Positions 1 through 64,000 of a DNA stretch of 64,000 nucleotides are shown here, piece by piece. How positions within the stretch are numbered: the stretch's first letter is position 1; every line of letters starts with the position of its first letter. The notes under the pieces were generated by a model, which saw only the letters and a program-made list of their open reading frames with translations, searched no databases and was not told the origin of the DNA. This DNA is from Malus domestica (Eukaryota; Streptophyta; Magnoliopsida; Rosales; Rosaceae). Position numbers and translations under genes: made by a program. The stretch spans positions 33,348,001-33,412,000 of the forward strand of contig NC_091667.1 of the NCBI RefSeq assembly GCF_042453785.1, given 5' to 3'.

Positions 1-300
1 CCTTTTTTCCTTCCCCCTTCGTCTTCCCCACTGGTGCGACGGTAGGCCCCTTGCCTTCCTCGCCCGCACTAGCTTCCATCTCCACCGCTCGCTCCCCTCT
101 CTCCTCTCTCCTCTCTCCTATCCTCTTTCCTCTTTCCTCTCTCTATCTCATAAGTTTTTTTTCCTCTCTCTCTCTCTCAAGTTTCTCTCTCCTCTCTCTT
201 TCTCTCGCAAGAAGGGCAAAACCCTAAAGAGCCGTTTACACCCACCTGAGTAAGTTTTCTCTCTCATTTCTCCTCTCTTCTCTCTCTTCTCTCACTGTCT
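1..300 (+). repeat. CT-rich low-complexity leader-like sequence
   Basis: The first 300 bases are dominated by CT/TCTC runs, with a short AAACCCTAA telo-box-like motif near 220-232 and a possible splice donor (GAGTAAGT) near 249. This resembles the 5' leader of a plant gene on the plus strand, but no plus-strand coding sequence follows that I can recognise. It may simply be a pyrimidine-rich repeat. Confidence 0.45.
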
Positions 301-545
301 CTCTTTCTTTATCTAAAATTTGAATATATGGGTCCTTGTACTATTAACTTGCCATTTACATTCTTGTGCATATTTGTATATTTAAAAGCTTCAAATTTTA
401 TTATGAATTTGTTATTTTTCTCCTTGTTATACCCAAATCTCATATCCCAATTTCTCAGATTACGAAACCCTAATTTGTTGTATTTGATTTTGGATGGAAA
501 TTCATATTTGGGTGTTGTCTGTTTACTTGGTTGAGAGATATTGAC

Positions 546-794
546 CGGAAACTTGTAAAGCTTGACAAAGTGGTCGACGGAGCCGGAGGCGAGGCAGGTG
601 GAGTTGGGGCTGAGAGCGAGCTTGGGAGGGCTGGACAAGATAAGAGAGTCGTGGATGGCAATTATGGGGTCGGAGGAGGAGGCCGTCACGACATGGTAGG
701 CCTGCTAGTACCACATCATCGAGCGGTACGACGGCCCCCCGCCACTGCTCGTGGGCTTGTGGGCCTCTTGGAGATTCAAAGTTCGGATCTTCAT
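546..794 (-). pseudogene. CTF4/WDHD1-like WD40 gene, broken first exon
   Basis: Read on the minus strand from the ATG at 794, the peptide begins MKIRTLNLQEAHKP and continues through VTASSSDP and LALSPNSTCLASGSVDH to KLYKFP. This is the N-terminal WD40 segment of the plant CTF4/WDHD1 family (replisome and chromatin-linked WD-repeat proteins). Codon 30 (705-707) is an in-frame TAG. About ten residues expected between the SSPPK and LALSPN stretches are missing. The exon ends at a possible GT donor just below 546, and no downstream exon is visible in 1-545. It therefore looks like a retained fragment of a duplicated gene. The family call rests on remembered similarity and is fairly confident. Confidence 0.72.
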
Positions 795-2271
795 GGCTAT
801 GCGTGTGGATCGACGGAAAGTTGGATTTTCAAGATTTCTTGTTTGATTTTTTTTTCATGGTTTAGGGGGTATTTGGGGCTGAGATTTGATCTGGGTTTTG
901 AAAGTTTTAGCTCGATTTTTGTAGGGTTGTTGATTTTTCTAGATTTTGGAGATGAAGATTGAGATGGGTTTAGGAGGAGGGGTTAGGGATGATGAAGATA
1001 AAGTCATGGTTGTTGCAGTTTTAGGAACCACTATTTTTTTTTTAATCCCTTCTCAAAAAAAATCCACATGGACCCCTTAATGACACGTGACGCCCAATCA
1101 TTATCCACATGGGCGCCACATCATTAGTTAACAGCAAACTTAACAGTTTGACTAACGGATGTATGAGACTGTCCCAAAATTAACACTTTAGGTATGACTT
1201 TGGGACGAAAAAAACTTGATGTACTAAATGTTGAAAACCACGAAACATGAGGGGTAGTAAACTGAGATTTACCCAAAATTTTAATTCGAAAATTTGATAT
1301 TTTTTTTTTCTTTTTGATTCGCTGTTTGGTTTGATTTTTCTCGTTTTTCAGTTTCTTGAACCCACATTAGGTCTACTTCTATTATTCCCTTTATCTTTCT
1401 CTCCAAACTTCCTACCCCTACAAAAGTATAATTTATCATAAAGCTCTCAATTATTACAAATAAATGAATGTAAAATATGGAGATTTAACTTTAAGTTGAA
1501 TATTTGCTGAAAATCTGGAGACCTGAACTGGAAAAAAAAAAAAAAAACCTTTTGGTGAAATACAAACGAATAATTAAAATCTTATATATAAAGTTAACAA
1601 GCCAATGAATAGTGTTTTTTGGTGTTACAAGCTTCACAAAAAAAATTGGACAAAAATACCCCTCAAACAAAATACTTCAAAAGCAACCTAAAATAATGCA
1701 TCAAATATGACAGAAGTATTTTCGTCGTTTTAACAGTGTTTTTTTAATATTAAATTTTTTTGTACATTTTTTTTAATTAGTACCTCACAATAGGCTAACA
1801 ATAATGTGATTAAATTAGTTGTCAAAATTTTTTTTGAACAAACAATATTATCTACACTAATGGAAAGGGGGTGGGCTTAGTCTCACAATAGGCTAGCAAT
1901 AATGTGATTCAATCAGTTGTTTATTGAATATTATTTTTCTATTCTTAACGTAAATTTTATAGATACCGATTTTATTACGTAGATTCAACTGCTTTAATTG
2001 GTTTATGAAGAGTTTCTTCTAGCATGATCTAAGATTATTCATTTACTTCAAATATTTGATTTTTTTTTTCTCAATTTATACATATAAATACATTTAAAAC
2101 GTGTAAATCGTACGTATCATGTTGTGATTTAAAAAATACTTTTTGCACGTGCTGATAGTGATTATTAACCTCGCTGCTTTTCTTATTTGCCAAAAATAAA
2201 AAACAAAGAAAGAAAAAGATGGAGGAACTGAGGAATATATATTTATAAGCAATAGTGTTTTCTGAAAGTGC
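795..2271. other. A/T-rich intergenic stretch, no gene seen
   Basis: No convincing coding exon on either strand. It has many T and A runs. A direct repeat at 1784-1920 is listed separately. Confidence 0.5.
1784..1920. repeat. 39-bp imperfect direct repeat, two copies
   Basis: The word CTCACAATAGGCTA with following sequence occurs at about 1784-1822 and again at 1882-1920, differing at a few positions and separated by about 60 bases. It may be the target or internal duplication of a decayed element. Confidence 0.6.
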
Positions 2272-2601
2272 GTTGGGAATCAACAATTGTAATCTTCGCA
2301 TAAACTTCTGATATCTTGAAGGGCGCAACGACAATTTGACAAAGATCATCGTACAATGACAGCATCGTCTGTCGTCAAGTGGAAGATGTGATGAGCCAAA
2401 TTTTCTTTATATTTTCTTAATACTTTTAGGGTGGAAATAAAATAAAGGTAGTTAGATCCACAAAGACGCATTGGCCGGAAGCCTGGAAATATGTTTTGGA
2501 TCTGCAGCTGTCTATCAAGGTCAATCACGTACGTCCACCTCTTGCCTAAATAAAGAAATGAAATTTGTCGAATGGCTCGGCCCATTTAAATGGGCCACAA
2601 A
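2272..2601. repeat. Flank repeat, left copy (partner at 18245-18794)
   Basis: This segment matches 18245-18794 over most of its length, from AATCAACAATTG through CGGAAGCCTGGAA-like and GTCAATCACGTAC to CCATTTAAATGGGCCACAAA. The right copy carries extra DNA, including a MITE. Both are in the same orientation and lie on either side of the MADS-box gene. The repeat class is unknown. Confidence 0.7.
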
Positions 2602-2869
2602 GGAGAAAATAGGTGTATAAGATTTGAACTCGAAAATAGGAGACCGTAAAAGAGATGCAGGTTCCAAGAAAACAACATCCAAGTAGTGTTTATTCATATA
2701 CTTATTTTTATCGTTCACATACAATAAAAAACTTGTGTAGAGATTTCCTTGTCATTAGATTTAGCTGAATGACACTGCAATCCATTCAAAACTCATCATA
2801 TGACAAGTCTTGAATATACCTGTCTATATTTTTTTTTAATTTACAACTCTCATAATTATTTTTTTCTAC

Positions 2870-3095
2870 TAATTTGTGAAAAATTTATCAATATTCTCGT
2901 TCAGTTGAGGGGTTGGTTTGTCAAAAATACTTTTTAAAAGATGATCACATGGTCGTTCATTGTGACAATTTAGTGAGGTCATTGACCGATTTTTCACAAA
3001 ATGACCAAAATCATTTATAACAGACAAACTCTTGGCCACTTCTATCGATTTTGATTATCAGAAAACAAAGTTGGAAATTATGCCAATCTCATAAT
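2870..3095. repeat. Dispersed A/T-rich repeat (related copy near 33370-33575)
   Basis: Shared words include GGTTGGTTTG followed by CAAAAATACT, TTCACAAA.TGAC and AAATGATTT-like motifs in the same order in both places. The copies are diverged and no termini were resolved. It sits just downstream of the stop codon of the MADS-box gene. Confidence 0.45.
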
Positions 3096-3184
3096 CATTC
3101 TTCCTAAAAAGCCTTTTTAATTGTTATGACAGTGTCTTTAGAGATTATTGACAAGCATCGTTATATATCTAATGTATGTTGACA

Positions 3185-6100
3185 TTAGACTGCGATGCGA
3201 TCAACAGCGCGCATTATTGGCGGTCCAATGAACAATTCGGTCTCCTCCTCAGAACTCATGCTACTTCGGCCCCTGTAGTTTACAGAAGCAGAAGCAAGCT
3301 CCGGCTTTTTCACAGCTTACAGGAGCAAACGCTCTTTCTTTTTGAGCTGAAAACTCCATCAACGGCTTTGCACCACACTGATCATATCATTATTGTGCAG
3401 ATAAATAAGCACGAAAAGAAACACCAGGAAGAAAGAAAAATCATAATGGAAATCAGGAAACAAAAGCACCTCAAACGTCATGCACAGTACGTAGTTGTTA
3501 GTAATTAAATGGAAACAGTTCAAAAGGATTTAAAATCGTTTACCTCTTCACATAACTGCGCATTCTCTTGTAACAGGAACCTCTCCTGATTTTAGAGGAG
3601 AGAAAGATTGTAAGAACATAGAACTAGTGAAGCAGTTGAACAATGTATATATAGAGCTCTACAAATACTATTAAGGGTTAGAGAGTTATTATTGACTCTC
3701 CAAAAAATTGGCCTAGTTGATCATTTTCAAATCTAATTGTTGAAATGATCAGTTTTCTAGTGTCGTCAATATTTAAATTTTACAGTTTAACAATTGTTGA
3801 AATGATCAGTTTTTCAATGTCGTCAATATTTAATTTTCATCAATTTCAACAATTGGAATGTAATTTTTTTTTCTTTTCATTTTAGCCAATTTTCCAAAAA
3901 ATATTATACAATACATGCAGGATAACAGCTTTGAAGTGCTAATAACATCACCTTAATAGTTTTGTAGCAGTAAATTAAGTAAATACCTTTGCCTTAAGTT
4001 GTTCCAGCTGCTCCATGTATAATTGAGCCTGGAATCACTTCAAGTTAGTTAAATTTCAAAAGGAAAATAAAAATCCATTTAAATGATAAGAGTTGGGAGG
4101 AAAATGGAATTGTGATCATCATCAGCTGAAATACCTTCCTCTCTCTTATGCTGCATAAGCTTCGTCCCAGCTGGCTACTGATCTCTTGGAGTTCTTCAAC
4201 AGAGCAAAAATCCAAACCATTTCCCGAATGCTTCCTAAGACATACAAATTCCAGAGTTCAGGAAAACCTGAAACGTCAGTTGAGTCAAAAAGTGCAGGAG
4301 AAGATGATAAAAACTAAGCCATAAACCGTTGAGAAGCTTCGAGGATCTCTATCTTTTTGGCCATAATAGCTGATTCATGCTTCAAGCGCTGCATGCATAA
4401 GCAGATTAATTAGTTTTTTCTCAGCCAAAATTTGTCTCATATACGAGGTTAGGTTACAAGAAATCACTCCTTTTTGCATTACATTTTTTTAAGCTATTGA
4501 ATTGAATAAATAAAAGAAAAATTAAAAGAGAGCGTAGAAATTCAAAAGAGTGAAATCATTTATGTAATAAAATTGTGTAAAATGATCATTCACAACTAAA
4601 GAGTATACACATTGTGAAATGTTATATATAATCCTCCTATAGAGTACAAACGCATGGAAACATGCTTAGGTGTGAAAGGATTTGCTAATAGTTAACCTAA
4701 TCAACAACTTGAAGACCCCTCCTCAGTTTCTTTTCTTTTTTCCTTTCTCATTTGATGAGTATGTACCAGCCAATCAGGTATCAATATTGTAAAATAATGA
4801 CGATGCTTAAGCAAGATGAGGAAGGACAAAATCCAAAAATCTTCCTAGCAATCCTATGGTACACGTAATATACATATTAACATATATAATTGTGTGCATG
4901 TATGGTACTGATTTTCACATAGGTACAATATAATTATAACGCACAATTGACACACAGAATCTCTTAAATAATTAGTTCTGGATTATACTGAAAAGAAAGG
5001 TGCCTAACATAAGCAAGTAGGAAGAGAAGCGATAAGAACCATCCCAGGCAAGTGACCCCAAAACCACTTCCCAGGAAAGTAGACTGTCGAGGCTTAAGTG
5101 CTTCTGTGCCCACAGTGAACACAATAGTCATTTTTCCAATGCCCTATGGAAATACAAGAGATTCCAGGGCACACAAAGCACCCAGAAATGCCCCATGTTT
5201 AAATCAAGTTATGGTATAATAAAAAGGCTATATCTTCTTTGGGGTTCAAGTTCGGCAAATGCAAGGGGTGGTTGCTTATTACATGCACCATGCATGTTCC
5301 TCTAGCACAGTAGTAAAAACGAATTTTTAGTCCAAGTTTATATGAAGAAATGAGTCTGAATTTGCTCACTACCCTTACTAGGGGGTGAGTGTTAATAAGG
5401 ATAAAATTGTAAATAGATGAGTTTGTTCTAAGGTTGTTAAAACATCCCTTATAATTAGCTAGTGATTAGTTAGTTAATGATGTAATTAGTTAGTAGCACA
5501 AGTGGGTATATCATTAGCATATATACCAAAGATGTAATCTTATTGGTTTATGAAATGAAAGCTTAACATTTCTAAACATTTCTATCATGGTACCTCTCGC
5601 TTGCGTCTAACGACCTTCGATCCTCTTCTCTCCTCTTCCTGCTTCTCACTCTTCTTCTTCCCTCTTTGAAGCTCATAACCCTAGCTTTTCAGCCATGGCG
5701 AACTCTGGCTCTCCTTCTCAATCTGCCTCTCTTATTCATCCCGCTTCGATGAATTCTTGCCCTAATTCTTCACAATCCTCGGCAATTTCGTTGATCATGA
5801 TCCAGAATATTAGATATCTGGTTTTGATTAAGCTCACGACAACGAACTATCTTACATGGAGTGCTTTGTTCGCTCCGATCTTTAGCCAGTACAATCTCAC
5901 CGGTATCATTGATGGCACAATGCCTGCTCCACCGAAATTTCTTCTTGACTCGTTTTGGAAATTGCACCGCCACTCTGAATCCACAATACATTGTGTGGTT
6001 TGAGAATGATCAGAACATCCTACACTCTTGGATGCTCTTATTCCATACATTGTTGGTGTCAATTCGACTCGTGAACTATGGTCGAAATTGGAATCACGAT

Positions 6101-9100
6101 TGGCAACCGCACATTCACGAGCTTCGTTCTCATCTTCGTATCATCACGAAGGGTGATTTTACGATTGCGATCTATCTTCAACAAATTGAAGAAATTGCTG
6201 ATGCCCTAGGTAATGCCGGAGCTCCTATCAAAGACTCTGAGTTGATCTCTGTGATTCTGCATGGTTTACCTTTTGAGTATGAATCGTCCATTGATGCTAT
6301 TCAGTTCAGGCTTGGTTCCACCACCATTGATGAACTTCATGGACTACTTTTGAGCAAGGAATTGCACTTAACTACTCATAAGAAAGTCTCTTCGCCAGCA
6401 CCGATTCAAGCCTTTAATTCTTCTATTGGCCTTCTTCCAACACCAACTGGTGACTTTGGATCACATGCATTCTTTACTCAGAGTGGATCAAATCTGAATT
6501 CCTATGGTGCTTCATATCGTGGACATTCTTCTAATCCTAGGCCTTACAATACTCGTGGTACTCAAAGAAATCATCAAGGCAGTCAGTGTACTCATAGTTC
6601 GTGGTTCTTGTTCTAACTACAACTTTTCTACCAGAAAGATCTCTTGCCAAATGTGTCGCCAAATGGATCATGAAGCTGCAGAGTGTCCACAACGCATGAA
6701 TACACACTTTGGCACCAAGAACTCTCAAACCACATACAATGCAACTACTACTTCCACATGGTTGCTTGATTCTGGAGCTAGTTTGCACATGACCAACTCT
6801 TACACGAATTAGCAAAGTCCTGAGCCATACAATGGACCGGAACAAGTTTATATCGGTGATGGCAAAGGTTTGCCTATACTTCTCTACACTTAACACTGCC
6901 TCTCATTGTTTTGCTCTAAAAAATGTCCTACATGTTCCTTATCTTAAGCAAGATTTGATTTATGCCAATCAATTCATACTTGATAATTGGTGCTCTATTC
7001 ACTTTGTGAAAGACCTTTCTTTTGAGAAAACGCTCTTTAAAGGTCCCGTGAGAGCTGGCTTTTATCCTTTTCATGCATCTCCATTTACTGGCAGTCAACA
7101 TGCATTTGTAGCATATGTTAAAGCTTCATAAGATACTTGGCATCAACAATTGGGCCATCCTGCATTCAAAATACTAAATAAGTTAGCATCTAAGTCTTGT
7201 ATTTCAATTTCAAACTCTTTACATAAATCTGTGTGCTCTAGGCAAATGTTCTAAGTTGCCCTTTGCTTCTGTATCTTGTACATCCTTGAGCTTCTACACA
7301 CTGATGTATGGGGTCCTGCACCACGTCTTTATGTCAATGGATATCAATATTACATCATATTTGTTGATGACTATACAAAATATACTTGGTTCTTTCCTCT
7401 TAAATCCAAGTCTGATGTCTTTGGCACTTTTGTACATTTCAAACCTTTGGTTGAAAATTTGCTCCACTCTAAGATTGTGACTCTAAGATCTGATTATGGT
7501 AGGGAATTTCTAAGTTCCAAATTTCTCCATTACCTTCAATTGCATGGCATTTCACACCAATTTAGCTGCCCTCACACGCCAGAACAAAATGGTTGTGCTG
7601 AGTGCAAGCACATGCATCTAGTTGAAACTGCTAGAGCTCTCCTAGCAGCATCCAAGGTTCCTCATTCTTATTGGGATGATGCATTTGCCACATCCATCTA
7701 TCTTATCAACAGATTGCCAACAACCACCAAATCATCTCATTGGGAATTATTATTTGGTCGAGCTCCGTATTACACATCTTTGAAAATATTTAGTTGTAGG
7801 TGTTTTCCATGGTTGAAGCCTTGTACCAACTCCAAGCTTGATCCCAAAAGCAAGGAATGCATCTTCTTGGGTTATAGCTTGAATCATAAAGGCTACAAGT
7901 GTCTTGATCCTCTCATTGGTTGATTATACATCTTGAGGCATGTGATCTTTAATGAAGCTACCTTTCCTTTTGCTCAAAATGAGTTCATTCAATAATCTCA
8001 ATCCTATACCAGTTCATCTACATAGAATCATAACACCATTCCCAATACCTTAACTTTTCCCTTTATCTCTCATTCTCTTAATCCTACACCTCTCCCTACA
8101 TCTTCACCCTCACCTTCCCCTATTCCTAACTCATCATTACCAACACACCCAACTCAAGTTCCCACTACTATTTTTGTCTCTAATAACTTTGCTCAGCCTT
8201 CATTACCTATCAACACTCATTCCATGCAAACCAGATCAAAATCTGGCATCTTCAAACCCAAAGCCCTTTTGGCAACCAAACATCCTTTCCCTTCTGATAT
8301 ATCCCCAGATTATACCCCAACAACTTATCTTCAGGCCCTCAAATTACCTCATTGGAGGAAAGCAATGCAAGAGGAATTCAATGCCCTCATTCAAACTGGA
8401 ACTTGGTCTCTAGTTCCTGCTAATTCTTCTCACAACTTAGTTAATGCAAAATGGGTATTTCGGATCAAACGAAAACCTGATGGTACCATTGACAGGTACA
8501 AAGCAAGGCTTGTTGCCAAAGGTTTTCATCAGCAACAAGGCTTGGACTACACTAATATTTTTAGTCGAGTTGCTAAGCCTGTCACCATAAGGCTGCTCCT
8601 CACTATGGCTGCTAAATTCGACTAGTTTCTCAACCAACTTGATGTAAGTAATGCATTTTTCCATGGCAACTTAACTAAGTCTGTGTTCATGATACAACCA
8701 CCTGGGTTTGAAGATCCTACCAAACCTCATCATGTCTGTCAATTACACAAGTCTTTGTATAGGTTGAAGCAAGCCCCCAGGGCTTGGTATGAGAAGTTGA
8801 CCACTGTTTTAAAGTCTCTCAGATACTCTGATTCACATAATGATCACTCTCTATTTGTCAAGAGGGATCCATCATTAGTTTTCATATTGGTGTATGTTGA
8901 TGACATCATCGTCACTGGCCCTAATGCTCAACTCTGTCAAGACATCATTTCTCAACTCAGTGGCTTATTTCATGTTAAGGATCTTGGTCCACTTCATTAC
9001 TTTCTTGGTATTGAAGTTCATCGATCCTCATCTGGTATATTTCTATCTCAGCAAAAGTACATCTTGGATCTTCTCACCAAAGCTCACATGGAAGGTTCCA

Positions 9101-12100
9101 AGCCTTGTGTTACACTTTTCAGCACCACAAAATTGGATCATGAGTCTCCCATGTATGCTAATCCTGCAGAATATCGGTCTTTGGTTGGTGGACTCTGATA
9201 TTTAACCTGGACCAAGCCAAATTTATTATTTGCAGTGAACCTGGTATGCCAATTCATGCAGCATCCAAGAAAATCTCACTTTCAGGCAGTCAAGCGTATT
9301 CTTCGTTATCTCAAGGGCACATTGTCCCTTGGTTTATGGTTTCCCAAGTGCTCCAAACCTCTCACTCACTGCCTTCTCAGATGATGATTGGGCAGGATGT
9401 AGCATTGATCGCTGATCTACTGGTGGTTTTTGTATCTACTTAGGTGATTGCCTTATCAGTTGGAGTGCAAAAAAGCAACTCACTGTGGCTCGTTCATCCA
9501 CAGAAGCCGAATATCGATCATTTACCAACACTGCAGCTGAATTGACATGGATCTGCAAGCTTATGGTTGATGTTGGACTTGTTCTTCCTTCTACTCCACA
9601 TCTTGGTGTGATAATATTTTTGCCATTTCATTGGCTAGAAACCTAATTTTCCATGCAAGAACAAAGCATGTGGCAGTTGATTATCATTACATCCGAGAAC
9701 AAGTACTGGCCAACCAAGTCAATGTTCTATTTGTCTGCACACAGGACAAAGTTGCAGATATATGTACTAAACCACTGTCTAAGCAGAGATTCATGCTCCT
9801 CAGAAACAAACTCTCTCTACGGTTACCTTCGCTTGGTTTGAGGGGGGATAATAAGGATAAAATTGTAAATAGATGAGTTTGTTATAAGGTTGTTAAAACA
9901 ACCATTATAATTAGCTAATGATTAGTTAGTTAATGATGTAATTAGTTAGTAGCACAAGTGGGTATATCATTAGTATATATACCAAAGATGTAATCTTATT
10001 GGTTTATGAAATGAAAGCATAACATTTCTAAACATTTCTATCAAGCGTTACCACCCTTCTGCTCTACGTTTAGCGGTTTAATCATGCTTCACTAATTGAA
10101 TTTTCATATATATATATATATATATATAAAATAAAGAAAAATATTATGAAGACCTCAGTTTTTACAAATTCCTTTCTAATTTCCTTGCCTCAAATTTAAA
10201 ATTATTTGCGGTCCCTAGTCCCTAACTATTATAGACTCAAACCTTATACATTTTAGATTTTTGATTGAAGTCTCTCCTGCTACATAAATGACATAATAAT
10301 AAAGGAGATGCAATAATACCAATAAAGACTCAACCTTTTTTTTTTTTTTTTGCTTTCATTTACACTGTCAATTTAATTATTCAAAATTGCTTATGGGTTT
10401 TGATAAAATAATAATTGCTTATGGGGGGTGCGTTCTAGATTATTAAAAAAAATTATTTTTTTTATTTTATTTTTATAAAATGAGTACATTTATGTAATAA
10501 AATTTGGCTACATTTTATTTATAAAAAATTGGTACATTTACATAAAAACGTGGGTACATTTTATATAGAAAACAATGGGTACATTTTATATTAAAAAAAA
10601 ACCAATGGCACATTTTAGATTAAAAAAAAAATAGATTTTACATTAAAAATGGGTACATTTTACATAAAAAAAATAGGGATACATTTTACATATAACAAAG
10701 TGGTACATTTAAAAAAAAATAGGTACGTTATAAATAAATTATGGGTACAAATAAAAGGTTAAAAAAAATTATGAGTACAAATAAAAGTTTAAAAAATAAG
10801 GGACAAAAAGAAATTAATATATGGGTACAAATTAAAATTTAAAATAAAATTGGTACAATTTAAAAAATGATTGCAAATTAAAAAAGGAAAACTAATGAAA
10901 ATGGTTTGAAAACTTTGAGTTTTAACGAAAATGACAAAATAAAGGGTAAAGTGAATAGTATCATAATTGAGTTTTGAGTGTAAAAATGTGATTTTTCATT
11001 AAAGTGAACAGTATCAAGAACTTTTCATTAAAATTCCTAATTAAAAATGGGTACAAACTAGAAATAGAAATATATGATAAAAAGTTTAGCCATAAATATA
11101 ATATATCAAATGTAACGTTTGTAACGCTAAATGAATATATTTAAAAATAAAACTTAATTATTTTGACATGTAAATATTTTGTTTTTGAATAATTAATGGT
11201 GCTTATTAAAACCGAATGACCTTAATCAAAATTTGAAAATGAATAAAGTTTTTATTATCAATGCTATTTTTTTTAACGTTATAAATCATCAATGCCAAAA
11301 TGCTTCATACCACGTAAAAATAAATAGAAACAAACTAGATGACTGGTGGGATCGGAAAAGGGTACTGTAACACTAATTCTTTCAGTTCACTAGGAGGGCA
11401 TTGCAAGTGTAGGAGGCAGGACGCAGGACTTCCATTGATTAAGCTGCACATTTCTGATCTTCTCTCTTTAGTCAATTCATTCTCATACTGGCGTAAAAAA
11501 ACCTTCCTCTCTTTGACTTTATTTCAAATCCATACTAAGGTTTAGTTGTATGAATAACAAGAGAGGAAGGCGGAGAGAGTTGTTGATTTAGGGTTTAATT
11601 TCGTCTATCTAATGAAAGATTCACAACATCAAGATATTGCAAGTTTTATAACGAACTCTGAAATCTAAAGACGGATTTTGAAATTCCAAGATAGAGCTTC
11701 TAACCTGCATACATTGTTCCACTTCAACCATGTTGATTTCCCCTCCGTTTACATGTTTGTGGAATCGTTCTATAGTCTGGTGCATGCTGAAGCATCCAGA
11801 AATCGAGAGGTCAAAACCAAATAATGATAAAATTAGATAGTGCTCCATTCATTACAGTATCTCTTAACAACAAGATATATATACTTGATGTTACGCAATG
11901 GTTCAGGTTTTCCATTCAATAAGTGTCAAGGAATAGCAGAAAACATAATTATGATTCATAAGTACTTGGTGAAAAATTGACTGTTTAAAACAAAGGAACA
12001 CGACAAAAATTGAATGTTTAAAACAAAGGAACACAACAATCTTTAAAGTTAATATTTGATACAAATCTTACCATTAGACTAGTTCACTTTTAATGGTTGA

Positions 12101-15100
12101 GATGTAATCTGACATGAAAGCTAATTTAATTATAAGTATTAAACAATATGATTATAAAATTTTGAACATTTCAATTATGATTCTCTCTATCATTTACTAT
12201 CTCCATTAATTATATGTTTCATCTCTCCTTCCCACTTTCCTCATTTTTATAACCTGCTCGTTCTCTCTTTGTCTTGTCATTTTTTTTTTTTGGTCTCTTC
12301 GTCCTCCAATTACTTTTGTAACTTTGTTGGACTGTAAGGTATTATGAGATGGAATAAGATATCAAACGTACTCGATTTTTCTTTAAGTATAAGAACTTAA
12401 GAAGATTGAATTTTTCATCATTTTCTCATAATTTTGTTCAACCTTACATGGTTTTTTATATTCCCCAAGTTGGAGGCCTAACATCATAAAATCTATTGTA
12501 CATTTCATTCAAATTCATGAGTTATAATAAAAATGAACAAACCCCTTCCATCAAAATACGGCAACGGATAAACATATAGAAAAGTGCATACACAGCCTAT
12601 AGGCCAGTATAAACATTTCCAAAGACTTATTCAAGATCATTAGTGACTAGTGCTCTTCCCATATTTATGAACATTATTGTCTTGAATACCTTTTTTTTAA
12701 GAGCAACAATAGAGTGATTTCATTGATAGAAACCGAACAATACAAGAGGGTGCTATATTAGGTGTGTATATATATATATATATATTAGGTATATATATAT
12801 ATATATATATATACTCTAGTGAGCAAATCTTTGAGCTGAAGAGAAATTTGCACAACTAATTCATCAGATAAACCTCTATATAGCTACCACCAACGATTAC
12901 CACAAACATGAACAACAAACAATACAAATCCAAAACAAAGATAATAGAAACGTCAGATTTGGTGCCAAATGCCCACATAAAGCTATCATACACAAACAGC
13001 AAACAATACAAATCAAACGCAAAGAAGATAGAAACGTCATATTTGGTAATGAGTGCCCACACAAAGCAATCACTTAAACAAGTGAGGTCACAACCACCAT
13101 TGCTAAAACAGCAAGGCCACAACAGATTGCCTAAGCAACCACAAAACCCATCACAAAACAATAAAACTAGCTAATTTGAGAATGGAACCACTAATCAGTT
13201 TGTCTTCATAGCAAAAGGTGCACTACTTCTAGATAGATCTACCACCTCCATTGAAAAGACACCACATATGTGGCCAAGTAAGGCGGCTCAGCCGTGGGTA
13301 GGCTGAGGAACACACAACCACCATGGAGAACAATTCATAGGAAGTGGATCCGACCCACCACAACCATAAATCTTACCCACAACCATGAATCAAGGCCAAA
13401 TTCAAATGCCTACACGGTTTGAAAAGAAACTCCTACAAAATTTGGAGGGTTGTTTGCAAAAAAGTGGGAGAGAAGACGAGAGGATAGGGAACGCAAAGTG
13501 GCTCCAAGGAGGGCACCTGTTGCGCAGGCAAAGGTTGGAAGAGGGAAGGGAAACAGAGGTGATGTACACGGCGGAAGGAGGGAAAGGGGCAACACAGTGG
13601 GAGGATGGAGGGGAAGGGAGAGACGGGAGGAAGGACTATATGAGGGTTTAGAGGGCTACCACCGTCCCAAGTGTAACATCCCACATCGACTAACGGAGAT
13701 GGAGTGATGTGCCTTATATGTACATGCCCACCTTCTATAGCACGAGGCCTTTTGGAAACTCACTGGCTTCGGATTTCATTGGAACTCCGAAGTTAAGCGA
13801 GTTCGGACGAGAGCATTCCCAGGATGGGTGACCCCCTGGGAAGTTCTCGCGTGAGTTCCCATAAACAAAACCGTGAGGGTGTGGTCAGGGCCCAAAGCGG
13901 ACAATATCGTGTTACGACGGAACAGAGACTATGATGTGACACCAAGGGATGATAGCTTTGAGGCTTTAAGATCTAGGGTTTTTTTAGAAGAAAAGTTGGA
14001 GCAAAAGTTTAAAGAGCCTTTTTGGGGGCCAAATTCTTCATAAATATGTCTATGTAACTGCTCTTATCAATGAATGAAATATCGTACTTTATAAATAAAT
14101 AAAGTAAATAGAGAATAGAATGGAAACCATATGACTGTTGGATCAAAATTAGTGTTTCTTTGTAGAATTGTATTCGTCTATTTTTCTTCACTACAAATGG
14201 ATGTCTTAAGGTTTTGGATTTGTCTAATTTTTTTTGTAAGGATAATATATGAACGATGTACTAAAATATAGACATTCGGATCTTTGAAATACGTTATGAA
14301 GTGAGCCTAACAAAATATAGTTAGTGATAAATTTAACAACACACACACACATTACTATTGACAGGCTAGCAAATTATGACATGATAAAATGGACAAAATA
14401 ATTACGTAGGTATATGGTTAGTGATAAATTTACCAGAACTTTAAGCATACAGATAGATTAAAACAAAGAACAACATCATTTACACATGTATTTAAGGAGG
14501 AATGTTAAGTTGAAAAGCCCCCAAGAAATCTCATTCAATCCACACAGGAAACAATCTACATAGATTGATAGAAAAGACACATATGCTTCTTGAAAGCAAT
14601 CATTCAGAACTATAAAGGACCAGGCTACTACTATCTCCAGTGAAATTGTGTTGATCATCCATATGCAGAGTCATTCACAAACTAGTAAGTATAAATTCAA
14701 CCTCATCATATGTGGATGAATTTTCAAATTTTATGTGGAAATTCCTCCTATATTCGTTCCGGGCAATTGGTTCCTTCAGTTTCAAACTCAAACCGGCTGC
14801 TGATGTGCACTGACCTTCATCTAAGTCAATAGAGGAAAAAGGGGCCACATATTTTTGGGATGTACTTGATTAAATATATATTGCTAGAAAGCTCGAAAGA
14901 TCTGTAGAATATTTCCCCCTAGCAAGCTGGTACAACTACGTGTAGACGTTTTATGATGCTTCGTTTATTTATTTATAAAATTATTAAACATATAAAACAA
15001 AAGAAAGATGGGGATTCGAGAATTTAAATATAAGGTATTTAACAAAAGAAACGTACTCAGAGCTGGAGAACTCATTGATCCTGCCTTTCTGAGAGAAGAT

Positions 15101-15238
15101 GATGACTGCAACTTCAGCATCGCAAAGGACCGAAAGCTCAAAAGCTTTCTTTAACAACCCGTTTCGACGTTTCGAGAAGGTCACTTGCCGGCTGGTGTCA
15201 TTCTCAATTCTTTTAATCTCAATCTTCCCTCTCACCAT
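3185..15238 (-). CDS. MIKC MADS-box transcription factor, SOC1/AGL42 clade, seven exons
   Basis: Minus-strand exons: 15057-15238 (182 bp), 11705-11786 (82), 4327-4388 (62), 4135-4234 (100), 3987-4028 (42), 3544-3585 (42), 3185-3377. All have GT/AG borders, and the sizes are typical of MIKC genes. Exon 1 encodes the DNA-binding MADS domain ([13 protein letters not shown]..., [20 protein letters not shown]). Exon 2 is the I region ([11 protein letters not shown]). Exons 3-6 are the K box ([44 protein letters not shown]). The last exon carries ETELFIGPP, the SOC1-type C-terminal motif, but in a +1 frame: a five-base run at 3306-3310 seems one base too long. As read, the protein has about 208 residues and lacks the motif; the motif frame implies about 233. 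The family (SOC1, AGL42/71/72) acts in the nucleus in flowering time and organ ageing. Intron 1 (about 3.3 kb) and intron 2 (about 7.3 kb) are packed with transposable elements. Confidence 0.87.
3738..3831. repeat. Local direct repeat in MADS intron 5
   Basis: TTGTTGAAATGATCAGTTTT followed by a TGTCGTCAATATTTAA-type tail appears twice, about 55 bases apart. An inverted partner (CAATTTCAACAATTGG) lies just after. It could be a small decayed hairpin element. Confidence 0.5.
5390..5587 (+). repeat. Copia-1 5' LTR
   Basis: Starts TGTTAATAAGG and ends ATTTCTATCA. Near-identical partner at 9846-10043. Confidence 0.88.
5695..9876 (+). pseudogene. Copia-1 gag-pol remnant
   Basis: Gag starts at ATG 5695 and soon shifts frame (continuing from about 5861). 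A CX2CX4HX4C knuckle ([14 protein letters not shown]) lies near 6648. The protease signature [12 protein letters not shown] is near 6760, followed by a stop. The WHQQLGHP pre-integrase motif is near 7138. Integrase core runs 7276-7923, RT from about 8224 with YVDDIIVTG near 8893, and RNase H with the final TKPLSKQRF motif near 9769. At least five frame breaks or stops separate these blocks, so no functional polyprotein can be made. Confidence 0.9.
9846..10043 (+). repeat. Copia-1 3' LTR
   Basis: Aligns end to end with the 5' LTR except that its first four bases are GGAT instead of TGTT, so the terminal TG is mutated. Ends ATTTCTATCA. Confidence 0.86.
10108..10129. repeat. (TA)n microsatellite
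   Basis: Uninterrupted TA dinucleotides just downstream of Copia-1. Confidence 0.85.
10475..11080. repeat. Degenerate GGGTACATTTTACAT-type array
   Basis: The word GGTACATTT or GGGTACAAAT, followed by an A-rich spacer, recurs more than ten times with an irregular period of roughly 25-40 bases. Later units change from TACATTTTA to TACAAATTA. The array is interrupted by a 154-bp MITE at 10885-11038, and further GGGTACAAAC sequence follows it. No coding potential is seen. Confidence 0.65.
10885..11038 (-). mobile_element. 154-bp Mutator-like MITE, copy 1
   Basis: Begins AGGAAAACTAATGAAAA and ends in the inverse of AGGAATTTTAATGAAAA. It is flanked on both sides by AATTAAAAA (10876-10884 and 11039-11047), a perfect 9-bp target duplication typical of Mutator-type elements. 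Same family as 15880, 18290, 23732 and 24557, in the opposite orientation. Confidence 0.82.
12762..12812. repeat. Two adjacent (TA)n runs
   Basis: Two TA dinucleotide tracts separated by a TTAGG-like interruption. Confidence 0.85.
12916..13083. repeat. 84-bp tandem duplication
   Basis: CAAACAATACAAATC begins at 12916 and again at 13000. Both units continue through GATAGAAACGTCA-like and TGCCCACA. The period is a multiple of three and no stop occurs over several codons in the minus frame, but the peptide resembles nothing I know. Confidence 0.7.
13672..13941 (+). mobile_element. Cassandra-type TRIM solo LTR carrying a 5S rRNA-like core
   Basis: The 270-bp unit starts TGTAACATCCCACATCG and ends GATGTGACA. 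CCAAG flanks it on both sides (13667-13671, 13942-13946), a perfect 5-bp target duplication. No internal region or second LTR is present, so it is a solo LTR left by recombination. Inside (about 13765-13861) is sequence close to 5S rRNA, including AACTCCGAAGTTAAGCG, GGATGGGTGACC and CTGGGAAGTTCTCG. These correspond to the A box, intermediate element and C box of the internal pol III promoter. Cassandra elements are known for this structure. Confidence 0.92.
13765..13861 (+). promoter_or_regulatory. 5S-like pol III internal promoter inside the Cassandra LTR
   Basis: The A-box-like AAGTTAAGCG (near 13790), GATGGGTGAC (near 13824) and the CTGGGAAGTTCTC C-box region are in the same order and approximate spacing as in plant 5S rRNA genes. 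Outer parts of the 5S sequence are diverged, so this is not a ribosomal gene. Whether it is transcribed is unknown. Confidence 0.75.
13947..15056. other. MADS intron 1, left part, nothing identified
   Basis: Only a short CA run near 14341-14351 stands out. No conserved coding or repeat termini were recognised. Confidence 0.4.
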
Positions 15239-15459
15239 ATCCTAGCTTTGCCTAAATCATCGTCGATCACCATAGTTAATAGCAAAGAAAAAAAAAAATC
15301 CTATAAAATTGGTGAAAATATGACACATGTATAGCTCAAAAAGCTAGCCAAATGATTTCTTTAAAAGGCTAGTGAAATGATTTCTTTAAAAAGCTAGTGA
15401 AATGATTTCTTTAGTAGCATTATTAAGAAGTAGATTCGCAATCTGCACCCCGGAAAGAT
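15167..15459. repeat. Tandem duplication, copy 1 (MADS exon 1 start and 5' flank)
   Basis: Covers the first 24 codons of the MADS domain and about 220 bases upstream. The same sequence recurs at 16166-16997, where two MITEs have expanded it. Outside the MITEs the copies are nearly the same length (about 293 and 297 bases). Confidence 0.88.
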
Positions 15460-15879
15460 TTGAATCAGTGATCCAACACTAGAAAGATGACAGATTTGTG
15501 AAGAACGCTGACAGCAAAGAAAACCCAGGAGAGGGCTTGTTTTGAAACCCCAAATAAGTTATAAAAAAAATGCAAATTATAGATGAAATTCCCAAAAGGA
15601 TATATATATAGAAGAAAACCCCCAAAAGCATGTAAGATTAAGTTTCTAAAAATGGTTTATAGAGACCCATAAGTATTACTTACTGAAAAGACACAAGAAA
15701 ACACCCCCAAAAAAGAGCAGCCAGGACACGGCGGTATTGGATTGGAAGGAATACAAAGATGGAAAATAGATCAGAAACCCTAGAAATAATATTCACTGGG
15801 ACAGGAAACGCAGGGTAGGATCTTTTTATCTGATTGTTGACTTTCTTTTCAAAAAGTTGAGGTTTTGACATAAAATCAA

Positions 15880-16033
15880 GGGAATTTTAATGAAAAACTC
15901 ATAATAATGTTTATTTTAACGAAAAATCATATTTTTACATTAAAAAATCAATTATGATACTATTCATTTTACCATTTATTTTATCCTTATAGTTAAAACT
16001 CAAAATTTTCAAACATTTTTCATTAGTTTTCCT
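15880..16033 (+). mobile_element. 154-bp Mutator-like MITE, copy 2
   Basis: GGGAATTTTAATG at the left, TTAGTTTTCCT at the right, flanked by TAAAATCAA on both sides (15871-15879, 16034-16042): a perfect 9-bp target duplication. It lies between the two copies of the MADS 5' end. Confidence 0.85.
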
Positions 16034-16214
16034 TAAAATCAATTAGCAATATGGAGGGTAGCCCATGCAAGGTTCCTCTTCTTATCAATATGAGATTCAT
16101 TCTTAACACGTTCCGTCATGTGTAGCAGATTTTCAAACCTAATACGTGAACATCACAACAAGATAACGTTTCGAGAAGGTCACTTGCGGGCTCGTGTCAT
16201 TCTCAATTCTTTTA

Positions 16215-16362
16215 GGTGTGTGATATCCACACATCCCATTTTACTTCTCACACACCTTTTTAATTTTCGGCCGTCAGATCGAATGAATTGAAAAAGATTA
16301 ACAGACATAAATTATCAAGAGGTGTGTGAAAAGTAAAATATAGTATGTGGATAGCACATCCC
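16215..16362 (+). mobile_element. 148-bp hAT-like MITE
   Basis: Long imperfect inverted ends (GGTGTGTGATATCCACA at the left; inverse GGGATGTGCTATCCACA at the right, extending about 45 bases). TTCTTTTA flanks both sides (16207-16214, 16363-16370), an 8-bp target duplication as made by hAT elements. The uninterrupted sequence in copy 1 at 15215-15230 confirms the insertion site. Confidence 0.9.
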
Positions 16363-16410
16363 TTCTTTTAATCTCAATCTTCCCTCTCACCATATCCTAG
16401 CTTTGCCTAA

Positions 16411-16786
16411 GACCTAGTTTGGGAGTGAGATGCTTAAAAAAAAAGCACCCATGAAAAAAAGCTGTGAGAGTTTTAGGTGTTTGGTAAACTGAAAAAAATG
16501 GCTTATTTTGGAAGCTGCTGTGAGAATAAGCTGAAATCAAAGGAAAAAGCTGAAGCTACTATTTGCAGCTTTGGAAAACTGGCTTTTTTTCAAAGCACAC
16601 GGAGTTATAGTGCTTCTTTAATGAAAAGACCCACTATTAGACTGCTTTTTTTTTTTCAAAAGCACTTTTACAAAAAAGTTTACCAAACACTCTACTGATT
16701 TATTTCACAGCCGCTTATTCTCACAGCACAGCCGCTTATTCTCACAGCAGTTTTTTTTTTAAAGCACAGTCATACCAAATCAGCCC
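16411..16786 (+). mobile_element. 376-bp PIF/Harbinger-type MITE
   Basis: The insertion is defined by comparison with copy 1, where the flanks are contiguous. The 3-bp TAA duplication (16408-16410, 16787-16789) fits PIF/Harbinger. The ends are weakly inverted (GACCTAGTTTGGGA and the inverse of GGGCTGATTTGGTA). Internal AGCTTATTCTCACAGC-type motifs occur in both orientations. Confidence 0.82.
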
Positions 16787-16997
16787 TAAATCATCGTCGA
16801 TCACCATAATTAATAGCAAAGAAAAAAAAACCCTATAAAATTGGTGAAAATATGCCACATATATAGCTAAAAAGCCTAGCCAAATGATTTCTTTAAAAAG
16901 CTAGTGCTAGCCAAATGATTTCTTCAAAAAGCTAGTGATATGATTTCTTTAGTAGCATTATTAAGAAAAAGATTTGCAACCTGCACCCCGGAAAGAT

Positions 16998-18244
16998 GTC
17001 TCATGAGTTGTTAAGTGATTTGTTATTTGGTTAATTAATTACATGTAATCTTTTATTGTGTTCGTCATTTTGTTTGTACTATAGTATAGTGGTATTTTTC
17101 TTCACTTATAAGTGAGAGATTTTAGGTTTAATTCTCGGTAAATAAGAATTTGAATCACATTATTACTATCTCATTTCTCTTTAGTTTAGCTAATATCGTT
17201 AGTTTAAAATAGGTGAACTAAGACGGTTATGTGAATCAAGTCACAAGAATACTAATGAAATGGCATCACAACCCCAATATGTTGACGAAAAAGCAAGACC
17301 ATGAAGATGATTCATACTTGCCCACATTAGAGATAAAATTCAAACAAAAAGTGAGAAGAGAAGAAGAAAGAAAAAAACTAATATGTTGTCCACATTAGAG
17401 ATAAAATTACTCTTTACCCTTAGAAAATTGTCATGTGCCGTGCACTAACTAATTATATAAGTTCAGGAGGGTAATTGATTAAAATTAATGTTCATAAAGA
17501 AAATTGACATCTTCTTACAAGTGCAGGAAAAAAATCGACAAATACCTCAAATATAAATGATGGCTTACTGTCTACCAACTCAACAAAATGTAAATTGTGA
17601 AAATCATTGACCACTAAACTATGTTTTAAAGTCTCAAACATGAAAAACTTAAGTATGCAAACAAATGCTGCACATCATCAAAAAGTTGCAACAAAGAAAA
17701 ATAATTGAAATGGAATTGAAGCCTTCAAAGAAATCAAAGTATCTCCAACATCACGGTGCCATAGGATCCACGAGCAATACCACGCTTGGGCCTATAAAGT
17801 TTCACGTCATATCAAAGTTGGCTACTTTACAAGTCTTGAGTCTGGTTATTGGGCTCAAATTTGCTTCTTTAAGTTGGGTTTTTGAAAAGTTGCGGAAGCT
17901 CCAATTTAAGGACATTAAATGACTGGGCTCTCGAATAATTGCGTTGGCTTCTAGTACCTGAGTGATGATCGGGCTCTCAAAAAGTTGCATTAGCTCCAGT
18001 ATAATGACTTGACCGGTTCCTATGTCGGGTTACTCGTGAGAGGGCGTGTTGGAGAATAGTATCTCACAATGGACAATTAATATATGAGAGTATTTGCCCC
18101 TAATATTGTCAAGGTCTTTTGTGATAAAACTCAACATCAAGTAATAAGTGATTAAATTGTAACAATATTGATGATATTGGTGGTAGACCGTGCTTTGGCT
18201 TAGAAAGTTTCACATTGTACAAAGCACGTGCTTTGTAAACGTGC
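16998..18244. other. Intergenic, no gene recognised
   Basis: A/T-rich. A somewhat GC-richer patch at 17750-18060 contains repeated phrases (GGGCTC, AAAAGTTGC) suggestive of decayed repeat DNA, but I cannot name it. Confidence 0.35.
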
Positions 18245-18794
18245 ATTGGTAATCAACAATTGGAATCTTTACATGTAGGATATTTTTCATAGGGAGTTTT
18301 AACAAAACACTACCGGTACTAATCATTTTTAACAAAAAATCATATTTTTACATTTTCTTGTTACCATTCACTACACCTTCATTTGTCATTCTCATTAAGA
18401 CTAAATTTTTTTGCAACTTTTCATTAGTTTTTTTTTCTTCATATCTTGAAGCGAAAAATGTCAAAGATTGTCGTATAATGACAGCCGCGTCTGCCGTCGG
18501 CAACCTGTCGTCATGATTTCCGATTGGATACGACCCTGTCACGTGATGGGCCAAATTATCTTTATATTATCTTTTATTTTTAGTGTGGAAATAAAATAAA
18601 AATAGTTAGGGTTTCAGGCTGGCAGCTAGACAGGGACGTGTTTGTGAGACCCAGAAAGAAACATTGGCTGGAAGCCTGGAAGTATGTTTCGGATCGGCAG
18701 CTGTCTACCAAGGTCAATCACGTACTTCCATCTCTTGCCCAAATGAAGAAATGAAATTGGCCAAATGGCTCAGCCCATTTAAATGGGCCACAAA
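18245..18794. repeat. Flank repeat, right copy (partner at 2272-2601)
   Basis: Direct-orientation partner of the left copy. It is longer because of a MITE-derived insertion at about 18290-18435 and an extra 50-60 bases near 18500-18640. The AATCAACAATTG start and CCATTTAAATGGGCCACAAA end are shared. Confidence 0.7.
18290..18435 (+). mobile_element. Mutator-like MITE, copy 3 (diverged)
   Basis: GGGAGTTTTAACAAAACAC at the left and TTTTCATTAGTTTTT at the right, with the family's internal AAAATCATATTTTTACA. Part of the middle is missing and the target duplication is not clear. Absent from the left flank repeat, which supports insertion after the duplication. Confidence 0.62.
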
Positions 18795-18984
18795 CCCATA
18801 AAACAGAGCAAGCCAGAAAAAGGAAGGCAGAGTCCTCCCACCCGTATGGTTGAAACATTAAACAGAGCAAGCGAGAAAGGGATTCATTTTCGTGCTTTTT
18901 TGGGTCCACGACGTACGATGTATTGAGAAAACATAATGGTGTGTAAAGAAATTCTGGAAATTACTGAGTAGATTGTTTGACATA

Positions 18985-19185
18985 CCTTGTAGTCTTAAGT
19001 GCAAATTTGATTGCTGTAAGAGACCAGCGTGGGTGAGCAGCCTTCACGATGCATGGCTGCTGCTCCGGTAACATGTGGCCAAGAAATTGAGGTTCCAGAG
19101 TCCATATGGTATTTGGCACTCCTTGTGTCCTTGGTGTGGATCGAAGATCTTGGAACCGCTAACCAGGCCGCAAAGGTGCTAACAA
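18985..19185 (-). pseudogene. Subtilisin-like protease (SBT4/cucumisin type) exon fragment
   Basis: The minus strand encodes an AAW start, then KYHMDSGTSISWPHVTGAAA, the catalytic-serine motif of plant subtilases (usually SGTSMSCPHV). After a frame change the sequence continues VKAAHPRWSLTAIKFALKTT, the conserved stretch that follows. An AAG|GTATGT donor ends it near 18988. The frameshift, the W for C in the motif and the absence of the Asp and His active-site exons mark it as a non-functional fragment of about 65 codons. Confidence 0.75.
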
Positions 19186-19218
19186 ACGGAACAACTGTAA
19201 ATAGGGTACGTACGGTGT

Positions 19219-19503
19219 GTTTAGTGATAAACCATGTCAGCAGTCCAATCCACATCAGCAATCCAGTCAGCCAAACTTGATAACAGCAACACCATTTCCC
19301 GCGTATAACATTCAAACCTGCAAGTCGAGTTTGGATAAACATGAAGCGAATACTACACGTAATATGTTTATCTTGTAAATGTTTTGATATAGGACATAAA
19401 TCTCCTTGTAACTGAATACGTTGTAATCTCTATAAATGGAATACGTTGGCATCATTCATGGTTAACTGAGTTGAGCCTACAAACTGCACTGTGTTCAAAC
19501 ATT
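19219..19503 (+). repeat. Possible LTR remnant
   Basis: Starts TGTTTAGTGATAAACC and ends GTGTTCAAACA, giving TGTTT/AAACA inverted ends. It contains TCTCTATAAATGG, a TATA-like element common in copia LTRs. No matching target duplication or internal domain was found, so this is weak. Confidence 0.35.
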
Positions 19504-19815
19504 CTTATTTTCCAAGTTGATATCTTTTATATAGATCCTCCCATGTTTCGCTGAATCGAATAGTTGCCTCTGGATTCGTGAGATCTCTATGGTAATGAGT
19601 AACTAAGTTATATATGTTGCCAAAACTTTTACATAGGTTAGTTGATTATTTACTTCGAAGTTTTATAGTCCAATACTTTGAGAATTTCTTCTGGGCAGAT
19701 GAATGTTATTCAAGGGGAAGAGGCAGGATCGTCAACAGAACTGAAAAGGCATTACGACACTGACTCCGTCTTTCGTGAGAATGCCGATGCCGCCGTTTGT
19801 TCTGAAATTACATAG

Positions 19816-20670
19816 AACAAGTTTTCCCTTTACTCATATATTCAACCAATTGACTTGACAATACAAACACTTGTGGTTTATCAGCATCTCCCTCTAATAT
19901 TTAAGGGCACTCGATCGTGTGGGAAGCCTCGTGTAATTTCTTTTTTCAATCATGCTATTGGAGAGCAAGTTACATGGAACAAGTTCACTATCACTTGACA
20001 TCCCGATTCAATAACACATTGTCATGTAGAAAAACCTGCATTTGGCAATGCATTATTGAACAAAGAACTCCACGTACCCATTCCATGTAAGTCTTTCTCG
20101 TGCTATTGGCAACTCACGACAATTCAGTCTTCATTAATTTAAGTAACCAAACGATATAACATGTGTACGTTTACAGAGTATATTTTATACACACGCAATC
20201 ATTTAATCTAGTTTCATCTAGTCTTCATTTAATTTGAGAATTTCATAAATTCAAATTTGATATGAGATAGATGTTTGTATAAAATTCATAAAATTCTCAA
20301 AAAAAACAAGTGTAATTATGCCTTCTATGAAAATATATAAATCCGTCGAAGTCCATTGTGAGCCCTTATGTATCATATAAATGATAATTATACATTTTTT
20401 TTCTTTCTTTCACCCATCTCTCTTTATTTATGATCATTAGATTAAAAAAAACAAACGAAAAAGAAAACCCGAATATGATTAAAGACGGGTGTGGAGAGAA
20501 AAAAAAAAGTGCATGACGTGTTAACGTATGTGCAAAAACCAACTTACCTATAAGGAAAATAAATTTTATTTTCAATACAAGATCAAAGTTACATTGGAGA
20601 TTTAAATCGGGAACAAATTGTAAACAATAGAAATATAAATCTTTGATCAATTACCCTTTCGTGATCATAA
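19816..20670. other. Intergenic, no gene seen
   Basis: Nothing recognised. Presumed to hold the 3' flank of the peroxidase gene. Confidence 0.4.
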
Positions 20671-21365
20671 TCAATTCACCACACGGCAATTCAGTCTCAC
20701 TTCACCATCCTCAATTAGCCCAACATTTCCAAGATTTACCATCGAACCTGCAAACTCCTTGAAGAACACAGTTTGATCCTTGGCAAACGACTCAACAATC
20801 CATCTAGTCCTGTAATCACTAAACAACGCTTGATCAGATCCAAACACGCCCTTACCTGCCACCAATTGCTTGTAGTAATTGTTATCAAAAGTTGAGGAAG
20901 TTGAATCGAACAACTCTCCGGCAGTGGTATCCCTGTTTGGTTTAGGGCATTTGTTTCTTAGCTTCTGAGCAAATTCATTGTTCATGGTTGGGTCGACATC
21001 GTGCACTGAACTAAAATTCCGAAGCCGGGATTCGAATGAAGAACAATGTGAGAACCCTAGAGTGTGGCCACCAGATAGAGCAACCAAATCTTTAACACCT
21101 AAACCTCTCTTAGCAAAGCTTTGAATCCATTGGGATACATTGAATGTTGGAGCTGGTAAATTGATGGTCTCATTAGCTTTCGACACCCCTCCGTCTTTCC
21201 TTCCTTTTAGCACATTCCAAAACGGACCTCCGGAATGACAATAATGAATGTACGCACGTCAGGTTCTTCTATATATAAGCATTTGTCTCACAACATGAGA
21301 AATACTGCAACGATAACAGTACTAGCTGTACACTTTCAGATTAGCGGATAGTATGTACGTAGCTA

Positions 21366-21575
<210 letters not shown>

Positions 21576-21684
21576 CTAGATCAACATAGATTAATTCTAC
21601 ACAACTTTTATACAATATATAGACCAAGCTTCTTAGCAGGGATCTCGTTCCACCGTTCTCGGAGTAGGATACTATAGTACAACT

Positions 21685-22578
21685 AGGCCCCGTTTGTTTG
21701 ACCTTCTTAAGTTTCACTGGACTAGACTGGCTTACTAGTCCAGTGTTTGGTGCAAGCGGGACAAAGTTTAATGGGACTAAGTCGGACTCGTGCCGACTAA
21801 GTCCTTCACTGCGTGGTCTTAGCGAGGCCCCTCAAAACGTTTGGGATTGCTAATCCCATCTCCGAGCTTGCGTTGTGTGCAACAGTGTCGTCTACAAGCA
21901 TGCCTCTCTGCAACCCCATTTGCCTCCATGCCCAGATCTTAAACCCAAATTTGAAACCCAACCCACCCATGCCCATATTCAAAACAAAAAAGCAAAACGA
22001 AAACAACAATCCCAATAAAAATTCTTCTCTCTTCCTAGAAATTTCCGAGGCGTGAGAAACAAAGGCAGCAAAGTCCATGGCGATGGGTACCGAGAGGACG
22101 AACCGACGAAGCCTCTGCACAATTTCAGCTTGCCGTGGGATGTGAAGTGGGTGATGTTGATTATTAGTGGCGAGTGGGATGAGCTTGCCATGGGATTTGA
22201 AGTGGGTGTAGTTGATTGTGAGAGGAAGTGAAGAGTGAGAGAGAGAGAGAGATTGACAAAAGAATGGGGAATCCAGAAGTTTGAGAAATGTGGTTGGTTT
22301 GTGAGTTGGTTCTCTTCTTCCAATGGTAGAAGATAGTTTTTTATGGAATGACATAATAATATTTGTTTTTTAAAGGCAAAAGTAAATTAAAAATGTCAAT
22401 TGGCTAATGTTAATTTTCAATAGTTTCAAAAAAAAAAAAATCCATTATCCTGCTTCTTAGTCCGACACTGCACCAAACGCTTCATTAAGTTAGTCTAGCT
22501 TAGTCTAGTCTAAGTCAGTCCAGCTTAATCCCTGCAGTTAGTCTAGTCCGAGACAGTCTGGCGCAACAAACGCACCCC
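21685..22578. mobile_element. About 0.9-kb non-autonomous TIR element in peroxidase intron 1
   Basis: The left end reads AGGCCCCGTTTGTTTG and the inverse of the right end GGGGTGCGTTTGTTG. Inside both ends are clusters of ACTAGACT/AGTCTAGT words and the inner pair GTGTTTGGTGCA, which make long imperfect inverted repeats. No transposase is recognisable. The target duplication is not clear, so the superfamily (hAT or Mutator) is open. Confidence 0.7.
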
Positions 22579-22786
22579 ATAGTGCTTATATAGTTACTAA
22601 GTATTGACCACATAGCTAGTGAATATCCATGATTTAGTGTTTTTGCCTTTTTTTTTTATAGCTCTACTGTATAAAGCGATGTTATGTAGGCAGTACATGG
22701 TCACCATACAGACAACTTGAGATTATTTTTATCCTGTTCCATGAACAGTGAAAGGGCGCCCTGCTAAAAAAAAGGACTTGTATATA

Positions 22787-22787
22787 T

Positions 22788-22819
<32 letters not shown>
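22787..22819. repeat. (AG)n microsatellite in peroxidase intron 1
   Basis: Uninterrupted AG repeats (TC on the gene strand) beginning a few bases after the exon 1 splice donor. Confidence 0.9.
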
Positions 22820-22824
<5 letters not shown>

Positions 22825-23042
22825 CCCTTATGAAACAATCATGGAAGAACATCCTTAGATGGGACTTTAGGGTCATGCATGGAAGCATTATACACCGCTT
22901 GTAATATGATTCTCTCAGCTTGTGGACACGTTTGACCGTAGTAGTAAGCACTGAGCGCTGCTTTTGATTCTGAAACCCTAGTTGAAAGCAGTAAAATGAA
23001 TGCATGAAAGAGGAAGATTGTTTTTGGTGCAAACACAGCCAT

Positions 23043-23731
23043 TATCTCAGGGACAAATTGAGATAGGAATTAGGGTTTAGATTTGAAGGTGCTGATAGAA
23101 ATTTTGATGGGATCGATATATAACAAGTATATATACATTTTCAGGGTTTGATGTATATTATTATATGCATATTGATCGTACTTTTAAGCTACTCAATAGA
23201 GAAACAATCTGCAGAATTATAATGTGTAGTATAACTTTGACCCTGCTTTTGGCATGTACTGTGTGCTTTGAAACCAAGTATATCCACCTAATTAAGTTGC
23301 TGTTCTTGGTCCTTGGAGTTGGAGGATCAACGTTTTGTTGGATGGATTAAACTCGAAGATTATTCCAAAAGAAGCAAATTTCAGATTTGAATATCGTTAA
23401 AAGTCTGATAATGTTGTTGTTGGCTTATATCTATCATGGTTAGTTTATGCGTGCGGTTGGTGAGAAAGTGGGGATAATGTACAAGTTCATAGTACTGCAA
23501 GATTATTATACATAACCTACTAAAGGGATTTTTTCCATAAAACAAATAGAAACTAGGGAACATTCTTATTAATTTCTTGCGACTCATCGTAAATGCAAAG
23601 AAAATAAAACAAGAAATAGGGTGAATTTACTTCGAACTCATTTGTTCATATCAAAGGCAAAATGGACTTACGGTTGTGCCCGTCCAGGCAGCCTGGAAGG
23701 ATGCGCATACAAACCATATCCTTAGATTTTA
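23043..23731. other. Upstream region of the peroxidase, no gene seen
   Basis: TATATA-rich sequence at 23118-23135 could include a TATA box for the minus-strand peroxidase. Nothing else recognised. Confidence 0.4.
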
Positions 23732-23885
23732 TGGAATTTTAATGAAAAGCTTCCGATACTGTTTACTTTAATGAAAAATCACATTTTTACACTAAAAAGT
23801 CAATCATGGTACTATTCATTTTACCCTTTATTTTGTCATTTTCATTAAAATTCAAAAATTTCAAGCATTTTTTATTAATTTTCCT
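23732..23885 (+). mobile_element. 154-bp Mutator-like MITE, copy 4
   Basis: GGAATTTTAATGAAAAGCTT at the left, TTAATTTTCCT at the right. Flanks TAGATTTTA (23723-23731) and TATATTTTA (23886-23894) form a 9-bp duplication with one mismatch. Same length and internal sequence as copies 1 and 2. Confidence 0.8.
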
Positions 23886-24556
23886 TATATTTTAATCTGA
23901 CTCACCTTCATTGGTCACATCTCTTTATGTTTGGTACATTAGTAGGAGCATCCAAGTACAAAAATCGAAGCATGGCAAGACCGAGACATTAGCTGAGTGG
24001 ACTTAAACGAATTTTGGCTTTTTTGAGCATGACCAAACCACATGCTATTCGGATTCTTAGAGTTTGTTTGGAAATACATTTAAAATGACGGAAGCACTTT
24101 TATAAAAAATAATTTTGGAACTTATCAGTAGTAAAAATGCAAGTGAATTTTGCATAAAACACTTCAAGTGCTTTTGAATCCCGAAAACAATTGAATCAAA
24201 AGCTTTTTAGTCATTTTAAGAATATTTTCAAACTAGCCTTTAAACTTTTATTGACACTCATTAGGAATAAATTCTGACGTATAACAAGTATTTTTTCTAC
24301 CTTACTTTTCAAGTGATTTGGTCATAAATTTTTTTTCTTTTTTTGCAAATTATTTTCTTTTTGCCGAATCCTCGTGTGATTGTAAAAAGTAATGTTAGAG
24401 AGATTAAATTTGTAGACAAAGTTTTAAAAACTAAAGGATATGAAAGTTGATGATTGATTTATGAGTTACACGTTGATAAACGTTCTTATTCATATAAATG
24501 ATATATTATTTAATTTGTAAATTTAATTTCGCTAGTATTACCCGAACGTAATATTA

Positions 24557-24709
24557 GAGAGTTTTAACAAAAAGCCCGCAGTACTGTTCACTTTAACAAA
24601 AACCACATTTTTACACTAAAAAGTCAAACTCGATACTATTCAATTTACCCTTTATTTTGTTATTATCGTTAAAACTCAAAATTTTCAAGTCATTTTCATT
24701 AGATTTTCT
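24557..24709 (+). mobile_element. Mutator-like MITE, copy 5
   Basis: GAGAGTTTTAACAAAAAGCC at the left, TTAGATTTTCT at the right, with the family core CACATTTTTACACTAAAAAG. Flanking GTAATATTA and AAAATATTA are similar but not identical. Confidence 0.74.
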
Positions 24710-24754
24710 AAAATATTAAGGCAATTTAAAACAAAACAAGGAAATAAAAGGATT

Positions 24755-24930
24755 AGGATTCTCTTCCCTCCGCTTTTCATCCATTTTCATCTCCTCCTCT
24801 CACATTTTCTATTTTGTCTTTCTCTTTTTATAAAAAATTAATATAAAATGTTAATATAGCTTAACCGTGACCGTTCAAATAGAATGAGAAAGAGAAGAGA
24901 AGGGGCAAAAAACAGAGGGAATAAAATCCT
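24755..24930. mobile_element. MITE related to the 33.8-kb hairpin element
   Basis: Ends AGGATTCTCTTCCCTC and, inverted, AGGATTTTATTCCCTC. The interior TATAAAAAATTAATATAAAA, AACCGTGACC matches the corresponding arm of the element at 33841-34060. No clear target duplication. Confidence 0.6.
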
Positions 24931-25153
24931 ACTTTTATTGGTCAGAATATGGAAAGCATGTGATGAGTGCTCTTGATGATCACGTGGCATGTTCTGATTG
25001 CTACGATCCTTTTCATCAAAATGAAGCGACTATGCATGTAAGTCCTAATCTGAAGGTACGGAACCCACAAAACAAGACTCAACAACGTGGCAGCATCTGC
25101 ATGGGTCATGATGTGTGTGCAAATTCCAGAACCGTTGATTGGATTCCCTTCCC

Positions 25154-25163
25154 CTATAAATAG
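25154..25163 (+). promoter_or_regulatory. TATA box of the TCP gene
   Basis: CTATAAATAG lies in a pyrimidine-rich context about 420 bases before the TCP start codon. A CTCTCTCT-rich leader follows from about 25230, as is usual in plant 5' UTRs. Confidence 0.6.
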
Positions 25164-25576
25164 ATAAATAAAGCATTTCGGGGGGTCCCCCTCAGTGGTA
25201 GGGCTCGCAAGGAGAAAAAAGAGGAAAAGTGGGGGCTCTTCTGATTCTCTCTCTCTAGGGTTCGTTTCCTCTCTCTCAACCTTTCATTTTACTGTTCCTT
25301 TTCAGTTTCATAATTGTTCAAGTATTTGATTTTTCTTTCCGTAATTAGTTCATTAATCCAATCTAATCCTAAAGTACGAAGAGAGATTTAAAATCCCAGT
25401 AAAAAAATCGTACTCTGTTCTTGCACTGTTTCTGCAGCTAACCCAGATTTTTCCTGCTCTTAAATTCTTTTGAGTTCCTCGTTTTTTCAGCTTGATTTTG
25501 TGTTTTTCCATCTGGGTTTTTTCTGGGTTGTTCAATTTTTCTGAGATTCTTGAAGTCCGGCAGATTTTTGGAGAAG

Positions 25577-26665
25577 ATGAAGTCGAATCAAAGGCAGAGC
25601 CTTGAAGAAAGCAACGAGCTTGAACACGGCGGCGACAGTAACAACACCACCACCTCAGCGTCTGGCCCATTAGTGGCGGACCCACCGGCGACGGCGCTGA
25701 CGATGAAGGAAGAGCTGACGGACCCAGTTCAACATTTAGACCCGCAGGGATCTCTGTCCATGGGGATTGTTCCGGTACCCGTTTCTACGGCGCTGAAACC
25801 GGCTAGGAGGTCGTCGAAGGACCGCCACACGAAGGTGGAGGGCCGGGGCCGGAGGATCCGAATGCCCGCCGTGTGTGCAGCCAGGATTTTTCAACTGACC
25901 CGGGAACTCGGCCACAAGTCCGACGGCGAAACCATAAGATGGCTACTGGAGCACGCCGAGCCTGCTATCATTCAAGCCACCGGCTCAGGTACCGTCCCCG
26001 CTATCGCCATCTCTGTCGGCGGCACTCTAAAGATACCCACTACTTCCCCTGCCAGACCCAACGGTGAAATTACTGAAATACCCAATAAGAGAAAGAAGAT
26101 GAGAGGTTCCACGGGTGAGTTCATTGACGCGCACGACCAGAACTCTCTGCCTAGTGGGTTGGCACCCATAGCACCAATGACGTACGGCGGCGGTGGAGGT
26201 GGCTTGGTGCCTATGTGGCAAGTCGGAGCAACCGGCGCGGCTGGGCCTTTCTTCATGTTTCCGAACTCCGGGGCGATTCAGAACCAGCCTCAGCTCTGGG
26301 CTATTCCGACGGCGGATTCCACGGCGCCGATTTTCAATTTCCAACCCAGACCCATGTCCGATTTCGTCTCTGCATTCCAACCTGGGGTTCAAGTTGGTGG
26401 TGTTAGCGGCGGAGATGGGCAGTTGCAGGCTTCTTCGGGTTCGATGTCGAGCGGCACAGCCGCGGGTGGTGGTGGGACCTGCTCTTCTAGTTTGGGACAC
26501 AGTTTGGACTCGGCCTCGGGGACCAGTGCTGCAGCCGCCGCCGATGCTCCGCCGAGCTCCGCCACTCAGATGCTGAGGGATTTTTCGTTGGAGATTTATG
26601 ATAAGAAGGAGCTTCAGTTCATGGGGCAGGCTGCAAATGCACAAACGACATACTCGGAATCTTGA
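25577..26665 (+). CDS. Class I TCP transcription factor, TCP9/TCP19-like
   Basis: Single-exon gene of 362 residues. I chose ATG 25577 ([11 protein letters not shown]); the open frame extends upstream only through a TTG. The TCP basic helix-loop-helix domain spans about residues 80-134: [17 protein letters not shown] is the basic region with the class I spacing, and [20 protein letters not shown] the helix-loop part. It continues [20 protein letters not shown] and GTVPAIA. A KRKKMR basic patch (about 181-186), Gly- and Ser-rich stretches and the C-terminal [10 protein letters not shown] motif fit the TCP9/TCP19 subgroup. Class I TCPs bind GGNCCCAC-like sites in the nucleus and act in cell growth, leaf development and senescence. 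No lesion seen, and the gene is GC-rich compared with its surroundings. Confidence 0.96.
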
Positions 26666-27024
26666 ATCGGAGTTTTGAGTGAACTAATTTCTAGGGTTTT
26701 TAGAGGGTTTAGGCCTTTATAGTAAGATGCACAAAAGCATTTCTGTTTTTGCTTTTGTCTCTTTTGGTTTGTACTAATCAAATCCTTCGGCTTTTGCCTC
26801 TACTTTGTGGCCTTAGGTTCAAAGTTTGCATTTCTCATCAAATAAATGGAGACTCTGCGACAATCTACATGTAATGTCTCAAGCAAATTCAACAATTATG
26901 ATTTGCGGCTACTACTCAATGATTTTATTAGAAAAGTAATAAATGAGAAATAAGGACGTTAATTAATAATTTAATTATATACAACCATAATAATTAGTTT
27001 GTAAACTTGATTCAGAAACTTTAA
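26666..27024 (+). other. TCP 3' UTR region
   Basis: Contains a T-rich stretch and AATAAA near 26841-26846, a plausible polyadenylation signal. Nothing else recognised. Confidence 0.5.
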
Positions 27025-27590
27025 GGATATGTTTAGTATTCTACTTGAATCCAACCTTTTAAACTCATAAACAATTTTCAAGTTTTAGGCTTACAAACTT
27101 GTTTGGTAAAATTATTTTAAAAAATTGAACTCAAAACTAATTAAAAAAATAATCTATTATCTAAAAACATAAAAAGTGATTTTTAGAGTTTTTAAACTTA
27201 AATTCAATCATTTCTTTTCTCTCTCCTCCCCTCTCACTCCAAATCTATCTTTTTTTTTCTTTTACCTTTTTCGTCACTCTTTCAATCCGTTCTCTTCATT
27301 ATCTCGGTTCTTTTGTCTCACTCCTTAGTCTCTATCTTGTCTGATCCTCCCTCTTCTTTCACTTTCATTCAATCATCTCTTACTTTCTTTCATACTCTCT
27401 CATTTTTCTTCATTTTTTGCGACCCTCTCTTTTTAGATCTCTTTATCTAGTTTAAGTCGTAAGATTTAAAAATTTTAAATTGCAAACCAATCAAGTTTTT
27501 GAGTCTTAAAGAAAATTATTTTCAAGAAATGTTCTTAAGAAATGTTTTGAGAAATGATAAAAAATTTCAAATAAAATACCAAACAAACCC
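27025..27590. mobile_element. 566-bp PIF/Harbinger-type MITE
   Basis: The left end GGATATGTTTAGTATTC and the inverse of the right end GGGTTTGTTTGGTATTT match with few differences. TAA flanks both sides (27022-27024, 27591-27593). The interior has a CT-rich core and mirrored AAATTTTAAA stretches. No transposase. Confidence 0.78.
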
Positions 27591-27779
27591 TAATCTTCTT
27601 AGTATTACTCTAACAAATTTAATCATTCTAAAATTTATCATAAACTTAATACGTATTAATTAATGATAGAGACTATAGAAACACATCAATTTACTATGAA
27701 GATTACAGAAGCCGCACACAAAAATAATGCAAAAGATTTAATCACTAGAAAGCTCTAAATAGTCGCTTTAGATTTGAGT

Positions 27780-27975
27780 TGTACACGTGCAAGTTTTGTG
27801 GGGGTCAACAAAAGAAAATTGAGGTGGGCCACGAAGTGCGGTCATGCGATCGGACCACGTGTCCATAGGAATTCGGGTCCGGCTGCTTTTGTTCTTACTG
27901 CTGACCCCTCATAGATCGTGGTGGTCCCTGCCCATCGTTTTATCATTCCAGGCTGTCCATCGTAACACGTGTCCC
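27780..27975. promoter_or_regulatory. Cluster of three G-box (CACGTG) motifs
   Basis: CACGTG occurs at about 27784, 27856 and 27965, the last two extended to CACGTGTCC. The stretch is GC-richer than its surroundings. No start codon context or coding exon follows, so it may be a promoter orphaned by rearrangement, or chance. Confidence 0.35.
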
Positions 27976-28149
27976 TTGATTAGGGGTTCTTCTGATTGTA
28001 GTTTTGTTGGCAATCCTCACCAAGACATGGTAAACAGGCCGGGTCAGTTTACATCTTAAAGGCCCATTAACATGTGTGTGCTCAAAAGGCCTGGCAGTGA
28101 TTGGATTTGGGGTTTTGCCTGTATTCGGAAGGCTTTTCTTTTTTCCTTT

Positions 28150-28372
28150 AAAAAAAAAAAAAGACAACTGATGATAAGCTATGGTTATTCACTACTTCCG
28201 GGAACTGGAAAGACTCACAGAGGCATTTCAGCCTTTCTCTGGCCACAAGTCTGGCTTCCACACTGACTTCTACACCAGCAACGGGTTTCAAACCCGAGAC
28301 CTCCAGTTTTTAATTTTAAAGAAGTCACGTAATCCGTCTTTTACTACTGGGCCACGCTCTTGCGAACATGAA
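28150..28372 (-). mobile_element. SINE-like element with tRNA-type A and B boxes
   Basis: On the minus strand it begins GTGGCCCAGTAGTAAAAG. GGCCCAGTAG resembles an A box. GGTTTGAAACC, about 55 bases later, is one substitution from the B-box consensus. A unique body follows, ending in a run of 12 T at about 28150-28161. This is the architecture of plant SINEs. The target duplication was not resolved. Confidence 0.55.
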
Positions 28373-28730
28373 TGACTAGTATAACCGAAGTTTGTGAGTA
28401 GGAATATTAAGACGAGTTTACTCTTTTGAAAAATAATCAAGGGATTCATTTTAACAAAATTAACATCATATATGATGTTTGATCAAAACAAAAGTGAGGA
28501 AATTCCTACCCTCAAAACAACAAAGACGAAAATAATGAGTTTGGAATAATAAATAACAACCAGGCGGGGATTTTCTGAGTGCAATGGTCCTTTCTCCTTT
28601 GGAAGGGAGTTGGTGCCTCACAAACGACTTTTGACAAAAAAAAAAAACTAATTCCGTCTAATTCTTCTCTATAAAATTAAAAAAAAAAACAAGAATAATA
28701 CATAACAACTTAAAAAAAAAATCTACATGT
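28373..28730. other. Intergenic, A-rich, nothing identified
   Basis: Several A runs just upstream of the PPR fragment. No coding sequence recognised. Confidence 0.4.
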
Positions 28731-29641
28731 AATGAATTGCTCCGTGATATGCAAAGTTTAGGCATTGAGCCTGATAAAATTATTCTTGCTAAGTGTGCTT
28801 TGGGCTTGTGGCAGTCTTGGGGCTCTTGATTATGGAAGATGGGTGCATGAGTATATTGAACGTAATGGTATCAAATGGGATGTCGATATTGGAACCTCTC
28901 TTATTGACAGTATGCAAAGTGTGGCTGTACACCTATGGCATTGCAGACTTTCGGATTGCATTGTGGGAATGTCTCTACATGGAACGGATTGTTAGGTGGT
29001 TTAGCAATGCACGGACACGGGCATGAGGCGCTCAAAACTTTTGAAGAAATGACTCGGTCTGGAACTAGACCGAATGCAGTGACATTTCTAGCCATTTTGA
29101 CTGCCTGCTGCCATTCTGGTTTGGTTGACGAAGGCTGTCGGTCCTTTTATCAGATGATAAGCCAACCTTACATTCTTTTCTTTCCCCAAGGTTAGAACAC
29201 TATGGATGCATGGTTGATCTGCTCTGTAGGGCTGGACTTCTGGGTGAAGCTAGGGAGTTGATAAACACTATGCCCATGGAACCTGATGTGCTGATATGGG
29301 GAGCTCTCCTAAGTGCTTGCAAGGCCAAAGGTGACATTGAGCTCTCTCAAGAAATATTAGACCGTCTCCTGAAAAAGCCGCAAGATAGCGGGGCGTATGT
29401 GCTCCTATCAAACATATATGCCATAAATAGAAGATGGGTGGATGTAAAAAGGGTAAGGAAGTTGACGAAGAAGAAAGGAATACAGAAGTCCCCCGAGTCG
29501 AGTGTTATAGAGGTCGATGGTAAGGCCCATGAATTTGTAGTTGGAGATACCAGCCACCCTCGAAAGGACGATATCCATATGTTTTTGAACATCCTTGCTA
29601 AACAAGTCTACCTTGAGGGGATTTTCCCCATCCATTCCTGA
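28731..29641 (+). pseudogene. PLS-class PPR protein, E-domain end, frame-broken
   Basis: Three frames must be joined to follow the protein. About 28731-28910 encodes LRDMQSLGIEPDK and GALDYGRWVHEYIERNGIKW. About 28990-29160 encodes TFEEMTRSGTRPNAVTF and LTACCHSGLVDEG. 29210-29641 encodes MVDLLCRAGLLGEARELI, GALLSACKAKGDIEL, YVLLSNIYA and the E/E+ motifs SSVIEVDGKAHEFVVGD. The order matches C-terminal repeats plus the E domain of plant organelle RNA-editing PPR proteins. At least two indels and the absence of the N-terminal repeats make it a truncated pseudogene. It converges on the PLP-transferase gene. Confidence 0.88.
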
Positions 29642-29930
29642 TAAGATAGGTATATACTCTCATTTGTCTCTATTTTTATGTTATAAATTCTGATACTTTA
29701 GGAAATGGCCCAGAGCGGGTATTCGATGATTTGAGCTTTAGAGTATTCTGTAATAAACTTGAATTTTTGCAAGGATAAGATTTAGGTAACAAAATACGAG
29801 ATCACGTAACAAGCCAATGAATTATTTGGAAGGTTCTGAAACTCTTTCCGAGGAAGAAGGAATACATCAGTTTTCTGCAAATGTCTACACTTGCAGACCA
29901 ATTAGAATAAACAAAATGTGTAGATGTTAC
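29642..29930. other. Spacer between convergent PPR fragment and PLP gene
   Basis: No gene. Should hold the 3' UTR of the minus-strand PLP gene. Confidence 0.5.
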
Positions 29931-31848
29931 TTACACTTCAACTGTTTTCTGATTAAGAGCTGTATATCTCCATCTCTCCTTCTCCACAAAGTCTGCATCC
30001 AGGAACAGTGCAACAAAAGCCCAAAGCCTGTATACGTCTCCAAAGTTGGCCAAGAATCCGAGTGCAGCTGTAACCACGGTAATTCCTAGATCAGATTTCG
30101 CCTTGAACTTGTTAGCACCCGTTCCCTTCACTCCGCTTTCTCTTTTCTCTAGGATTCTCCCTTTCTCATCAGTGTACTTATCCGAGAACCAAATGTTGTG
30201 TAAGAATCCATAGCTAAGAGAAATATTGTTTCTGTCAGCTAGTTTCTGTATGAGAATAGGCTCAACCTTCTCTCCTTTCCAATCATATACATTGAATGCC
30301 AGAGCTGGTCCCCTGTCGAATTTGATCTTTGGCCCATAGATTTTAACCAGAGGAATTCCCTCGCTGTTAGGATGCTTAAGCTTTTTCAATGAGCTCACCA
30401 GCCAATTGATCAGGTACCTTGCCCTGTTAGTAATCATCATTAGCCCCAGTGAATCCACTAGATCCAGCCCCCTGCATACAACCTCTAGGTCCCCATTACC
30501 GCTGCTTCTGGAATTCTCATCCTTCATTAAATTGGCATGTTTTTCTGATCTCCAAAACTCTGAAGACGTTTCGATTTCTTCCCAGTTTGCAGCTTCTTCA
30601 GCTCTCTCAGAGCGTTCTTGTTTCAATCTTCTTGCCTGAGTTGTATGATTGGATATCAGACCGGAGAAAGAACTTGCCGTGCCTAATGCATCTAGCTGCA
30701 TGCCAAGTCTACATATCTGCTCCAGCTCTGTGTCGGTACCAGAAGAATCCCCTGCTATTTGAAGCAATTGCTTTGCCGGGACAAGATTTACAATTCCTGT
30801 ACTTGTGGAAACTTCTAGGACTGAAACAACAGATTTCTTGACAAAGAGGCATGCAAAGCCAGAAGGGTTTTCCCCACAAATCTTGTAGAAAGAAGAAATG
30901 AGGAAATCGGGTTGAAAGAGCGAGAGGCCGAAGCTGTCCATATCTTTTGGTCCTAATGCACAAGCATCAACCAAGACATGCCACCCGTTCTCCTGCGCCA
31001 TGGTCATCCATACATAAGGATATCTGGAGCCTGTTATCCTAGAATGTACAGGGAACACAAAAAGCCCCCTTTTCTTTTTCTTCTTCCTCTTGCTAACAAC
31101 CATCTTCCTCAACTTTGCCGATTGAATCCTCAGCCTGGGCCACGAAAACTCCGCCGCCATGGCTTTGGCTCCTCTCTTTTCTGAGTTGTTAATCATCCCT
31201 TCCACTGCCTCACTCTCATAATCATACACTGTCAGCAGCTTCCTACAAGTCTTGAACGGGTAAGATTCCGCCACAAGTTTAAAAGCCGATGTTCTGTTGG
31301 CGGTGAAAACCATGCTGTAATCATTTGCTGATATATTCAGAAACTCCATAATCCTGTTACTCATTGCAGATTCAAGCTCTGATTCTTGGCCGCCGTGAAG
31401 CAGCTGCGTCTTCAAACTCCCTGTCTTGTACGATACACTAAAGAAGGGGAAATCGGAGCTTACTTGCGGAGAGGATTCGTGCTTGTGCATCTGGGAAGAT
31501 GAGAAGAGGCCGATGCCAATATAATCAAGGCAGGTGTGGTTTGACTGTGAGAGATGGGCGTACTCTTTAGCTCTTATTTGATCAACTTCTTCAGTTTCAT
31601 GGTATTTGGAATAAACATTTGTGAAGTCTGTGAAGGACTCCTGCAATGACGGGAGAGACTCGTGGTTGGTGAACTCGGTGTTTGGGAAGATGGATGATGA
31701 AGTCGTGGCCGCAAAGTCACGGCGGCAAGCGGCAGAAGTGCTTCCGGAGTTGGATATGGTGCGGTGGTGCTCCGCTGACTGCTTATGTAAGGGGTTGGGC
31801 CAGCAGGCGCTGAGGCATAATTCTGTGAACTCTTTCAAACAAGGTGAC

Positions 31849-31853
<5 letters not shown>
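29931..31853 (-). CDS. PLP-dependent transferase, molybdenum-cofactor-sulfurase-like family
   Basis: Intact single-exon reading frame of 640 residues on the minus strand. NHTCLDYIGIGLFSSS (about 105-120), FTANRTSAFKLVAESYPF (about 183-200), LVDACALGPKDMDS (about 294-307) and SFYKICGENPSGFACLFVKK (about 321-340) are landmarks of the plant aminotransferase class V proteins related to the N-terminal domain of molybdenum cofactor sulfurase. Lys324 in SFYK is at the position expected to bind pyridoxal phosphate. The MOSC domain of true cofactor sulfurases is absent. A Lys-rich insert (KRKKKKKR, 255-262) and a Glu/Arg-rich stretch around 410-430 are low-complexity. The biochemical role of this plant subfamily is not established. 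A GA microsatellite lies immediately before the start codon. Confidence 0.93.

Positions 31854-31880
<27 letters not shown>
31854..31880. repeat. (TC)n microsatellite abutting the PLP gene start codon
   Basis: About 13 TC units, read as GA on the gene strand, within the 5' leader directly next to ATG 31853. Confidence 0.92.
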
Positions 31881-31883
<3 letters not shown>

Positions 31884-33369
31884 AATTATGATGAAGCGCG
31901 TTTTGTTCTGTGGTTTTTGTTTGTTGTTTTGATTAAATCATCTGCCAATGGTTTGTATTTGTAAGAAGTGTTTTTTGGTTAAGAAAAAGTGCAGGAGTCT
32001 ACTTTGTCTTACATGTAGTTTTAGTTTGAACAGGTCATTACACTTGAAAAAATCTGCTTAACCAGGTGACTTAGTTGACATTTTCTATAGTTAATTTCAT
32101 GATTAACCAATTAAACCTTCCTATTAGTTTCACCACTCTCTCTCGTCACAAAGGTCAATTGATTTAGACAATTCATTTTCTTTGTTACATTGGAGGGATC
32201 GGACTCTAGACATATGTTAATTCTAACCCGGTACTAACTTTTGACACCACTTAAACTAACACTCAAGGATTGGATCTCAACCAATCATTTTCTTTGTTTC
32301 ATTGAACTCAATCGAACCCTGAACCTATCTTAATTCTAATATGTTACCCAACTTTCACTCACCACTTAGACTAACCCTAACGACTATATCCGAACTCGTC
32401 ATTTAGTCAACGAGGCGTGCGTCGGTAAGACCATGATGAACAGTGGTAATCATGTATTAGTGCATTACAAGGAGCTCTCTAAACGCGCTAAACTTTAATC
32501 TCATAATTGCCAAGCACCGGCAGAGTGATGTATGTCTTTTTGTGGAAGGCAGACGCGGCAAGAGAAAGCAAGAGGCAAAAGGGGCCTTTTTTTTCTTTGT
32601 GGCCCGCATCATCGGTGCTGGCCAACATTGCTTCTGTAATCTCTATGAATGCTTCCAACTTACTTAAAGCTGAGGGTTGAATAGTTCTTTTAATTTCCAT
32701 AGATTGTGCCGATGTACAAATTTTGCATGCCAATTGTACTAAAAACCAATTTATTTATTATTTATTAAAGGTTCCAACCGTCTTAATTTGCTTTGTTTCT
32801 GTAATTGTGGCCAGAAATGCATTCGTTGTGTTAATTTTTGGAATAATTAGGTTAAATTTTACATAGAAAAACTCTTTCTCTTCTTATCAATTATGTGTGT
32901 CAAACGGGGGATTGGAATTCAGATGTAACTAAGTGAGCACATTATTCATGCCAACTTACATGAAATATGTGTGAAACTAATAAATAATTTGATATATGTG
33001 ACCAACATGATGTGGAATGGATGTGGATGGAAGTGAGGAAGAAAAATTTGTTTTTATAGGGAGTGGTATAATATTGATGTCAGCAATCAGCATCATTGTT
33101 TCATCTTTCAAGCAAATAATGGTTTACAAAAGTTGCCCACTCTATCTCTATCTAATATCAGTGGTCCAAAATTGAATGGGTACAATATTAATAATTTTAA
33201 AAACATCATTTTCGAGCCAAAAATGATTAGAAAAAAAAAAAAAAAACTGGCATATATTTTTGCCTCTTTAGCCTAAATACTCACTAAAATTGATACAACT
33301 TATCTATTGGATCACTAACATTGAAAATCAATAGAAGTTATTACTGCGTTTGTCTACCATAAATGATTT
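31881..33369. other. Gene-poor upstream region of the PLP gene
   Basis: No exon recognised. An 81-codon minus-strand frame at 32488-32733 has no recognisable motif. Confidence 0.4.
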
Positions 33370-33575
33370 TGGTAATTCCGTGAAAAATAAGTCAATATCT
33401 TCGTTAAGTGGAGGGATTGGTTTGACAAAAATACTCACGTGATAATATAATGAGGAGATTGATAGATTATTCACAAAGTGACTAAAATGATTTACAATGA
33501 ACAAACTTAAAGTTCAGTTCTATAGATTTTCATTGTCAGAGACCAAAGTGAAAAATTATTTTATCATTTTAGCTA
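33370..33575. repeat. Dispersed repeat related to 2870-3095
   Basis: Shares GATTGGTTTGACAAAAATACT, TTCACAAAGTGAC and AAATGATTTACA-type words in order with the segment downstream of the MADS gene. Diverged, termini unclear. Confidence 0.45.
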
Positions 33576-33840
33576 AAAAATCTATATTTTTAGGTTTAAT
33601 TATTTGGGGAAAAAACGTCGAGCGCATGTATTATACTAAGTGAAGAAAAAAGAAACCCTAAATCAGAAAAGAGCAAGTGAACAAAGAGAAAGTCAGCAGC
33701 TACTACTAGCTAGAAATGTCCTTGATGTTTCGGAAAGATGAAAAAAGCAAAAGAGAAAAAGATAAAGTTAAAGATAAAGAAACAACAACCATTTGATTGA
33801 TCACATCACACGGTTCACACCCTGTGTTTGTGTCTGTATT

Positions 33841-34060
33841 AGAGGGAGATTGTCTGCCCTTCTATTTCCATATTCTTCTCATCCTCTTCTGTTTTGTGTG
33901 GTCACAGTTAAGCTACGTCAATATTTTATATTCTTATTATTTTTTGTTTTATTATTTTTATAAAAAATCAATATAAAATATTGACGTGGTTTAACTGTGA
34001 CCACACAAACAAAAGGAAATGGGAAGAGTATAAAAATGGGAGAGTAGACAATCCACCTCC
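33841..34060. mobile_element. 220-bp Mutator-like hairpin MITE
   Basis: Left AGAGGGAGATTGTCT and inverse right GGAGGTGGATTGTCT. The inner arms are near-perfect (GTGTGGTCACAGTTAA against its complement, then GACGTGG-type and AATATTTTATA), so most of the element can fold on itself. GTCTGTATT flanks both sides (33832-33840, 34061-34069), an exact 9-bp target duplication. Confidence 0.9.
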
Positions 34061-34069
34061 GTCTGTATT

Positions 34070-37000
34070 TGTGTGTATCTAGTTCAATTTTTTATATTTT
34101 ATTTGGGAAAGATATTTAGTTCAAGTTAATCATGCAAAATCCGTCATAATCTATCTGGTTTGATTTTTGCAAGTGATCTTTTATCACAATAATGAAAAAG
34201 TGTTGACCCTTGCATGACGGCATGAGTTCTAATTCAGTTGGTAGTTAATCTAACAAAATTTATCGTTTGAAAAAATTCTGGTTTGATTTCCATATCCACC
34301 TTTGAATATACCTTTAGGGTTTTAGAATTCCAAGTTTCAAATGTGTAAGCAGGAAAAATCATATGTGCTTTGAGTAGTCATATGTCTTAAAATAAACAAT
34401 ATTCACACTCTTTTGACTATAGACTATAGTTAGTTATTATTTTATAAGAAGGAAAAAAAAAGAATGTTGTTGGTTTCGGTTTCAAGTTTAGGTGGTTTAT
34501 TTTAAGAACATTTAGTATTCATTATTGTATTTGAGATTCTCACCTCTTTCACAATGTCGCTTGTATATATAAAAAAAATAAACAAAGTTTACTTAGTTAG
34601 CCAATGCTTACCATTGGGCCACAAGGTATACAAATATCACTCTAATATTCATTGCTTCTATACGTATATAAAATAAGGGCTAACCACATTTTGCACCTGT
34701 TAGGTTTTTGGCGATTTTTAAATTAGAGCACGAAGTTTTAACTTTTTCACATTATATTTTGAAGTTTTAAAACTGTATCAGTTTATGTCTTTTGTCAAAC
34801 AAATTATTTGAATCTTCATTAAATGTATGATATGGTGAGTGTGTAACCCCTAATTGGATTGACATGAATGCCATATTTGTACCAAATTAACTAAAAAACT
34901 CATAAGTTCAATGGAGAATTAGGCATTCAGTAGACAAAAAGTATAAATTAATACAATTACAAAACCTTACGGTGCAATGTGAGAAGATTGAAATCTTATG
35001 GCCGATTTTAAATATCACTTCAAATCGTAAGAGTGTCAAATGTAGTTACCCTAAAAAATAAAGTAAGACATGAATATATTTTGTCAGAAAGCTTTATTCA
35101 ATCTGTATATGAAATGTAATAAGGATTGTTGGGCTTCCCAACATTCTGAAAAAGAAAATCTTAAGTTCAAAGTTTCAAAGCGATCAAGAATATAACCTTA
35201 ATTTATTAAGATGTTTCCAGTAAATTTTCACACTTTCTTAATTTTTATTAAAAGTGAACTATTACATTTGAAATTATATTAGCCTATATTATCACCCTGA
35301 AGTAGGGCAAACGATTAAGATCATGTGGTTTCCTTGACTAGACCTATAACATGAGCTTTTATTCTTGATAGCTATACTACGCCTTAATATTCATTCAATG
35401 CTTACAATTAACCAAGATTTTCCACTAATTGAACCCAAGCTCGAAAAGAAAAGTTTGTAGTTCAAGTGGTTCAACAAATTAAAAAATTAAGCTCAAACCA
35501 ATCCCAAGCCCATTTGCGCGCGATTGCTTGGAACCCACGATTTCTGGACTGAATTCGAATTTTTGAAGGTCAATCTTCTCTCTTTTTTTCCCTTGGTCTT
35601 TTGAGGGCCTGGTTCTTACAAGACAGCCATAGGCCGAATATGACCAGTCGGCCTAATCATAAGAATTTTGAGCTAAAGGGTCTTAAGACTCTCAGCCTCT
35701 CTTTGCCCTGTGATATCTCGTACCGGAAAAGCGCCGGCATTCTCATGCAATTGTAAGTGAAGGTGAAGCTCGCAGAAAAGCTTTATTTTTTTTCTTTTGA
35801 GGTGAGAAGTGGAAGAAAGCAGCTGCAGAAACGTCAGTCATGTAACATTTCTTCTACCAGTTCTTAATTATATGCGGTGAATATTTATGTATCAAGATCA
35901 ACACATCTTCTGCATGATCATTACAGAGAAGTAGGGTTTTTGAAAACATTACTGGCCATTAAAAATCTCAGTAAGTATATGGAGGATTGTCAAATGAACG
36001 ACTGCAAAGTCTTCGAGAACGACATTCTGAGAAAGATGGAATGAAGTGGAACATAAAATCACGAGCCCATTCAACACATCCAGGTGTGGGGGGATCTGGC
36101 TATTACCAAATATTACCCCAAACTATTAATTAATTTGCTTTCTTTCCTTAAACAAACTTTACCAAAAAGAAGCAAAACATCATTCACTTTGAAAAAGTGG
36201 TTTTATTTGTCTAGTAGTCCACTTACCTTGGTGTCAAAGTAGCTGTAGAAATTTTTCTACAAAATCGTTTCGCTTGGGAAATTGGTAACTGCTTGTTTAT
36301 ATGGCTTCCACCGACAATAATCACACTATTTCCCTACACATGTGCTCTTGCGTTGTGCAAACCCCACATGGTAAAAGCAACTTTGCGTGCTTAGTTAAAA
36401 AACAACTCACAAGGAAGAAACCGTACAAAAGAGGATAGGGTTAAGTTGGGCCCTGATAAAAATCTTGTGTTCAATCAAGATGAAATAAAAAATAGTATTC
36501 CATACCATAATTTTATAGTATAGCTAATCCTCTAGAACGAGCTCAACAATTAAATTAGGATGCTCATAAAACCAAATCATCTCATGCCCCACCAACAACA
36601 CAAAGCGAGCAAGATGGATGATGCACAACTCTATTATCTTCCCTTGCACTTGTTGTATTTTGGATTCGGAATAGCATCCATAAATGATTTTGCGTCCTAC
36701 ATTTAGAACTAATAGGCCAACTATATTTTACTTTCTTCAAGTTTGAGATGATTTTCGAAATAAGCTATGAGGTTTCAAATTTCTTATTTCACCTTGAAAT
36801 ATTGAGTTTGCATCAATTTATATCTTTCATATGTTGGGACGTCCAAAATTTCATTAAGCTAATAACGTGTCATATGTAGGACCTGTTTCTGAGCTGGGTG
36901 TATAGGCCACACCGCACCATTTGTACAAGTCGTTCTGGGATAACGCACTGATTTAAGCCGAAGCTACACGGTGGGCTTTTTTGTTCATGAGCCTATAAAT

Positions 37001-37533
37001 CGGTTCCATGCCTCGCCAGAATACCAATTTAATATTGAAGGACCAGACAATCAACCAACTCAAGGACATAATTCATACGATTTCAAACTTATTAGGCAAT
37101 ATGAAAAAATTGAAACTACATAAACAACCCAAAATAAATTCACTAAAGCTGTACCAAGTATGTACAAAACACTTACGTATATCGGATAGTCAACCTTGGC
37201 TATTATACCTTGTAGTATTCGTATGCACTGCATCTCTGCCGCATGATCAGACTGCACAGTTCATTAAGCCAAAGCAATCGCAGGGCAACTCTCCTTTGGC
37301 AGGTCAATGAAAGTGACTGTAGTTGCACCATACACCAGTGCCTGCCAAGAGGGAGGAGCCCTATGACTGATTTGCTTATTAGACAAGCACTTCTTGCATA
37401 GCTGCTTCTGCTTTCTGCTTCTGGGTTTTCAACGATGACCCTGCCGGTACGTGTTATATAAGTTGTTTGATTTGGGATCAAATACTAAAAGTCGAAGAGA
37501 CGGAATAAAAGTAGTTAGCAGAAACAGCATATC
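34070..37533. other. Long gene-poor stretch
   Basis: A/T-rich DNA without recognisable genes. The minus strand at about 37250-37345 could encode a short peptide (ATTVTFIDLPKESCPAIALA), but I cannot assign it and stops follow. Confidence 0.4.
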
Positions 37534-37778
37534 CAAAGGATTATGCTTTGGGGACATCCATCAAGGGCTGCTTTTGCAGAGGCTTTATTTGGTTGGAGTT
37601 CATTCCCTGTTGCTAGATTTTCTCCTCCTCATCTGAGCCTTGAAAATGCCTTATCCTTTCATGTGAGATTCTTCCACTCTCTGAGTCCATGCAATGAAGT
37701 TGAAAGCAGGAGAAAGTAGATGAAAGGATTATGCTTTGGGGACATCCATCAAGGGCTGCTTTTGCAGTGGCTTTATAG
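37534..37778. repeat. About 52-bp direct repeat, two copies 187 bases apart
   Basis: AAAGGATTATGCTTTGGGGA continuing through ATCAAGGGCTGCTTTTGCAG and GGCTTTAT occurs at about 37536-37588 and 37723-37775 with a single difference (AGAGG versus AGTGG). Near-identity suggests a recent event. Confidence 0.85.
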
Positions 37779-38599
37779 CATATCCTCAGGTTATCCCTCT
37801 ACTCTCTTTTTCCTATCAAATGTTCGTGGTTTTATGTTTTTTTTTTTTTTTTGTGTAATTATATTAGAAGGTTTCGAGCTTTGGACCTAACCAACATTTT
37901 TCATGTGTATATTATTAGCATTTTGTGTCTTGGGTACAAAATTTCCTCACTTTTATAATGAAATTAGCCATCATTATTGAATCTCCAAATTTATTTAACT
38001 TTAGTAGTTTGCTAGTTAGACATGTGTTCATTTCAGTCTTACCTAGTGTGTCTGTATATTTCTCTTTCCAACCAAACCATGATTAAGAGCAATGCATTTC
38101 TTTATTTGATACAAATTTTCAATCTTCCTTTTACAAGTCAGTTCTCAAAATGATCACAACTAGAACAAGCCTAGCTAGCACTCGAAAAAACAACTTTCTT
38201 GCAATGGGGTCTATATTTATGGTCATGTACTACTCATATGAATTATGATGTCACAAATGTGAGACACTAGTTTCATGCAATGGATAAATGGTGATCTCGA
38301 GTCAACAAAGCTCTTTGTTTTGTGAGGATTGGGAGAGGGGAAACGTTTGTTGTATTTGTGCATTTGTATGCAGCCTTACTCTTGCATTGCAAAGAGACTG
38401 TTTCCATAACTCGAGCCCGTGACCTATTGGTCACAAAGGAACAACAGACGAAGTGCAAATTTTCTCGTAGATGACACACAACATGAAGCATGAGCAGCCT
38501 TTAGATCATCAAATTCTATCTACAATTTCTAGCATCCGCACCTAATTGTTTCCTTCCTATCTATTCTCTTAAAACAGAAGCGGAAATGCTTACCTTTTG
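37779..38599. other. Intergenic, nothing identified
   Basis: Only a T run near 37838-37853 stands out. Confidence 0.4.
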
Positions 38600-38604
38600 G
38601 TCTT

Positions 38605-38973
38605 TGTTTATATCATACTTAGGGTCTCCGTATTTAGATCTCGTATAAATACTTGGGGGACTCAAATGTAATTATGTAATAAATGAAGGGGCAAATATGT
38701 AATAAGTGAGGAGCCCTTATTTTATAAAAGGACTCCTCACTCTCTTCATTGGGAAAGGCCAATCCTTAGGCCTGACTCCCACCCTCAAAAGCCTCACTCT
38801 CTATTAAGAGGCTCTCTCTTTCCCTCTTCAACATCTCGGATAAATACAATATCAGTGTGGACGTAACCCAAACATTGGGGTGAACCACGATACATCTTGT
38901 ATTATTTACTTTCTTGCAGATTCACGGTCGGATTTACGTTGTTCCAAGACCCCTCCGGTTTTGTGCATCAACA
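38605..38973 (+). mobile_element. 369-bp solo LTR
   Basis: Starts TGTTTATATCATACTTAGG and ends TTGTGCATCAACA. GTCTT flanks both sides (38600-38604, 38974-38978), an exact 5-bp target duplication. Internal TTATTTTATAAAAGG resembles a TATA box. The partner LTR and internal region are missing. The sequence style (TGGACGTAACCCAAACATTG) is like gypsy LTRs I associate with Rosaceae, but the family is not proven. Confidence 0.85.
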
Positions 38974-39325
38974 GTCTTAGTGAACTGAATAATCACAAGG
39001 GGGCTAGCTAATTGGAAATTATATATTTTGATAGGAAAATAAAATATGAGAACAACAATATAGATTATTAACTCCTAAGGTTCCAATCTATATTCTATAC
39101 AATGTTTTAATCAAATATCTGAGTGACATGTATTCCAACAATCATTAATCTACTCTCTTTGGGAAACAAGGGTGATCAGATCAGTTTTTCTTCTTCGATC
39201 CACGGAGTAATCCATCATGCAGAATCCTTTGTCCCATGTGCCTGCACCACATACAAAAAAAAAAAAAAAAACAAAACAAAAATGCCAGTTTTATTATTTT
39301 TCTTAACATGACTATTCCACATGTG

Positions 39326-39332
<7 letters not shown>

Positions 39333-39368
<36 letters not shown>
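39333..39368. repeat. (AC)n microsatellite in HOTHEAD-like intron 4
   Basis: About 17 AC units. On the gene strand it reads GT and runs straight out of the exon 4 splice donor GTAAGTG. Confidence 0.93.
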
Positions 39369-39370
<2 letters not shown>

Positions 39371-40904
39371 ACCTTCCGAGCATCATAACAGTAGCTTGAG
39401 GGTTAGTACCCGGGGTGCGATAAAACGTCGATCCATCAACCACCCTAAGAGAATCAATGCCAGGAACCCTATATCCTTTATCAACAACCCTCCCAACTCG
39501 ACAACCTCCATGATAGTGACATATGGTCAATACAGTGTCTATGCAGAATTGTTCCAAACAGAATGTAACGTTGGCATGTTTTCGCCTTCTGTTCAACGGT
39601 AAAGCCAACATCAGGTCAATGAGAGCTTCGACCGGCATGTATTTGTAACGGAACTTTGAGTAGGCATCGGAGTTCACAACATCGATAATGGTCTTCATTC
39701 CCTCAATGCACTTCCTTAAGTCCTCTGGTTCTTTGAAGTAGTTAAAGGTGACAAATGAATTGTCATTAAGGTTTGTGTTCCTCAGCGCTAGATGGCCTCT
39801 GGAGAGTGGACCCATGATTTTTTCAAGTATGACTCCGGCTCTGAGAGTTTTATTGACAATTTCGTTTACAGTATCAACTGCCCAAGCCATGATTTTTGGT
39901 GAAGCTCTAAAAGGATGGTGCTCAGGCTGCAAAAGCGAAAACAAATTGAGATGGCGAATTGTTTCATTTTGTTATATCTAAAACTATATAGAATCATTTG
40001 AAAATATTTCATAGAAAATATAGCTTGAGAATAATAATACATATCAAGTTGTATAAACTATGGCTTGAAGCCTATTGATCATTTGTTTGTAACCCTACCT
40101 ATGGTAATTGGGCCCGATGAAACTTACCCAAAAATTTAATATCTTAGCCCAAAATGCAAAGGCTGGCAAGACGAGAATAGAAGTAAAGAAATGGAAACCT
40201 GACTCAAAAAGTGCTTAAAGTGGCCTATGAGCCGAAGGAATGGAAAGGGTCAATCCGCTAGCTCCTTCAATGTAGCTTCCAAACTGTTTGATGCCCACAA
40301 CTTGAACGAGGGAGACCTCAACTGGTTGAGGTGAAGGAATGAGCAGAATATTCATTGGATTATCCGCCATCCCCTGGCCGACCATGGGGCAGTCCGCTAT
40401 CACCTAGATGCCGTGGGCTCGGAAATGGAAGGCAGGCCCCACACCGCTCAGCATCAACAACTAAGTGCTTCCAATCACACGGACTGATAAGACGATTCCA
40501 TTCTTCTTTGAGTTCCTCTTTAGGTATGCACGGTGCCTAATACCATATGCATCTTTATAAATCACACCAGAAGCTTGTGGTCTTAGTCATCCTGCACAAA
40601 AAGTAGCACCATAAGCTAACTGCTAAACAATAAAACTATATTCTACAATTTTTATATAAAAATATGATTTTTCCAACTGGTTAGTAAACGCTTACCGGGA
40701 ATGTTTCTAAACAACATTTTTTGCACAGTTGCATGCAAATAAACAGTGATCTTTCTAGGTCTGCATACTGAAGCAAATCTGGAGCTGTGTGTCTATGTCC
40801 ATCTGCATAAAAAATAGTCCCACCAACTTTAGTCCCATACAAATGCTCTTAGGTAAACCCATTGTGAGGTCCATTGTGAGGCAAGACTCCCACTTCAAGC
40901 AAAC

Positions 40905-41176
40905 TATTGGAAGTCGGTTTCTGAATATTAAGGGAAGCTTACGGTCCTTAATTCAAGGGGCTGTTATTTATTTTCCCTAAGCCAGACAACTTCCTTAATT
41001 CAAGGGTGTCAACTTCTTAATCTAAGTTGTCAACTCCCTTAATTTAAGGGGCTGTTATTTATTTTTCCTAAGCCACCTGTTGTGGCGTAAAGCAAGAGGT
41101 TAATCCTCTTATATATTGTTGTACAATTGTAAAAGAACTTATGAGTGAAATACAATTCAATCCTTGAAAATCAATA
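40905..41176 (+). repeat. Copia-A 5' LTR
   Basis: Starts TATTGGAAGTCGG, ends CTTGAAAATCAATA. About 98% alike to the shared part of the 3' LTR by eye. Confidence 0.92.
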
Positions 41177-41455
41177 TGGTATCAGAGCAGGAAAATTAAC
41201 CTGCGTCTGCTATACTGCTATTCGAGCGTGTTCAACCCTCAAAATGTCTGAAGATAATCTGCTGATATCCGAAGCTGAAAGCTCACAGGTGCCTTCCTCC
41301 ATGAACGTGCATGAGGTGGACGTCAACCCAAATCAAAGATTAAGCTCAGTCGTGTTGAATGAGTTTAATTACTTGCCTTGGTCGAGAGCTGTGTCTTTGG
41401 TGCTAGGTGGAAGGTCCAAGTTGGGGTTCATAAATGGAAGCATCAAAGTACCTGA

Positions 41456-42214
41456 TGTTGGAAGTTTTGAGACTCTTGTCCCACATTGGTGAAAACAAGA
41501 TTCCAAAGTACCTTTATATACTTTTTGTCTTCTACAATATTGGTTATGTGTTGGACTACTTGGAATGGGAATTGAGGCTTGGGCCACCATTTCTGTGGAT
41601 TGGGCTTGATGATTATACCATAATATTAATATTAATTAATCAAGACAAGGGCCTTGGGGCACTTGGGGCCTAAGAATTAAAATTAATCTGATCAATTAGT
41701 TTTAATTTCGAATTAAGTTTTTAATTAAATTAATTAAAAACGTTTTGATTAAAGATACAACCTTTTGTAAAGAGTTGTAAAGTTTCAGATACATCCAAAA
41801 GGTATTTGAAGAGGTATGAAAGAGCCTATATAACTGGAGTCCTCAGTTCATCATCGATCATCCTTTCTTCTTCCTTTTCTTCCGTACAAACTTTCCAGAG
41901 AGAGTAAACACACAAAGCAATTCGCTAGAATTCTATAATCCAGTGCGGGTTGTAGGATTAGGTAGTTGTATCCTGGTCGAGCAGACGTTGTAGAACCACA
42001 AGCACAAGAGTGGGACGAAATTACTGTTCGAAGGACATAGCTTTTACGCTAGCCTCTACCTTCTGTAATCAAGTTAGTACTTTTGATATTCTCATATTTA
42101 ATTTTCTGTAGTCGTTGTGTATCATTCTGTATTGCAAGTATTTTTGAGTAATAAAGTATAAATATTTCAAGTTCTGTATTTCTGTTATTTCTGTTTCTAA
42201 ATTGTTCTCCAACA
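41456..42214 (+). repeat. Copia-B 5' LTR
   Basis: 759 bp with canonical TG...CA ends. Contains GCCTATATAACTGG near 41826, a probable TATA box. Confidence 0.94.
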
Positions 42215-42227
42215 ATCTTCGAACAGT

Positions 42228-45200
42228 ATGGAACAATCTGGAACTAAACCTCTTTCTGAGAAGCCTGAGAAATTTAAGGGCGGAGACTTCAAACGATGGC
42301 AGCAGAAAATGCTGTTTTATCTGACAACCTTGAATTTGGCTAATGTTGTGCACCAGACTGAACCTACTGCAGATGGAGAAAATATTTTTTCTGCAGAAAC
42401 TTTGACGACTATAGATGCCTGGAAACATAATGATTTCCTCTGCAGAAACTATATTCTTAATGCATTAGATGATTCATTGTATGATGTCTACGTGGTGTGC
42501 AAAACAGCCAAGGAACTGTGGGAATCATTTGAGAAAAAATATAAAACCGAGGATGCTGGTTCAAAGAAATTTGTCGTGGGCAAATTTTTGGACTACAAAA
42601 TGGTGGATTCCAAGTCTGTTGTCTCTCAAACTGAAGATCTCCAGAAAATCATCCATGACATTCATGTTGAAGGGATGGTAATCAATGAGTCTTTCCAAGT
42701 GGCGTCCATTATCGAAAAACTGCCACCTTCTTGGAAAGAGTTCAAGAGTTATCTCAAGCACAAACGAAAGGAGATGACCCTTGAGGATCTCATTGTAAGG
42801 CTGGGAATTGAGGAAGATAACAGAAAGAATGAGAAGGGCCTGGTTTCGAGTATGGAAGCCAAGGCGAATGTTGTTGAAGGAAGTTCATCAAAGCAAAGGC
42901 CAAAATTCCAGAAAACTAAGAAGAAGGAAAACCACTTTATCCCTGGTGCGAAAGGCAAAGACTTCAAGAAAATCAAGGGAAGTTGCTGGGTTTGTGGAAA
43001 GCAAGGCCATAGGGCTCAAGAATGTCGCCATCGAAGGGATCAAGGTCCTGGAAATCAAGGCAACAACAACCGCGCAAACCTGATTCAAAACAATGTGGAT
43101 GCCCTGGCTGCAATGATTTCTGAAATCAACCTTGTATCTGACCATGCTGATTGGTGGATAGATACCGGTGCAACTCGCCATGTTTGTGGTGACAGAAATA
43201 TGTTCTCTTCGTACCAGAAAATAGAGGGAAACGAGCAGCTGTTTATGGGAAATGCATCCTCATCTGTTGTGGCTGGAATAGGGAAGTGTGTTCTGAAATT
43301 CACTTCTGGAAAGGAATTGACCCTTCTTGACGTACTGCATGTCCCCGATATAAGGAAGAATCTTGTTTCTGGTCCTATCCTTAGTAATAAAGGATTCAAA
43401 CTAGTTTTTGAGTCCAATAAGTTTGTATTAACGAAAGGGGGAATGTTTGTGGGAAAATGGTTACCTTGCTGATGGATTATTCAAACTCAATGTACTTGCT
43501 AATGCTATGAATGAAATAAATAATGCTTCTGCTTATATTGTTGATTCGTCTAATTTATGGCACTCTAGGTTAGGACATGTAAATTTTCGTTCTCTTTTTA
43601 GAATGCATAATTTAGGTTTGCTGCCCAAAATTGATTATCTAGATAATGTTAAATGTGAAACTTGTACAGAATCGAAATTTGCAAGTCAAAGCTTTAAATC
43701 AGTGCATGAAAAATCCAATGATTTGTTAGATTTAATTCATAGTGACTTGTGTGATTTTAGATCATATCCAACTTGTGGTGGAAAGAATTATTATGTAACA
43801 TTTATAGATGATTTCAGTAAGTATTGTTATGTTTATTTACTTCATAGCAAAGACGAGACCTTGGATATGTTTAAGACATATAAGGCAGAAGTTGAAAATC
43901 AACTTAACAAGAAGATTAAAGTCTTAAGGTCCGATAGGGGAGGAGAATATGAGTCTCATGCTTTTGCTGAATTTTGTGCCACACATGGCATAATTCATCA
44001 AACAACAGCCCCCTATACACCACAACAAAACGGTGTTGCCGAAAGGAAAAATAGGACTTTTAAAGACATGATCAATTTTATGTTGAATAGTTCTGGACTT
44101 CCACACAATTTGTGTGGTGAAGCTTTACTTACTGCAAATAAAATTTTGAATCGAATTCCACCTAAAACGAGAAAGGAGTCACCATATGAATTATGGAAAG
44201 GAAGAACCCCTACGTTTAAATTGCTTAAAGTGTGGGGTTGTCTGGCAAAAGTACAAGTTCCATTGCCAAAAAGAACAAAATTAGGACCTAAAACTATTGA
44301 TTGTGTTTTTATTGGTTTTGCATCTAATAGTTCGGCTTATAGATTCTTAATTTTTCATTCCGAAATAAGTGATATACATGTCAATACTATTATAGAATCT
44401 ATAAATGCAATATTTTTTGAGGATATTTTTCCATACAAAATAGGCAAGTCTAATTTATTGAAAAAGAGAATACATGATGATGTATCTGAGGTTACTGATG
44501 AACCTAGAGAACATGATGATGGTTCAACCTCGTCTAGAGTTCAAGAAGAAGAACTTGAACCTAGAAGAAGTAAAAGGACAAAAATCCGAAAGGACTTTGG
44601 GCCTGATTTTGTTACTTTATTAACCGAGACAGAACCTCAATCATTCAAGGAGGCCATGTCCACTCCTGAAGCTCCATTTTGGAAGGATGCAGTTAACAGT
44701 GAGATAGATTCCATTATGCAAAATCATACATGGGAATTAGTCGATTTGCCCCCTGGCAATAAGCCAATTGGGTACAAATGGATCTTTAAGAAAAAATTAA
44801 AACCAGATGGTACAATTGACAAATATAAGGCTCGTTTGGTAGCTAAAGGATACCGTCAAAAACATGGTTTGGATTTCTTTGATACATAGTCACCTGTAAC
44901 GAGAATTACTTCAATAAGATTATTGATTGCTATAGCTGCACTCCATAACATGGAAATACATCAAATGGATGTAAAAACTGCATTCTTAAATGGAAACTTA
45001 GATGAGGAAATATATATGGAACAACCCGAGGGGTTTGTAGTTAAAGGTAAAGAACACAAAGTGTGTAAACTTGTGAAATCGCTATATGGGCTTAAACAAG
45101 CTCCAAAGCAATGGCATGAAAAATTTGACCATGTTCTGATCACACACGGTTTTAAGATAAATGAGTGTGATAAGTGTGTCTACACAAAAACTCAAAATAA

Positions 45201-46173
45201 TGCTTGCGTTATGTTGTGTTTATATGTAGATGATATGCTTATAATGGGAACTAACAAAGAGATAATACATTGGACCAAGAAGATATTGAAATCAAGTTTC
45301 GATATGAAAGATCTTGGTCTAGCTGATGTGATTCTTGGTATAAAAATCAAAAGAAACCAAGAAGGTTATATTCTTACGCAATCCCATTATATAGAAGCAA
45401 CACTTAGAAAGTATGGTCATTTGGAAAGTAAAGATGCAATTACTCCTTATGATGCCGATAGCAAACTAAAGAAAAATAGTGGTGATGCTATATCTCAACG
45501 TGAATATTCACAAGTCATTGGAAGCCTTATGTACATTATGAATTGTACAAGGCCTGATATAGCTTACTCAGTAAGTAGACTGAGTAGATATACATGCAAT
45601 CCTGGGCATGATCATTGGGAAGCTTTAATTCGAGTATTGAGATACTTAAAGCATACAATAAATTATGGATTGCATTATACAAGGTATCCTCCTGTGCTTG
45701 AAGGATTTACTGATGCGAATTGGATATCGGATAGCAGTGATACGAAATCCACAAGTGGATATGTATTTACTTTAGGAGGAGCAGCAATATCTTGGAAATC
45801 CTCCAAACAAACGTGCATAGCCTGATCAACAATGGAATCGGAATTTATAGCCCTCGATATGGCTGGAGGAGAAGCTGAGTGGCTAAGAGATTTTTTGGAA
45901 GATGTTCCCATATGGCCTAAACCTGTAACGGCAATATGTATACACTGTGATAGTTTAGCTGCACAATATCGAGCTAAAAATAGTGTATACAATGGGAAGT
46001 CTAGACAAATTAGACGAAGACATAATACAATAAAGCAATGGCTCTCTAGTGGTGTAATTTTTATTGACTATGTCAAGTCAAAAGATAATATTGCGGATCC
46101 GCTTACTAAAGGCTTATCTAGAGAGCAAGTTAAGCATACATTGAGGGGAATGGGTTTAAAGCCAATAGAGTAA
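42228..46173 (+). pseudogene. Copia-B gag-pol, nearly intact
   Basis: Gag from ATG 42228 ([19 protein letters not shown]) with the knuckle [14 protein letters not shown] near 42984 and protease [12 protein letters not shown] near 43154. One frameshift around 43455-43465 moves to the frame of [11 protein letters not shown]. Integrase ([28 protein letters not shown]) follows, then an in-frame TAG at 44887-44889. RT has YVDDMLIMG near 45223. A TGA lies at 45823-45825, then RNase H runs to 46173 with ADPLTKGLSREQ. Three lesions in about 1,310 codons fit a recent, now inactive copy. Confidence 0.94.
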
Positions 46174-46739
46174 AATGAAACTGCTAAATGGAAACCTAAC
46201 CTAGTTGATTGGAGATCCCATGGTCTAGGTTCAATAGGCCAACTGGTTTGGCTAGATTCAAGAAGAAACACACTTACATACCCATTCCTATGATGGAAGA
46301 AGTGTGGTGACTGCTGATGAGTATAGGATACATTAGTTTAATGATATTGATACTTGTAAGTCAAGTGGAATAGTAGCAGCTTATTCTTAATCAATATCAC
46401 CTATATGAGAAAAAATGTGGGGTCGCATTTATGAGATTTATATGGCTACATTCTCTAAAGCTCTCATGAATCCAGGATTTGTTCAGGACCAAAATGAACA
46501 CAAACGTATGAATTTGCGATGTGTTGGTGTGGCATATGTTTTGCTTATTGTCTAGGTTTACTGCGGAGATGAACAATTCAAGATTTTATATTCACTGCGT
46601 CATCTAGTAAATCCGATAAGTATATACTAAGGTAGGTTCAAGTCCAAAAGACACCTTTCCTGATGTATGTCACATCTATTGTTTACTCTCGTATCTTAGT
46701 TTCTCTAAGACTAAATAGTCGTCTCAAAATGTGGGGTAT

Positions 46740-47498
46740 TGTTGGAAGTTTTGAGACTCTTGTCCCACATTGGTGAAAACAAGATTCCAAAGTACCTTTA
46801 TATACTTTTTGTCTTCTACAATATTAGTTATGTGTTGGACCACTTGGAATGGGAATTGAGGCTTGGGCCACCATTTCTGTGGATTGGGCTTGATGATTAT
46901 ACCATAATATTAATATTAATTAATCAAGACAAGGGCCTTGGGGCACTTGGGGCCTAAGAATTAAAATTAATCTGATCAATTAGTTTTAATTTCGAATTAA
47001 GTTTTTAATTAAATTAATTAAAAACGTTTTGATTAAAGATACAACCTTTTGTAAAGAGTTGTAAAGCTTCAGATACATCCAAAAGGTATTTGAAGAGGTA
47101 TGAAAGAGCCTATATAACTGGAGTCTTCAGTTCATCATCGATCATCCTTTCTTCTTCCTTTTCTTCCGTACAAACTTTCCAGAGAGAGTAAACACACAAA
47201 GCAATTCGCTAGAATTCTATAATCCAGTGCGGGTTGTAGGATTAGGTAGTTGTATCCTGGTCGAGCAGACGTTGTAGAACCACAAGCACAAGAGTGGGAC
47301 GGAATTACTGTTCGAAGGACATAGCTTTTATGCTAGCCTCTACCTTCTGTAATCAAGTTAGTACTTTTGATATTCTCATATTTAATTTTCTATAGTCGTT
47401 GTGTATCATTCTGTATTGCAAGTATTTTTGAGTAATAAAGTATAAATATTTCAAGTTCTGTATTTCTGTTATTTCTGTTTCTAAATTGTTCTCCAACA
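46740..47498 (+). repeat. Copia-B 3' LTR
   Basis: Same length as the 5' LTR. Preceded by the GTGGGGTAT purine-rich tract. Confidence 0.94.
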
Positions 47499-50400
47499 CC
47501 TGATGCTTCGTCACCAAACTATGAATCCTGGCTTAGCAAGGATCAGCTGGTTATGTCATGGCTCTTGAATTCCATGGAACGTAAATTAGCTGAAATATTC
47601 AGCTACTCAGAATCCTCGTACCAGCTATGGGAAGCGGTCAAGGAAATATATGGCAGCCAAAACAATGTTGCACGGGTTTTCCAATTAAAGAAGGACATCT
47701 CTGATCTGCAGCAAGATGGCAAATCGTTTGTGCAACTCCTAGGAAGCATGAAAAGCATGTGGAATGAGTTGGAAATCTATCGCCCTCATACAACCGACGC
47801 AGCACTGCTACGAAAGAGAGCAGAAGAAGACAAGATATTTCAACTCTTGTCTAGTCTTGATTCAACGTATGAAGACCCTCGATGTCACATACTTATGAAC
47901 ACTGAGCTTCCTTCCTTCACCAGTGTGTGTGCGACGATTCAACGGGAAGAAGTAAGGAGGAAACTCATGAACATGGGTACAACGACTAGTGTACCTGAGG
48001 CTAGGGCATATATAACCAACGAAAAGAGGTACAAAGGAAAGCATCCGAACTTGAAGTGTCAACACTGCAATAATACGGTTCACGTCAAAGACACATGCTG
48101 GATTTTACACACAAAGTTAAAGCTTGAGTTCATGAAGGACAGCAAGGGTGTGCAAAGGATGAACCGTACTTCACATCGAGCGAATCATGCGTCTAACTCC
48201 ACCTCCAATGGGCCAGATCCACTCAAGAACTTCACAGCGAATCCAGCTGAACTCATGAACGAGTTTATGTCATATCTTCAAAGCAAGAAAGTAGGTGCTG
48301 GAAGTGATCATGCTGGTAGCATAGAAGAAGGGAACTCGACGGCATTGCTCGGCAAGTTTGCAGGGTTCTTGGCAGACACGAAACTCGTACCCCAAGAGGA
48401 CATGCAAGGTATCATGAAAGCCTTTAAAACTGCTCTTAAAATAAATATGTTGCATGATTTTTGGGTTGTAGATTCGGGTGCCACAGATCATATGACCAAC
48501 CATGTGTCTAAGTCTCAAAAATTTGAAAAATTTGAAAACCCTTCTCAAGTTTCAATTGCAAATGGTGAGAATGTAAAGGTCTTAGGAAAGGAAAAAATAA
48601 AATTAATGTCAGACGAAATTGAATCAATGGCTTTATATGTTCATTCTTTCCCATTTTAACTTCTATCTGTGGGAAAGATCACAAATACCTTGAATTGCTT
48701 AGCCATTTTTTTCTCCTCACAATGTTATCTTTCAGGATTGTGCCACCAAGAAGACGATTGGTGAAGGGTTTTATTTAGATGGTCTCTATTACATATCAAA
48801 TAGCAATCCGAGAAGGTTTCAAGCCAAGCTCAACCCCATTCAAGATAATCAATTGTGGCATCAACGTTTAGCTCATCATTCTTCACCCATTTTGTCAACT
48901 CTATTTCCAAACTTGGGAAAGGATGCTATTTCATGTGAAACATGCCACTTGTCTAAATCCACTCGACTACCTTTTAAGTCTTCCTTGTCTAGAACTAGTA
49001 AGTGTTTTGAACTAGTTCATTCAGATGTATGGGGACCAACTAGTGAATCATTTGATGGCTATAAGTATTTTGTGATTTTTGTGGATGACTTCTCTCGAGT
49101 CACATGGTTATATCTCTTAAAGTCTAAGAATGAAGTTATGAAAGTTTTTAAGGACTTTCATAACCTTGTTAAAAACCATTTCTCCTCTCAAATTCAAACC
49201 TTAAAGTCTGACAATGGCACCGAATATATGTCCCATATCATGCAACAATATTTGAGCACTAATGGCATCATGCATCAAACAAGTTGTGTTGGAACACCTC
49301 AACAAAATGGTGTATCCGAACACAAAAACCGTGACCTACTTGAAAAAACAAGAGCACTAATGCTACAAATGAATGTACCAAAGAGATTTTGGTCTCAAGG
49401 CGTTATGGCAGCTGCATATATCATCAATAGATTACCCAGCCGAGTCTTGGAATTCAAGTCTCCACTCGAGGTCATGAAAGGAAGGAAAATTGACCTCTCA
49501 CATCTTAGAGTGTTTAGCTGCATCCGTTTTGTGCATGTTCAATCTCTTCACCGAGATAAATTAGATCCTAGAGCTGCCAAATGTATTTTTCTTGGTTATT
49601 CCTCTACACAAAAGGGATATAAGTGTTATAATCCCCAACTAAGGAGGTTGATTGTGTCCAAAGATGTGCGATTTCATGAAACTAACCCTTTTTCAGCAAG
49701 TCAAGTGAAATCATAGCCCAAAGGGATGGCATCTTGGATGTGTTCCCACTACCAAGAATTGAACTGGAAGGACCACAACAATGCGAGCTTAGTTATGTCA
49801 ACGTTGATGCTTCTCCTAATGAAGATAGCAATGAAGGGTCTCACTCTGAGGATACACTGCATGACAATTGTGACAATTAAGATGATGCGAACGAGTGTGA
49901 AACAACTTTTCCAGCTCCTCGACGCAATCCAATGCGTGTTAGAAAAACTCCCACAAGACTTCAGGATTTTGTCATGTACAAACCCACACATCCTATCTCC
50001 AATTGTGTGTCATACAAGAGAGTGACATCGGATCATGCTGCATTCCTAAGTACTATATCCAGTTACCATAAGCCTTAGAATTTCCACGAGGCCAACAACC
50101 AAGAGGTGTGGAAAGAGGCAATGCAAGAAGAACTTAAAGCTCTAAATCAACACAATACCTGGAGCATCACAAAACTTCCAACAGGCAAGAAATCAGTGGG
50201 TTGTAAATGGATTTATAAACTCAAATTCAAGTCAGATGTTTCAATTAAGAGACATAAAGCAAGACTGGTGGCTCGGGGATTCACTCAAACATTCGAGGTG
50301 GATTACAAAGAAACGTTTGCACCTGTGGCCAAAATGAACACAGTAAGAGTGTTATTGTCTGTAGCTGTAAACAAATGATGGTCCATGTACCAAATGGACG

Positions 50401-51612
50401 TGAAGAACGCATTCTTGCATGGTGATCTCAAAGAAGAAGTCTATATGAAATTGCCACCAGGGCATCCACAAAGCAATGAACCGAATGTGGTGTGCAGATT
50501 GCACAAAGCCATTTATGGCCTAAAGCAATCCCCACAAGCTTGGTATGCCAAACTAAGCTTAGTTCTCACTAGTGTTGGTTTCAAAAGCAGCAACACTGAT
50601 TCCTTATTATTTATTCGCACAGGAGCTGTGGGCACATTAGTTGTGCTGATTTATGTTGATGATTTGATAATTACTGGTGATAATACTGACGAGATCTCCA
50701 CTCTTAAACAGTCTCTCAGACAAAGATTTGCAATTAAAGACCTTGGGATATTGAAGTACCTTCTTGGTATAGAAGTGGCAACCTCACACATAGGACTGTT
50801 TCTTAACCAAAGAAAGTATATCTTGGATCTGCTCAAGGACACTAACATGAGCGATGCTAAACCAGCCACCACTCCACTTGACAGTAAGCAAAAACCTAGC
50901 TTGAAGGGCACGCCACTCACTGATATCACCCATTATCAGCTATTGGTTGGAAAATTGATCTACCTCACAATCACTAGACCCGACATCACCTATTCTGTAA
51001 GTCTTGTGAGCCAATTCATGCACTCCCCAACTCTTGAACATTTGACTCTGGTTAAACGGATCTTACGCTACTTAAAAGGTTCAGTGGGTCGTGGTATCAT
51101 CATGCGGAAGAATGACAACACTCAAGTCGTAGGGTATTGTGATGCTGATTGGGCAGGCAATGCAATCGATCGTAAGTCCACCTCCGGCCACTGTACATTT
51201 GTCGGTGGAAACTTGGTCACCTGGAAAAGTAAAAAGCAAATTGTTATCGCCAGATCCAGTGCTGAAGCTGAGTACCGTGCAATGGCTTCCACTGCGTGTG
51301 AGTTGATCTGGCTCAAGGGTCTTCTGTGTGATTTAGGGTTTTCTGCAACTCTTCCTATGTCCTTATTCTGTGACAATCAAGCAGCCATGCATATAGCATC
51401 TAATCCTGTGTTTCACGAGAGAACGAAACACATTGAGGTTGACTGTCATTTCGTTCGGGCACATGTGCAGTCGCAGGTAATTCAGACACGGTATACACGA
51501 AGCTTCGACCAATTGGCCGACATTTTCACCAAGCCCTTGGCTTCTCATCAGTTTCAATGGCTTCTGTCCAAGCTTGGATCCATAAACCTTCTGGATCCAG
51601 CTTGATGGGGAG

Positions 51613-51954
51613 TATTGGAAGTCGGTTTCTGAATATTAAGGGAAGCTTATGGTCCTTAATTCAAGGGGCTGTTATTTATTTTCCCTAAGCCAGACAACTT
51701 CCTTACTTCAAGGGTGTCAACTTCTTAATCTAAGTTGTCAACTCCCTTAATTTAAGGGGCTGTTATTTATTTTTCCTAAGCCACTTGTTGTGGTGTAAAG
51801 CAAGTTGTCAACTCCCTTAATTTAAGGGGCTGTTATTTATTTTTCCTAAGCAACCTGTTGTGGCGTAAAGCAAGAGGTTAATCCTCTTATATATTGCTGT
51901 ACAATTGTAAAAGAACTTATGAGTGAAATACAATTCAATCCTTGAAACTCAATA
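51613..51954 (+). repeat. Copia-A 3' LTR with internal 70-bp tandem duplication
   Basis: It is 70 bases longer than the 5' LTR because GTTGTCAACTCCCTTAATTT through GTGTAAAGCAA is present twice (about 51734-51874). Ends CTTGAAACTCAATA. Confidence 0.92.
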
Positions 51955-52558
51955 CAAACCATCTCTGAAAGCACTCTCCCACTGCAAAATCTCCGGTTCA
52001 AAAGCCACCACTTTCTCAACCCATTCATACGACTGATCGACCATTCCCTGGTTCCAACCTACTTCCCTGATGTAATGTGTGCTGGCGCGCTTGTAGAACC
52101 TGGCGTTCAATACTGAGCCGCCACCCAGCACGCGTGTGCAGATGTTAAAGACGCGATCCTCGGAGGTGAAGTGCTGGCCTGGGGATGTGGGAGAGGTGTC
52201 CAAAAGAGTGGGGGCAAAATTTTCAATGTTGATTATGTTCGGATTGCCGTAAGGCGAGCCGCCTCTTTCCAGGACTAAAAAACTGGCACCGTGAGAGAGA
52301 GTGGCGGCTAATGGACATCCCGACTATGTAGTCAAAGTGAACCACTGCTGGGGCTGATTTTGCTTCTCTAACAAATGTATAGTCCGGAGCTGTACACAGA
52401 CTTATAGTAAAAAATAACGATTAATCGTATTGGTGATGCATTTATTTAATTTTGTAACAATTAATGTGTACAATATTCATACCTTTATCAGAATAACAAA
52501 TGGGAAGCAACAAGAGAATTCCAGCAAGAAGATAAGCTCCAAAGAATCTAATACACAT

Positions 52559-53370
52559 TGTGATCTCTAATATACCCAGAGATTATACTATTAATTTTGA
52601 AATATATCTATGACGATCTGGGGGTGTTCTTCAAACTAATTACCAAAACCACACTAGCTAATCACCTTTAAATAAGCCTAAACACTAAGGCCTAGTGGCC
52701 TAGCTAACGTTCTTTGTGCACAAAAACAGACCTATACATACATTTTTAATTGAACAACATAAATTTTCACCTACTCATCATGTAAAGATTCAAAGCTCTT
52801 CATACACACAATTTCCCTTTTTTGATCAGTAGTTAAAACCCTAATTAGTCGCTTCCTTGTTGCACAGTCGAAGTTACAAATCTCAAAGTCATGGACCCAT
52901 GCATGAGAACAATAACTATTATTGAAATTTGAGGAATATATAAAGACATCACGTAAAGTTGAAATGTTTATTAATGGTATGAATTTTGGATCTTACATAT
53001 ATTGTCCTATTTATTCAACTGCGTACACCCACCCAGTATTTGTTTTTGCATGCCTTGATCGAAAGTTTATGGTAGCTAGGTCTAATTAAGTGGAATTAAC
53101 TTTTGTGAAGTAGCTCAACTGCCCGGAGAGGTATTGGTTGAATCCAATTAATTCAAAGATATCAATGGTGGTCTTTTAACGTAGTCAGTTACCTGCGAAC
53201 CTGACTCGGTTTGCTTCCAGATGTGAGTTCTTCTTTCTGGGGAAAAAGTGAACAAAGAACTGAAGAAGCCATTCTTTTTCCTTTCTCTGGGTGGAAATTT
53301 TATTGGATAGTTCCTTGAATTATAAATCTGACTAATTGTAATGTGGGAGAATTAATCAATATTATCCCAC
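52559..53370. other. Upstream region of the HOTHEAD-like gene
   Basis: A/T-rich, no coding sequence. It lies between the pseudogene start and Copia-C and presumably held its promoter. Confidence 0.5.
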
Positions 53371-53375
53371 TCAAT

Positions 53376-53747
53376 TGTTGGTGTATAATCCTTTAGCTGA
53401 CACTTGGTAGCAAGAACTATGTTTCTCTGTTTTGTTTCAGTTTGAATGTGAGCCTTTGGATCATAGTCCACATGGCTTTTTAATCTTGTGTCTAGCCTAA
53501 GTAGTAGAATAAGCCAAGTGGCATCATCTCATAGGATGATAGCAATGAATGGCTAAGATTGTGTTGTATGTTGAAGAGTGAAGGATCCCCCTTCCTTTCT
53601 TCAACATAACGGTTAGCTTGTATTTTGCAGAATTATGAATGAAATTTGAAGAGTCATTTTTTGCAGCTTCTTCTCTCTGTAACTCTCTCCATCTTTGAAG
53701 ACCACCTCCATTGAAATACATACTGAAAACACACACAAACACTAACA
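53376..53747 (+). repeat. Copia-C 5' LTR
   Basis: 372 bp with TG...CA ends. Partner at 58014-58385. Confidence 0.95.
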
Positions 53748-53862
53748 TGGCCTCAGAGCCTGGTTTCATCGTCTAATCTGGGCGTGAAATCTGTGCGATT
53801 GAGCTACATCTTTGAGCTTCAATCGAACCTGAAAACTGTGATTTCGTGTATCCAAGTCTCAT

Positions 53863-56800
53863 ATGGCTGGGTCCGGAAATGTCGAGCTTAGAGCTCCGGT
53901 CTTCAATGGAGAGAACTATGAATTTTGGAGGATTCGTATGATAACTATACTGAAATCGTATGGTTTGTGGGAGCTGGTAGAAAATGGGTTTGTACCACCA
54001 GATCCGAAGTCTGAGAAAGCTGTGGTCGATGAGACGAAGAAGGAGATGCCGGATGGAGTGTCGTTCAGTGAGATCTTGATGAAGGATGCTCGTGCGCTTG
54101 GAATGATACAAGGTGCAGTATCGGATCAGATTTTTCCCAGAATCGTGAATGAAGAAACATCCAAAGGAGCTTGGGATGCTCTAAAGGGCGAATTCCGAGG
54201 AGATAAACAAGTAAGAAATGTAAAATTGCAAGGTTTACGTAGAGATTTTGAATATACTCGTATGAAGGACAGTGAATCATTATCTGTGTATCTCTCTAGA
54301 TTGTTTGATATTATTAATCAGATGAAAAGTTATGGAGAAGAACTATCTAGGGAGAGAATTGTGCAGAAATTACTTATTAGTCTTCCGAAAACATATGATG
54401 CAATTTGTTCTGTAATTGAGCACTCTAGAGATCTTGAAACTATTGAGGTCCAAGAGGTTGTAGCTTCTCTAAAAGGATTTGAACAGAGGCTTGATCTACA
54501 TACTGAGTCTTCGACTGAGAGGGCATTTACAAGTCTAAATGTAGCATCTAAGGGTGTCAAAAGTGGTGGATTTTCTGGGAATCAAAGGTCTCAAGAGAGT
54601 TGGAAATCAAGGGGAAAGAATTGGGATCATAAATCAAACCTTCCTCAGAGACAGAACAATACTCAAAGGAATTGGGATCACAAACCAAATTATCCTCAGA
54701 GACAGAACATTATTCAAAGGAATTGGGATCATAGGCCTAATTATGTTCAGAAGCAAAACAATGCTCAGGGTGATTGTAAGTGGTGTGACAGGTTGCACTA
54801 TGGGAAGTGTTGGTATGAAGGTAAACCAAAGTGCACAGGCTGTGGTAAGCCAGGTCATTCCATGAGAGATTGTCATGAGAATAGGGGCGTGCAGAAAGTT
54901 AATTATGTGAAGCAAATGGGAGAAACAGGATCACTGTTTTATGCCTGCAATGCAGTGACTGATGTGAAAGTCAATAACTCATAGTACATTGATAGTGGTT
55001 GTAGTAACCACATGACAGGAGATGATAGATTATTGGTCAATATTCAGAGAGGTTTGACATCCAAAGTGAAGATGGGAACTGGAGAAATCTGTGAAGTGGC
55101 AGGAAAGGGAACTTTGGTGATTGAAACTAAATTGGGAAGAAAACATATACAAGAAGTAATGCTTGTTCCCGGACTTGAGGAGAATCTTCTAAGTGTAGGG
55201 CAAATGATGGAAAATGGTTATTATTTGCTGTTTGGAGGTAATGTAGTGAATATTTTTTATGGATGGTCACTGGATAATTTAGTAGTGAGGGTACATATGA
55301 CCAACAATCGATGTTTTCCTTTGACAATGTTGCCTGCAACACAGTATGCACTAAGGGCAGGTATCACTCATTGTGCTCGGATATGGCATAAGAGATTGGG
55401 TCATTTGAATGAGAGAAGTCTCAAGGTACTTGAAGAACAGGAGTTGGTGCATGGATTACCTAAACTAGAAATGTCCCAAAGTGTATGTGAAGGCTGCATG
55501 TTGGGTAAACAACACAGAGACTCATTCCCTTCTCATTCAACTTGGAGAGCTAAAGATCCACTGGAGTTGATTCATACAGATCTCTGTGGTCCAATGCAAG
55601 TAGAGTCTCATTCTGGAAACAAATATTTTTTGCTGTTTACTGATGACTGCACAAGGATGTCATGGGTGTATTTTCTGAGAAACAAGTCTGATGCATTTGA
55701 ATGTTTCAAAAGGTTCAAGGCAATGACTGAGTTACAATGTGGATATAGGGTTAAATGTCTTAGGAGTGATCGAGGGGGAGAATTCCTTTCTGCAGAGTTT
55801 GACAAATACTGCAATGATCAAGGAATTCAGAGACAGTTGACTATGGCCTACACTCCTCAACAGAATGGAGTGTCCGAAAGAAAGAATAGGACTGTGGTGG
55901 AGATGGCAAAGTCAATGCTACATGAGAAAAACCTTCCATATGCATTTTGGGCAGAGGCAGTGAACACTGCAGTCTATTTGATCAATCGGTGTCCTACCAA
56001 AACTTTGAAGAAGTCAACCCCATTTGAAGCTTACAGTGGTAGAAAACCTAGAATAGCTCATTTGAAGATATTTGGCTCACTGTGCTATGTGCATATCCCT
56101 TCCAATCTCCGACATAAGTTGGAAGAAAACAGTCACAAGTGTATCTTTGTAGGATATGGTTCAAGTGAGAAGGGCTACAGATTGTTTGATCCCATTTCAA
56201 GGAAGATTGTTCTCTCAAGGGATGTCACATTTGATGAGAGTAAATCTTGGGATTGGAACTGCAATATAGATACTGGAGTGACATTTCCAGTAGTCACTGA
56301 ACATAAGAATGCTAATGAAATCTGTGAGATTGATGAAGATCCTCAGTTTGAAGAATACAATGTTTCTCAAAGTGAGAATATGCTTGAGAGATCTCCAACT
56401 TATGATGATACACCGAAGAAATGGAGAAGTATCAATGAAATCATGCCTCAATGCAACATGTGTGTTATTGAACCAGAAAGTTATGAGGATGCAGTCAAAG
56501 ATGATTCATGGAGGAGTGCAATGAAAACTGAATTGGACATGATTGAGAAGAACAACACATGGCAGCTTGTTGAGAGACCATATGACAAGCCTGTTATTGG
56601 TGTTAGATGGGTCTATAAGACCAAACTTAATTTGGATGGCACGGTGCAGAAGAATAAAGCTCGGTTGGTGGCTAAAGGCTACTCACAAAAGCCCGGAATC
56701 GACTATAATGAAACCTTTGCCCCTGTGGCAAGGTTGGATACAATTAGGACCTTAATTGCCCTTGCTGCACAGAAGAAATGGAACTTGTATCAATTAGATG

Positions 56801-58026
56801 TAAAGTCTGCATTTCTCAATGGGGTACTGAAAGAAGAAGTGTATGTTGAGCAACCTCAAGGTTTTGTGAAGGAAAGTGAAGAAACAAAGGTGTACAAGTT
56901 GAACAAGGCTCTATATGGCTTGAAACAAGCACCAAGAGCCTGGTATGATGAGATTAATGCATACTTCAATAATGCAGGGTTTGAAAAGAGTTCAAGTGAA
57001 GCAACTTTGTATGTTAAGACAAGTAAGGACTCAGGTATCATTATTGTCTCTCTATATGTAGATGACATTGTATATACTGGTAGCAGTCCACAAATGCTTG
57101 AAGAATTCAGGAATGACATGATGAAACACTATGAGATGACTGACTTGGGCTTATTACATCATTTTCTTGGAATGGGTGTGCTGCAAACTGAGAACAGCAT
57201 TTTTATACACCAAAAGAAATATGCACAGAAACTAATTGAGAAGTTTGGTCTGAAAGAATGCAAGTCAGTTGCTACTCCACTTGCAATGAATGAGAGGTTG
57301 AGTAAAGTTGATGGAAGTGAACCTGCGGATGAAGGAGAATATAGGCAGCTTGTTGGAAGTCTGCTCTATTTAACTGCAACTAGGCCTGATGTGATGTTTG
57401 CAGCAAGTATGTTGGCAAGGTTCATGCATAATCCCACTAAGAAACATATGGGAACAGCTAAGAGGGTACTAAGATACATCCAGGGAACAATCGATTTTGG
57501 TATTGTCTTTGAAAGGGGAAAAGCTACTACTCTAATCGGCTACTGTGATAGTGATTGGGCTGGAAGTGAGGATGATATGAGAAGTACTTCAGGGTATGCA
57601 TTCACACTAGGATCGGGTATGTTCTCATGGGCTTCAATCAAACAAAACACTGTGGCACTGTCTACTGCAGAAGCAGAATATGTTAGTGCAGCAGAGGCTA
57701 CATCACAAGCAAAGTGGCTGAGATTTGTTCTAGAAGACTTTGGAGAAGAACAAGTGGAAGGAACTCAGATCTTGTGTGATAATACATCAGCTATTGCTAT
57801 GGCAAAGAATCCAGTCTTTCATCAAAAGACAAGACACATCAACAGGAAGTTCCACTTCATCCAAGAAGCAATTCAAGCCAAAGAGATTGAGTTAGTGTAC
57901 TGCAGGACAGAGGAGCAGATTGCAGATATACTGACTAAGGCTTTACCTAAAGATCGATTTGTGTATCTAAGGGAGCTACTTGGAGTTAAATCAGCCAAAG
58001 GATTAGAAGGGAGTGTTGGTGTATAA
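53863..58026 (+). pseudogene. Copia-C gag-pol, open except for one TAG
   Basis: Gag 53863-54984 (MAGSGNVELRAPVFNGENYE), then pol in the same frame to 58026, about 1,387 codons in all. Knuckle CTGCGKPGHSMRDC near 54832. Protease [12 protein letters not shown] directly after the stop. Pre-integrase [10 protein letters not shown] near 55384. Integrase has [17 protein letters not shown] and [12 protein letters not shown] has YVDDIVYTG near 57055. RNase H has [22 protein letters not shown] and [11 protein letters not shown]. The sole lesion I see is TAG at 54982-54984, where the family normally has Trp before YIDSG. It may be a simple nonsense mutation (TGG to TAG). Confidence 0.95.
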
Positions 58027-58385
58027 TCCTTTAGCTGACACTTGGTAACAAGAACTATGTTTCTCTGTTTTGTTTCAGTTTGAATGTGAGCCTTTGGATC
58101 ATAGTCCACATGGCTTTTTAATCTTGTGTCTAGCCTAAGTAGTAGAATAAGCCAAGTGGCATCATCTCTTAGGATGATAGCAATGAATGGCTAAGATTGT
58201 GTTGTATGTTGAAGAGTGAAGGATCTCCCTTCCTTTCTTCAACATAACGGTTAGCTTGTATTTTGCAGAATTATGAATGAAATTTGAAGAGTCATTTTTT
58301 GCAGCTTCTTCTCTCTGTAACTCTCTCCATCTTTGAAGACCACCTCCATTGAAATACATACTGAAAACACACACAAACACTAACA
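58014..58385 (+). repeat. Copia-C 3' LTR
   Basis: 372 bp, three differences from the 5' LTR by eye. Followed by TCAAT. Confidence 0.95.
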
Positions 58386-58390
58386 TCAAT

Positions 58391-59219
58391 AGTATAAAAT
58401 AACATAGGCAGGTTTATTTTATGACTTTAGGACGATGCACATCGAGATTAAACAGAAAGTTTTTTCTTTTCTTAAATTTATTCTGAAATAGGCATAAGCA
58501 TTGGGTGAAAAGAACTACACATCAAGGCCAACTCATATAACTGCTACATCCTACCCTTCCCCCGGTACAAACGATTAGAGGGAAACTAGCCCTCGATTAT
58601 CCTATAAGGTCTTGTATTTGGAGTACTCACAGCTAAAGGGTATGAACATAACTTAAAGGATTTGCATGCACTTAATCGTTACAAATGTTTATTGACTTAG
58701 AGCTTGTAAGGGTGTGATTAAGGGCATGCCACTTCCAAATGTTAAAAGAAAAAATCACTTACGAAGAAGCTCATGGAAGTCGTTCTCCTTGGAGTGAATT
58801 ATAAGATAATAAAATCTTTAATGACTAAAATCGTTTAGACAAAAACATTTCAAAACGAGCACTTAAGCTAAATGTTTTAAGAATAAAACGAAACTAAAAA
58901 AGTCTATCATTTATGATAAGTTAAGAACGTCCATCAAACCAACTTCCTATTATTTTCGAAAAATGTAAAAGATAAGTTAATTTTTGAACATGATAGCATG
59001 TCGTTTAATTGTAAACCAACAGAAAATTTCAATTAAAACAGAAGTGGAACTCATTTGTTGGTTTCAAACCTAGTCCCTGACCTTTATTATTAGCCCAACC
59101 CCGGCCCATTGTTGTTTAGAAATGATTACTCATGAGTTCTGTTTTTAGGGCCATATATTTGTTTCTTTAGAACACAGAGAAAGAAGAAAAGTGAGATGTG
59201 TAGCCTTTCGCGTTGGTGT
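58391..59219. other. Spacer between Copia-C and Copia-D
   Basis: No gene recognised. Confidence 0.45.
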
Positions 59220-62200
59220 TCTATATGATAGATATTATATGTGTGAGGTGGTTAAGTTTGTTTAGATTATGTGAAGTAAAGATTATGACAAGTGTCAAGA
59301 TCTTGTGAGTCTTATAATAGCTTAGGAACTAAGCAATGTAATCAGATATATACAACATATAACTGTAAAGGAATTATCTCTAGTAATTCATTCAATTCAA
59401 AAGAAATACTTTCTCTCTCTACAACTGTTCTTTCTTTCTATGCAAGAATATTGTGCTTCTTTCTGTTTACATGGTATCTTTCGCCTGAAAAGCTTCGTGC
59501 TTGACGGTTTTTTGATCTTGTTTCTTCTGTTTCCTCTCAACTGCTTCCATTGACGGTCGTTCCTCTTCTTCTTGGGATCTTGATCGTTCTCTGCTTCCTC
59601 GACTAGGTGCCTTCTCTTCTCTGCACACCAAGTGTTTGTTCTAAGTTCTCAGAGAAATTTTCATTTGGGGTTTTCTCCTGATTTGCTACAATGGTGACTT
59701 CTGCACAGTTGCAAATTCTTCAATCTCCTATAACGTCTCTTATATCAACAGTTTTATCTTCTATGACTGTTAAGCTTGACGATTCCAATTATCTCACTTG
59801 GAATTTTCAAATCGAGTTGCTTCTTGAAGGCTATGGTCTCATGGTTTTTGTGGATGGGTCGCATTCGTGTCCAACTCGCTTTGTGGTATCCAACTCTGCA
59901 GATTCCTTTATTTCTTCAAGCGATGTGCCTTCGACAATTGAAAATGATGAATTCAAGATTTGGAAAATGCATGATCGGGCATTGATGCAATTGATTACCA
60001 CTACCCTCTCTCCTTCTGCTGTTTCATGTGCAATTGGTAGTACTAGTGCTCGTGATTTATGGGTTCGACTCAAGGAACAATTTTCGATTGTTACTCGAGC
60101 CACAATTTTTCAAATGAAGTCGGAATTGCAAAACATTAAGAAAGGTACCGATTCGATCTCTATGTATTTGTAAAGGATTAAAGAAGCTCGTGATCATCTT
60201 GCTGTTGCTGGGGTTCAATTTGATGATGATGATATTGTTATTTTAACTTTGAATGGTCTATCCTCTGAGTATAATACCATACAATCAATCATTAAGGGTC
60301 GAGAGAATGTTATTTCTATGAAATGGTCGCCAAAAATAATAACATTGACTCGAGGTCTTATGGTGAATCTTCCAAGATTGACACTTCTCTAAATGGTACT
60401 TCATATGGAGGTTCTTCTGGTTTCAAGCCAACCTACAACAAGAACAAAAACAATGGCAAATTTCAGTATAATTCTTAGAATCGATTTGGGAACTTTAAGC
60501 TTAACGATGGGAATTATACTGTGAATCAAGCACCTGGAATTCTTGGTACATCTCCACTAAGGCAACAGAGTTTTTCTGGTACATCTTGTCAGATATGTGG
60601 GAAATTTGGACACTTGGCTCCTACCTGCAGGTTTCGAAATTATGATAGTGCAGTTTCTGAGGGGTGTCAAATTTGTGGGAAAGAGAATCATAGTGCTAAA
60701 TATTGTCATTTTAGGAACTCAAATATGTCATCTTCATCTCCTACAGCCATGCATGTCACAAATACTCAGTCCAGTGAACCAAGTGCTCCTCATCAACAGT
60801 TTTGGCTCACTGATTCAGGAACTTCTTCACACATGACTACTGATATGAGTAATATGTCCCTTGCTTCCCCATATCCCACTAATGAAATGATTCAGTCTGC
60901 GAGTGGTGCAGGTTTATCAATATCTCATATTGGTTCATTTACACTACATACTCCATTAAAATTCTTGTAGCTTAATTCTGTTTTATATGTTCATAGATTG
61001 TCTTAGAACCTATTATATGTGCATCGACTGTGTCTCGATAATAATTGCTGGCTGATCTATGATGCTTTTTGCTTTTGGATCTAGGACAAGGCCACATGGA
61101 GGATCCTCTTTCAAGAACGTTGCAGTAATGGATTGTACCTTATTCCACTTTCGGCTAGGCATAAAGCTATCCCTGCAAAGTATCAGGCTGCATATCTTGG
61201 ACACCAAGTCTCTTCTAGCCTTTAGCATCATCGATTAGATCATCCTTCCAATTCAGTAGTTTCTGTCATGTTAAAGAAATGTCATCTATCTGTATTACCT
61301 AACTCAGTGTATGTGACGTGTCATACATGTTTGGAAGGCAAGTTTTGTAAATTGTCCTTTGTTTCTTCTGTGTCTAAGTCAATTCATCCTTTTCAAGTAG
61401 TTCATAGTGATGTATGGGGTCCATCTTCTTGTACTTCTATAGATGGTTTTAGGTATTATGTGACATTCATTGATGAATGCACAAGACATTATTGGTTGTT
61501 TCCTGTTATTAATAAAAATGATGTCTTTTCCACGTTTGTTGGCTTTTATAACTCTATTTCAAATCATTTTGCCATTTCGATTAAAACCTTACAGAGTGAT
61601 GGTGGGGGTGAGTATCTCAGTAAACCTTTTTAGAAATTTTTGTTGGATAAAGGAGTAAAACATCAATTGTCATGCCCCTATACCCTTAAGCAAAATGGTT
61701 TAGCAGAGAGAAAGCATATGCATATTATTGAAACAGCTATCACCTTGTTACAAACAGCTGCCTTACCTCCAATTTTTTTGGTCATTTGCATGCCAAACTG
61801 TTGTGTACCTTATTAATAGAATGCCATCACCTACCCTTCAACAAAAATCTCCATTTGAACTATTGTTTAATGCTGTTCTAGATATTAATCATCTCAAGAT
61901 TTTTGGGTGTTCAATTTTTCCATTGTTAAAACCCTACAACAGCACCAAGTTACAACCCAAAACTGCAAAATGTCTTTTCTTAGGCTATGCTTCAAAATAC
62001 AAGGGGTTCATTTGTTATGACATTATTCATGAAAAATATTACATTTCCAGACGTGTAGTGTTTGATGAGTCTGAGTTTCCGTATTCCACTTTATCTTTAA
62101 AACATCATGTCTCCCCCAATCCTACTTCTACACATGTCTTCATCTCCTTATCTCCTTCTATATGCATTAATAGGGAGAATCGTTTGGTTACAATCCCATT

Positions 62201-64000
62201 ACCTAGGACCACTACTCTGTCTGATATTATGTCATCTAGCTCTAAGCATCACAGTGGTTTCCACAGTACTTCCTTACAATCCATTACTGCATCAACAGAT
62301 CAATAATTTCTTGTGGTTCCTGAGATACCATCTGGGACATATTCAGATACATGTAATGAGTCTACTTTTGAGAATCATTGTGAGAATGGTATTGAGATTC
62401 AGCATGGGTTTCAACCTGATCATCTGCAGGTTATTCTTCTCATTCCTCCTATGAATACTCACTATATGCAAACAAGAGCTAAAAATGGTATTATCTTTCA
62501 GTTGTTCAAGATAATTTACTAGTGGATTTGTTTCAGACTGAACCGGCTACATATAAGTCAACTCTCAAGTCTTTTTTGTGGTTGTCTGCTATGGAAGAAG
62601 AGTTGCAAGCTCTCAAAGTTCAGAACACTTGGTATTTGGTTCCCTTGCCAACACACAAGAACTTGGTAAGCTGCAAGTGAGTATTTAAACTCAAGAAACA
62701 TGCTGATGGGTATATTTCTAGGTATAAGGCAAGACTTATTGCCAAAGGGTTCAATCAAGAAGAGGGCATTGACTATGGGGAAACCTTTAGCCCTGTTGTC
62801 AAACCTACCACAATGAGGTTGGTCCTAGCTTTGGCAACAAATTTTGGTTGGTCTCTGTGTCAACTTGATGTGAAGAATGCCTTTTGTCATGGCATACTTC
62901 AAGAGGAAATTTATATGTCACAGCCATCTGGCTTTAGTGATCCTACTAACCCCACACATGTTTGTCGATTACATAAGTCCTTGTATGGCTTAAAACAAGC
63001 TCCAAGGGCATGGAATGATCGTTTTACATCATTTCTTCCTTCTCTGGGGTTTCTTTCTACATATTCAGATCCTTTACTGTTTGTTAAGCATGTTGGAAAG
63101 TATGTGGTCATTCTTCTACTGTATGTGGATGATATTATAATTACTGGCAGTGATTCTGAGGCTATTACTGAAGTAATTACAGCTTTAACCATAGAGTTTG
63201 ATATTAAAGATTTAGGCCTTCTTCATTATTTTCTTGGGATTCAGATTACTAAAAATTCCAGTGGATTGTTTCTCTCTCAATCCAAATATGTTTCAGACTT
63301 GCTGGTCAAGGCAGACATGGTTCATTCCAAACCTTGCTCTATTTCTTGTTTACCATATAATTGGTTACTCAATGATGATGGTCACCCTTTCAATAATCAT
63401 TCTTTATATAGAAGTATTGTAGGTGCTATTCAGTACCTCACTTTCACTCATCCTGATATAGCGTTCTCAGTTCATCAGGTGTGCCAATTCATGCACTGTC
63501 TTATGGATTCTCATTATGCTGCTGTGAAACGCATTATTAGATATTTGAAAGGTACTACAGATCTTGGCATTCAATTCACACAAGGGGAATTAGATTTACA
63601 TGCCTTCAGTGACGCTGACTGGGCTGGAGATCTTAATGACAGAAGATCCACCATTGGTTTAGTGGTGTGTATTTATGACCTAATCCTATTTCTTGGTCCT
63701 CGAAGAAACAAAATACAGTTTCTCGGTCTTCTATAGAGGCTGAATATAAAGCACTCTCAAGCACTTCTGCTGAAATTGACTGGATTAAACAGCTTCTACA
63801 ATTTATGCAGATTGAAGTTCCATGTCCAACCACATTGTTCTGTGATAATATGTCCACAATAGCCCTTGCCTATAATCCAATGATGTATCAGCGGACAAAA
63901 CATATTGAGATTGATGTCCATTTGGTGTGTGAGAGGGTTGCTAAAAAGCTTCTGCAAGTACATTTTGTTTATTCGAATAAACAGTTTGCTGATGTTCTAA
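59220..64000 (+). mobile_element. Copia-D, decayed Ty1/copia element, truncated by the window end
   Basis: The 5' LTR ends CTGTTTACA at 59471 and is followed by TGGTATCTTTCGCC, which keeps the first seven bases of the usual primer site. The LTR start (about 59200-59270) cannot be fixed because the 3' LTR lies beyond the window. Internal domains are listed separately. Same orientation as Copia-1, A, B and C. Confidence 0.85.
59691..64000 (+). pseudogene. Copia-D gag-pol remnant (partial)
   Basis: Gag starts at ATG 59691 (MVTSAQLQILQSP, DDSNYLTWNFQIELLLEGYG) and meets a TAA at 60171. After frame changes there are two zinc knuckles, CQICGKFGHLAPTC (60588) and CQICGKENHSAKYC (60669), then the protease site WLTDSGTSSHMTT. 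Integrase pieces lie at 61268-61633 and 61728-62306. RT has QLDVKNAFCHG near 62860 and YVDDIIITG near 63124. RNase H (SDADWAGDLNDRRST, then EAEYKALSS) runs to the window edge. Many stops and indels. The two-knuckle gag and LTWNFQIELLLEG recall the Ale-type lineage. Confidence 0.9.

Follow-up and report, generated by a model that had tools for sequence, protein, structure and literature searches.

Nested insertion of LTR retrotransposons is common in plants, and excerpts from two surveys report 1491 nested LTR pairs in 12 plant genomes (PMC6911290) and a nested position for 36 of 132 LTR elements (PMC1560396). In such systems one element lies within another, each is flanked by its own target duplication, and the order of insertion can be read from the arrangement. 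Non-canonical ends have also been described: as far as the excerpted text goes, TATA is included in the motif library of LTR_retriever (PMC8220671), and Copia families with TG..TT and AA..CA ends occur in Rosaceae (PMC5659011), the latter source also citing the tomato element TARE1 with TA-CA ends.

In the window, i.e. the whole stretch of 64,000 nucleotides of Malus domestica DNA analysed here, we find such a nested arrangement within a gene copy related to the plant GMC oxidoreductases, which include HOTHEAD and the hydroxynitrile/mandelonitrile lyases. We propose that a first Ty1/copia element, Copia-A, integrated into the second exon of this copy and that a second, Copia-B, subsequently integrated into the Copia-A gag, each integration making a 5-bp target duplication, with integrase-mediated retrotransposition as the presumed source of both insertions. 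The host copy is a pseudogene with several lesions that are independent of either element, and both elements have since lost intact coding capacity. We put the probability of this scenario as a whole at roughly 0.95. The locus shares the three features named above with described nested plant LTR retrotransposons, but differs from them in that its outer element lies in a coding exon, the mechanism being no different; as Copia-A sits in a coding exon, the first layer of insertion is readable too. Nested insertion is in itself ordinary and no new mechanism is needed. Among the papers listed by a literature search, judged from titles and abstract openings, none matched the present case of a transposon-split HOTHEAD pseudogene.

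The host gene copy and its lesions

The host gene lies on the minus strand; its ATG is at 52558 and its stop codon occupies 39181-39183. The limits of its five exons and four introns were set by eye from reading frames and GT-AG ends:

39181..52558, minus strand: GMC-oxidoreductase (HOTHEAD/mandelonitrile-lyase-like) pseudogene (three-frame translation, alignment, PF05199)
52483-52558, minus strand: exon 1 (read by eye, GT-AG)
51955-52389 and 40696-40899, minus strand: exon 2, in two pieces (read by eye, GT-AG)
40199-40591, minus strand: exon 3 (read by eye, GT-AG)
39373-39926, minus strand: exon 4 (read by eye, GT-AG)
39181-39241, minus strand: exon 5 (read by eye, GT-AG)

For comparison with PDB sequences the host protein was read through, with X placed at stops and frame changes. 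At a threshold of E 0.001 this query matched 55 different PDB sequences, the best being 8s2y (E 3e-113) and the second 1ju2, an almond-type hydroxynitrile lyase (E 2.9e-98). The last large exon contains the GMC C-terminal domain (PF05199, 81.5 bits against a cut-off of 24.6). Fragments of the GMC N-terminal domain (PF00732) score 16.3, 15.8 and 17.9 bits, below the Pfam cut-off of 23, and homology to the PDB sequences is strong over the same stretch; the upstream host ORF by itself gave no Pfam match at E 0.001. The host copy is homologous to plant GMC oxidoreductases over nearly the whole protein, and the histidine-containing HYHGGC stretch near the C terminus of these enzymes also appears in it. 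Judged by these similarities the host gene is a member of the plant GMC oxidoreductases; the HOTHEAD label is one that we assume, the membership tested being that of the GMC oxidoreductases only.

Unlike other plant GMC oxidoreductases, the host copy lacks the glycine-rich FAD loop and is disrupted by two frameshifts, by three or more stops and by an insertion of 11 kb. The following lesions, identified by visual inspection of reading frames and alignments, lie outside the inserted elements:

52306..52333, minus strand: frame change, glycine-rich FAD-binding loop lost (frame switch; the aligned enzymes have the loop here)
40849..40851, minus strand: TAA, 16 codons past the restored junction (translation, join)
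40736..40761, minus strand: second frame change (frame switch; homology picks up in the next frame)
40461..40463, minus strand: TAG in exon 3 (translation, alignment)
40404..40406, minus strand: TAG in exon 3 (translation, alignment)
40587..40589, minus strand: possible lesion, TGA where exon 3 begins, hinging on the choice of splice acceptor (translation)
40215..40217, minus strand: possible lesion, TAA close to the exon 3 end, where the alignment is poor (translation, alignment)

A strict count thus gives 5 lesions, while a wide count that adds the stops at 40587-40589 and 40215-40217 gives 7. On this evidence the host locus is a pseudogene whether or not the transposons are counted. The original prediction implied that the transposons had split a gene that was sound in other respects, and this part of it fails: with at least two frameshifts and three stops outside the insertion, the transposons are not the sole cause of gene loss, and perhaps not the first. 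Separately, the host gene has an in-frame 12-bp repeat at 40859-40881.

Two Copia elements, one within the other

The window is free of any N, and self-comparison together with a repeat search recovered two nested LTR pairs in the studied region, with the following features:

40905..51954, plus strand: Copia-A, LTR retrotransposon, antisense to the host gene (LTR pair, flanks, Copia gag/integrase/RVT_2)
40905..41176, plus strand: Copia-A 5' LTR, 272 bp (LTR pair)
51613..51954, plus strand: Copia-A 3' LTR, 342 bp, holding two tandem copies of a ~70-bp unit of which the 5' LTR has one (LTR pair)
40900..40904, unstranded: target duplication CAAAC, copy 1 (flank of Copia-A)
51955..51959, unstranded: target duplication CAAAC, copy 2 (flank of Copia-A)
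41456..47498, plus strand: Copia-B, LTR retrotransposon with TG...CA ends, in the same orientation as Copia-A (LTRs, Copia domains)
41451..41455, unstranded: target duplication CCTGA, copy 1 (flank of Copia-B)
47499..47503, unstranded: target duplication CCTGA, copy 2 (flank of Copia-B)
41244..41455, plus strand: Copia-A gag, N-terminal portion, on the left side of Copia-B (PF14244 Retrotran_gag_3, E 2.7e-14, profile 8-47 of 48)
47504..48656, plus strand: remaining Copia-A gag with the beginning of the protease region, right of Copia-B, until a TAA at 48657 (PF14223, E 2.8e-13; PF22936)

Copia-A spans 11,050 bp in total; without Copia-B and a single duplication its length is 5,002 bp. It qualifies as a Ty1/copia element by its paired LTRs, its target duplication, a primer-binding site (TGGTATCAGAGC at 41177-41188, directly 3' of the 5' LTR) and an integrase (rve, in 48703-49716) placed upstream of the reverse transcriptase (RVT_2, in 50379-51605). 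Its termini are TATTG...CAATA rather than TG...CA. It thereby joins the Ty1/copia elements lacking TG..CA ends, its TA..TA ends lying within a TATTG/CAATA inverted repeat, but its ends differ from the TG..TT and AA..CA ends of the Rosaceae Copia families in the excerpt of PMC5659011. Such TA..TA termini are uncommon yet already catalogued. The two ~70-bp units in the 3' LTR (51613-51954) are slightly unlike each other; hence their duplication may predate the insertion, in which case the 5' LTR would have lost a unit.

The two halves of exon 2 end at 51955 and 40899, and the gap of 11,055 bp that separates them has the combined length of Copia-A and a single duplication, which accounts for the 11-kb separation of the exons just as had been predicted. 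When flanks of 66 and 70 nt are joined across Copia-A they form a single open frame (...AFRDGL/LEVGVLPHNG...), and the alignment of the host protein to solved GMC enzymes crosses this junction without a gap, a 4-residue insertion occurring a few residues downstream. The prediction that Copia-A splits exon 2 is borne out by this in-frame join and unbroken alignment.

Copia-B is 6,043 bp long, with LTRs of 759 bp each (41456-42214 and 46740-47498) that differ by 7 substitutions (0.92%). It qualifies as Ty1/copia by paired LTRs, TG...CA ends, a target duplication and an integrase upstream of the reverse transcriptase. No primer-binding site of the initiator-Met type, the only type checked, follows its 5' LTR, ATCTTCGAACAG standing at 42215-42230 instead; primers of other types exist. 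The gag ATG of Copia-B lies within about 16 bases of the end of the 5' LTR. On the left of Copia-B, 70 residues match the Copia gag family PF14244, and the frame to its right matches PF14223 from profile position 29, while flanks of 66 and 67 nt joined across the element again form a single open frame (...SIKVP/DASSPNYES...). The match on either side and the short in-frame join together place Copia-B inside the Copia-A gag, as the original prediction had it.

Both predicted target duplications, CAAAC and CCTGA, are exact and present in the sequence. Random pairs of 5-mers drawn from 38001-54500 match with a probability of 0.0015, and the LTR ends were defined independently, so that two exact duplications are not attributable to chance. 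The nested insertion, with its exact duplications and locally restored reading frames, is confirmed at the level of the sequence. Removal of the elements had been expected to restore the reading frame: it does so locally at both junctions, but not along the whole gene, where a TAA that the original prediction does not mention follows 16 codons on and further frameshifts and stops intervene.

Since Copia-B lies within Copia-A, it is the later arrival, and the predicted order of gene, Copia-A and Copia-B is supported by the split exon and the nesting. The Copia-A LTRs carry 4 substitutions within their shared part (1.47%); at 1.3e-8 substitutions per site per year the LTR ages are 0.57 My (95% 0.15-1.45) for Copia-A and 0.36 My (95% 0.14-0.73) for Copia-B, and both double at a rate of 6.5e-9. 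As proof that Copia-B is the younger, the LTR clock was rejected: its direction agrees, but the difference (4/272 versus 7/759, Fisher p = 0.49) is too weak.

Neither element retains an intact gag-pol. Copia-A, its interruption by Copia-B aside, has four stops (48657, 49878, 50076, 50376) and two frame changes, and in Copia-B there are stops at 44887 and 45823 as well as a single frame change near 43460; both elements are, as read from their frames, coding-dead. By eye, Copia-A (48700-48740) and Copia-B (43440-43475) each shift frame by +1 at roughly similar spots soon after Pol_BBD, and there is no frame change at the corresponding place in the three other Copia elements of the window (Copia-C, Copia-D and Copia-E); the similarity is probably a coincidence. 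A search for relatives of the Copia-A and Copia-B reverse transcriptases in a viral contig collection gave 9 and 4 peptide-pattern matches, respectively, none of them confirmed.

Timing of the host decay and other readings of the locus

The host copy has 5-7 lesions in 1731 bases (2.9-4.0 per kb), against 6 in 4314 bases for Copia-A (1.4 per kb) and 3 in 3940 bases for Copia-B (0.76 per kb). The densities fall in the order that an earlier onset of gene decay would produce, and we lean towards host decay before or around the arrival of Copia-A, although the lesion counts are not decisive: the excess of the host over Copia-A has a binomial P of 0.18 with 5 lesions and 0.049 with 7, and the difference between Copia-A and Copia-B a P of 0.30.

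The alternative that survives best is that Copia-A killed a working gene, and that all other host lesions gathered afterwards without selection. We consider this possible but rather unlikely. The splice sites of the host copy, all GT-AG, and the lesion-free exons 4 and 5 speak for it, and under the LTR clock the probability of at least 5 host lesions since Copia-A arrived is 0.078, 0.24 and 0.42 at indel/substitution ratios of 0.1, 0.2 and 0.3. For at least 7 lesions, however, the corresponding values fall to 0.016, 0.088 and 0.21; in this Poisson test the nonsense fraction per substitution was set to 0.05, which lies above the computed range of 0.027-0.043 and therefore favours the null. The two- to threefold higher density of lesions in the host than in Copia-A also counts against a gene that was intact when Copia-A inserted. 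Moreover, Copia-A may have been defective on arrival, in which case its own lesions would overestimate the decay since insertion.

Misassembly, whereby misjoined repeats would make the gene halves merely seem to flank the elements, deserves consideration, as regions with LTR retrotransposons are prone to it. Against this, the two exact duplications at the LTR ends are independent of each other, with a chance of a 5-mer match as low as that given above, the exon halves and the gag halves each join in frame with continuous homology, and the window has no N; we regard an artefact as very improbable. The gene copy might also be a piece that a mobile element had picked up and transported, instead of a resident gene, a thought encouraged by Copia-rich surroundings with three further Copia elements in the window. 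This too is highly unlikely: the copy is complete from start codon to stop codon, with four introns, and lies outside Copia-A, so that the element is within the gene and not the gene within the element.

Exons 4 and 5 (39181-39926) contain no stop or frameshift, as against 5 to 7 in the rest of the gene. Were lesions spread evenly, this would arise by chance with a probability of 0.09 (5 lesions) or 0.035 (7 lesions) using 660 of 1731 bases, figures slightly weakened by the exon ends, which give 615 bases rather than 660. It strikes us as scarcely credible that transcription of these exons persists and that they are retained for a residual function, with the upstream part of the gene decaying around the nested elements.

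Surroundings and meaning of the locus

About 0.8 kb upstream of the pseudogene start codon lies Copia-C (53371-58390), with LTRs 99.2% identical and TCAAT on each flank; its gag of 380 aa and its pol of 1013 aa share one frame, with a single in-frame TAG (54982-54984) between them. Copia-D (5393-10043) has 195-bp LTRs that are 96.9% identical and at least 8 stops in its aligned coding stretches, and Copia-E (59682-64000) is a decayed Copia coding region that extends up to the window end, with several stops and frame changes. Elsewhere in the window there are a 389-aa open frame with a TCP transcription-factor domain (25496-26665; PF03634, E 6.2e-25) and, on the minus strand, a 668-aa open frame with a weak class-V aminotransferase match (29931-31937; PF00266, E 3.6e-05).

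The locus offers a clean worked case of layered insertions, in which a single sequence reveals the order of three events. The locus further cautions that a restored junction is not a restored gene, for the frame recovered across Copia-A meets a stop 16 codons later. Finally, it contributes a Copia copy with TA..TA ends and a dated marker for comparisons among related plants.
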